The position numbers were made by a program, and so were the translations under genes. The notes under the pieces were generated by a model. It worked only from the letters and a program-made list of their open reading frames with translations. It was not told where the DNA came from and ran no database searches. This document shows, in pieces, positions 1 through 41,654 of a DNA stretch of 41,654 nucleotides; position 1 is the stretch's first letter, and the number at the start of each line of letters is the position of its first letter. This DNA is from Saprospiraceae bacterium. GTDB lineage: Bacteria > Bacteroidota > Bacteroidia > Chitinophagales > Saprospiraceae. Where the stretch lies: positions 1-41,654 of the forward strand of contig JAHDCZ010000016.1 in assembly GCA_020629615.1 (NCBI GenBank). The letters run 5' to 3'.

Positions 1-175
1 ACGCAACAAATTTAGTGAATTGCGTCAAATATTAAAAAAAATAACAATGCGTTCTAGATTATCTTTTTATAATCTCCTAAAATGATATTTGAGATGTACC
101 AAATAAAGTCCATGATATAAACTACTTTATTCCTTAGCAGGTTTATTCGCGTCAAGCGCGAAAGGAGTAAATTGC
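1..175. other. Left-edge intergenic DNA
   Basis: No gene is visible here. Bases 1-6 (ACGCAA) and 20-25 (TTGCGT) form a 6-bp inverted repeat with a 13-nt spacer. It could be part of a terminator for the leftward operon or for a gene beyond the edge, but the stem is weak and the context is cut off. The rest is AT-rich except for the hairpin at 146-162, listed separately. Confidence 0.4.
142..162 (-). repeat. CTTGA-loop hairpin repeat, copy 1
   Basis: Read on the minus strand this is TTCGCG-CTTGA-CGCGAA followed by TAAA, a perfect 6-bp GC-rich stem with a 5-nt loop. It lies just after the stop codon of the ABC ATPase gene. The 21 nt are identical to 24670-24690, and 10593-10615 is a related copy with a compensated stem change. 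There is no T-tract, so it is not a classical intrinsic terminator, although a role in protecting the 3' end of the operon transcript is possible. Confidence 0.7.
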
Positions 176-982
176 TTACTTCATTTCAGATACTTTGACC
201 ATCATATCCTCCACATGATAGACCATTTCTGTATATCTAGGGTCTCGTTTGGTCAATCGATTACGTTCTAGTGGTAAGTCTACTGCAATGTGTTCGACAA
301 ACTGAGAAGGTGCTGATTTCATGATGTAAATATCATCAGCCAGGTACACCGCCTCTGAAATATCGTGAGTGACAAATATGATCGTCGATTGAAATTTATT
401 CCAAATATCTGCTAACAAATCCTGGACTTGCAATCTTGTTTTAATGTCCAAAGCTCCAAATGGTTCGTCCATTAACAGAATCTCAGGATTGGCCAATAGA
501 CTTCTTGCAATAGCCACTCTTTGTAATTGTCCCCCAGAGAGTGTTGGGTATTGTGCATATTTTTTTTCGTGACCATCCAATCCGACCATTTTGATTAGTT
601 CCATCGCTCGATCATCTCGTTCACTTTTAGAAATACCTTGATAGCGCAGAGCCAATCCTACATTGTCCAGTACACTCATCCAGGGCAAACTAGAATACTG
701 CTGAAAAACCATACTAATCCTACTTGATTTGTCAATAGGTTTTCCTTTGATAATGACTTGTCCCTGAGTAGGTTCTTGAAGACCCGCAATATATCTTAGT
801 AGCGTAGATTTACCGCAGCCAGACATTCCAAGAATCACCACAAACTGACCTTGAGCAGGTTTGTCTTCTATTAAAAAATCTAGGTCCTTGATGATCCAAT
901 TCGCACCTGCATCATAGGACTGTCCAATACCTCTAAGTTCAATAATATTGTCCTGAGTAACTTTGTCTTCAAATTTAATCAT
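176..982 (-). CDS. ABC transporter ATP-binding protein (SsuB/TauB-like)
   Basis: ATPase subunit of an importer of the nitrate/sulfonate/taurine type. From the chosen start (268 aa) the Walker A motif GMSGCGKST lies near residues 52-60. It is followed by a Q-loop (VFQQYSSLPW), the ABC signature LSGGQLQRVAIARS, Walker B (ILLMDEPFGALD) and the H-loop (FVTHD), so all catalytic motifs are intact. ATG at 982 overlaps the end of the permease gene by 8 nt, which suggests translational coupling. An upstream in-frame ATG at 1006 would add 8 residues and is less likely. It is the last gene of the six-gene minus-strand block. The family suggests import of a small organic anion, but the substrate cannot be read from this subunit. 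Confidence 0.92.
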   Translation of the reverse strand: MIKFEDKVTQDNIIELRGIGQSYDAGANWIIKDLDFLIEDKPAQGQFVVILGMSGCGKSTLLRYIAGLQEPTQGQVIIKGKPIDKSSRISMVFQQYSSLPWMSVLDNVGLALRYQGISKSERDDRAMELIKMVGLDGHEKKYAQYPTLSGGQLQRVAIARSLLANPEILLMDEPFGALDIKTRLQVQDLLADIWNKFQSTIIFVTHDISEAVYLADDIYIMKSAPSQFVEHIAVDLPLERNRLTKRDPRYTEMVYHVEDMMVKVSEMK

Positions 983-2054
983 CGCTTGCAGTTTTTGAAG
1001 GTACATTCAATCGTTGACCATTTGATTTGATGACGCAATAAATCAAATAAGAAATTGTCACTAAAGCAATAAAATGGATGACCCAAACGGTATCTTCGAA
1101 TAAATACGAAAGCGGTTTTATTCCTCCTAAAAAATTGAATGATTCATTCGCCGCAAGGCAGACATAGATCGCAACAAAAGCCCAGGTAAAGACCGTCATA
1201 GCATAGGAAGAAATGTTGTCCCAAAGGTTGTTTTCATCCACCTTTGCATATTTATTTTTGTTCTGAAACTTGTGAGGGAAGAATTTTTTATCGAGATAAA
1301 CAAAAAAACGATCTTGAAGGAATCCGATTAGGATGAAGATTAATAGGATGGCAATTGTTTTATCGGGTCGTCCCATTCTTTGACCTACCCGATAAATTAA
1401 GGCTCCCAATCCACCTTGATCTCCAATCTGCTCCGCGACAATGATGTAAGTCCATGAGATCGCCGTCAACACTCTGATGTCATCAGATAATTTTGATAAC
1501 ACTGAAGGGATATAAACAGTTTTGATCGTTTGCCAATCGGTAGCACCTAAGGTATATACCGTTTTGAGGTACACATCCTGAACCTCTATGATCCGTTGAA
1601 CAATCACAGGTATGAGATAAATCATAATCCCAAATGCCAGAAAGTTAACCTTGATGGCCGTTTGAATCCCAAAAGCAGCAATAAATATTCCCGTTACAGC
1701 AGTCAGAGGTACAAAACGAAATGCAATGACTTGATCTTGGAACAATCCTTTGAAAAGTGGGTATAAGCCAATTAAAAAGCCAACAGGTAGAGAGATTAAA
1801 AGTGCTTTGACGTATCCGCCTAAATTAAAGCCGATAGACATGCATAAATTTTTGACCAATTTATTTTCAGAAATTAATTCACTATAGGCGGCAAAAGTTT
1901 TGGCTGGACTGGACATGATTCCAGCTTTCAAAATCGGATCTTCTCCCATGGTTACCAAATGCCAAATAAGTAGAGTGATCAATAGTCCAATAATTCCAAG
2001 CGTAGCGCGTTGAATCGTGTTTAAAGGCCCTTGTAATTTGAACATCCAGGACAT
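975..2054 (-). CDS. ABC transporter permease with extra C-terminal membrane hairpin
   Basis: Inner-membrane permease of the BPD_transp_1 (SsuC/TauC) type, 359 aa. The normal core has an N-terminal membrane helix (about 18-34), several further helices, and the EAA-type cytoplasmic loop that docks the ATPase (LGATDWQTIKTVYIPSVL, about 169-186). In family members the chain usually ends soon after a segment like FVYLDKKFFPHKF (about 251-263). Here about 95 further residues follow: a charged linker, two more predicted membrane helices (about 283-302 and 322-342) and a polar tail. The gene sits between the fused substrate-binding/OmpA gene and the ATPase gene. The extension may contact the PspA-like or OmpA-fused partners, but that is inference. 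Confidence 0.9.
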   Translation of the reverse strand: MSWMFKLQGPLNTIQRATLGIIGLLITLLIWHLVTMGEDPILKAGIMSSPAKTFAAYSELISENKLVKNLCMSIGFNLGGYVKALLISLPVGFLIGLYPLFKGLFQDQVIAFRFVPLTAVTGIFIAAFGIQTAIKVNFLAFGIMIYLIPVIVQRIIEVQDVYLKTVYTLGATDWQTIKTVYIPSVLSKLSDDIRVLTAISWTYIIVAEQIGDQGGLGALIYRVGQRMGRPDKTIAILLIFILIGFLQDRFFVYLDKKFFPHKFQNKNKYAKVDENNLWDNISSYAMTVFTWAFVAIYVCLAANESFNFLGGIKPLSYLFEDTVWVIHFIALVTISYLIYCVIKSNGQRLNVPSKTASDD

Positions 2055-2131
2055 GGAGAATGGTGACTATTTATTGATCATAAAAAAAGAATGAAATATG
2101 GATTGAACACAAAGTCCAATCCATTTATGTT

Positions 2132-3766
2132 TTATCCTGCGATTAGCTGAAATTCTGTTCGTCTATTTTTTGCTTTACAAGCATCTGTTGCATTAGTTTC
2201 ACAACCTTTGGTAGGCTTATCAGGACCATTTCCAACGATGACAAATCGATTTGGATTCATACTATATTCTTGTTGAAGATATCTCGCAACAGACTGTGCT
2301 CTCTTTTCAGAAAGTGACATATTCATTGCTCTATTTCCAACGTTATCCGTATTTCCTTCAACTCGGACTTTTACATTACCAAATGTTTTGGCAACATCGG
2401 CAAATTGTAAATCAATAATGGTTTTGGCATTTTCAGATAATTGAAACTCTCCTGTGTTGAAATTGATGCTGACGGGTTTGGTTGCAAATGCTGGAGCCGT
2501 TTTTTCGGCACTGGTTGCAGGTTTAAAGACCTTGCTCTTTTCAGCAGCATAGCCGGCACCATTCATTTGAGGCATACTTTGAATCGCTGTAGTATTGATC
2601 ACAGATCTCCAAGTCGGACCCACATTTTCAGAATCACCAGTTTCAACAAACTTACGATTCATCTTATTAAACAAATCAGAACCTTTTTGTCCAGAATAAG
2701 ATTTATTAAGACCAAAGAAATTGACGTTATCTTCATGCGAAGTCCAGTAAACATTCTCCATCATTCCTAAGGCGTCTTCTACCGCTAGGTCATTGATTTC
2801 TGCCAAGTATTTGGCCGCTTTTTGTTTGTTGGCAGGATTTTTTAATTCGGCAACACCTTTCATCCATCCTTCATAAAATCCCTTGAACATTTCTTTTTTC
2901 TCTTGTAAAACAGATTCTTTTGCCAACATGATATCGGCAATTATGTGAGATTGTTCTCTTGTAGTCAGAAGGATTTTAGAGCCTTTAACATCTCTTGTGG
3001 CAATCACATCATCTGGACTCCAAACAACAGCAGCATCTACGTCATTTGAACGGAATAATTCTGCTGCTTTTAGATTGTCAGAAGTTTTAACCACTTTGAC
3101 ATCGCTATAACTGAGACCTGCTGCTTCGAGTGAACTAATCAAAAGCGTCTGAGCGGGAGAAGGAACGGCGACTGCAATCGTTTTACCCTTCAAATCGTTA
3201 ACGGTATTAATGCCTCTCTTTACAATGATGGCATCACCACCTCTTGACCAATCCACCTGAATAAATGCTTTGGGTCCATAGGCATTTAAGTCGGCAGGAG
3301 CGGTATATAGAGGAAAAGCATCGGCGGTTTGAACAATGACATCATACTCATCGGCAATCCATGCATTCATTGCATTGATCAAGTCATTTTCGACTTTAAA
3401 GTCAACCTTAAATCCGTAATCTTTATAGAAACGACTATTAGAATTGGCCGCGCCTCCTTCATTAAAATATAAACCTGGAGCATAACCACCCCAAGTAACC
3501 AATTGTACTCTTAGCGTGTTGTCATTTTTATCTCTTGGTTTAGAAGGTGTATTACTGTTCTGTTGTGAAGTTGAATTTCCCGAATTCACATCTTTGGTAT
3601 TGTTTTCAGAACTGGCTTTTTGCTCCTGTGCAGCAGATTCAGCTTGATCTTTTAAGTTTTGACCAAATGAAGTGTTATTTAACAGATATTTCCCACCTAA
3701 GAATAAGAGTGCGAGAATTAATAAAGTGATTAAAAGTTTTGAAAATGAAGTTAATCGTCTTGCCAT
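2132..3766 (-). CDS. ABC substrate-binding protein fused to OmpA domain
   Basis: 544-aa fusion. Residues 11-29 form one membrane helix with no obvious signal-peptidase or lipobox site, so it probably stays anchored in the inner membrane. A Ser/Asn/Gln/Lys-rich linker follows (about 35-83), then an NMT1/SsuA-type periplasmic binding domain (about 85-375; for example VQLVTWGGYAPGLYFNEGG and DLKGKTIAVAVPSPAQTLL). Residues 433-544 are an OmpA-like peptidoglycan-binding domain with NTDNVGN (D474), LSEKRAQSVARYL and KNRRTEF (R535/R536). Cys522 and Cys530 could form the disulfide seen in some OmpA domains. The protein could hold the transporter against the cell wall. Annotation pipelines often call such fusions phosphate-binding, but nothing here shows phosphate specificity. 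The permease and ATPase genes follow directly. Confidence 0.88.
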   Translation of the reverse strand: MARRLTSFSKLLITLLILALLFLGGKYLLNNTSFGQNLKDQAESAAQEQKASSENNTKDVNSGNSTSQQNSNTPSKPRDKNDNTLRVQLVTWGGYAPGLYFNEGGAANSNSRFYKDYGFKVDFKVENDLINAMNAWIADEYDVIVQTADAFPLYTAPADLNAYGPKAFIQVDWSRGGDAIIVKRGINTVNDLKGKTIAVAVPSPAQTLLISSLEAAGLSYSDVKVVKTSDNLKAAELFRSNDVDAAVVWSPDDVIATRDVKGSKILLTTREQSHIIADIMLAKESVLQEKKEMFKGFYEGWMKGVAELKNPANKQKAAKYLAEINDLAVEDALGMMENVYWTSHEDNVNFFGLNKSYSGQKGSDLFNKMNRKFVETGDSENVGPTWRSVINTTAIQSMPQMNGAGYAAEKSKVFKPATSAEKTAPAFATKPVSINFNTGEFQLSENAKTIIDLQFADVAKTFGNVKVRVEGNTDNVGNRAMNMSLSEKRAQSVARYLQQEYSMNPNRFVIVGNGPDKPTKGCETNATDACKAKNRRTEFQLIAG

Positions 3767-3808
3767 TTTTATAGATTGGTTTATGTGTTAATCAAAGTTT
3801 CCATTAGA

Positions 3809-4828
3809 CTAATCAAAGAAATTGTCGTATTGGTTCCCACGACCCATTTTTTCTGGTGTTTTCATGGGTTGATTTAAATCAAGTACATCAGAATCATTAT
3901 TCGCTTGATCTAATAAATCGAGCTTAGCTTCACCCAAAAGTAGTGAGTCACCCTCAGCCTCCCATTTCTCTAACATTCTTAGTCCTTCTTCCTCGAAAAT
4001 CCCGTTTTGGAGGTCTACCGATTTCATGAAACTATCAGACATTTCCATGAATCGTTCCATTTCTCCTACTTTCTGACTAACATCGTCGGCTACTGCTTCA
4101 AGCGCTCTATCAAATATTTGTTTTTTATCCGGATCGCCTTTAATGACGCTCATGGCCGATTTCATCGCCGAATGACTGGCCATAATGGCTTTTCTTTCCT
4201 GTTCTTTGACCATAACTTGGTCTTGAATATCTTCCATCATGATCGAAGAATTTTCATACATTTTCGAAAGAACACGATAGAGTACCTCCATCTTACGGTA
4301 TAAATCTTCTAATTTTAAGTTGGATTCTTTTAATCGACCCGCTTTTCGGCTTTTTAAAATCATTTCTGATTTTTTATTGTTGTCTCTAGCCTGACCAGCC
4401 ATTTGAAGGTTTTCTTTAATATCACGTTGGTTGTTGAGAATCATTTCTTTGAGCTTATGCATTTGCCCACGAAGTTGACCGACTTGACGGTTCATCTTTT
4501 TAAGGTTTCCTTTTAAGTCATCGATATAACTTTTAAGAATACCTATCGGATCAATTTGAATAAACAAACCAGTAATCCAACGCATCGTACTTTTGTACAT
4601 GTACCCGATTAGATTACGCATTTTCGAATCAAGAGCCATATAGATAATAGCTCCCAATACAAGCAAAATACTTACCAGTCCGATTGTAGAAGAGAGGGCT
4701 GCAAAAATGGAAGAAATGAAGGCATTGACAAGTAAAGCACCCCCTACGATGATACCTCCCAAGACTATTCCGCCGACAAGTCCTTCTGGTTTTTGCCAAA
4801 AAGACTTTGGTTTATAGTTTTTTCCCAT
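3809..4828 (-). CDS. Membrane-anchored PspA-like coiled-coil protein
   Basis: 339 aa from ATG 4828; the open frame continues to a TTG at 4909, but those 27 codons look like leader. Two adjacent hydrophobic helices (about 17-38, Gly-rich, and 46-65) form a hairpin. A long, almost uninterrupted charged helical region follows (about 92-290) and then an acidic Asp/Asn-rich tail. The helical part, beginning IDPIGILKSYIDDLKGNLKKM, has the size and pattern of PspA/IM30 (ESCRT-III-like) proteins, which bind and remodel stressed membranes. No residue motif proves this, so the assignment rests on pattern only. The gene is 42 nt upstream of the substrate-binding/OmpA fusion gene. A structure prediction would settle the fold. 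Confidence 0.6.
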   Translation of the reverse strand: MGKNYKPKSFWQKPEGLVGGIVLGGIIVGGALLVNAFISSIFAALSSTIGLVSILLVLGAIIYMALDSKMRNLIGYMYKSTMRWITGLFIQIDPIGILKSYIDDLKGNLKKMNRQVGQLRGQMHKLKEMILNNQRDIKENLQMAGQARDNNKKSEMILKSRKAGRLKESNLKLEDLYRKMEVLYRVLSKMYENSSIMMEDIQDQVMVKEQERKAIMASHSAMKSAMSVIKGDPDKKQIFDRALEAVADDVSQKVGEMERFMEMSDSFMKSVDLQNGIFEEEGLRMLEKWEAEGDSLLLGEAKLDLLDQANNDSDVLDLNQPMKTPEKMGRGNQYDNFFD

Positions 4829-4983
4829 TGATTCGTTTATTCTAAATTTGCTCAAATATACCAAAGCTTCAACAAAAGCAGGTCGCTTTGCGTTGCAAGC
4901 TTTCGACAAATCCGAATATATTATTGACGAATTGAGATAAGGACTAAGATCTTTGGAAATCCAATCTCGAAGGAATTAGAATC

Positions 4984-5283
4984 TTAAGCCACTTTACGTT
5001 TAGATTTTTTTTCTTTCTTTGGCTTGATTTCCTCAATTTCTTCAATTTCTTCAAGATCAATTATGATATCTTCTTTGTACATCTTTTGAGCTTCGGTTCG
5101 CGTCATTTTTATGAGGTAATGATAATCATTGGTTTCGTAAGGAAATGCAGAGGTCAATTTACCATTTGGGTCAGAAAAGGTAATGAGGTGCTTATCAAAT
5201 CCATATGGATATTCCGATTTGATTTGTTCCAACAACTCGATCGGGAGTTTGTCGTAACTTTTGATAACTCTTGGTTTGTTCAT
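4984..5283 (-). CDS. Conserved small hypothetical protein, acidic then basic tail
   Basis: 99 aa. The N-terminal about 70 residues look like a small globular domain (PRVIKSYDKLPIELLEQIK, then a segment containing LITFSDPNGKLTSAFPYE and YLIKMTRTEAQKMY). The end is a Glu/Ile-rich stretch followed by a Lys-rich tail. I recall similar short proteins in many Bacteroidota with no assigned function, and I do not assign one. It is probably cytoplasmic, having no signal peptide or membrane helix. It is separated by 155 nt from the PspA-like gene downstream and by 330 nt from the coiled-coil gene upstream, so it may have its own promoter. Confidence 0.7.
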   Translation of the reverse strand: MNKPRVIKSYDKLPIELLEQIKSEYPYGFDKHLITFSDPNGKLTSAFPYETNDYHYLIKMTRTEAQKMYKEDIIIDLEEIEEIEEIKPKKEKKSKRKVA

Positions 5284-5613
5284 TGTGTATAGGATTTATT
5301 AATAAAAAGCTTAATTCGTTTGTGTAAAAGCGTCTTATTATCATCTACGCACAGGCTGGTTTCTGAACAATTAAGTCGTAAAGTAAATTTAGAAAGCCCA
5401 TATATGCAAAACATATTAGGTTTTTTTTTAATTTATTAGGTCAAAATGGATAAAATCAGGGTTTTCCCTAGTGATTTGATGACTTTTAATGCAATTGGAG
5501 GGATGTTTTAACCCGGATTATTCATTAGAACTCCGTTAGGAGACTTGAAAGGATAATAAAATATGAAGATTTGTTTTTCGCTTTCGCGAATGAGCATGTA
5601 CTAGTGGTATAAA
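5284..5613. other. Intergenic region with hairpin repeat
   Basis: This 330-nt stretch between two minus-strand genes has no convincing coding sequence. It contains an AT-rich tract (about 5412-5445), a short CTCC-GTTA-GGAG hairpin near 5530 and the TTTC-loop hairpin repeat at 5574-5596. A promoter for the 99-aa gene is likely within it, but no clear TTG / TAnnTTTG pair was found. Confidence 0.5.
5574..5596 (+). repeat. TTTC-loop hairpin repeat, copy 1
   Basis: TTCGC (5577-5581), loop TTTC, GCGAA (5586-5590), then TGAG. On the other strand the loop is a GAAA tetraloop. It matches 9965-9987 in 20 of 23 positions, and two of the differences are a C-G to G-C swap on opposite sides of the stem. 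It lies downstream of the 223-aa coiled-coil gene and lacks a T-tract. Confidence 0.65.
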
Positions 5614-6285
5614 CTACTTCAAATAGCTTTTCATATTCTTAACATCTTTTTCAATTTGACCAACGACCAATTGATAAGCTACTTGAAAATTTCGATTGGT
5701 CGCTTCAACTTTTGAAGCCGCTTGGTGAATACCTCCTTTGATTTTTTCTAAAGACTTTTTATGCTGTTCTATTTCTGACTTAAGCGTTTCAATTTGTTTT
5801 TGTTTTTTAAGGATAAGGGCTTCTGAATCTTTGATTTCTTGCTCTTTGCCAGTGATTTGACGATCTTTTTGATTTTTTAGGGCCTGATTAAATTTACTTT
5901 GCTCTTGTTGTAAAACCTTTAAGTAATGATCTGCACTTTGAATTAGTTTAGACGGAGTGGCTCCCATTGTTTTCGCCATGGCAAAAGCACTTTGATATTT
6001 GGTTTGCTCGTTCATTTCCATTTTTGACAAGGACTGAAGAGACTGTTTGTACTCTAAATAATCAAATCCATCTAGGTTGTTGGCCTCGATCGCTTTCATT
6101 AAAACATCAACAAATTTGCCATCTACCTTCTTATTAGAAAGATCAATCTTCACTTGAGCTGGTGGAGTGGAGGATGTTGATTTTGATGGAGCAGATTGCT
6201 TGGTGGCTTCTGGTTGAGGCGTACTTTTTTTGGCGTTTGGATCTTCTTCAAAGAAAAGCCCTTTTATTTTATCAAACATGCTCAT
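5614..6285 (-). CDS. Coiled-coil protein of unknown function, first gene of ABC/PspA-like block
   Basis: 223 aa, without signal peptide or membrane helix, so probably cytoplasmic or peripheral at the membrane. Residues 1-12 may form a short amphipathic helix. A Pro/Ser/Thr/Lys-rich linker follows (about 17-45), then a helical domain (KFVDVLMKAIEANNLDGFDY and SAFAMAKTMGATPSKLI) and a long charged coiled coil (about 115-200). I do not recognise an enzymatic motif. Its strand and position at the head of the block suggest it acts with the PspA-like protein. It is transcribed divergently from the thioesterase gene at 6388, and the 102-nt gap probably holds both promoters. A second start (Met3) is equally possible. 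Confidence 0.75.
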   Translation of the reverse strand: MSMFDKIKGLFFEEDPNAKKSTPQPEATKQSAPSKSTSSTPPAQVKIDLSNKKVDGKFVDVLMKAIEANNLDGFDYLEYKQSLQSLSKMEMNEQTKYQSAFAMAKTMGATPSKLIQSADHYLKVLQQEQSKFNQALKNQKDRQITGKEQEIKDSEALILKKQKQIETLKSEIEQHKKSLEKIKGGIHQAASKVEATNRNFQVAYQLVVGQIEKDVKNMKSYLK

Positions 6286-6387
6286 ATCAAATATTTAAGT
6301 TTAGAACCACAAATTAACAAAAGAGTCTATGATTCTGGTAAGCGAAAAATACCTTAATTTACGTCCATCTAAACAATTTTACTTAGA

Positions 6388-6798
6388 ATGTACGAGCATC
6401 GATTTAAGAAAAGAGTAAGATATGGCGAAACCGATCAGATGGGGTACCTCTATTATGGAAACTATCCTATGTATTATGAGATCGGTCGTACTGAAATGAT
6501 TCGGGATCTAGTCATGCCGTATGCAGAATTAGAACGAAAGTATGGTCTGATGATGCCCGTGATGTTTTTGGAATCCAAATACCTTTTACCAGCCAAATAC
6601 GATGATCATTTAACCATCGTGACCAAGATCAGGGAAATGCCAGGAAAACTCATTTCTTTTCATCACGAAATTGTAAACGAGGAAGAAAAAGTAATTAATA
6701 AGGGCTTGACAAAATTGTTTTTTGTAGATATGAAAACGAATCGCCGAGTTTCCACGCCAGATTTTATTATCAATCCATTAAAAGCTTTTTTTAATTGA
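6388..6798 (+). CDS. Acyl-CoA thioesterase, 4HBT/YbgC family
   Basis: 136-aa single hot-dog domain, the usual length for YbgC-type acyl-CoA thioesterases, which hydrolyse acyl-CoA thioesters in the cytoplasm. The N-terminal motif RYGETDQMGYLYYGNYPMYYEIGRTE carries the family's active-site Asp in the D-Q-M-G context and the Y..N/E helix; the rest follows the family pattern up to the FFVDMKTNRRV strand. The stop codon overlaps the TTG start of the YihY gene by 3 nt, indicating an operon. Confidence 0.9.
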   Translation: MYEHRFKKRVRYGETDQMGYLYYGNYPMYYEIGRTEMIRDLVMPYAELERKYGLMMPVMFLESKYLLPAKYDDHLTIVTKIREMPGKLISFHHEIVNEEEKVINKGLTKLFFVDMKTNRRVSTPDFIINPLKAFFN

Positions 6799-7730
6799 GT
6801 ATACTCGAAAAAATAAAGTCCTTACCGATCGTAAGTGAGATTGTTCGTTTATCTAAAAGGTATTCTTTTCCGGGATTCAGAGGAGTACCCATATATAATG
6901 TCATTGACTTTATTTATCAAGAGTTGCAGAAAGAAAATTTGACTATGCGAGCTAATGCTGCGGCGTATAACTTTTTTCTTTCACTTTTTCCAACCATTAT
7001 TTTTTTCTTCACATTGTTGCCATTATTGCCTTTTACGGCAAGCTATGAGGAAATATTAGAAAATTCGATGCGTGAGTTTTTACCGGAAGATGCTCACCAG
7101 TATTTGTTTGAAATTGTGCATGGGATACTGGGTATAAAGCGAGAGGGATTGTTGTCGATTGGATTTTTCTTGGCTCTTATATTTTCTTCAAGTGGTATGC
7201 TTACGCTCATGGATGGATTTGATAAATCCTATGCACTCACCTTTAAACAAAGAAGCTGGGTACGGAAAAGAGTCATTTCAGTTGTATTAACTGCGCTCTT
7301 GGCGGGATTAATGATGGCTTCCTTGGTATTGATTATATTGGGCGGGCAGATATTGGGGAGCTTATTTGATTATTTCGAACTAGGAAAGTACACTACTTTT
7401 AGTTTTTTAATCTTGCGATGGGTGGTGGTCATCCTTCTATTTTATTTGGTCATTACGACAATTTATCGCTATGGTCCCTCCCTTAAAAGAAAGATAAGAT
7501 TTATTAATCCTGGCGCTACATTGGCGACCTTTTTGTCCATTGTTAGTTCATTATTGTTTGCTTATTTTGTAAACAACTTTGGTCGATATAACGAATTGTA
7601 TGGATCGATTGGAGCATTAATTGTATTGTTAATTTGGATGCAGATAAATGCTTTTATCCTCATTGCTGGATTTGAGTTGAATGCGAGTATTGCTGTAAAT
7701 AAAGATTTAATTCGAGCACAAAAAGAATAA
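6795..7730 (+). CDS. YihY/BrkB family inner-membrane protein
   Basis: 311-aa integral membrane protein with about six helices. It has the family's N-terminal pattern (FRGVPIYNVIDFIYQEL, then TMRANAAAYNFFLSLFPTIIFFFTLLP) and the C-terminal half containing YRYGPSLKRKIRFINPGA and GSIGALIVLLIWMQINAFILIAGFELN. The start is TTG at 6795, overlapping the thioesterase stop; the first ATG, about 50 codons in, would remove conserved residues, so TTG is preferred. The molecular function of the family is unresolved, although it was once mislabelled as ribonuclease BN. The transglutaminase gene follows after 3 nt. Confidence 0.88.
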   Translation: MSILEKIKSLPIVSEIVRLSKRYSFPGFRGVPIYNVIDFIYQELQKENLTMRANAAAYNFFLSLFPTIIFFFTLLPLLPFTASYEEILENSMREFLPEDAHQYLFEIVHGILGIKREGLLSIGFFLALIFSSSGMLTLMDGFDKSYALTFKQRSWVRKRVISVVLTALLAGLMMASLVLIILGGQILGSLFDYFELGKYTTFSFLILRWVVVILLFYLVITTIYRYGPSLKRKIRFINPGATLATFLSIVSSLLFAYFVNNFGRYNELYGSIGALIVLLIWMQINAFILIAGFELNASIAVNKDLIRAQKE

Positions 7731-7733
7731 AAT

Positions 7734-8693
7734 ATGAAAATCAAATTCCTCTCTTTGCTTTTGTTGTTGACTTTTACATTCGGCTACAGCCAAAATTATA
7801 GTGCTATAGACCAACATGCGATTGCTGTGAAATATACCAAAGATTATAAGAAAGCAACCCAGGATTTAATCGCTCCATATACTGATGAAACTTCCAAGGC
7901 TCGGGCGATATTCACTTGGATCGCAGAAAACATTTCTTATGATACCAAAATGAGGGATCGCTTTAAGAAAGAGGGAAAAAAAGGGTATACCAAATATCAA
8001 TATCGAAATGAAGCAGAGAAGAAACAAAAAGAGAAAGAACATCAAGATGGATTGGTCAAAAAAGTACTGAAAAGGAAAAAAGGAGTATGTCAAGATTATG
8101 CACTTTTATATCGCTCAATGTGTGAAGAGGCCGGACTAGAATGTCAATTTGTAACTGGTTTTGGGCGGTTTTCACCGAATAATATTGGAAAGGAACATAA
8201 AGGGTCCAATCATGCATGGAATGCCGTCAAGATTGATGGGAAATGGGAGTTAATGGATGTAACGTGGTCCACTGGAATGGGCGCAGACGAGGATTACGGA
8301 AATGGTTTTTTTATGGTAAAGCCGGAGGCATTCATTATGTCTCATCGACCAGATGATGATCAATGGCAATTGCTTGAAAAACCACTGAGTATCAAAGAAT
8401 TTGCGGATCAAGCTTTTCCTTATTTTGGTTTCATAAAATACAATGCACGATCTTTTGAACCAAGTAGCGGTAAGGTTTTGAGTAAAGGAAAAGTTACCAT
8501 TGATCTTGATATCGAGCCAGGGCAGCAGCTTTATCTTATCCGTAAAAAAACACCTCTAAAATTGAAGGCAGTACAGGAAGGAACGAAATATACCTTTGAT
8601 CTTTCTCAAAAGTCTCTTCGTGGGAATATTATTATTGGTGTCAGTAGTGGACGAAGTATTCAGCCCGTGGTGGGATTTAAGGTGAAGGCCTAG
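7734..8693 (+). CDS. Secreted transglutaminase-like domain protein
   Basis: 319 aa with a signal peptide (MKIKFLSLLLLLTFTFGYSQ). The transglutaminase/protease-like core carries the triad: Cys in KGVCQDYALLYRSMCEEAG (about residue 119), His in NHAWNAVKIDGKWELM, and Asp in MDVTW. A C-terminal domain of about 90 residues follows. Such proteins in Bacteroidota are periplasmic or surface cysteine enzymes acting on peptides or protein cross-links; the substrate is unknown. The gene is directly downstream of the YihY gene and converges on ubiX with a 4-nt overlap of the ends. Confidence 0.85.
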   Translation: MKIKFLSLLLLLTFTFGYSQNYSAIDQHAIAVKYTKDYKKATQDLIAPYTDETSKARAIFTWIAENISYDTKMRDRFKKEGKKGYTKYQYRNEAEKKQKEKEHQDGLVKKVLKRKKGVCQDYALLYRSMCEEAGLECQFVTGFGRFSPNNIGKEHKGSNHAWNAVKIDGKWELMDVTWSTGMGADEDYGNGFFMVKPEAFIMSHRPDDDQWQLLEKPLSIKEFADQAFPYFGFIKYNARSFEPSSGKVLSKGKVTIDLDIEPGQQLYLIRKKTPLKLKAVQEGTKYTFDLSQKSLRGNIIIGVSSGRSIQPVVGFKVKA

Positions 8694-9250
8694 CCGTCCC
8701 CCCAGCGAAAAGATGAAACATCCAAATCAGCGAGATCAAGCACGCGATGTACCACTGTTTCTGCCAATTGTTCTAAGGTTTTTGGATTGGAATAAAAAGA
8801 AGGGCTGGCAGGACAAATGATTCCTCCTGCTTCTGTAATAGTCGTCATATTTCGTAAATGGATTAGATTAAACGGAGCCTCGCGTGGCACAACAATGAGT
8901 CTTCGACGTTCCTTGAGAATAACATCTGCAGCTCTTGTCATTAAATCATCTGAAATCCCTGAAGCAATTCGTCCAACGATTCCCATGGAGCAGGGACAAA
9001 TGATCATGGTATCGTACTTTGCTGATCCAGATGCAAAACCTGCATTGAAATCTCGTTTTCCATAAAACTCAAAAGGCCAATCTTCTTTTTTGAATTCTCC
9101 AATTTCTAATTCCCAATTGACAATCGCATTTTCGGACATGACAATACCGACTTTCAGTTGTTCTTTAGGAAAATTTTGCAATTGTTCCATTAGAAGTTTT
9201 GCGTACAGCGCTCCTGAAGAACCACCAATTCCAAGAACAATTTTTCTCAT
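8690..9250 (-). CDS. ubiX: Flavin prenyltransferase UbiX
   Basis: 186 aa, the full length of UbiX, which prenylates FMN with dimethylallyl phosphate to make the cofactor of UbiD decarboxylases. The flavin-binding N-terminus (GIGGSSGALYAKLLMEQL), the CPCSMGIVGRIASGISDDLMTRAADV segment and the RRRLIVVPREAPFNLIHLRNM / GGIICPASPSFY segments are characteristic. No ubiD lies in this window, so the client enzyme is encoded elsewhere. The folC gene lies upstream on the same strand with a 54-nt gap. Confidence 0.94.
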   Translation of the reverse strand: MRKIVLGIGGSSGALYAKLLMEQLQNFPKEQLKVGIVMSENAIVNWELEIGEFKKEDWPFEFYGKRDFNAGFASGSAKYDTMIICPCSMGIVGRIASGISDDLMTRAADVILKERRRLIVVPREAPFNLIHLRNMTTITEAGGIICPASPSFYSNPKTLEQLAETVVHRVLDLADLDVSSFRWGDG

Positions 9251-9304
9251 AATCCTAATTGTATGAATGTGTTTTTTATCTTAACAAATACAAAATTAAT
9301 AAGT

Positions 9305-10570
9305 TTAAGTCAAGGCTTCAGCGGCCACAAAAATACTTCCTAAGACAAAGACTGCATCTTTAGTTTTGGCACTTCGTTTCGCCGCTGCCAATGCTCGTTT
9401 TACCGATCTATATGTTTTTCCGTCCAGCTGAAACTGTTGGGCTTTTTCTTTTAATTTTTCTTTGGGAAGTGCCCTGGGGATATTGGCTTGTACAAAGTAA
9501 TATTTGGCTTCTACTGGGAAATATCCGAGGATGTTATCGAGTGATTTGTCATTAACAAAACCCAGAATGATATGCAATTTTTTGATCTCTAGTTGGCTTA
9601 TTTCTGAAAAGATTTTTTGAAGCCCTCCTTCGTTGTGAGCACTATCGACCACGATGAGTGGTTTTTTTGAAAGCACTTGCCAGCGACCCTGATATTTTGT
9701 ATTGCTATTAAGATTTCTTAAGCCGTTTTTAATTTCCGTTTTGGAAGTTGGACGTATTTTATTTTGCTTTTCCAAAAGTTTAATACCTGCCAATGCGGTC
9801 ATGGTGTTGTTTGTCTGAAAAGGTCCAGGCGGGATCAAGCTTTCAGGTAGATTAATTTGATCAGAATAGTAGATCTCTTTTTCTTTTAATCGAATCATCT
9901 TTTGAGCATAAAAGACTTTAGCATTCACTTGAGAAGCTTTTTTCTTGAAAACGGGTAGGGATAATTTTTGGCTTTCGCCAATGAGAACAGGTTTGTTTTT
10001 TTTGATGATTCCCGCTTTTTCATAAGCAATTTTAGGAATGGTGTCTCCCAACATCGATTGATGATCCAAACTTATATTTGTGATGATGGAGAGTAGTGGA
10101 TCTATTATGTTGGTGCTATCCAAACGTCCACCGAGTCCCGTTTCAATCACGGCAATATCCACATTTTGCCTTGCAAAGTAATCAAAGGCCATGGCAACAG
10201 TGATTTCAAAGAATGATGCCTTTATATCGTTTAAATAAGGGAGTATACCTTGAACAAATTTTACGACATCATTTTTACTAATGTATTGTCCATTAATTTT
10301 AATACGTTCTCTGAAATCTAGGTAATGAGGACTCGTGTATACTCCGACGCATAATCCCTTTTCTTGGAGAATGGAAGCCATGATATGTGCTGTGGTTCCC
10401 TTTCCATTTGTTCCTGCTATGTGTATACATGACAAAGATTTTTCTGGATTTCCCAAAATTTTGACCAGCGCACGAATGTTTTTGAGATTTTTCTTAAAAG
10501 CGGGAGCTCCTTGTCTTTGGTACATGGGTAATTGAGTGTAAAGAAACTGCAGGCACTCTTGATATCTCAT
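9305..10570 (-). CDS. folC: Dihydrofolate synthase / folylpolyglutamate synthase
   Basis: 421 aa. A Mur-ligase-type enzyme that adds glutamate to dihydropteroate and to folates using ATP. The P-loop lies in HIAGTNGKGTTAHIMASILQ (about residues 50-69), followed by the folate-binding YTSPHYLDFRERI, the DIAVIETGLGGRLDSTN motif and ISLDHQSMLGDTIPKIAYEKAGIIK. The C-terminal domain has VVDSAHNEGG and LGFVNDKS. An internal segment encoding LIGESQK (9965-9987) contains a copy of the TTTC-loop hairpin repeat. Confidence 0.94.
   Translation of the reverse strand: MRYQECLQFLYTQLPMYQRQGAPAFKKNLKNIRALVKILGNPEKSLSCIHIAGTNGKGTTAHIMASILQEKGLCVGVYTSPHYLDFRERIKINGQYISKNDVVKFVQGILPYLNDIKASFFEITVAMAFDYFARQNVDIAVIETGLGGRLDSTNIIDPLLSIITNISLDHQSMLGDTIPKIAYEKAGIIKKNKPVLIGESQKLSLPVFKKKASQVNAKVFYAQKMIRLKEKEIYYSDQINLPESLIPPGPFQTNNTMTALAGIKLLEKQNKIRPTSKTEIKNGLRNLNSNTKYQGRWQVLSKKPLIVVDSAHNEGGLQKIFSEISQLEIKKLHIILGFVNDKSLDNILGYFPVEAKYYFVQANIPRALPKEKLKEKAQQFQLDGKTYRSVKRALAAAKRSAKTKDAVFVLGSIFVAAEALT
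9965..9987 (+). repeat. TTTC-loop hairpin repeat inside folC, copy 2
   Basis: TTGGC (9968-9972), loop TTTC, GCCAA (9977-9981), then TGAGAA. It is nearly the same as 5574-5596, but with a compensated G-C/C-G stem swap. It lies in the folC coding sequence on the antisense strand, so the folC mRNA carries the GAAA-tetraloop version. The match could be chance within coding DNA, but its length argues for a real family member. Confidence 0.45.
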
Positions 10571-10592
10571 GATTATAATTGTAAACTGATAT

Positions 10593-10615
10593 ATTCGGGC
10601 TTGACCCGCATAAAG
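10593..10615 (+). repeat. CTTGA-loop hairpin repeat, copy 3
   Basis: CGGG-CTTGA-CCCG in the same frame of flanks (ATT before, ATAAA after) as the copies at 142-162 and 24669-24690. Compared with them it has a C-to-G and a matching G-to-C change on opposite sides of the stem, plus one flank change. Confidence 0.5.
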
Positions 10616-10791
10616 AAAGTCAAATGATTCATTATTTATACGCTAAAATGTTAATATCTAGTTTAAAGATCAATGGATTTGCGGAAATAATAACTAAAAA
10701 AGTATCTTTTTTATCAATCCACGTCACATATATTGTATGACACGAAATTTGGGACTTTTAGCCAAGACTTATATTCCGATTTCAGGGATTT

Positions 10792-10839
10792 GCCCTATAA
10801 ATAATAGCTTGATTCGGCGAAAGCCAAAACTTATAGGGC
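10792..10839 (+). repeat. Nested inverted repeat with GAAA tetraloop hairpin
   Basis: Outer 9-bp perfect arms (10792-10800 and 10831-10839) enclose a TTTC/GAAA-family hairpin, copy 3 (GGC-GAAA-GCC, 10816-10825, with TTCGGC and GCCAAA flanks). It lies about 75 nt upstream of the OmpA start codon and could be in its 5' leader. It could be a leader RNA structure, an operator or a mobile palindromic element. Confidence 0.6.
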
Positions 10840-10912
10840 TGTATCTCTTCCATACTTCTATAATATTTGGTATATTAATTCAATTATTTTCTAATAAAAA
10901 CCAACTAGAGTT

Positions 10913-11734
10913 ATGAGACAATTCTTTATTATACTCGTTCTCTTGATATGGTTTCTACTAGGCTGGTGCTATTATCAAAACACCTTAAGTTGCTGTGCTG
11001 TTGCCGAAACCTCCGAAGCCGTCGAAGCGGTGGAAGAAAAACCGGTTGTCGCAGCTGTTGTTGAAAAGTCGCGCCCACTCCTCTATGCATGGTCTGCTGA
11101 AAAGTCGATTTATGGCGATGGATGGAATGCCTATCGAGATTCTATAGTTCGAGGACATAACGAGAATAATCGACTTCAGATTACAGGGTATTACCGATCA
11201 GATGAAGTCAATAACACCACATTTGAAAATTTAGGTTTGGCAAGGGCTAATGATGTGAGCAAACAATTTGCAGGTAAAATTGATTCTGCCAATATCAGCT
11301 TGATGGGTAAGTTAACTGATGAACTGGATGGTCAACGAACCACAAAATTCGAATCTGCAGATTTCAGATATTTGGTCAATTCTGCCAATGTTAAAGAAGT
11401 GGACGACAAAGCCTTGATTTATTTTCCTTACAATTCTACAAGAAAGCGAAATGCTGCGGATGTAGAATCGTATCTGGACGATGTGGCTGAGAGAGTCAAA
11501 AAATCTGGTGAAAGCGTAAGGCTAGTCGGTCATACCGATTCATTGGGTGATAATGCTTCAAACCAACGATTGGGATTAATGCGTGCTAATGTGATTAAAG
11601 AGTATTTGATGAGCAAAGGAGTAACGGCTTCAAAAATTTCTACTAGTTCTAAAGGAGAAATGCAACCAATCGATAACAATAATACAAATGCAGGTCGTGC
11701 TAAAAATAGACGAACTGAACTTTTCATCAACTAA
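10913..11734 (+). CDS. OmpA family protein with degenerate second OmpA-like half
   Basis: 273 aa. Residues 4-20 are a membrane anchor or signal sequence. An Ala/Glu/Val-rich linker follows. Residues 165-273 are a standard OmpA peptidoglycan-binding domain (IYFPYNSTRKR, LVGHTDSLGDNASNQRLGLMRA, GRAKNRRTEL), with Asp209 and Arg266/267 in the expected places. Residues about 56-140 (RLQITGYYRSDE, then LGLARANDVSKQFAGK) look like an older, decayed copy of the same fold without the NRR motif. The product probably sits in the periplasm bound to the wall. The gene is 13 nt upstream of the helix-hairpin-helix gene, so the two are very likely co-expressed. Confidence 0.88.
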   Translation: MRQFFIILVLLIWFLLGWCYYQNTLSCCAVAETSEAVEAVEEKPVVAAVVEKSRPLLYAWSAEKSIYGDGWNAYRDSIVRGHNENNRLQITGYYRSDEVNNTTFENLGLARANDVSKQFAGKIDSANISLMGKLTDELDGQRTTKFESADFRYLVNSANVKEVDDKALIYFPYNSTRKRNAADVESYLDDVAERVKKSGESVRLVGHTDSLGDNASNQRLGLMRANVIKEYLMSKGVTASKISTSSKGEMQPIDNNNTNAGRAKNRRTELFIN

Positions 11735-11747
11735 AAATTAACAAACA

Positions 11748-12719
11748 ATGGTACTCAATATATTAACAAATTTTTGCGACTGGTGGTGGTTAGCTTGGTT
11801 ACTACCTTTTCTACTTGGTCTTTTGTTGGGATGGTTATTGTGGGCGAGATATAAAGGAATGGTAGCTGAATTGGAAAGTGAGGTTTCTCGGCTCAAAGCA
11901 CGGATTAAAGATCTTGAAGATCAATTGGCAAAATGTAAAGCTGGAAGAGCCGAATTGGAAAGTGATATTGCGCGTTTAAAAGGACAGCTAAGAGAAATGG
12001 AATTGGCAGCTAGAGCCTCAGCCAAAGTTTCGACTCCATCTGTGAGTGCAGCTAGTTCTTTTGTAGCAACCCCTACTCCAGATCCAACACCAGCTCCAGC
12101 GCCTCAAAAAAGTAGCGTCTCAGCAGACAAGTTTGCAGCTTTGAAAGCAGATAATCTTCAGGTTGTGGAAGGAATTGGTCCTAAAATGGAGTCAGTATTA
12201 AAAGATAATGGAGTCAATACATGGTCTTCCTTGGCCTCCAAATCTTCGGATGATGTCAAAGGGATATTAGGAAAATATGGAGACAAGTATAGAATCATCG
12301 ATCCTACCACTTGGCCTAGTCAAGCCAAATTGGCAAGAGATGGCAAATGGGATGAGTTGATTGATGTTCAGAAAAATTTGGATACCGGAAGGTCGGACAA
12401 AGCAACGGGCTTAACAGATTCCAAAGTAGAAAAGATCATGATCAAATTGGGCATTTTAAAGCGATGGAAGGAAAATGATCTCAAGGCGGTAGAAGGGATT
12501 GGCCCTAAAATTGCTGGTTTGTTGAACGCGGACGGGATCACCACTTGGAGAGCACTGTCGGAAACCAGTGTTGAAAGAATCCAAGGTATTTTGAATGCTG
12601 CTGGAAAGCGATATCAACTCGCGGACCCAACAACCTGGCCTAAGCAGGCAGGAATGGCTGCCGATGGAAAATGGGATGAGCTAAGTGCCTATCAGGATGA
12701 ATTGAACGGCGGAAGATAA
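11748..12719 (+). CDS. Membrane-anchored coiled-coil protein with two helix-hairpin-helix repeats
   Basis: 323 aa. Trp-rich membrane helix (about 11-33, with WWWLAWLLPFLLGLLLGWLLW), coiled coil (about 37-90), Pro/Ala/Thr linker (about 95-122), then two homologous units of about 79 residues (137-215 and 245-323). Each unit starts with (V/A)VEGIGPK, a helix-hairpin-helix-like turn similar to DUF4332-type domains, and ends with DPTTWP.QA..A.DGKWDEL. Such hairpins often bind nucleic acid, but a membrane-anchored copy next to an OmpA protein may have another role. Its partner is the upstream OmpA protein. A strong terminator follows at 12820. Confidence 0.8.
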   Translation: MVLNILTNFCDWWWLAWLLPFLLGLLLGWLLWARYKGMVAELESEVSRLKARIKDLEDQLAKCKAGRAELESDIARLKGQLREMELAARASAKVSTPSVSAASSFVATPTPDPTPAPAPQKSSVSADKFAALKADNLQVVEGIGPKMESVLKDNGVNTWSSLASKSSDDVKGILGKYGDKYRIIDPTTWPSQAKLARDGKWDELIDVQKNLDTGRSDKATGLTDSKVEKIMIKLGILKRWKENDLKAVEGIGPKIAGLLNADGITTWRALSETSVERIQGILNAAGKRYQLADPTTWPKQAGMAADGKWDELSAYQDELNGGR

Positions 12720-12819
12720 TTCTGAAGCCATGCAAGATTAAAATAAGGAGAGTCTAGGACCTTTACTCTACTAAGTCCTGGGTTAAAATGATGATACTCT
12801 TATTTTAGATGAATTTATT

Positions 12820-12858
12820 GAAGAGATGCCTCGTGAGGGGTGTCTCTTCTTTATTTTT
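12820..12858 (+). terminator. Intrinsic terminator after OmpA/HhH operon
   Basis: Stem GAAGAGATGCCTC (12820-12832), loop GTGA, and GGGGTGTCTCTTC (12837-12849): 13 pairs including G-T wobbles, followed by a T-rich run (TTTATTTTT). It lies 100 nt after the helix-hairpin-helix gene and shortly before the convergent pseudouridine synthase stop. A weaker stem (CTAGGAC with GTCCTGG, 12754-12781) precedes it. Confidence 0.85.
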
Positions 12859-12876
12859 GCAAATCTTCGAAGTTAC

Positions 12877-13461
12877 TCAAATAAACCCCTCGCCCAAATG
12901 CTCCAACTCCTCAAATTCCCCTGACTTTAATCCGTCCAATTGGATAGATCCTATTCTTACTCGAATCAGTCGAAGTGTGGGAAAACCAACAGCCGCTGTC
13001 ATTTTGCGGACTTGTCGATTTTTACCTTCAGAAATTATAATAGAAATCCATGACGTCGGACCATGACGATCATCACGGATTCGTTTTGTCCGAGGAGGGA
13101 AGTCGGGTGCTGGCATAAGTTTGAAGGCTTTACACGGCAAAGTCATATACTTCGTTCCGTTAATTCCAATTTCTACACCCGTTTGCATTTTTTCAATGGC
13201 TTCATCAGTAATGATACCATCCACCATGACATAATACTCTTTTTCAACCTTTTTGCTCGTTACAAAATTACTGACTTTACCATCAGTTGTTAGGAGTAAC
13301 AAGCCTTCGGAATCTTCATCCAAACGACCAATTGCCATGGTGCCTTCAGGAAAATCATGAAGCTCTCCAAGTAAATGTTTGTTCTTTTTTCGACCGTTAT
13401 AAATGAATTGAGTTAAAAAACGAACAGGTTTATGGATCTTAAAGTGTCGATGGGTTTTCAT
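12877..13461 (-). CDS. rluE: 23S rRNA pseudouridine synthase, RluE/RsuA family
   Basis: 194 aa, lacking the N-terminal S4 domain, as RluE does. It isomerises uridine in rRNA. The catalytic Asp lies in the motif GRLDEDSEGLLLLTTDG (about residues 45-61), followed by KKVEKEYYVMVDG and the RsuA-family C-terminal motif SEGKNRQVRKMTAAVGFPTLRLIRVRIG. The exact target uridine cannot be decided from sequence alone, and RluE is the closest named group by architecture. It is convergent with the OmpA operon; the VWA-type gene lies 15 nt upstream on the same strand. Confidence 0.85.
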   Translation of the reverse strand: MKTHRHFKIHKPVRFLTQFIYNGRKKNKHLLGELHDFPEGTMAIGRLDEDSEGLLLLTTDGKVSNFVTSKKVEKEYYVMVDGIITDEAIEKMQTGVEIGINGTKYMTLPCKAFKLMPAPDFPPRTKRIRDDRHGPTSWISIIISEGKNRQVRKMTAAVGFPTLRLIRVRIGSIQLDGLKSGEFEELEHLGEGFI

Positions 13462-13476
13462 TTTGATTTGAATGGC

Positions 13477-15579
13477 TTAATAGCTTCCATTGTATCTTCG
13501 GATAAACCATTCTAGGCAAAGCATCGTCATCAAAGCAAAAAACAACCATTTTAAATTTAACACTGACTGTGTTTTGGTTGTACTGTAGATGACGGGTTTT
13601 ATGGATTCATTATTCACTAAATCAGCTTGTAACTGATCCAAATTTGAAGGGTGATGCATTGTACCTCCATATTTTTCTGAAAGGCTGTTCAAAACATCAT
13701 GTCTAGCCGTCAAATCATACAATTCTAGTTCGATAGTTTTAACACTGAATCTTCCTTGATCTTTTAATTCAATTCCACCAGAATTCACATTCGCTTTAAA
13801 GCGATAAGAACCCTCTTTGAAAAAGCCTGGATTTAGGACATAGTAATTATCCTTTCGAGAAAAAGTATATTTAAATTCTTTATTATTTCCATCAAAAATG
13901 CTCACGAATACATCCGGGGTATTGATTGATTCATAAGTATTATTGAAGAGCTGGGCTTCAAGATAAACCGCCTCATTTTCTTTATATACTTTTTTACTTG
14001 AGGCGACTCGAAATTTACGCTTATCCTCTTTGATGGATGTATACTGGATGGTTTTATCAATCACATAATTGGTCAATTCATGATTACCATTTTCTAAAAA
14101 GTCGTATAGCCTCCATTTCCAAATTCCTTCCGCTGCCAAGACAGTCGTCTTAATGCCATTGATCTCACTAAAACTCAGAAGGGGATATTCCGTATTGATT
14201 TTCTTAATTCTTTGATATAAAAACACCTTCGTTGCTGGACCAGCCACAAAATCTCCAAAAGGAGCCGTTAAAGGCGAAAAGTTTTTTAATCCGCTCAGTA
14301 GATCATTATCCAAAGTAAAGAGGCTAAAATTGGGATCAACATTCCCTTGAACATCATTGTTTTGAATACTATTTCCTTTAATTTCAACATTGTCTTGTAC
14401 CTGATTGAATTTGGGTAAATTCATCTTGGCCCCGACCACAAACATTCGAGGGGTTTTCTTTCGATTCAGTGCTTGTAATGCAAGATCGATGCTATGATCT
14501 TGGCTCGGTAAGTCATGAAACAAGACTAGGTTATAATCATTCCAAGTCGCTTCTTTTTTACCGGCGTAGATCACATCCAGTTCGTAATTTTTATTATTTC
14601 CGAGTACAGTTTTGAAAGCGGCGATATCTGGATGAGGAGCATTGGCAAAGAGTAATATTTTTTGCCGCGCATCAAGAACTTCAATGAAGAAGTTTTTACG
14701 ATTATTCGTTTCGCTAATCTCTCCAGAAATCGGACTCAGGGTGACCAAATATTTGTTCACTCCACTGTGATTGGCATCGAGTATGTATTCTTTAGTTGTA
14801 AAAAAATCATTAGACTTAATTGATATATTGTCAGTTTTTAATTTAGCCCTCTTTCCTTCAGCATCAATTCTATAAACATTCAACTGACTCGCGACACCGG
14901 TACAGTTCTGTGCCTGAATGTCGATTTGTACCGAAAATTGATCACCTAAATAGGCAATTTTATTCGCAAAGATGTTTTTGATATATAAATCTTTTTGTCT
15001 TGTGGTATCTCCAAGTGCAATGGTATAAAGTGGCGCTTTTAAAGAAGGAGCGCTGTACAAAGGATTACTTCCTTCATTGAAAATACCATCACTGGATAAA
15101 ATGATAGCTCCGATATTTTGGTCACCATAATTTTCTTCTACATAATTGAGCGCCTCGGAAATATTGGTCACTTGATACGATAAACTATCGCTATTCGATT
15201 CCACTACTTCATCGCCAAATTTCAATTTCTTTAACTCGTATTTTTCAGCAACAGCTGTTAATAAATTATTTTTTGCCGTTTTAAAGGAATTAATTTCCAC
15301 TTCCGAACTATTATAAGTTACAGATTCAGAGGCATCTTCAAGAAAAAGGATAAAGGGGTCTTTGCTCGTGTTCTCCAAACTTTTAATAAAAGGAGAGAGT
15401 AAAAGAATACATATAGCACTGACGCTCAAAAATCTTAGAATGCCCAGTAGGATATGGAGGTAGGGGTGTGCTTCTTTGAAACGAGTACTTTTGAAGTACA
15501 AAAACAAAGCATATAATAACCCTGCCAAAAGACACAATCCGATGAACCAAGTAGGGTGTTGAAAATGTATACCTTCCAA
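13477..15579 (-). CDS. VWA-domain membrane protein of unknown function
   Basis: 700 aa. Two N-terminal membrane helices (about 11-30 and 42-62) are followed by a periplasmic VWA-like domain. The DASES sequence (about residue 82) fits the DxSxS metal-site motif, and IILSSDGIFNEGSNP (about 160) is the usual aspartate loop. Then come beta-rich segments, an amidotransferase-like region (ILLFANAPHPDIAAFKTVL and YNLVLFHDLPSQDHS), more beta structure and a C-terminal membrane helix ending EWFIRRYNGSY. This resembles the BatA/aerotolerance-like and glutamine-amidotransferase-like membrane proteins of Bacteroidota; no enzymatic role is proven. The start is ATG at 15579, with a 142-nt divergent gap to the next gene. 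Confidence 0.75.
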   Translation of the reverse strand: MEGIHFQHPTWFIGLCLLAGLLYALFLYFKSTRFKEAHPYLHILLGILRFLSVSAICILLLSPFIKSLENTSKDPFILFLEDASESVTYNSSEVEINSFKTAKNNLLTAVAEKYELKKLKFGDEVVESNSDSLSYQVTNISEALNYVEENYGDQNIGAIILSSDGIFNEGSNPLYSAPSLKAPLYTIALGDTTRQKDLYIKNIFANKIAYLGDQFSVQIDIQAQNCTGVASQLNVYRIDAEGKRAKLKTDNISIKSNDFFTTKEYILDANHSGVNKYLVTLSPISGEISETNNRKNFFIEVLDARQKILLFANAPHPDIAAFKTVLGNNKNYELDVIYAGKKEATWNDYNLVLFHDLPSQDHSIDLALQALNRKKTPRMFVVGAKMNLPKFNQVQDNVEIKGNSIQNNDVQGNVDPNFSLFTLDNDLLSGLKNFSPLTAPFGDFVAGPATKVFLYQRIKKINTEYPLLSFSEINGIKTTVLAAEGIWKWRLYDFLENGNHELTNYVIDKTIQYTSIKEDKRKFRVASSKKVYKENEAVYLEAQLFNNTYESINTPDVFVSIFDGNNKEFKYTFSRKDNYYVLNPGFFKEGSYRFKANVNSGGIELKDQGRFSVKTIELELYDLTARHDVLNSLSEKYGGTMHHPSNLDQLQADLVNNESIKPVIYSTTKTQSVLNLKWLFFALMTMLCLEWFIRRYNGSY

Positions 15580-15721
15580 AATTTAAAGTTTATTGGATGC
15601 AAAAATGTGAAAATATTATCAGATGCCGACTAGATAACGCTCATATTAAAGCTTTATTAATATTTTCGCAATTTAAACGCCTTAAAATCGTTTGCTAAAG
15701 GAAGATAAAAACCATTAATTT

Positions 15722-17011
15722 ATGAAAAACGGAGTCTTTAAAATTGTATTGTTATGCTTCATGTTTTTGAGCTTAAATACGAGTCTAAAAGCAGCTTACA
15801 TCTTTATACCGATGGATCATGAAAGTCAAACCAATCATTTAAAAGCCTACGGAATTACCTATTGGGTTTTAGAAAATGGCTTGGAAGCTTATTGGTTACT
15901 CAATTATCAGGGTGGTAGTTTTGCGTTTAAACACAATGAATTGATTGAAGCGGAATGTAAAGTGAGAGGCGTAAAGTACAAGGTAATCGCCGATGCAAAG
16001 TTTATCGGAATACGCGAGGAAATTGCTGATCCAGAAATGAACCAAGAAGTAATCAAACTGGAAAAGGCTCCCAAAATTGCGGTTTACACGCCAAGTTTTA
16101 ATTCCAAAGGAGAACAAATACAGCCTTGGGATGACGCCGTTACTTTGGTATTGACCTATGCCGAAATTCCTTACGATCAAGTCTATGATCGAGAGGTCCT
16201 GGAGGATAAATTGGCGGAGTACGATTGGTTGCATTTACACCATGAAGATTTTACCGGCCAATATGGAAAATTTTATGCCTCACAAGGGAATAAACCTTGG
16301 TATAGAGAAAATCAAAGAAGGATGGAAGATCTAGCCAAAGGATTAGGTTTTGAAAAAGTATCACAACTCAAATTAGCAGTAGTCAAAAAAATCAAAGAAT
16401 ACGTTTCTGGCGGAGGGTTTATGTTTGCTATGTGTAGTGCGACTGATACATATGATATTGCTTTGGCGGCAGAAGGCTTGGATATCTGTCACCAAGTTTA
16501 TGACGGTGATTCTGCGGATAAAACAGCTCAAGAAAAATTGGATATGGATCAAACTTTTGCCTTCAAAGATTTTAAACTTAGGACCAATCATCTAGAATAT
16601 GAGTTTTCAACCATTGATCATCGTAAGAGAAATATTAAAGCCGATAACGATTATTTTACGCTATTTGATTTTTCTGCCAAATGGGATCCAGTACCAACCA
16701 TGTTGACTCAAAATCATACACGTACCGTCAAGGGATTTATGGGACAAACCACAGCATACGAAAAAAGTATGATCAAGTCTGAGGTGCTCGTTATGGGTGA
16801 AACCAAATCAATTAACGAGGCAAGATACATTCACGGAGAATATGGTTTTGGACAATGGACTTTTTACGGAGGACACGATCCAGAAGATTACCGTCATTAT
16901 GTGGGTGATCCCGAAACGGATTTAAACTTACACCCTACATCTCCAGGATATCGATTGATTCTAAACAATGTTTTGTTTCCTGCAGCCAAGAAAAAGAAAA
17001 GAAAGACATAG
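15722..17011 (+). CDS. Secreted amidotransferase-like protein (annotated asparagine synthetase B)
   Basis: 429 aa with a signal peptide (about 1-24). It resembles proteins that pipelines label asparagine synthetase B in Bacteroidota. However, it lacks the N-terminal catalytic Cys at position 2 and the ATP-pyrophosphatase PP-loop of true AsnB, and it is exported. What is visible is a class-I glutamine-amidotransferase/ThuA-like fold: YVSGGGFMFAMCSATDTYDIAL (about 221-242) has a Cys in a nucleophile-elbow-like turn. HHEDFTGQYGKFY and the C-terminal GQWTFYGGHDPEDYRHYVGDP carry conserved His/Asp. The function is unknown and the AsnB name is probably wrong. A strong terminator follows. Confidence 0.75.
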   Translation: MKNGVFKIVLLCFMFLSLNTSLKAAYIFIPMDHESQTNHLKAYGITYWVLENGLEAYWLLNYQGGSFAFKHNELIEAECKVRGVKYKVIADAKFIGIREEIADPEMNQEVIKLEKAPKIAVYTPSFNSKGEQIQPWDDAVTLVLTYAEIPYDQVYDREVLEDKLAEYDWLHLHHEDFTGQYGKFYASQGNKPWYRENQRRMEDLAKGLGFEKVSQLKLAVVKKIKEYVSGGGFMFAMCSATDTYDIALAAEGLDICHQVYDGDSADKTAQEKLDMDQTFAFKDFKLRTNHLEYEFSTIDHRKRNIKADNDYFTLFDFSAKWDPVPTMLTQNHTRTVKGFMGQTTAYEKSMIKSEVLVMGETKSINEARYIHGEYGFGQWTFYGGHDPEDYRHYVGDPETDLNLHPTSPGYRLILNNVLFPAAKKKKRKT

Positions 17012-17027
17012 CAATTTTTAGATTGTT

Positions 17028-17048
17028 CTTTTGCGACTTTCGTCGAAT
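17028..17048 (+). repeat. TTTC-loop hairpin repeat, copy 4 (left flank of hydrolase/ABC cassette)
   Basis: CGAC-TTTC-GTCG hairpin followed by GAATGAGG. The 21 nt are identical to 20090-20110, in the same orientation, 3.06 kb away. It belongs to the same hairpin family as 5574-5596 and 10811-10830. Confidence 0.8.
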
Positions 17049-17052
17049 GAGG

Positions 17053-17092
17053 AAAAGCATGAATTACGTTCAGTTGTAATTCATGCTTTTTT
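17053..17092 (+). terminator. Intrinsic terminator after asparagine synthetase B-like gene
   Basis: Perfect 15-bp stem, AAAAGCATGAATTAC (17053-17067) with GTAATTCATGCTTTT (17076-17090), loop GTTCAGTT, ending in a TTTTTT run. It lies 41 nt after the stop codon. It may work in both directions, since the 5' arm begins with AAAA. Confidence 0.9.
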
Positions 17093-17205
17093 ATTCCTAA
17101 TTGCCAAGCTTTATTCTGCTATTGGTAGAGGAAGTTTTTAATCTTGTCTATATTCTTCTACCAAATATGACTATGTAAATAGCTTTACCAAAAAAAATAT
17201 ACCCA

Positions 17206-18378
17206 GTGTACCACCTAACAAAACAATTTATCTATGTCCTCGCAATAAGTTCTATATGGAGTTGCCAAAGTGGTGTAGACATAAATCGACCCTTGAAAAG
17301 CCATGCTGAAGTGTTTCAACAACTTCTTGAAGAAAATCTTGAAGGACCTGGAAACGATAATCTTGGTACAAGTATGACAGTGATTGCCTCAGACCTTGAT
17401 CTTCATTGGTCAGGATCGGTCGGGTTTCATTCCAAGGACAAAAAAAATAAACTTCTTCCGCAACAAGCTTTTAGGATCGCCAGTGTCACAAAAACTTTTG
17501 TCGCCGCCACGATCCTAAGAATGGAAGAAGAAAATTTACTTCGTTTGGATGATCCGATATCAAAATATATCGATACCATTTTTATCGAAATGCTACGCGA
17601 TGATGGGTATCAAGTTGATCAAATTCTTATTCATCAATGTCTGACAAACACTAGCAGCCTTTTTAATTATGCCCAAGGAGGAAAATCATACCTAGATCGA
17701 GTTTTCAATGATCCTAAAAACGTATGGGACCGAAAACAACAAATTGAACACGCTATTGAGTTTGGTACCCCCGTTGGAGAGCCTGGAGACGTTTATCATT
17801 ATTCGGATACTGGCTTTATACTTCTAGGACATATCATCGAAAAAATTAGTGGGGAACACTACGGTGCCATGATGAGGTCATTGTTAAAGTTTGATGGACT
17901 CGATTTAAATAGTACCTGGCTAGAACGTTTAGAAGAAATTCCTGACAGTAATTTGTCCTTTGTACCAAGATATTATGACGGAGAAGATTATACTCATTTG
18001 GACCCTTCGGTTGATTTATTTGGAGGTGGAGGATTAATGTCTACCACGATTGATTTGGCTCATTTTCTAGATGCTCTATTTAATGGACAGGTTTTCAATG
18101 AACCCAGTACTTTGAATAAAATGATTGCAGAAGTTCAATATGGTCCAGACTACCATCCTCATGAGGACAAAAAATATTTGGATTATCGAAAGGGCCTATA
18201 CCGCATTTCAATTTATGGAATGGATGCTTTTATGCATAGTGGATTTTGGGGAACCAAATTTATTCATGTGCCAGATATCAATATCACCATCGCCGTTGAT
18301 GCCCTAGATGGAAGTACTGATCGATTACTTAAAAAAGTCATACTCTATTTAAAAAAAGCAAAAGATCAGAATCCATGA
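17206..18378 (+). CDS. Serine hydrolase lipoprotein, beta-lactamase/DD-peptidase family
   Basis: 390 aa. A class C beta-lactamase-like penicillin-recognising hydrolase. It has S93-V-T-K96 in RIASVTKTFVAATIL (nucleophile and general base), Y199-S-D in HYSDTGFILLGHII, and H344-S-G in AFMHSGFWG as the third motif. The GTG start at 17206 gives a lipoprotein signal peptide ending IWSC (Cys20). The first ATG, 56 codons later, would delete the signal, and an in-frame TAA lies upstream at 17176. The likely place is the periplasmic or outer face of the envelope, cleaving or transferring D-amino peptides, though esterase activity is possible. Its stop overlaps the ABC ATPase start by 4 nt (ATGA), so the three genes form one operon. 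Confidence 0.88.
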   Translation: MYHLTKQFIYVLAISSIWSCQSGVDINRPLKSHAEVFQQLLEENLEGPGNDNLGTSMTVIASDLDLHWSGSVGFHSKDKKNKLLPQQAFRIASVTKTFVAATILRMEEENLLRLDDPISKYIDTIFIEMLRDDGYQVDQILIHQCLTNTSSLFNYAQGGKSYLDRVFNDPKNVWDRKQQIEHAIEFGTPVGEPGDVYHYSDTGFILLGHIIEKISGEHYGAMMRSLLKFDGLDLNSTWLERLEEIPDSNLSFVPRYYDGEDYTHLDPSVDLFGGGGLMSTTIDLAHFLDALFNGQVFNEPSTLNKMIAEVQYGPDYHPHEDKKYLDYRKGLYRISIYGMDAFMHSGFWGTKFIHVPDINITIAVDALDGSTDRLLKKVILYLKKAKDQNP

Positions 18379-19289
18379 ATGAAGCACATATCAAAATAAT
18401 AGATTTGAATTTTGGTTACAAGAAATCTAAACCAATCATCGAGAATCTCAATATGAATATTCCCAAAGGATCGATTTATGGATTTTTAGGAAGAAATGGG
18501 GCGGGAAAGACCACAACGATTAGAAATATGTTAGGACTTTTAAAGCCTAATTCTGGTTCTATCCTCTTTGGAGGAAAACCAGTTGCAGAACATAGTGGTG
18601 ACTTGTTTCGGAAAGTCGGCAGCCTCATAGAAAATCCTTCAATTTATGAACATCTTTCTGGGATAGATAACCTTAGACTTGTTTGTAAATATTTTTCGAT
18701 CCCATCATATAAGATCTCCATTGTCTTGGAAAAGGTCGGCTTGACCCATGCAGCTACGATGAAATCGAAAAAGTATTCCACAGGCATGAAACAACGTCTT
18801 GGTCTTGCCATGGCTTTGATTCATGACCCAGAATTACTCGTTTTAGACGAACCCATAAGAGGTCTCGATCCTTCAGGTATTCAAGAAATCAGACAATTAA
18901 TTTTAAATATCAACGCAGATGGCACGACCGTTTTACTTTCAAGTCATATCCTAAGTGAAATAGAAAAATTAGTTAGCCATGTTGGCATCTTGAATAATGG
19001 AATGCTAAGTTTTGAAGGAACATATCAAGAGCTGATGAATCATATAAACTCATCGACTCGATTATTGATCCGATCAAAAAATCAAGAAGCACTTTTTAAT
19101 TATTTACAAGACAAAAAAGAAATAGCAAGATTGGATTCGTGGATTGCAGTTTCAAACATCAACGATAGCGAAACCGCTCAGTTAATTAAAGAACTTTCCA
19201 ACAAAGATTTTGATGTTTATGAATTTAAAAAAGAAAGCAATAACCTAGAAAGTATTTTTTTAGGAAGCTCTAATCTTAATCTTAATTAG
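18375..19289 (+). CDS. ABC exporter ATP-binding protein (BcrA/LanF-like)
   Basis: 304 aa. ATPase of an ABC-2 exporter. Walker A (GRNGAGKTT, about 39-47), Q-loop region (VGSLIENPSIYEHLSG), signature YSTGMKQRLGLAMAL, Walker B VLDEPIRGLDPSG and the H-loop (LLSSHIL) are intact. The pattern is that of bacitracin or lantibiotic self-protection transporters and of general multidrug ABC-2 ATPases; the C-terminal accessory region (about 220-304) is typical. It starts by ATGA overlap with the hydrolase gene and ends 1 nt before the permease start. Confidence 0.92.
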   Translation: MNEAHIKIIDLNFGYKKSKPIIENLNMNIPKGSIYGFLGRNGAGKTTTIRNMLGLLKPNSGSILFGGKPVAEHSGDLFRKVGSLIENPSIYEHLSGIDNLRLVCKYFSIPSYKISIVLEKVGLTHAATMKSKKYSTGMKQRLGLAMALIHDPELLVLDEPIRGLDPSGIQEIRQLILNINADGTTVLLSSHILSEIEKLVSHVGILNNGMLSFEGTYQELMNHINSSTRLLIRSKNQEALFNYLQDKKEIARLDSWIAVSNINDSETAQLIKELSNKDFDVYEFKKESNNLESIFLGSSNLNLN

Positions 19290-19290
19290 T

Positions 19291-20079
19291 ATGAAGACAG
19301 TTTTACAAGCAGAGTGGATTAAGATGAAATCAACTCCATTCTTTTATTTAATCGTTGTGGCTTGCATGATTATTCCATTTTTCATGTTTGTGCCGCTTTA
19401 CTTTGATGTACATAATAAAGTAGATTTAAATCGTAATCCTTGGGATTTACACTTTACGGGGTTATTTGCCATTTTTGCTGTATTTATTATTACTCCTTTG
19501 ATCATTCTAATGACAAGTATTTCCGACTATGTGGAGCATCAAGCTAAGTCCAATAAATATAGATATTGCACTCCCATAACGCGTGCTCAATTTTATTTTG
19601 GGAAAGCACTTTTTCTGGTTTTATCTACCATTTTGGCGTTTATCTTTCTTCCTATAATTGGATGGATCTCTGGCTTTATTATCAATACATTCCTTCCTGA
19701 ATACGAGTACAATTATTATTCTGCTGACTTATTAACGCGATTCTCTTTCATGAAAAGGATCTTTATTGCTTGTTTGGGTATCATAGGTATTCAATATTTC
19801 TTAGGTACTTTATTTAGACACTTTATTGTTCCTTTGGGCATTGGAATCATGGGCACAGTGGTTTCTTTTATACTTGCAGCGTTGAATTCTCCTCTTTCGA
19901 CATGGATGCCTTACGATTATCCCTTAATCGTAAATGATCTTAAAATGTTCAAGAATAAGCAGAACACCGAACTGTTAGGTGATGTTTTAAGCAAAGTAGA
20001 GTTGCTGAGTATTTTGGTGTTCTTTACATTTCTTTGTCTAGGCTGGATCATTGAACGCCGAAGAAATATAAGTGAATAA
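19291..20079 (+). CDS. ABC-2 type permease (lantibiotic-immunity-like)
   Basis: 262 aa with about six membrane helices. A short cytoplasmic N-terminus (MKTVLQAEWIKMKST) is typical of ABC-2 permeases of the LanE/BcrB type. It ends with a last helix and Arg-rich tail (GWIIERRRNISE). It forms the membrane part of the exporter with the preceding ATPase. Together with the serine hydrolase this looks like an antibiotic- or peptide-resistance or signalling unit, but the substrate is unknown. No two-component regulator gene is next to it. Confidence 0.88.
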   Translation: MKTVLQAEWIKMKSTPFFYLIVVACMIIPFFMFVPLYFDVHNKVDLNRNPWDLHFTGLFAIFAVFIITPLIILMTSISDYVEHQAKSNKYRYCTPITRAQFYFGKALFLVLSTILAFIFLPIIGWISGFIINTFLPEYEYNYYSADLLTRFSFMKRIFIACLGIIGIQYFLGTLFRHFIVPLGIGIMGTVVSFILAALNSPLSTWMPYDYPLIVNDLKMFKNKQNTELLGDVLSKVELLSILVFFTFLCLGWIIERRRNISE

Positions 20080-20089
20080 TTAGCTATTA

Positions 20090-20110
20090 CTTTTGCGACT
20101 TTCGTCGAAT
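20090..20110 (+). repeat. TTTC-loop hairpin repeat, copy 5 (right flank of hydrolase/ABC cassette)
   Basis: Identical to 17028-17048 over 21 nt in direct orientation, and followed by AGGAAA as in the first copy (there with one extra G). It lies 11 nt after the permease stop codon. Confidence 0.8.
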
Positions 20111-20159
20111 AGGAAAGTAGATGACGTCAAGTAATTACTCTCACGTAATGTAGAGCAAG

Positions 20160-20191
20160 ATACTAAGTACTCCATACTAGGTACTTAGTAT
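20160..20191. terminator. Inverted repeat between convergent genes, possible bidirectional terminator
   Basis: Perfect 11-bp stem, ATACTAAGTAC (20160-20170) with GTACTTAGTAT (20181-20191), and a 10-nt loop. It sits between the ends of the ABC permease and the metalloprotease genes. No T-run follows on either strand, so intrinsic termination is only likely, not certain. Confidence 0.5.
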
Positions 20192-20195
20192 AAAG

Positions 20196-23100
20196 TTAGT
20201 GTTGTACTACAAATTTGTGAAATTTAGAATTTCTTGTTCCCTTAATCTGTAATACATAAACTGCTCCAGAGTAATCTACCAATTGAATGTTGAAGGTGTT
20301 ACTTCCTCGTTCTGCTTGCCTAGTCACCACTCCAATGTATTGACCGATCGCATCAAAAGTGTGAAACTCAATTTCTTGTGCTCCATTCGATATTAAATCA
20401 ACCTGAAACATCCCATTGTTTGGATTGGGATAGATTGCTGTACTATCAATTATGAAGTTATCAACAATATCATCCAATCTGATTTCAACACTTGCCTCCG
20501 CCATGCAACCATTCGCATCCAGAATGTAAACGGTATACTCCCCAGCAGGAAGCTTATTAAAGGCAGCGCTGTTTTGATAGTTTGTTCCGTCAATTGAATA
20601 CTGAAAAGGAGCAGTCCCTCCATTGATTGAAATTACTTCAAACGAACCCATTTCATTTCCTTTATCGTTTTCACTGATAATTTCTCCCACAGCGATTTCT
20701 GGCGCATTTTCAATTTCAAAATTGGTAGACGCTGTACAAGCATTTAGATCGGTCACCAATACATTGTATAGCCCTTCTTCTAAATTGTCAAACATTCCAG
20801 TATTGTTATTTTCTTCGCCGATTAATTCATAATCGAAAGAGCCATTGCCACCATTTGCAATGATATTTACACTGCCTAAGCTTACATTGGGACAGGGGTT
20901 ATTGATAATATTTGAGATGTCAATTGAAATTTCATCCGGTTGGGTTACAGGTATTTCAACACTTATTTGACAATCATTTGCGTCATTTATTATCACCGTA
21001 TACGTGTCCGCTGATAAATTGTCAAATTCTCCAGATGTATTACTATTGCCATTGACCTCGTAAGTGAAATTTCCCACTCCGCCAGTTCCATTAAGCATGA
21101 TTGAACCATCGGTTGAACCAAAACAACTAGTGGGATTAGATGTACTATTCAATAAGCTGATTTCATTCGGACTATCCACATCCACAGAAAAACTCTCGGT
21201 GCAACCATTATCATCTTGTACTAATACAACATTGGCCCCAGCCGAAACATTATCAAAAACACCTGTTGAATTGGTATTCCCATTTAAGGTATAGCTAAAG
21301 TTTCCTGCCCCTCCATTGACATTAATTTCAATACTCCCATCATTGGTATTAAAACAAGAAGTTGGAGTTGAATTAGAATTCAATAGTTCTATGACGTCGG
21401 GAGCTCCTACACTTACACTCAAAGGAGATGACACAGAGCATCCGTTGCTATCCATCACGTCAATCGTGTAGTTACCCGTTCCTAATCCGCTAAATTCACC
21501 ACTTGCATTCGATAGCATCCCAAGGGTATAGGTGTAATCTCCGTTTCCTCCGTTGGCAACTACACTTACTATTCCATCGGAGGTGTTGTTACAGCTAGTG
21601 TTTTCCGTATTAATAAGATCTAATGAAATTTCATCAGGTTGATTAATGGTAAAGCTCACAACCGTAATACAATTTTCTTCGTCTGTAATCGAAACCATAT
21701 AGTTATCTGCTTCTAAGTTTTCGAAAAAACCAGTATTGTTTTCTACACCATTCAGTTCGTAACTCAGATTGCCAGTTCCCCCCATTCCTTCAATTTGAAC
21801 ACTACCATTGGCCTCATTAAAACATGCATTGTCCATGATCATACTTGCTTCGCCAGTAATCGAACTAGCAGAAGGAACAACAACATCCATTTCGCTCATG
21901 CAATTATCCATGTCAGTGACGATCACCGAATATGATCCACCTCCTAAATTTTCAAATATGCCCGTATTATTTGTTTCGCCGTTTGCAGTATAAGAATATC
22001 CACCTGCTCCACCATTGGCCTCAGCCACAAAAGAACCGATAGGATCTCCTTCACAATTTGATTGTACAATGTTTGAAAATGTTATCTCGATGGCAGATGG
22101 TTCATCCAAAGATACCATCACACTTGTTGAGCAATTATTACCATCCGATAATATGAGATCAAAGATGCCTGCACTTAGATTAGTAAATTCACCAGTTGAA
22201 TTTACTTGTCCATCTAAATCAAACATATAATTTGAGTTTCCACCAATACCGGAAAAAATAAGCAGACCATCGTTTGCTCCGTTACAGCTGATATCCTGAC
22301 TTCCGTCGAATGAAATATTTAAAATATCAGGCTGATCAACACTTACCATTAATACACTTAGACAACCCAAATCGTCTTGGACCACAACTTGATAGTTATC
22401 CGCAGACAAATTGGAAAATACACCAGAATTTTCAAAATTTACGCCATCCAAGGAATAGGTGTAATTTCCTGCACCACCTGAACCGATCACTTGAATAGAT
22501 CCATCCATCTCACCATTGCAACTTACATCTACGCTTTCCGTTAATGTTAAGGCGAGGGTTGATTCTTGAGGAACCAAAAAATCCATGGTGTTAGTGCACA
22601 TGTTTTCATCTTCGACGATAACGGTATACAGCCCAGAGGTTAATCCATCAAAAAATCCATTGGTATTGCTATTACCATCAACTGTGTAGCTAATCAAACC
22701 ATTCCCACCACTAGCACCAATATTGGCGGTGCCACTATAATCACCAAAGCATTCTACCGAACTGACAGCGTTTATCGTGATTTCTATCGGCGCTGGTTCG
22801 TCTATAGTGATGGGCAAACTCGCCATACATCCCGTATCATCAGTAATCATAAAATTATAACTTCCTGCGGTGAGGTTTTCAAATAATGGAGAGTCCTGTG
22901 TAATTATTCCATTAGAATATTCTACAATAGTCATAGACCCTCCTGTGGAAAGGATTTCAACATTGGTTGTTCCACCGGCGCAGCCAATGGGTTCAATGGG
23001 CTCAGGTACAATGACTAATAAATCTTGTGAGCTTATTTCAAAATCTGCTGTAGTCATGCAATTGTTGGCATCAGAAATCATCATCGAATACATTCCGTTA

Positions 23101-24725
23101 GGAAGATTTGCGTAATCTCCAATCGATTGTACTTCGCCGTTAAGATCAAAAGTATAATCCGCAGTACCACCACTTGCCGAAACAGAAACAAAGCCATTGG
23201 TTTCTCCAAAGCATACGTTGTTTTCAATTTGATCAATATTGCTCAACAATGTTTCTGGTTCTTCAATGATCACTTGAAGGCTCGCTGTACAATCGTTTAA
23301 ATCTAGCACCGTAAAATTGTACACTCCTCCTGATAAATTAGTAAAAATACCATTTGGTGTATACGGTTCTCCGTCTTTAGAATATTGAAAACCTGCCTGA
23401 CTTCCTCCAGAACCAAATATCTCTGCGATTCCATCAGCCATGCCATTGCAACTGACATTTTGTTGGCCATTAAGTAATAAGAATAATTCAGGAGGTGAAT
23501 TAATAGTGACCAACACATCAACTGATTGACCGCCTGCGTCTTGTACTGTTACCGTATGTACTCCTGCACTAAGGCCAGAAAAGAAATTAGAGCTTTGAAA
23601 TGGACCACCATCTAGAGAGTACTCATAAGGCGTTGTCCCACCTGAAGCATCTATGGTCACTGTGCCAATGTCTTCACCAAAGCAAGTCAAATCAGTTTGG
23701 TTAAGTACGGAAGCTACCAATGGAGTTGTCGCAGAACCACAAGCGGTAGCCGCTGAGTTTTGCAAGCTTGATCGCGAAGTCGATAAGATCGTGTTCATGT
23801 ATGTTCCTTGTCCTACCGTAAATGCATTCATACAGGCATCATTGACGTAATCCATATAATTCATAAACATATCATTGCTTCCGCAGGAACTTTGAGGGTG
23901 CGAAGGACATCCAAAATAATTATCATCTTGTTTAGGAGTATCAGCGATTCCGTCATCTGCTCCACAACCGCTATCTCTCCAAATATGACTTAGTCCAAGG
24001 TAATGACCGATTTCATGGGTAGTTGTCCGACCTAGATCATAAGGTGCACCCGTAGCATAGCCTGGTCCTCCAAAAGTTGTGGTCGCGATGACTGCTCCAT
24101 CTCTCCATGCCGCTGGTAGATTAGTGGTTGTAATGGGACCAACAACATATCCTAATATTCCTGCTCCTGCATCTGGAGTAACCCATATGTTTAAATACAA
24201 ATCTCTATCCCAGGTGGTGGCCATTTTTATAGTACTTTCTCCTGTTGAGCCAAAAGCCATATCAAGATTTGATGCATGTCTAGTAATACCGTCTGTCGGG
24301 TTTCCCATTGGGTCAATGGTCGCCAAACAAAATTCAATATCTGTGTCTCCAGCTGGAAATTCAGCAGGAGTATTGCCCGCGTCAGAATTTGTTCGTCTAA
24401 AATCTTCATTCAAGACTGTAATTTGCGACACTACATGATCATAAGATATGTTTGCACCAGTTCCTTCTGCTTGCCCAGGAGGATGTACGACAATTACATG
24501 AACAGGAATCACAACAGGAGTCATGACTGGGGCCCTAAATTGAGGAGCAGTTTTATAAGACTCTGCAAGTTCTTTTTCGTATTCAGGATGATCCTTCATG
24601 TAATGTTCCATAACAAGGTCAAATCCACATCGATGATTTTTGAGTAAGGTTTTTTGGCCAAGTAATACATTCGCGCTTGACGCGAATAAAAAGATGCATA
24701 GAAGAGAGGAAATAGTTTTAATCAT
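20196..24725 (-). CDS. Secreted M43 metalloprotease with SprB-like repeats and T9SS tail
   Basis: 1509 aa. Signal peptide (about 1-24). A pappalysin-like M43 metalloprotease domain (about 65-330) has the zinc site HEIGHYLGLSH (H237, E238, H241, H247) and a Met-turn MNYMDY (288-293). Residues about 340-1415 hold about 14 SprB-like repeats of 75-80 residues, each with a first Cys (CFG, CNG or similar), Y.LDG, F.NL.AG.Y.V.V.D and a second Cys; the last repeat has lost its first Cys. Residues about 1425-1509 form a type A T9SS sorting domain (AIYPNPNNGMFQVDL). The protein is very acidic and Asn/Asp/Gly-rich. It is probably exported across the outer membrane and attached to the surface, acting as a protease, adhesin or both. 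The sequence for the signal peptide contains a CTTGA-loop hairpin. Confidence 0.92.
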   Translation of the reverse strand: MIKTISSLLCIFLFASSANVLLGQKTLLKNHRCGFDLVMEHYMKDHPEYEKELAESYKTAPQFRAPVMTPVVIPVHVIVVHPPGQAEGTGANISYDHVVSQITVLNEDFRRTNSDAGNTPAEFPAGDTDIEFCLATIDPMGNPTDGITRHASNLDMAFGSTGESTIKMATTWDRDLYLNIWVTPDAGAGILGYVVGPITTTNLPAAWRDGAVIATTTFGGPGYATGAPYDLGRTTTHEIGHYLGLSHIWRDSGCGADDGIADTPKQDDNYFGCPSHPQSSCGSNDMFMNYMDYVNDACMNAFTVGQGTYMNTILSTSRSSLQNSAATACGSATTPLVASVLNQTDLTCFGEDIGTVTIDASGGTTPYEYSLDGGPFQSSNFFSGLSAGVHTVTVQDAGGQSVDVLVTINSPPELFLLLNGQQNVSCNGMADGIAEIFGSGGSQAGFQYSKDGEPYTPNGIFTNLSGGVYNFTVLDLNDCTASLQVIIEEPETLLSNIDQIENNVCFGETNGFVSVSASGGTADYTFDLNGEVQSIGDYANLPNGMYSMMISDANNCMTTADFEISSQDLLVIVPEPIEPIGCAGGTTNVEILSTGGSMTIVEYSNGIITQDSPLFENLTAGSYNFMITDDTGCMASLPITIDEPAPIEITINAVSSVECFGDYSGTANIGASGGNGLISYTVDGNSNTNGFFDGLTSGLYTVIVEDENMCTNTMDFLVPQESTLALTLTESVDVSCNGEMDGSIQVIGSGGAGNYTYSLDGVNFENSGVFSNLSADNYQVVVQDDLGCLSVLMVSVDQPDILNISFDGSQDISCNGANDGLLIFSGIGGNSNYMFDLDGQVNSTGEFTNLSAGIFDLILSDGNNCSTSVMVSLDEPSAIEITFSNIVQSNCEGDPIGSFVAEANGGAGGYSYTANGETNNTGIFENLGGGSYSVIVTDMDNCMSEMDVVVPSASSITGEASMIMDNACFNEANGSVQIEGMGGTGNLSYELNGVENNTGFFENLEADNYMVSITDEENCITVVSFTINQPDEISLDLINTENTSCNNTSDGIVSVVANGGNGDYTYTLGMLSNASGEFSGLGTGNYTIDVMDSNGCSVSSPLSVSVGAPDVIELLNSNSTPTSCFNTNDGSIEINVNGGAGNFSYTLNGNTNSTGVFDNVSAGANVVLVQDDNGCTESFSVDVDSPNEISLLNSTSNPTSCFGSTDGSIMLNGTGGVGNFTYEVNGNSNTSGEFDNLSADTYTVIINDANDCQISVEIPVTQPDEISIDISNIINNPCPNVSLGSVNIIANGGNGSFDYELIGEENNNTGMFDNLEEGLYNVLVTDLNACTASTNFEIENAPEIAVGEIISENDKGNEMGSFEVISINGGTAPFQYSIDGTNYQNSAAFNKLPAGEYTVYILDANGCMAEASVEIRLDDIVDNFIIDSTAIYPNPNNGMFQVDLISNGAQEIEFHTFDAIGQYIGVVTRQAERGSNTFNIQLVDYSGAVYVLQIKGTRNSKFHKFVVQH
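24669..24690 (+). repeat. CTTGA-loop hairpin repeat inside protease signal-peptide sequence, copy 2
   Basis: ATTCGCG-CTTGA-CGCGAAT, a perfect 7-bp stem. Bases 24670-24690 are identical to the reverse complement of 142-162. On the coding strand it encodes FASSAN in the signal peptide of the M43 protease, so it places a stable hairpin about 50 nt into the coding sequence. Confidence 0.7.
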
Positions 24726-24825
24726 AACTTAGATTACTTGAAGCATCTAAAATAAGCTAGATTAAATGAATTGTTAAATTTCTCTATGGATTTTCATTGT
24801 TCACCACATCGAATTGACTCCAACT

Positions 24826-25107
24826 TTACATAATCCAGTCAAAATTACCATCGTAAAGATAAGTGAAGCCAAGAGCAACAAGTATTGGACTGATGATAAA
24901 AACAAGCATATGGAGGAAATATAGTTTTGAGATATCACTATTTTCGATGCGTTCAACAATTAATGAAATCAACAGGATGGCAAAGCTGATGATTGGAATT
25001 AAAATGCATATCATTAAGCCTATATATTCACTGAATAGCCAGATAACTCCATACACCAAGATTTGTGCTAGAAAAGATTCAATTAAACTAATTCTCGGTA
25101 TGTTCAT
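24826..25107 (-). CDS. Small membrane protein of unknown function
   Basis: 93 aa from ATG 25107 (MNIPRISLIESFL). The frame extends to a TTG at 25143, but the ATG is better. Three hydrophobic helices: YGVIWLFSEYIGLMICILIP (about 20-40), ISFAILLISLIVE and YFLHMLVFIISPILVALGFTYL. Short three-helix proteins of this kind are common in Bacteroidota and I know no function. The opposite-strand frame over the same bases is probably a shadow. It stands alone between the protease and a divergent secreted-protein gene. Confidence 0.65.
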   Translation of the reverse strand: MNIPRISLIESFLAQILVYGVIWLFSEYIGLMICILIPIISFAILLISLIVERIENSDISKLYFLHMLVFIISPILVALGFTYLYDGNFDWIM

Positions 25108-25190
25108 TTTTACTAAAATTTCGTTAACTAAGCGAAATAGCAAACTAAAGTAAGAGAAAAATCAGTTCTTAAATTTAGAAATTCAACATT

Positions 25191-25712
25191 ATGAAAAAGA
25201 GTTTATTATTGTTTTTAGCTTTCCTTTTCGCAGGAGTTTGTCTTGGACAAGAATTTCCAAGTTCGGAAGAAAGTTTTGAAAAACAATATCTCCGAAATAT
25301 AAAAAAATCTAGATTGAATGGTGTTTACATTCCCAAAGACATGGATGATGCCATGAAAGAACTTACCGAGCTTTCGCCGAAAGAGGCCTTGGAGAAGTTT
25401 AAAAATGCGGACATCGAAAAAGTCGCACGCAAACTTCATTTTGGTTTAGGTCGTTGGATGGTAGTCAATTGGAATTTTGAAATGGGATCAAGGTTCTCTC
25501 ATTATCTTAAATCAATGGGAGTGAGTTATCCAGATGACATGGCAGAATTTACCATTATCTCTCTCCACAGGCATCTTAATGGTGTTCCTCAAGATTTAAA
25601 AGAACGAGCAAAGAAATACGCTATCAAACGTAAAAAAGAAGTGGATGAAAAGAACAAAGATGCGTCAGTTATCGCACGTAAAAAAGCCGATCCTCCCAAG
25701 TCCGGAAATTGA
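25191..25712 (+). CDS. Secreted protein, DUF6794-like
   Basis: 173 aa with a clear signal peptide (MKKSLLLFLAFLFAGVCLGQ). The mature part has VYIPKDMDDAMKELTELSP, then LHFGLGRWMVVNWNFEMGSRFSHYL and VSYPDDMAEFTIISLHRHLNG, which I recognise as the DUF6794 pattern; that is memory and not a search result. A Lys-rich tail follows. The function is unknown, and the product is probably periplasmic. It may be a separate transcription unit, because 155 nt separate it from topA. Confidence 0.7.
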   Translation: MKKSLLLFLAFLFAGVCLGQEFPSSEESFEKQYLRNIKKSRLNGVYIPKDMDDAMKELTELSPKEALEKFKNADIEKVARKLHFGLGRWMVVNWNFEMGSRFSHYLKSMGVSYPDDMAEFTIISLHRHLNGVPQDLKERAKKYAIKRKKEVDEKNKDASVIARKKADPPKSGN

Positions 25713-25773
25713 TATTTTAATTTTGGTTTGAACTTTTTCGATTTTTAATTCTTTTAAAATTTCGGAGATACAC

Positions 25774-25803
25774 TTAGCACACTTGCTAAAATTTTTACAT
25801 TTG
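25774..25803 (+). promoter_or_regulatory. Putative promoter of topA
   Basis: TACATTTG at 25796-25803 is an exact match to the Bacteroidota -7 box TAnnTTTG. Nineteen bases upstream, TTA (25774-25776) is one base off the -33 TTG. Transcription would begin near 25810, leaving a leader of about 58 nt. Confidence 0.4.
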
Positions 25804-25867
25804 CATTCTAATTTATTCAATCAGAGGTGCTCATTTTCATTGTAGCATACCTCAAGAAGTGCGACAT

Positions 25868-28471
25868 ATGGCCAAGAATCTGCTTATCGTTGAGTCCCCT
25901 GCAAAGGCAAAAACAATCGAAAAATATCTAGGAAAAGACTTTATGGTCAAATCCAGCTTTGGTCATATTCGAGATTTAGAAAAGGGAAAGAAAGGAGTAG
26001 ATATCGAAGATGGTTTTGAACCAAGTTATGTTGTCTCTCCCGAAAAGCAAAAAGTAGTAAAAGATCTAAAAGCTGCCGCAAAGAAGGTAGAAGAAGTTTG
26101 GCTTGCAACGGATGAGGACCGTGAAGGAGAAGCCATCGCCTGGCATTTATGTGAAGTCCTAGGCTTGGATGAAAGTACAACCAAAAGAATTGTCTTTAGA
26201 GAGATTACCAAATCGGCGATTTTAAAAGCTGTGGAAGAGCCTGGAAAGGTTGATCTAGATTTGGTGAGAGCCCAACAGGCTAGAAGAATATTGGATCGTT
26301 TGGTTGGATTTGAATTATCTGGAATCCTTTGGAGAAAGGTTAAGAATAAACTGTCCGCCGGAAGAGTACAGTCTGTTGCTGTGAAGTTGATTGTCGATAG
26401 AGAAAGAGAAATAAACGCTTTTAAATCGAGCAACTACTATAAAGTGGTCGCCCAGTTTTTGGTGGCTGATAAAAATGGAAAGCAAACCGTTTTGCAAGCA
26501 GATTTAAATCGTAGACTTGAAAATAAAGAAGAAGCCCTTGCCTTTTTGGAAGGTTGTAAGAATGGAGAATTTGCCATCTCAGAAATTAAAATTCGACCTT
26601 TAAAAAGAAAACCTGCCGCACCCTTTACTACTTCAACATTGCAGCAAGAGGCGAGCAGAAAATGTGGTTTTAGCGTAAAGCGTACGATGATGATTGCCCA
26701 GCGATTGTATGAACAAGGATTTATTTCATACATGAGAACCGATTCAACCAGTCTGAGTCTTACAGCAAAAGCGGCGATTCAAGAAGAAATCATTGAAAAT
26801 TACGGAGCAAATTATCATCAAGAACGATCTTTTAAATCCAAATCTCAAAATGCACAAGAAGCGCACGAAGCAATCAGACCTACCATGTTTAAGAGAAGAA
26901 ATGCTTCTGGGGATCGGGACGAACAACGATTATATGAATTGATCTGGAATCGTACAGTAGCCTCACAAATGGCAGAAGCTCAATTAGAAAAGACGACAGT
27001 CCTCATTGAAAATACCAATAATCCAGATGGAAACTTTAAGGCAGTGGGAGAGGTGCTGAAATTTGATGGGTTTTTGAAAGTCTATATGGAATCCAAAGAC
27101 GACGATGAGGATGATGAAGGATCAGAAACCAAAGGAATATTGCCTCCATTATCTGAAGGGCAAATTATGAAAGTAGATCAAATACAATCTGTTGAACGAT
27201 TTACGAGAGGCCCTGCAAGATATACTGAGGCGGGATTGGTAAAAAAATTGGAAGAATTAGGAATCGGAAGACCTTCTACCTATGCGCCCACGATAAGTAA
27301 AATCATGGAAGAGGCGAGAGGATATGTGACCAAGGAAAGTAGAGAAGGTTATGAAAGATCATACGAAGTATTAACGCTAGAATCTGATCAACTGAATGAA
27401 GCAGTAAACACCGAAATTACGGGTTCGACTTCAAATAGATTGTACTCTAGTGATTTGGGAATGGTCGTTACAGATTTCTTGTCCCAACACTTTAAGGAAA
27501 TCATGGATTATGGTTTTACCGCTGAGGTCGAAGATCGTTTGGATGGAATTGCACAAGGAAAATCTCAATGGAAGAGTGTATTAGGGGGATTCTATAATCC
27601 ATTTCATGAAAGGGTCGAGGAAACGATTGAAACAGCAGAGCGAGCAAAAGGAACAAGAGAGTTAGGAAAAGATCCAGAAACGGGACATACGGTTGTAGCA
27701 CAAATGACAAGATATGGTCCAGTGATTCAAATAGGGACAAGAGAAGAAGTAGGAGAAGAAGGGAAACCCAAATTTGCAAGTCTTCGGGTGGGTCAGTCTA
27801 TCGAAACAATTACATTCGAAGAAGGGATGAAACTCTTTGAGTTCCCTAAGACCATAGGAGAATATGAAGACAAAGAAGTGGTTGTTGCTTTCGGACGATT
27901 TGGTCCATATGTCAAATATGATGAGAAATTTATCTCTTTACCTAAAGGAGAAGATCCGTTAAATTGCGACTTGGCGATGGCGATAGAATTAATCGAAGCC
28001 AAGCGAAGAGAAGATGCTCCGATCGGTACTTATAAAGATATTCCGTATACCAAAGGAGTGGGACGATTTGGTCCTTTCTTGAAATATAATGGAATGTTTG
28101 TAAATATCCCTCGTAGATTTGATCCTGATAATTTGGCAGTGCAAGATGCGCATGACTTGATCGAAGCTAAGATTCAAAAGGAAGCCAATCGCTACATTCA
28201 AGTGTGGGAAAAAGAAAAAGTGGCGCTAGAAAATGGTCGTTGGGGACCTTTTGTACGCTACAAGAAAAAGAGTTACAAAATCCCTAAAAGTCACGGCATT
28301 CGTCTCGAAGCTGAAGATGTTAAAGATATGACCTTAGAGGAAGCCATGGCCTTTGTTGCTGGAGAAGTACCTAAGCGATTTGAGGATATGAAGAAGGCAG
28401 AATCCAAAGCATTGGAGAAAGAGAAGGAAAAAGAAAAAATGGCGAAAGCTAAAGCAAAGAAGAAAAAATAA
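25868..28471 (+). CDS. topA: DNA topoisomerase I
   Basis: 867 aa from ATG 25868 (MAKNLLIVESPAKAKTIEKYLG); a GTG 9 nt earlier is open but unlikely. Type IA topoisomerase that relaxes negative supercoils. The TOPRIM domain carries E in VESPAKA and LATDEDREGEAIAWHL. The catalytic Tyr288 is in QGFISYMRTDSTSLS. A short acidic insert (DDDEDDEGSE) lies near residue 415. The C-terminus has several topoisomerase C-terminal repeats (VAFGRFGPYVKYDEKF, GVGRFGPFLKYNGMF, ENGRWGPFVRYKKKSY) in place of Cys zinc fingers, and ends with a Lys/Glu-rich tail. The last 23 nt overlap the convergent lpxB gene. Confidence 0.97.
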   Translation: MAKNLLIVESPAKAKTIEKYLGKDFMVKSSFGHIRDLEKGKKGVDIEDGFEPSYVVSPEKQKVVKDLKAAAKKVEEVWLATDEDREGEAIAWHLCEVLGLDESTTKRIVFREITKSAILKAVEEPGKVDLDLVRAQQARRILDRLVGFELSGILWRKVKNKLSAGRVQSVAVKLIVDREREINAFKSSNYYKVVAQFLVADKNGKQTVLQADLNRRLENKEEALAFLEGCKNGEFAISEIKIRPLKRKPAAPFTTSTLQQEASRKCGFSVKRTMMIAQRLYEQGFISYMRTDSTSLSLTAKAAIQEEIIENYGANYHQERSFKSKSQNAQEAHEAIRPTMFKRRNASGDRDEQRLYELIWNRTVASQMAEAQLEKTTVLIENTNNPDGNFKAVGEVLKFDGFLKVYMESKDDDEDDEGSETKGILPPLSEGQIMKVDQIQSVERFTRGPARYTEAGLVKKLEELGIGRPSTYAPTISKIMEEARGYVTKESREGYERSYEVLTLESDQLNEAVNTEITGSTSNRLYSSDLGMVVTDFLSQHFKEIMDYGFTAEVEDRLDGIAQGKSQWKSVLGGFYNPFHERVEETIETAERAKGTRELGKDPETGHTVVAQMTRYGPVIQIGTREEVGEEGKPKFASLRVGQSIETITFEEGMKLFEFPKTIGEYEDKEVVVAFGRFGPYVKYDEKFISLPKGEDPLNCDLAMAIELIEAKRREDAPIGTYKDIPYTKGVGRFGPFLKYNGMFVNIPRRFDPDNLAVQDAHDLIEAKIQKEANRYIQVWEKEKVALENGRWGPFVRYKKKSYKIPKSHGIRLEAEDVKDMTLEEAMAFVAGEVPKRFEDMKKAESKALEKEKEKEKMAKAKAKKKK

Positions 28472-29546
28472 GCTTAGCCGCTTTTTCAGAAGCACCTTGA
28501 CTGCCTAATAAGTTAATTAGCTCATCATAATCCGTCAATACCTTAGAACGGTTTCTTATCAATTCATTGATACTGGATTGTAAATTATTTTTAGTTAAAT
28601 CCTTTTGAATGAGCTCAGTGAGTGCAGGTTGATCTAGGATTAGATTAACCAAGGAAATATATTTCACTTTGATGAGCCTTTTTGCGATCGCAAAGGAGAT
28701 GGGACTCCCTTCGTAGCAAACGATTTGAGGAACACGATGCAATGCAGTTTCTAAAGTGGCCGTTCCTGAACTCACCAAAGCGTATTTGGCAATTGAAAGT
28801 AGTGGATACGTTTTATTGGATACGATTTTTACATTTTTTAATGTACCGATAAATTCTTGGTAGTATGAAATAGACATCGTCGGCGAACCCGCAATGACAA
28901 ACTGAAACTGGGGGTATGATTCCACAACAGAAAGCATTTTGGGTAAGATTCGTTTGATTTCTTGTTTTCGACTTCCGGGGAGTAAGGCAAAAATTTCCTT
29001 TTTTGTCTGCAATTCCTTGAAAGCTTCAGTTGAATTTTCATTGGATTGAATAGCATCCAATAAAGGATGTCCTACATAATCTACATGAGCACCATGTTTT
29101 GCATAAAAATCCGACTCAAAGGGTAGGATAGAAATGATCATATCGGTATTTGCCTTGATCTCGTGAACTCTTTTGGTATTCCATGCCCATATCTGTGGAG
29201 CGATATAATAGATGACCTTAATTCCTTTTTTCTTTGCCCACTTGGCAATGCGCAAATTAAAACCTGGATAATCGATTAAAACCAAGGCATCTGGTTTAAA
29301 TGCTTCAATGTCTTTTTTACAAAATTTGAGATTTCCCAAAATTGTTTTCAAATTCTGCACTACCTCGATGAATCCCATAAAAGCCAGATCTCGATAATGC
29401 TTGACAATGTGAGCACCAGATTTTTGCATTAGATCACCTCCCCAGGCTCGGATATCCGCATCCTTATCCATTCGCCGAAAGGCAGCAATTAAATTAGAAC
29501 CATGAAGATCTCCGGATGCCTCTCCGGCAATAATATATAATTTCAC
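28449..29546 (-). CDS. lpxB: Lipid-A-disaccharide synthase
   Basis: 365 aa, normal length. Joins UDP-2,3-diacylglucosamine and lipid X in lipid A synthesis at the inner membrane. Motifs: IIAGEASGDLHGSNLI, IRAWGGDLMQ, LIDYPGFNLRIAKWAKKKG, YYIAPQIWAWNTKRV, LLPGSRKQEI and SSGTATLETAL. The stop lies within the end of topA. Codons for AAFRRMD (about 29466-29484) contain a GCC-GAAA-GGC hairpin similar to the repeat family, perhaps by chance. It is third in the surE / small membrane protein / lpxB operon, with a 9-nt gap to the gene before it. Confidence 0.96.
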   Translation of the reverse strand: MKLYIIAGEASGDLHGSNLIAAFRRMDKDADIRAWGGDLMQKSGAHIVKHYRDLAFMGFIEVVQNLKTILGNLKFCKKDIEAFKPDALVLIDYPGFNLRIAKWAKKKGIKVIYYIAPQIWAWNTKRVHEIKANTDMIISILPFESDFYAKHGAHVDYVGHPLLDAIQSNENSTEAFKELQTKKEIFALLPGSRKQEIKRILPKMLSVVESYPQFQFVIAGSPTMSISYYQEFIGTLKNVKIVSNKTYPLLSIAKYALVSSGTATLETALHRVPQIVCYEGSPISFAIAKRLIKVKYISLVNLILDQPALTELIQKDLTKNNLQSSINELIRNRSKVLTDYDELINLLGSQGASEKAAKLIFSSLL

Positions 29547-29555
29547 AAAGAGGAT

Positions 29556-29876
29556 TTAAAAGAAGAAATGACGGTATCGATATAACCAATAGGCTACTAG
29601 GATCATCGTAGGCAAAATACATCCTCGGATAGCATAGTCCATTCGCTGGTTTTTAAAATAGTTGAAAGGGATTAAGTTGCAACAAATGGCTAAGAGAGCC
29701 ACGGTTTTTTCCCTAGGACTTGCTCCACTGCTGGTGATATGATCCATCAATCCTGCATCGGCCAATACTTCAAAAAGCATGGTAATGATCCCAAATGAAA
29801 CGATAGGAGTAATGATGGAAATCAAAATGCCCCACAAAAATGAATCAAATGAATATCCAGATTTTTCTTTTTGCAT
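29556..29876 (-). CDS. Small membrane protein between surE and lpxB
   Basis: 106 aa with two or three hydrophobic helices (FLWGILISIITPIVSFGIITMLF; TVALLAICCNLIPF; CILPTMILVAYWLYRY). No signal peptide site or enzymatic motif. Tight spacing (5 nt to surE, 9 nt to lpxB) indicates co-transcription with lipid A synthesis, so a role in the cell envelope is plausible but unproven. I do not recognise a named family. Confidence 0.75.
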   Translation of the reverse strand: MQKEKSGYSFDSFLWGILISIITPIVSFGIITMLFEVLADAGLMDHITSSGASPREKTVALLAICCNLIPFNYFKNQRMDYAIRGCILPTMILVAYWLYRYRHFFF

Positions 29877-29881
29877 ATTTG

Positions 29882-30655
29882 TTATTTTATGTCTTCAAGA
29901 TATTTCATGGTATTTATGGCAGGATGAATTGTCAAATCGTGTCCAGAAGGAACAATAGAAATATAACCATTTTCTAAGGCCCAAATATCGCTTTCGTTTC
30001 CTTTTTCTTTGTTAATAAATTTTCCTGTTAACCAATAATAGTTACGACCACGTGGATCAGAGCCTTCTTGAAAATCCTCTACCCAATACCCATCACCCTG
30101 ACGACATACCTTTATGCCTTTAATCTCTTCAAGAGTCAATTTTGGAATATTGACATTCAGAAGTTTACATTTTTCAAATGCTTTTTCTAAAGCCTTTTTT
30201 GAAATTTCTTTTGCGTAATATTTGGCGGCTTCAAAATCAGCATCGTACGAATAATCCAGTAAAGAAAAGCCGATAGAATCAATCCCTTCTAAACTCGCTT
30301 CCATTGCGGCAGACATCGTTCCAGAATAGATGATATTGATCGATGCATTGCTCCCGTGATTAATACCAGAAACACAAAGGTCAATCTCTCGATCTTTCCA
30401 AATCACGTTTTTTGCCAGTTTGACGCAATCCACCGGAGTACCGCTACAGGAATAAGCGATTACATCTTCAAATATGTGTTCCTCTCTTAATTTAATCGGA
30501 TGCTCTAGCGTGATGGCATGTCCCTGACCAGATTGCGGTTGATCAGGTGCGAGGACCACCACTTCACCCAATTCTTTGACGGCTTCGACCAAGTTTCGGA
30601 TTCCCGGAGCATGTATCCCGTCATCATTGGTTACAAGTATTAATGGTTTTTTCAT
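29882..30655 (-). CDS. surE: 5'/3'-nucleotidase SurE
   Basis: 257 aa. Metal-dependent nucleoside monophosphatase. The N-terminal LVTNDDGIHAPGIRNL supplies the metal-binding Asp pair; further motifs are CSGTPVDCVKLA and VSGINHGSNASINIIYSGTMSAAMEASLEGI, all intact. First gene of the surE / small membrane protein / lpxB operon, divergent from hemH with a 129-nt gap that must contain both promoters. Confidence 0.96.
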   Translation of the reverse strand: MKKPLILVTNDDGIHAPGIRNLVEAVKELGEVVVLAPDQPQSGQGHAITLEHPIKLREEHIFEDVIAYSCSGTPVDCVKLAKNVIWKDREIDLCVSGINHGSNASINIIYSGTMSAAMEASLEGIDSIGFSLLDYSYDADFEAAKYYAKEISKKALEKAFEKCKLLNVNIPKLTLEEIKGIKVCRQGDGYWVEDFQEGSDPRGRNYYWLTGKFINKEKGNESDIWALENGYISIVPSGHDLTIHPAINTMKYLEDIK

Positions 30656-30784
30656 AATCTGTTTTCAATTACAAAGTTGTCGAATTATAATTTGACATCT
30701 AAATTACAAGGGACATAACTTTTTAGACACTCCGAATGTTTTACCTTCGTGATACCATTAATGAGAATCATTTAAGAACGAGGA

Positions 30785-31798
30785 ATGAGTTATTCAAAGA
30801 AAGGAGTATTATTAGTCAATTTGGGAACCCCAGATGATCCAAGTAGAAAATCTGTGTACAAGTATTTGAAACAATTTTTATTGGACCCTAGAGTTATTGA
30901 TTATAATTGGCTCAAGAGAAATATTTTAGTGAGAGGAATTATTGCTCCTTTTCGATCAAAATCCTCCTCCGAATTATATCAACAATTATGGACAGACAAG
31001 GGATCGCCGTTGATGTTCCACGGGATAGAAGTCACAAAGAAAGTTCAGGAAAGATTAGGCGATGATTACCATGTGGAATTGGCGATGCGTTATCAATCTC
31101 CGTCCATCGAGAAAGCATTGTTGAAGTTTAAAAAAATGAACATCAAAGAGATTGTGGTCTTTCCGATGTTCCCCCAGTATGCCAGTGCTTCAACAGGTTC
31201 AGTTTTTGAAGAAGTCATGAGTTTTTACAATAATGAGTTGACCATTCCATCGATTCGATTTATACAAAGTTATCACGATCATCCTTTGATGATTGAGGCT
31301 TACGCCGAAAGGGCATCCAAGTTTAATTTAGAAGATTACGATCATTTTATTTTTTCTTTTCACGGTTTACCCGAAAGACATCTCAAAAATTCTGATCATA
31401 ACAATCATTGTATTGTGACCAAAAATTGTTGCGAAACCATGTGTGAAAAAAATCACATGTGTTATGGATCTCAATCATATATGACAGCCTATGCCATCGC
31501 TGATAAATTGGGGATTGATCGAAAAGATATGACAATAAGTTTTCAATCGAGACTAGGAAAAGAAAAATGGATGACCCCATACACGATCGATGTTCTTGAG
31601 GAATGTGCCAAAAAAGGTCAAACCAAAATTCTAGCTTTCTCTCCTGCCTTTGTTGCGGATTGCCTTGAAACCACCATAGAAATTGGAGTAGAGTACAAAG
31701 AAGAGTTTGAAGAATTTGGTGGAGAAATCATCGATTATGTAGAAAGCCTAAATGATCATCCCAAATGGATACAGGCTATCACTGAAATGGTGAAATAG
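30785..31798 (+). CDS. hemH: Ferrochelatase with internal cysteine cluster
   Basis: 337 aa. Inserts iron into protoporphyrin (or coproporphyrin) at the last steps of heme synthesis. Motifs: GVLLVNLGTPDDP, FPMFPQYASASTGSVFEEV, FSFHGLPERHL (catalytic His) and FSPAFVADCLETTIEI. Between the His loop and the next domain lies C209-x5-C215-C216-x3-C220-x5-C226, five cysteines in 18 residues. A class of bacterial ferrochelatases is known to carry a [2Fe-2S] cluster on an internal Cys-rich segment; this could be one (inference). Single-gene unit. Confidence 0.95.
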   Translation: MSYSKKGVLLVNLGTPDDPSRKSVYKYLKQFLLDPRVIDYNWLKRNILVRGIIAPFRSKSSSELYQQLWTDKGSPLMFHGIEVTKKVQERLGDDYHVELAMRYQSPSIEKALLKFKKMNIKEIVVFPMFPQYASASTGSVFEEVMSFYNNELTIPSIRFIQSYHDHPLMIEAYAERASKFNLEDYDHFIFSFHGLPERHLKNSDHNNHCIVTKNCCETMCEKNHMCYGSQSYMTAYAIADKLGIDRKDMTISFQSRLGKEKWMTPYTIDVLEECAKKGQTKILAFSPAFVADCLETTIEIGVEYKEEFEEFGGEIIDYVESLNDHPKWIQAITEMVK

Positions 31799-32153
31799 GA
31801 AATTGGATTTCTAGGAAACGAGAAGTGAGATTTTGAGCTTAATTACTGAGGATCTAAAAGACCTTTCGGAGTACATTAACTACTGACAATCTGATAATAC
31901 AAGAAGTGCTGATCCACGCCTTTCATGGGAGACGATGGCGACATTGCAGGGCGGTCTTAAGGTGCATTGATTTTTTTGACTCACCCATCCGAAAGCTTTA
32001 CTTTAGGTTCACTCCTTAAATTGACGCTTTCAATATTGCTTCGCACCAATCGTTCATGGTAAGACAGAAATGAAAGCCCGTCTGGCAGGACAATGACAAT
32101 ATCGAAGAACAATTAATTCCAATCCGATAGGAATGAAAAAAAAGAATAACTCA
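31799..32153. other. Intergenic region, possible dispersed repeat or decayed gene
   Basis: 355 nt between convergent hemH and psd. The minus-strand frame 31981-32112 is open for 43 codons without a start codon, and includes GLSFLSYHERLVRSNIE and PKVKLSDG before a stop. A tiny minus-strand frame at 31876-31944 would encode 22 residues (MSPSSPMKGVDQHF...). Base composition is more GC-rich than the flanks. This could be a decayed gene fragment or a repeat that recurs elsewhere in the genome; neither is proven. ATTCC/GGAAT arms near 32115-32133 could be a weak terminator stem for psd. Confidence 0.45.
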
Positions 32154-32804
32154 CTATTTAAAACTAGCAATCACGTCCAAATTCCCTTTCACCATTTGAC
32201 CAATAGATACTTCAACATTCGCGTCAAGCGGTAAAAAAATATCCATTCTGGACCCAAGCTTGATAAATCCCATTTCTTCTCCCTGAAAAACAAGATCGCC
32301 TGCCCTCAGATAATTTACAATTCTTCTGGCGAGTGCTCCAGCAATTTGACGAAACAGCACAGGACCATTTTCACCATTGATCACTGTGGTTGTTCTTTCG
32401 TTTTCGCTTGAAGATTTGGGGTGCCAGGCCACGAGATATTTTCCTGGATGATATTTGTAATAATCAACATTACCCGAAATAGAACATCGATTGACATGGA
32501 CATTTAATGGAGACATAAAAATAGAAACCTGCAATCGCTCATCTTTAAAATATTCGGGTTCAAAAGTCTTTTCAATGACGACTATTTTTCCGTCGGCTGG
32601 TGCAAAAACTTTATTCTCATCGGGATTTGAAATTTTACGTGCAGGGTTTCGAAAAAATTGTAATAAAAAGATGAACAAAATGACTCCGATGATCGCTAGG
32701 GTATAAATTCCTACTGGTCCAAAGTATGCCACAAACCATCCAATGACAAATAAAGCAATCAATAAAAAAAACAAACTTGCCGTTCCTTCTCGATGTATTC
32801 TCAT
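32154..32804 (-). CDS. psd: Phosphatidylserine decarboxylase proenzyme
   Basis: 216 aa from ATG 32804, which overlaps the cdsA stop as ATGA; the frame also opens 14 codons earlier. Makes phosphatidylethanolamine at the inner membrane. Two N-terminal helices (about 8-45) are followed by VFAPADGKIVVIEKTFEPEYF, VSIFMSPLNVHVNRCSISG and YKYHPGKYLVAWHPK. FIKLGSRMDIFLPLD gives the G-S self-cleavage site that forms the pyruvoyl group; this is the short PSD-A type. Coupled to cdsA. The sequence for PLDANV at 32217-32230 matches 14 nt of the CTTGA-loop hairpin family. Confidence 0.93.
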   Translation of the reverse strand: MRIHREGTASLFFLLIALFVIGWFVAYFGPVGIYTLAIIGVILFIFLLQFFRNPARKISNPDENKVFAPADGKIVVIEKTFEPEYFKDERLQVSIFMSPLNVHVNRCSISGNVDYYKYHPGKYLVAWHPKSSSENERTTTVINGENGPVLFRQIAGALARRIVNYLRAGDLVFQGEEMGFIKLGSRMDIFLPLDANVEVSIGQMVKGNLDVIASFK

Positions 32805-33613
32805 ATGCCCGATATCAAATAGTGAAATAAATAAACAAAAGGCCAAACAAATAAAAAGCTGTCAAATCGATCCCATATTCCACCATGGCCAGGTAGAATG
32901 TTTCCAGAGTCTTTGACCTTATAAAAACGCTTCAAAGAGGATTCAACCAAATCTCCCAATGAACCGACAATCCAAACTATCAATCCTAAGAGAATCCAAT
33001 ATTTCATAGATTCTAAATCAGAATAAAGGAAATAGAGATATCCCGCTATAGCGCTAAAAAATCCAGCTCCCAAAGTTCCTTCCCAAGTTTTATTTGGTGA
33101 AATACTTGGAATGAGTTTGGTTTTTCCTATCACTGATCCGGTGAGGTACGCCATCGTGTCACTAGACCACAAAAGACACATGATACCCAAAAGATGCTTA
33201 TTTGAATAACTCTCTACATTCATTAATAAATCCATAGCCAATGCCATTGAAATACCAAAGTAGATAAAGCCAATTGCTGATGGCATTTTATTGTGCAATT
33301 CAAGCAGGCTAGTCTTAAATAAAGCTATAATGGCATAAAGCGATAACCCTAGACTTAAAGGAATAAGCAGCTGATATACTTTCTGATCAGACCCTTTTTC
33401 TATGGTTAAATACCATATTAGGGCAGCTCCGATATAGCTAACGATCATGGGACGCTTACCATTCATCTGATTGTACTCAAATAAACTTAAAATCCCGATC
33501 ACCCCACAAAATATTGCGGCGGAGAAGTTAGAATAGTTGATGCTATACAATACCGCAATTACAAAGAAGAAAGCAGTGATTGTTCTTATGATAAGTTTCT
33601 TGATCATTGGCAT
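32801..33613 (-). CDS. cdsA: Phosphatidate cytidylyltransferase
   Basis: 270 aa with about eight membrane helices. Makes CDP-diacylglycerol from phosphatidate and CTP, the precursor of all phospholipids. The C-terminal signature SSLKRFYKVKDSGNILPGHGGIWDRFDSF is intact, as is SPNKTWEGTLG (about 150-160). The second ATG (33607) is also possible as start. The coupled psd gene follows, so this is a phospholipid-synthesis operon. It diverges from pdxJ with a gap of 68 nt between start codons. Confidence 0.94.
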   Translation of the reverse strand: MPMIKKLIIRTITAFFFVIAVLYSINYSNFSAAIFCGVIGILSLFEYNQMNGKRPMIVSYIGAALIWYLTIEKGSDQKVYQLLIPLSLGLSLYAIIALFKTSLLELHNKMPSAIGFIYFGISMALAMDLLMNVESYSNKHLLGIMCLLWSSDTMAYLTGSVIGKTKLIPSISPNKTWEGTLGAGFFSAIAGYLYFLYSDLESMKYWILLGLIVWIVGSLGDLVESSLKRFYKVKDSGNILPGHGGIWDRFDSFLFVWPFVYLFHYLISGI

Positions 33614-33681
33614 TTAATCCAGCTATTTTTCCCAATTTTGTAACAATTCTTCAAAGAGAATCTTTATTCAAAATTCAGCTT

Positions 33682-34401
33682 ATGACTAGATTGAGCGTAA
33701 ACATAAATAAAGTTGCACTAATTAGAAATTCGAGAGGAGCAAACCTTCCAAATTTAAAGCAATTTGCTTTGGATTGCGAAGAGTTTGGAGCACAGGGAAT
33801 CACGGTGCATCCAAGGCCTGATCAAAGACATATTCGTTTTGATGATCTACCTATTCTAAAAAATTGTGTGGCAACCGAATTTAATGTTGAAGGCTACCCG
33901 TCAGAAAATTTTATGGAAATGGTTTTGGCTTGCCAACCTCATCAATGTACTTTGGTACCTGATCCGCCTGGTGTTTTAACCTCAAATGAAGGATGGAAAA
34001 TAAAAGAGAACGCTGGTTTCTTGGAAGATATTATTGGACGCTTACATGAAAAAAATATTCGGGTTTCTTTATTTGCTGATGCCACACCTCAAGCCGCTTA
34101 CGCTGCCAAGCAAGTAAAGGCGGATCGCATCGAATTATACACCGGAAAGTACGCCAACGATTTCCATAAGGACAAGTTGAAAGCTATCGCTCCACATATA
34201 GAATGCAGTAAAGAGGCAAGAAATCAAAATATAGGGCTCAATGCTGGGCATGACCTTAATTTGGATAACTTATATTTTTATAAATCGCAGGTGGTTAGCT
34301 TAAAAGAGGTATCAATCGGTCATGCATTGATCAGCGATGCTTTATATTATGGCATCAAGAATACTATTCAAATGTATCTCCACGAGTTGTCAAGAAAATA
34401 A
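33682..34401 (+). CDS. pdxJ: Pyridoxine 5'-phosphate synthase
   Basis: 239 aa from ATG 33682 (MTRLSVNINKVALIRNSRG). The open frame starts 25 codons earlier but that part overlaps the cdsA start and is not conserved. Condenses 3-amino-2-oxopropyl phosphate with 1-deoxyxylulose 5-phosphate in the DXP-dependent vitamin B6 pathway. Motifs: GAQGITVHPRPDQRHIRFDD (active-site His/Arg), TEFNVEGYPSENFM, CTLVPDPPG, RVSLFADATPQ, RIELYTG and GLNAGHDLNLDNL. The normal family length fits. Confidence 0.96.
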   Translation: MTRLSVNINKVALIRNSRGANLPNLKQFALDCEEFGAQGITVHPRPDQRHIRFDDLPILKNCVATEFNVEGYPSENFMEMVLACQPHQCTLVPDPPGVLTSNEGWKIKENAGFLEDIIGRLHEKNIRVSLFADATPQAAYAAKQVKADRIELYTGKYANDFHKDKLKAIAPHIECSKEARNQNIGLNAGHDLNLDNLYFYKSQVVSLKEVSIGHALISDALYYGIKNTIQMYLHELSRK

Positions 34402-34481
34402 TTTTTATGTTTAGACGACTTTTGATCATTTCTCAAACTATACAAATCCAATTTTACAGGATTAGAAATTATATTCATTCT

Positions 34482-36131
34482 ATGAAAAGTTTCCTTATAC
34501 TATTATCCTCTCTTATCGCATTAGCGCTTCATGGTCAAAATACGATTGGTGTTCTTTCGATCGATCAAAATCTTGCTCAAGAAGGCTATAATCTTTTGTA
34601 TCCTCACAATCAGAGCAATGTTTACTTACTCGATAATTGCGGAGAGATTGTTCATCTATGGGAAGATGAAGGGACTAGACCCGGAAATTCGGCCTACATA
34701 TTAGAGAATGGTGATTTAATTAAATGTAAACGATTGAATACCAATCCTGGCGATGATCCCATTTGGGCTGGTGGAGGAGGTGCTTATATTGAAATCCGAG
34801 ATTGGGAAAACCAACTAAAATATAGTTTCTTTCAAAATGATTCATTGGCTAGAATTCATCATGATATTGCTCCGATGCCCAACGGAAATATCCTTGCCAT
34901 TTCTTGGGAGCTTATTGGGCTCGACGAAATGCTAGAGGCTGGGGTAGACACATCCAAGATTGCCGTCGAAAAATTTTGGTCAGACTATGTTTTCGAATTA
35001 AATCCTAGCACCGATGAAATTGTCTGGGAATGGCATGCATGGGATCATCTTGTCCAAGAGTTTGACCCCTTAAAATCAAATTTTTTTCCTGTTTACCAAT
35101 CCCCAGAAAGGATACATGTGAATTTTAACGAACATACCAATACACCGGATTGGTTGCACAGTAATTCTATTGATTACAACCCTGTGCTTGATCAGATCGT
35201 CATTAGTGTGCCTCATTTTAATGAATTTTGGATTATTGATCACAGCACAACGACGGCAGAAGCCAAAACATCAAGCGGTGGAAATGCCAATCGTGGAGGT
35301 GATTTACTATATCGATGGGGAAATCCACAAGCATATAATTTTCAACAAGGGGTTGATCAAAGACTTTTCTTTCAACATGACGTCCATTGGATTGATCCAT
35401 ATGCACAGCCAGAGGACGAAGACTTTGGTATTTTATTAATGTATAATAACAGGATTGAACCTGAGAGTCAGACTGCATTCTTTGATACTAATTTTGATTA
35501 TCAAAACCAAAAATATCCAGTGCTAGATAGCCTAGAAAATCAACGATCATTTGATAAAATCATCACACACCCTGAAAGTGTAGAGATGGCATCTTCTCAA
35601 TCCGTTTCAAGTGCCCAATTACTTGAAAATGGAAATACACTGGTTTGCGCCGGTAGATGGGGATATTCTTTTGAAATTACTCCAGAAGACGATATTGTTT
35701 GGGAGTACAGGGTGCCTGTGATTGGAGGTGCGCCGGTCGCTCAAGGTACAGAATTAGAAATGGGACAGAATTTTACTTTTCGTATGAAGAGATATGCTAG
35801 AGATTTTTCTGGCTTTGAAAATAGAGATTTGAGCCCCAAAGGTTATTTGGAGCTTTCGCCCAATGAAGATTTTTGTATGATCGATGTTGCGGTAGATGAG
35901 CAGGATTCAGATTTTCTTTTTAGGCTTTCGCCGAATCCAACGACTCATGTTATAAATATAGATTCAGAAACAAAAATTCGTAAAATTCAGATTCTGGATA
36001 TAAATGGAAAAGTCATCGATCAGCTTGAATCAAATTTTGAGATTCAAAGAGTTGATGTAGGTCAGTTGAAATCTGGATTTTATTTTTTGAGAATTAATGA
36101 GAACAAACTGACAAAATTTGTGAAATTATAG
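34482..36131 (+). CDS. Secreted arylsulfotransferase-like (ASST) protein with T9SS tail
   Basis: 549 aa from ATG 34482 (MKSFLILLSSLIALALHGQ, a signal peptide); an upstream 25-codon frame extension is unlikely. The body has the beta-propeller pattern of arylsulfotransferase family proteins: HHDIAPMPNGNILAISWE, VWEWHAWDHLVQEFDP, WLHSNSIDYNPVLDQIVIS, FQHDVHWID and LENGNTLVCAGRWGYSFEI. The several His residues fit the family's transfer chemistry, but activity is unproven. The last about 75 residues (LSPNPTTHVINIDSETKI to the C-terminus) form a T9SS sorting domain, so it is probably exported to the cell surface. It lies 80 nt after pdxJ. Confidence 0.85.
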   Translation: MKSFLILLSSLIALALHGQNTIGVLSIDQNLAQEGYNLLYPHNQSNVYLLDNCGEIVHLWEDEGTRPGNSAYILENGDLIKCKRLNTNPGDDPIWAGGGGAYIEIRDWENQLKYSFFQNDSLARIHHDIAPMPNGNILAISWELIGLDEMLEAGVDTSKIAVEKFWSDYVFELNPSTDEIVWEWHAWDHLVQEFDPLKSNFFPVYQSPERIHVNFNEHTNTPDWLHSNSIDYNPVLDQIVISVPHFNEFWIIDHSTTTAEAKTSSGGNANRGGDLLYRWGNPQAYNFQQGVDQRLFFQHDVHWIDPYAQPEDEDFGILLMYNNRIEPESQTAFFDTNFDYQNQKYPVLDSLENQRSFDKIITHPESVEMASSQSVSSAQLLENGNTLVCAGRWGYSFEITPEDDIVWEYRVPVIGGAPVAQGTELEMGQNFTFRMKRYARDFSGFENRDLSPKGYLELSPNEDFCMIDVAVDEQDSDFLFRLSPNPTTHVINIDSETKIRKIQILDINGKVIDQLESNFEIQRVDVGQLKSGFYFLRINENKLTKFVKL

Positions 36132-36486
36132 AACTGTAAGAGAAGTGTTATTTGGACTATTTTAAAATCTTTTTGGCACGAGTGAAAAAAAATCGTTGTG
36201 GATTGAAGCAGCGTTAAGGAATTGTTATAAGTTTGTATAACAGTGATCCTAATTAAGTTAGACGGAATCAAAAACACTTAATTAGATTGCAAAAGACGAA
36301 AAATATGATAACTGTCGCATAGAGATGTATTTATGCATTATTGTTTTCTTTAATATTAAATATTGACGAATATTTGGATGTTAAATTAGACCTATTGTGT
36401 GTGTATGTTTTGTGAAGATTTATTAACATTATATTAATAAATTCAGCAATTATGCGACGTATTTAAATAATCTAAATCGAATTGGT
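36132..36486 (+). promoter_or_regulatory. Long leader and regulatory region upstream of susC
   Basis: 355-nt AT-rich region with no gene. It contains the putative promoter and overlapping inverted repeat at 36203-36242. It also has a 10-bp inverted repeat, CTAATTAAGT (36249-36258) with ACTTAATTAG (36276-36285), spacer 17 nt, which could be an operator or a leader hairpin. The remaining about 200 nt before the ATG are AT-rich without a clear fold. Confidence 0.55.
36203..36242 (+). promoter_or_regulatory. Putative susC promoter with inverted repeat over the -7 box
   Basis: TTG (36203-36205), 22-nt spacer, then TAAGTTTG (36228-36235), an exact TAnnTTTG -7 box. The 7-bp inverted repeat TGTTATA (36223-36229) with TATAACA (36236-36242) is centred on that box. 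If used, transcription would begin near 36242 and give a leader of about 245 nt. A regulator binding the inverted repeat would block the box. Confidence 0.45.
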
Positions 36487-39400
36487 ATGAAAAAACTTTC
36501 ACTACTGTTAGTTATTTTTCTTTTTGCTGTTGGCTTTTCATATGGCCAGCGTACAGTAAGCGGGAACATAACTGATGCCGACGGTCTTGCACTGATTGGT
36601 GCAAACGTTATCGCTAAAGGTAGCACTGTCGGAACCATCACGGATATTGATGGTAATTTTACTTTAACTGTTCCAGAAGGAACAACAGAATTAGAAGTAT
36701 CCTACACGGGATACGCTGATCAGACCATCAATATAGATGGATTGTCTAATGTTGTGATTACAATGCAAGAAGGACAAGTCCTTAAAGAGGTTGTGATTAC
36801 TGCATTGGGTATTGAAAAAGAAGAAAGTACTTTGGGGTACAGTGTTGATAAAATCGACTCTGAGGAATTAACCAAAGCACGTGCGACTAACATCGTAAAC
36901 TCACTTCAAGGAAAAGTTACAGGTGTTCAGATTAACAATTCTAGTGGTAACCTTGGGGCTTCATCTAAAATGATCATTAGAGGGGCTACTTCTTTAAGCG
37001 GTAGAAATAATCCTCTTTGGGTTATCGATGGAATGCCGTTTAACAATAGCCAAATTGATGGTGTAAGTGCCATTTCTGGAAACAGAGATTTTGGTAACGG
37101 TGCTATGGTTGTTAATCCAGATGACGTAGAGTCTATGAGTGTTTTGAAAGGTGCAGCTGCGACGGCGTTGTACGGATCTAGAGCTGCGGCTGGTGCAATT
37201 ATTGTAACGACTAAAAGAGGTAAGGCTAGTAAAGATGGTGGAGCTAGAGTTGAGTTAAATTCATCCTACAGATGGGATAATATGTTTGTTGTGCCAGATT
37301 ATCAGCAAGATTATGCAATGGGATCTCAGGCTAAATATGATTCTTCATCAATTGGTTTTGACTGGGGTCCAAGAAATGTTGGACAGACTGTTAATAGCCT
37401 GCCAGTTACTGGAGAGTCAGGAGCTTTACAGAAAATTGATAACAATGGCGTTCAGGATTTCTTTACCACTGGTAGAACATTAATTAACAATGTCGCTATT
37501 TCAGATGGAAATGAAAGAATGGACTATAGAATTAGTATGGGTGCCTTAAATCAAACAGGAATTGTTCCTGGTTCTGAACTGGATAGATATAACGTCAGTT
37601 TGAACGCAGGAGTAAATCACTCTGATAGATTAAAGTCTAGATTTGGTGTTCAATTTACAAAGACAGATTCTAAAGGTACAGCTGCTGCCGGTGCGAATGA
37701 TCCAAACATCATTGGATTGAGTTCATTTAGTAGTACTTTAGATCAGGCCGTTTTCCAACCATGGATTGATGATGCGGGTAACCAAATCAATCAACCTACT
37801 CCAACTTCTAATAACCCATACTGGATTCGTCATGAAAATAGAAATGATCGTGATGATACTCGTGTACTTGCTAACATGCAGGTTACTTATGGATTGTTTG
37901 ATAATTTGGATATTACGGGTAAAGTCGGATATGATTTTGGTCAGGATAATAGATTTATTACAAACAAAAAAGGAACTGCTCAAGTTTTAGAAGGTGATTT
38001 CTTGGTTGATAAGATCAATCAAACTCAGTTCAACACTGACATCATTGCAAACTATGGAATTGATGTTAATGAAGATGTTACTTTAAATGTTCTTGGGGGA
38101 TTCAACTATAACAAGAGAAAATTAGTCAGAGAAGGATTGTTCTCTCAATCTCTTTTAGTTCCTGAATTATTTGATCCAGGAAATACTGAGCTTAATGTCG
38201 CTAACAGAGGGTTTAGTGAGCAAGCTTTATTCGGATTATATGGATCTATAGATATTGGATATAAGTCATGGGCGACATTGACATTGACAGGTCGTAATGA
38301 CTGGTCTTCAACACTTCCTGCAAATAATAGATCTTATTTCTATCCATCGGCTAGTTTGGCATTTGTATTCTCTGATGCATTTGACTTGACAAATGACATG
38401 TTTAGCTATGGTAAATTAAGATTAAGTTATGCACAAGTTGGAAACGATACAGGACCTTATCAGTTAGACTTTAATTTCAATCCTATTTCTAATGCAACGG
38501 GACAGTATGGTTTAGGTGTGAATTTCCCATTCGATGGAAGATTAGCATTTGCTAAGAGTAACACGATTCCTCCTGCAGATCTTAGACCTGAGCAACAAAC
38601 AAGTTACGAGATCGGAGCTGAATTAGATTTCTTTGATTATAGATTAGGATTGGATATCGCATATTTCAAATCTGAAAACAAAGATCAAATCTTGGCACTT
38701 CCGATTCCAGAATCTACAGGTTTTGCAAGTTTAAGAACAAATGTTGGTCAAGTAAACACTAGTGGAGTAGAATTCACAATTGATGCCGTTCCTGTTAAAT
38801 TTGGAAACTTCCAATGGAACACTGCAATTAACTACTCTTCTGCTAAAGTTGAAGTTGTTGAGTTAGCAGAAGGTGTTGATCGAGTATTGATTTCAAGTGC
38901 TTTCAACTCTGTTCAGGTTGTCGCTGAGGAAGGAGCAGGATTCGAATTATTAGCTATCCCTTTCTTAAGAGTTGAAGATTCTTTATCTACTGAGTTTGGT
39001 GGTAGACCACTTATCAATCCTGTTGATGGAACTAGATTAGCTGGTGAGACTAGAACAATGGGTTCTGTATTGCCTGACTTTAATATGGGATTTGTTAACT
39101 CTTTTGATGTTGGTAATTTAAACTTATCTTTTACAATCGACTGGAGATCAGGTGGTGTAATGAAATCTTCTACCGTAGAAAATCTTCAAACTGGTGGATT
39201 AGTGACTGAAACATTAGGTAACAGAGAAGGTACCTTCATTGATAGAGAAGGAGTAATTGATAATGGAGATGGAACGTTTAGAGAAAATGATATTCCTTTA
39301 GCAAATGCTCAAGCTTTTTGGACTAGTTTGGACAACAATAGTGTAGGAGAGCCATTTATTTATGATGCCTCTTTTGTTAAATTGAGAGAAGTTGCATTGA

Positions 39401-39615
39401 ACTATACATTACCACAATCTTTATTGGGTGACTCTTTCATTAAAGGATTAACACTTGGATTGGAATCAAGAAATGTTTGGTTGATTTATTCTGAGGTTCC
39501 TCACATTGATCCAGAATCTAACTTATTTGGTGCCGGTCAAGATGGATGGGGAGTTGAAAGATCAAGCACTCCTGGTACAAGAAGTATAGGTTTTAATGTC
39601 AAAGCGACATTCTAA
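36487..39615 (+). CDS. SusC/RagA family TonB-linked outer-membrane protein
   Basis: 1042 aa. Signal peptide (MKKLSLLLVIFLFAVGFSYG), a carboxypeptidase-regulatory-like beta domain (about 22-105; VSGNITDADGLALIGANVIAKG), the SusC plug region (LQGKVTGVQINNSSGN, MIIRGATSLSGRNNPLWVIDGMPF, AAATALYGSRAAAGAIIVTTKRG) and a large beta-barrel ending in Phe (IGFNVKATF). It imports a ligand captured by the SusD partner, using TonB energy. AGA strongly dominates its Arg codons, unlike most upstream genes, which fits high expression. The SusD gene follows after 20 nt. Confidence 0.96.
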   Translation: MKKLSLLLVIFLFAVGFSYGQRTVSGNITDADGLALIGANVIAKGSTVGTITDIDGNFTLTVPEGTTELEVSYTGYADQTINIDGLSNVVITMQEGQVLKEVVITALGIEKEESTLGYSVDKIDSEELTKARATNIVNSLQGKVTGVQINNSSGNLGASSKMIIRGATSLSGRNNPLWVIDGMPFNNSQIDGVSAISGNRDFGNGAMVVNPDDVESMSVLKGAAATALYGSRAAAGAIIVTTKRGKASKDGGARVELNSSYRWDNMFVVPDYQQDYAMGSQAKYDSSSIGFDWGPRNVGQTVNSLPVTGESGALQKIDNNGVQDFFTTGRTLINNVAISDGNERMDYRISMGALNQTGIVPGSELDRYNVSLNAGVNHSDRLKSRFGVQFTKTDSKGTAAAGANDPNIIGLSSFSSTLDQAVFQPWIDDAGNQINQPTPTSNNPYWIRHENRNDRDDTRVLANMQVTYGLFDNLDITGKVGYDFGQDNRFITNKKGTAQVLEGDFLVDKINQTQFNTDIIANYGIDVNEDVTLNVLGGFNYNKRKLVREGLFSQSLLVPELFDPGNTELNVANRGFSEQALFGLYGSIDIGYKSWATLTLTGRNDWSSTLPANNRSYFYPSASLAFVFSDAFDLTNDMFSYGKLRLSYAQVGNDTGPYQLDFNFNPISNATGQYGLGVNFPFDGRLAFAKSNTIPPADLRPEQQTSYEIGAELDFFDYRLGLDIAYFKSENKDQILALPIPESTGFASLRTNVGQVNTSGVEFTIDAVPVKFGNFQWNTAINYSSAKVEVVELAEGVDRVLISSAFNSVQVVAEEGAGFELLAIPFLRVEDSLSTEFGGRPLINPVDGTRLAGETRTMGSVLPDFNMGFVNSFDVGNLNLSFTIDWRSGGVMKSSTVENLQTGGLVTETLGNREGTFIDREGVIDNGDGTFRENDIPLANAQAFWTSLDNNSVGEPFIYDASFVKLREVALNYTLPQSLLGDSFIKGLTLGLESRNVWLIYSEVPHIDPESNLFGAGQDGWGVERSSTPGTRSIGFNVKATF

Positions 39616-39635
39616 TTAATAAAACAAGAAATAAG

Positions 39636-41051
39636 ATGAAATTTATAAAAATATTATCATTAAGCTTATTGGTTGTTTTTCTATCGACTTCATGTGAAGA
39701 CCAGTTAGATATAAACACCAATCCTTTGGTAGCAACTTCGGCTGATCCGAATGCTGTTTTACCTTATGTATTTGTTCAATATTCAAACAGATACGTTACA
39801 GAGTTGGGTACAAGAATTTTAGATGTACCACAACAATTGAGTTTTTGTTACAATAGCCCGGCTAGAGGAAATACCTCAAGTTTCTTGACAGGAAATACTT
39901 GGTTCATGTATTATAATCAAGTTTTAGGAAACCTTCAATTGGTTGAGCAAGATGCGGAAGCTGCTGGAATTTCTAACAATAACATTAATGCCATTGCTAA
40001 AGTCATGAAAGCTAAGGCATACTTTGAACTTTCATGTATTTGGGGAGATATTCCTTTTACGGAGGCATTAGATGGAGCTACTTACCCATCACCAAATTTT
40101 GATGACCAACAGACAGTTTTCAATGGTTGTATCGATATTTTGGACGAAGCTATGGCACTTATTGATGCTATCGGTGATGCTAGTGTAAATGTAGGTCAAG
40201 GTGATTTAATCTACGGTGGAGATATGGCAAAGTGGAGAAAATGGGCAAATTCTATTAAGATCAGAATTTTGATGTTAATGAGAAATAAGGATGCTTCTGC
40301 TGATTCTAGATTAGCTGCTGCCTTAGGAGAGCCTGTAATTGAAACTTTAGCTGATATGGCCGCAGTGAGATATTTAGATACTCCTGGTGAGGCAATTAGT
40401 TACGAAAGATTTGTTAGTTCATTCTTTGGACCTGATAACGAATCAACAGGTGCTTTTTCTCCATCACCAGTATCTTTTGATTTGATGATGGCAAAAGGTG
40501 GGCCTAGAGCAAATGTTCTTTACACTGATACTAATGGAAATGGTGCTGCTGATATTGGTACTACTACTCCCAATGCTGCGACTAATGCAGTGGTGTCAAA
40601 CAACATTATTAGAAGAGATTATTTGCATGTTATGTTCTTGCCTTCTGAAATTAGCTATTATAGAGCTGAGTTAGGTATGCTAGGTGTTACAGGTGATGAT
40701 GTTCAGTCTAATTTTGACGCTGGTCTTAGATCTGATTGTGAGTTTTGGGGAGGTTCAGGACCAGGAGCTTCTGGCTTGATTTCTGCTGCTGATATTGATG
40801 ATTACATTGCAAATTATGGAACAGTTACTATGCAGGATATTCATGAGCAGCTGTATTTAGCTGGTTTTATGAGACCTGTTTATAGCTGGAATACAGTTCG
40901 TAGAACAGGTGTTCCAACGATGGAAGATTATCCAGGAACTGGTATTTCTTCTATGTTGAAGCGTTTTGACTATCCACCAGATGAGGTGGCATCAAATGTA
41001 AATACTCCGGCAAATCCTCCAACGGACACTAAAATGTGGTTTGAAAATTAA
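39636..41051 (+). CDS. SusD/RagB family nutrient-binding lipoprotein
   Basis: 471 aa. Lipoprotein signal with lipobox ending STSC (Cys20). The N-terminal EDQLDINTNPLVATSADPNAVLPYV and helical repeats (NAIAKVMKAKAYFELSCIWGDIPFTEAL; ANSIKIRILMLMRN) match the SusD-like_2 group, which often pairs with SusC proteins for peptides or oligosaccharides. It lies on the outer-membrane surface as the lid of the SusC channel. No glycoside hydrolase or protease gene of the locus is visible before the window ends, so the substrate is open. Confidence 0.94.
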   Translation: MKFIKILSLSLLVVFLSTSCEDQLDINTNPLVATSADPNAVLPYVFVQYSNRYVTELGTRILDVPQQLSFCYNSPARGNTSSFLTGNTWFMYYNQVLGNLQLVEQDAEAAGISNNNINAIAKVMKAKAYFELSCIWGDIPFTEALDGATYPSPNFDDQQTVFNGCIDILDEAMALIDAIGDASVNVGQGDLIYGGDMAKWRKWANSIKIRILMLMRNKDASADSRLAAALGEPVIETLADMAAVRYLDTPGEAISYERFVSSFFGPDNESTGAFSPSPVSFDLMMAKGGPRANVLYTDTNGNGAADIGTTTPNAATNAVVSNNIIRRDYLHVMFLPSEISYYRAELGMLGVTGDDVQSNFDAGLRSDCEFWGGSGPGASGLISAADIDDYIANYGTVTMQDIHEQLYLAGFMRPVYSWNTVRRTGVPTMEDYPGTGISSMLKRFDYPPDEVASNVNTPANPPTDTKMWFEN

Positions 41052-41062
41052 AATTTAAAAAG

Positions 41063-41654
41063 ATGATAAAAATGAAATATATAATATTATGTCTTGGTCT
41101 TCTTTTTGTGGCGTCTTGTGGCAATGAGTATGTCGTAGAAGATAACTTTGACTTAGAAGAATTACCTGGATATGTTGCATTTGATGCACCGGGTAATGGT
41201 ATTGTTTTGGATGAAATTGTGGTTTTAGAAGATGCAGGTTCAACGTCTTTAACTATTGAATGTCCTACTGGAACTCTTTCGGATATCACTGTAACTTATA
41301 GTGTATCTGGTGATGCAGTTCAAGGAGTTGATTATGACATTGCTGGATTAACAGGAAATACAGGAACAGTTGTTATTTCACCTAATGAAGCTGAATTTTT
41401 AGACAGGGATAATGTCGATCTTGTTGTTGATCTATACACTGATGATGTCGTTGATGGAGTTAAATCTTTAATTATAACTTTGGAAAGTGCGACTAATGCC
41501 GAGGGAAGTGTTGCAGTTGGACGAGGCGGAACTGATTTATTGAAAGTTGCCGTTATTTCTATCGGTGATGTTGATTGTGAGTCTAATCTAGCAGGAACGT
41601 ATGATTATGTTTCTTCTGATTTTTTCTGTGAGGGAGGACCTGTTAATGGATCTA
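41063..41654 (+). CDS. Surface lipoprotein with Calx-beta-like domain, partial
   Basis: At least 197 codons; runs off the right edge. Start ATG 41063, or 41072. Lipoprotein signal ending FVASC (Cys19). The next segment (VAFDAPGNGIVLDEIVVLEDAG, VTYSVSGDAVQGVDYDIAG, then VDGVKSLIITLESATN) has the pattern of a Calx-beta-type domain with acidic residues that could bind calcium. A Cys-containing region begins at the end (DCESNLAGTYDYVSS). It follows the SusD gene by 11 nt, so it belongs to the locus and is probably an auxiliary surface ligand-binding protein. Its true length is unknown. Confidence 0.8.
   Translation, partial: MIKMKYIILCLGLLFVASCGNEYVVEDNFDLEELPGYVAFDAPGNGIVLDEIVVLEDAGSTSLTIECPTGTLSDITVTYSVSGDAVQGVDYDIAGLTGNTGTVVISPNEAEFLDRDNVDLVVDLYTDDVVDGVKSLIITLESATNAEGSVAVGRGGTDLLKVAVISIGDVDCESNLAGTYDYVSSDFFCEGGPVNGS

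Follow-up and report, generated by a model that had tools for sequence, protein, structure and literature searches.

What does a PspA-like protein do beside an ABC importer whose binding protein appears to be tied to the cell wall? The question is raised by a block of six minus-strand genes near one end of a Saprospiraceae contig (JAHDCZ010000016.1, positions 1 to 41,654; the window below is this whole stretch of 41,654 nucleotides). A check of the open reading frames found all six genes where the original prediction had placed them, and its domain calls were borne out, with ABC_tran, BPD_transp_1 and the NMT1-OmpA fusion all scoring above the Pfam cut-offs. The suggestion that these genes share a neighborhood stands for five of the six, which are conserved together, and falls for the sixth. 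This 99-aa protein (positions 4984 to 5283, minus strand), described earlier as small and acidic, has 19 lysines and arginines against 19 aspartates and glutamates and thus a net charge of about 0. Among 60 relatives, its gene adjoins that of the PspA-like protein only in G000 and G001; a copy is found somewhere in 14 of the 60 genomes, on other contigs except in these two, and the gene is absent from all 50 named loci of close relatives. It is a local insertion and no member of the conserved set.

An importer with a probably wall-tethered binding protein

Three of the conserved genes encode the parts of a TauABC/SsuABC-type importer, with the binding protein, permease and ATPase all coming from the same families as in those systems. 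The TauB/SsuB-type ATPase (positions 176 to 982, minus strand) matches ABC_tran with 111.3 bits (cut-off 25); its reading frame opens at 1006, but the start is probably at 982, within the end of the permease gene with an 8-nt overlap, which yields a protein of 268 aa, equal to the median of its relatives. The TauC/SsuC-type permease (positions 975 to 2054, minus strand; BPD_transp_1, 45.9 bits, cut-off 26.4) contains, by hydropathy, two extra hydrophobic stretches (residues 281-303 and 321-344) beyond the Pfam domain, which ends at residue 258, in agreement with the added membrane hairpin proposed for it. The binding protein, here denoted SBPO (positions 2132 to 3766, minus strand), combines a hydrophobic membrane anchor (residues 4-31), an NMT1/TauA-like binding domain (about 85-380; NMT1, 43.2 bits, cut-off 20.5) and an OmpA peptidoglycan-binding domain (436-526; 63.3 bits, cut-off 27.2). 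In the OmpA domain, R489 is invariant in 13 alignment rows and D474 nearly so; from work on Acinetobacter baumannii OmpA, we take these to be the wall-binding Arg and Asp. Both are retained out to the copies in Vibrio, as are W92, S174, G176 and D178 of the binding domain.

These features bring in an alternative that we consider somewhat unlikely, namely, an ordinary TauABC-like nutrient importer whose genes are just carried along with that of the PspA-like protein, with no functional coupling. In its favor, all three transporter parts exceed the general Pfam cut-offs, the solved binding protein nearest to SBPO is the taurine-binding TauA and, given this proximity and the conserved residues of the binding domain, solute uptake fits just as well. 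Unlike in TauABC and SsuABC, however, the binding protein is held to the membrane and the wall, and a membrane anchor combined with an OmpA domain is not the usual TauA design. None of the importer parts reaches the cut-off of a substrate-specific NCBIfam equivalog: the best scores are 207 against 360 (SaoA), 92.6 against 295 (SaoP) and 89.1 against 333.9 (TIGR03427), and the best matches of the ATPase, SaoA and TauB, are below their cut-offs.

A membrane-anchored protein resembling PspA and Vipp1

The 339-aa protein that had been predicted to be PspA-like (PSPL; positions 3809 to 4828, minus strand) was analyzed through its hydropathy, predicted fold and the Pfam matches of its relatives. Hydropathy indicates two overlapping hydrophobic stretches at the N-terminus (residues 14-70), a likely membrane hairpin, which precede a predicted helical hairpin (94-149 and 153-225) and a conserved C-terminal tail ending in NQYDNFFD, with the motif Y-x-x-F/L/M-F present in 37 of 38 alignment rows. 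Because the hydrophobic stretches sit before the core, and a free amphipathic alpha0 was not found at the N-terminus, the protein is called PspA-like and not PspA.

The predicted fold is compatible with PspA and Vipp1, although not exclusively, and to this extent the prediction stands. The top PDB match of the core in Foldseek is Vipp1 (7o3w), with a probability of 1.00 but an E-value of 0.06. The model (mean pLDDT 70) superimposes on Vipp1 8qhx over 137 residues at 1.8 A and on PspA 4whe over 122 residues at 2.3 A, in both cases with Z of about 10, whereas BAR domains reach Z of 11-12, and the alignment tool cautions that, with long helices, Z below about 13 may carry little meaning. PSPL of the window itself has no match to the Pfam family PspA_IM30, and of eight relatives scanned, four (L098, L080, L081 and L082) have none either, whereas L099, L100, L077 and L102 score 29.0, 30.5, 18.6 and 17.3 bits, respectively, against a cut-off of 33.9. 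A whole-genome search for PspA_IM30 gave matches in three of nine PSPL-containing genomes (33.1, 29.6 and 19.6 bits, all below the cut-off) and none in the other six.

Given these scores, PSPL might be an unrelated membrane-hairpin coiled coil with no kinship to PspA or ESCRT-III. Besides the BAR domains that fit the model as well, its modest pLDDT and the four relatives missed by Pfam, this unlikely reading draws on the weak profile comparisons: hhalign of PSPL against an 18-sequence PspA alignment yields P of 0.014 and a probability of 3%, comparison with alignment A1 or with Escherichia coli PspA alone yields nothing usable, and the profile of the PSPL alignment retrieves no PspA, Vipp1 or Snf7 chain from the PDB sequences. 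Against it stands an exact agreement of register. The aspartate of the shared DP motif (D93 in the window) falls on position 23 of the PspA_IM30 profile in all four matching relatives, hhalign places DP on DP, and residue 93 of the model falls on Vipp1 residue 24 in the 8qhx alignment, so that all these comparisons follow one register. The link of PSPL to PspA is thus supported, not proven, by the matches of its relatives and the predicted fold. In a sample of 296 genomes, all six genomes of the window's family contain no PspA above the cut-off, and PSPL may stand in for canonical PspA in this family.

The fifth conserved gene encodes CC, a soluble protein of 223 aa (positions 5614 to 6285, minus strand). 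Its conserved N-terminus, MSMFDKIKGLFF, is followed by a low-complexity linker, a small helical domain (56-110) and a 110-residue helix (111-221) in an AlphaFold2 model with a mean pLDDT of 87. The N-terminus is described here only as basic-hydrophobic because a test for an amphipathic helix gave a hydrophobic moment no higher than that of shuffles of the same residues. No convincing fold match to CC was detected in the PDB, where the sequence matches are generic coiled coils, and comparison did not support kinship with TelA. An hhalign match of its 11 N-terminal residues to the PspA N-terminus (P of 0.006, probability 6%) is a hint only.

Conservation of the neighborhood

In the 50 named loci, counting in each case those with room on the contig, the PSPL gene immediately precedes that of SBPO in all 47, with gaps of 17-828 nt (median 37). 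The CC gene is present in 41 of 46 (missing in five), the permease gene in 45 of 48 and the ATPase gene in 43 of 46. The permease and ATPase genes are located away from SBPO in three of 48 loci, and the genomes of L032, L047 and L053, which have no local permease gene, carry one elsewhere. A search of the 60 relatives, which overlap the named loci in genomes so that the two sets of counts are not independent, detected SBPO at E<1e-100 in 24, with PSPL adjacent in 22; in the remaining two, a contig edge cuts the locus (G013) or PSPL is encoded elsewhere in the genome (G037). No close SBPO ortholog was seen without PSPL in the relatives examined. Of 16 chosen genomes, 12 have the permease ortholog, and the four others (G002, G009, G012 and G015) have neither it nor SBPO; in G029, an assembly of 1,040 contigs, the permease ortholog is present and no SBPO was found.

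Thirteen of the 36 PSPL-positive relatives, near-complete genomes among them, lack a full SBPO (in one, G028, an SBPO fragment lies at a contig end), and the PSPL gene is also found alone, often accompanied by the CC gene, so that PSPL does not need the importer. In a PSPL tree of 41 rows, linkage to SBPO is clustered, with 6 changes against a mean of 11.9 after shuffling, although the linked rows do not form one clade; the linkage labels were set by hand, and L009 is labeled unlinked though its contig ends there. The relatives without the importer and the few genomes with unlinked importer parts favor genes that are carried along without coupling; the adjacency in 47 of 47 loci and the reappearance of a similar gene order in a second family argue against this.

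Loci in other lineages and known systems

This recurrence is found in two genomes of another family (L099 and L100), which share a similar five-gene order at low sequence identity (PSPL about 26%, ATPase 31-32%, permease 27%). Their SBPO aligns through the OmpA part only, the binding domain being much diverged (17.8 bits against NMT1 in L099, cut-off 20.5), and CC was assigned by position and 58% identity between the two. In L099, the ATPase gene is followed by that of a sigma-54 response regulator and, further on, of a PAS/HAMP histidine kinase. In E. coli, pspF, the gene of a sigma-54 activator, adjoins pspA.

This likeness favors an earlier idea of a mechanical device, in which SBPO would report the distance or tension between membrane and wall to the permease and a PspA-like polymer would respond. 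The anatomy of SBPO, with linkers on both sides of the binding domain between the membrane anchor and the peptidoglycan domain, suits such a device, as does the reported activity of PspA proteins in envelope stress. We nevertheless regard it as quite unlikely: the importer is dispensable for PSPL, the regulator pair was detected only in L099, and none of the eight conserved flanking proteins scanned in the named loci is a regulator. The broader roles first suggested, detecting or mending envelope strain or transporting an envelope component, are likewise speculative.

Searches beyond Bacteroidota covered one locus in Campylobacteraceae as well as plasmid records. On plasmids of Vibrio, distant SBP-OmpA proteins are encoded with no PSPL alongside; a 257-aa hairpin protein of Vibrio was compared as possible PSPL kin, and the relationship was not supported.

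The guess that comparative surveys would already hold such neighborhoods proved right. The account of Ravi et al. 2024 (PMC11237479) includes operons, OGG56892.1 being an example, that encode PspA or TM-Snf7, an AAA+ ATPase, an ABC ATPase, a permease and PBPB-OmpA; beyond it, no account of the transporter set was recognized in literature titles and abstract openings. The ABC ATPase, permease, binding protein-OmpA fusion and PspA/Snf7-like membrane protein are common to those operons, as described there, and the window. The window set differs in the coiled-coil partner present in most loci, the extra hairpin of the permease and the lack, among the matches listed, of a classical AAA+ gene near SBPO. 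With an E-value limit of 1e-8, the PF00004 matches listed for 16 genomes, some with short contigs, include none within 15 kb of SBPO, the closest being about 20 kb away (G006); the sigma-54 activator of L099 has an AAA+ fold (PF00004, 25.1 bits) but regulates transcription. The window lineage may already be included in Table S3 of that study. A Bacteroidetes PspA/Snf7/coiled-coil neighborhood from the same account (CBH24266.1) likewise joins a PspA-like gene to a coiled-coil gene, but has two PspA-like genes where the window locus has one.

Two other systems offer partial parallels. In the PspA-YdjG-YdjH-YdjI system of Bacillus subtilis, as outlined in PMC8581546, a PspA-type protein is brought to the membrane, where PSPL would be placed too; at the window locus, PSPL has a built-in membrane part and no SPFH gene is present. 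At a paralog locus (L114), the PSPL gene is followed by one for an SPFH protein and one for a zinc-ribbon protein, a resemblance to the company of B. subtilis PspA that also argues against an unrelated coiled coil. The ESCRT-type loci of methanogens carry SPFH and ProX genes (PMC10936438), so that an ESCRT-III-type gene again accompanies that of a transporter binding protein; these loci are archaeal and have a Vps4 ATPase, and the account at hand mentions no OmpA fusion.

A proposed scaffolded importer at the inner membrane

The explanation that we favor, with about even confidence, is that a membrane-anchored PspA-like scaffold organizes an importer of the TauABC type whose binding protein is tethered to the wall. 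An uncleaved N-terminal helix would hold SBPO in the inner membrane and the OmpA domain would hold it to peptidoglycan, so that SBPO would work in the layer between. PSPL, carrying its own membrane hairpin, would always be at the inner membrane; its helical hairpin, of the PspA type, is likely to assemble on the cytoplasmic side, in many cases with CC as a partner. There, PSPL would likely serve as a scaffold that clusters or stabilizes the importer or, alternatively, importer activity would control membrane maintenance by the PspA-like protein; the topology, the formation of a polymer, any physical contact and the way in which control would run are all putative. Gene order, co-conservation, domain content and the conserved wall-binding and binding-domain residues are direct observations, and the constant PSPL-SBPO adjacency, the order recurring in the other family, the co-occurrence of the permease with SBPO, the Vipp1 fold match, the DP register, the retained residues and the lack of PspA in the window's family all favor the scaffold. 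It is weakened by the relatives with PSPL and no full SBPO, by G029, the unlinked loci, the Vibrio proteins and the gaps in CC, as well as by the weak assignment to PspA by sequence, with BAR domains scoring as high or higher.

A bolder version, in which the wall-tethered importer and an ESCRT-III-like polymer form one trans-envelope unit, energized by the ABC ATPase in place of an AAA+ protein, appears very unlikely; if true, solute import would be coupled mechanically to inner-membrane remodeling, with no AAA+ ATPase needed for disassembly. Comparable gene sets were reported in 2024, in the account cited above (PMC11237479). This lineage, with no classical AAA+ gene nearby among the matches listed, presents a compact and strongly conserved case, in which an anchored PspA-like protein usually comes with a coiled-coil partner and, in many genomes, is encoded next to a wall-tethered importer.

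Gene composition of the locus

All six open reading frames originally proposed at 176-6285 on the minus strand are present, namely, from upstream to downstream, a soluble coiled-coil protein (CC, 223 aa), a 99-aa protein (4984-5283), a PspA/Vipp1-like protein with an N-terminal membrane hairpin (PSPL, 339 aa, ATG at 4828), a membrane-anchored binding protein fused to OmpA (SBPO, 544 aa), a TauC/SsuC-type permease (359 aa) and an ABC ATPase (276-aa ORF, probably 268 aa). The first three have no Pfam match over the cut-off; SBPO matches NMT1 (43.2 bits) and OmpA (63.3 bits), the permease BPD_transp_1 (45.9 bits) and the ATPase ABC_tran (111.3 bits), all over the cut-off. Hydropathy gives SBPO a single hydrophobic anchor, PSPL two overlapping N-terminal stretches and the permease two additional C-terminal ones. 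The 99-aa protein, described earlier as acidic, contains equal numbers of basic and acidic residues.

Upstream of the locus, at 6388-7730 on the plus strand, lie divergent thioesterase-like and YihY/BrkB-type genes, recognized by translation likeness, and the corresponding ORF clusters recur in 17 (thioesterase-like) and 16 (YihY/BrkB-type) of the examined loci. Farther away (10913-12719, plus strand), translations alone point to an OmpA-like protein adjoining a coiled-coil protein whose C-terminal part carries a pair of similar repeats.

Conservation of the neighborhood

A scan for SBPO by short exact patterns, which is biased toward close relatives, yields 51 loci, of which 50 are close orthologs, mostly under Saprospiraceae titles, the others being Lewinellaceae, Aureispira or higher-level Bacteroidota names; the remaining one, from Campylobacteraceae, shows 28% identity over 145 residues and no OmpA match. 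In the close-ortholog loci, PSPL lies directly upstream of SBPO on the same strand wherever there is room (47/47), CC within 6 kb in 41 of 46, sometimes several kb upstream with other genes in between, the permease in 45 of 48 and the ATPase in 43 of 46, so the neighbors are conserved together. Three of these loci lack a local permease, which is encoded elsewhere in the same genome. Among 60 relatives, a set that overlaps with the 50 loci so that the counts are not independent, PSPL occurs in 36 genomes and SBPO (E<1e-100) in 24; in these 24, PSPL adjoins SBPO in 22, is cut by the contig end in G013 (35 residues left) and is encoded elsewhere in the genome in G037. Given these adjacency counts, SBPO was not found without PSPL among close orthologs where the DNA allows a look.

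The reverse does not hold because PSPL does occur without SBPO: 13 genomes with PSPL have no full SBPO, including G028 with an SBPO fragment at a contig end. In 23 inspected loci without SBPO, CC adjoins PSPL in 17 (12 of 13 in L072-L077 and L079-L085, and 5 of 10 in a second set, one of these a fragment at a contig edge). A permease ortholog is present in 12 of 16 chosen genomes, and SBPO is likewise missing from all four negatives; G029 has the permease ortholog, and SBPO was not found there. The 99-aa gene adjoins PSPL in only two of the 60 relatives (G000 and G001); this family of small, neutral proteins has copies in 14 of the 60 genomes, apart from those two on other contigs.

Two PSPL copies are present in 27 of 37 genomes of the family, and in the genome of the window itself the second copy is accompanied by a shorter CC only. 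In G029, the genes after the paralog encode an SPFH/Band_7 protein with a SHOCT tail (E 1e-78) and a zinc-ribbon protein (L114:208-3379, plus strand), company that resembles the Bacillus subtilis PspA-YdjG-YdjI group, in which YdjG has a zinc ribbon. In B. subtilis, YdjI and YdjG/H are described as bringing PspA to the membrane (PMC8581546). No such SPFH gene was found at E 1e-5 in the other loci examined, many of which have short flanks.

Relationship of PSPL to PspA

The AlphaFold2 model of PSPL has a moderate mean pLDDT of 70. In a Foldseek search with this model, Vipp1 (7o3w) ranks first (prob 1.00, E 0.06) with nothing at E 0.001 or better, and other chains of Vipp1, PspA and Asgard ESCRT-III appear among the first 50 matches along with many unrelated long-helix chains. 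Structural alignment places residue 93 of the model on Vipp1 residue 24 (Z 9.7, with 137 residues superposed at 1.8 A), but the Z-scores of BAR domains equal or exceed that of Vipp1. Among eight relatives scanned, PspA_IM30 matches PSPL below the cut-off in four (L099, E ~1e-6; L100, 4e-7; L077, 0.0015; L102, 0.004, this protein being 63% identical to that of the window) and is unmatched in L098, L080, L081 and L082; in 4/4 matching relatives, the aspartate of a shared DP motif (D93 in the window) falls on profile position 23. In the genome search, PSPL surfaces as a PspA_IM30 match in three of nine PSPL genomes. Alignment of a 13-row PSPL alignment with 18 PspA proteins by hhalign superimposes DP on DP, with a probability of 3%; no usable result came from alignment A1 or from E. 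coli PspA by itself.

Because these weak signals fall in one register, PSPL and PspA likely share ancestry. The fold predicted for the 339-aa protein agrees with the PspA likeness noted originally, but there is no Pfam match over the cut-off and BAR domains fit comparably, and we would not call PSPL PspA outright. PSPL also differs from PspA in its membrane hairpin and in a conserved tail close to the C-terminus, where 37 of 38 rows share Y-x-x-(F/L/M)-F; the three most diverged rows show YxxLLD.

Distribution beyond the family and the importer

Of 296 evenly sampled Bacteroidota genomes, nine are matched by the PSPL profile, six from the family of the window and three from the same class. Two of these three (L099 and L100) have a similar gene order, with ~26% identity to the window in PSPL, 27% in the permease and 31-32% in the ATPase; their SBPO aligns with that of the window through OmpA only, and their CC is assigned by place and 58% mutual identity, the CC of the window matching that of L100 (E 1e-6) and not that of L099. 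The binding domain in L099 scores 17.8 bits against the NMT1 cut-off of 20.5 and is, therefore, much diverged. After the ATPase gene, L099 encodes a sigma-54 response regulator and, further on, a PAS/HAMP histidine kinase (14506-18834, plus strand), a pair not seen after the ATPase among the ORFs listed for L100; similarly, in E. coli, the gene for the sigma-54 activator PspF adjoins pspA. In the third genome (L098), the gene after CC and PSPL encodes a protein whose N-terminal membrane anchor resembles that of SBPO but whose outer domain is different (7830-8897, minus strand). This protein has a weak, sub-cut-off match to TIGR03706 (exopolyphosphatase, E 0.007), which, together with a DIGSGNTK stretch, suggests an actin-like/Ppx fold; no match was found among PDB sequences.

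The solved binding protein nearest to SBPO is the taurine-binding TauA, and no substrate-specific NCBIfam model exceeds its own cut-off for the transporter of the window. Across 13 aligned sequences, reaching Vibrio plasmid copies at 23-25% identity, five residues (W92, S174, G176, D178 and R489) do not vary, and D474 is almost invariant. The Vibrio plasmids (L104:7399-17498 and L105; NZ_AP019851.1 and NZ_AP025146.1), the gene content of L105 being taken from annotation only, share an operon of an ABC ATPase, two binding/OmpA proteins (one with OmpA below the cut-off), a VWA protein, a membrane-hairpin helical protein, TelA, a urea-type binding protein and a permease. This is an otherwise comparable importer kit with TelA where the window has PSPL, and no PSPL was found on either plasmid.

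Known and novel features

Operons of this kind, combining PspA or TM-Snf7 with an AAA+ ATPase, an ABC ATPase, a permease and PBPB-OmpA, are already described in Ravi et al. 2024 (PMC11237479). Among the AAA matches listed for 16 genomes at a limit of E 1e-8, none falls closer than 15 kb to SBPO, and the nearest is at ~20 kb (G006). The sigma-54 regulator of L099 has an AAA+ fold but matches too weakly to pass this limit. None of the eight conserved flanking proteins scanned (FKBP, MeaB, M23, arginine deiminase twice, thioesterase, BrkB and TPR) is an AAA+ remodeling ATPase. What we rate as new in this lineage is the membrane-hairpin PspA-like protein, usually accompanied by CC, in a setting where no classical AAA+ gene was observed. 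Direct observation covers gene order, co-conservation, domain content and residue conservation; physical contact between the proteins, polymer formation by PSPL and any control are inferences. In the reading that we favor, PSPL would be a membrane-anchored, PspA-like scaffold that organizes the importer, with SBPO held between the membrane and the wall.
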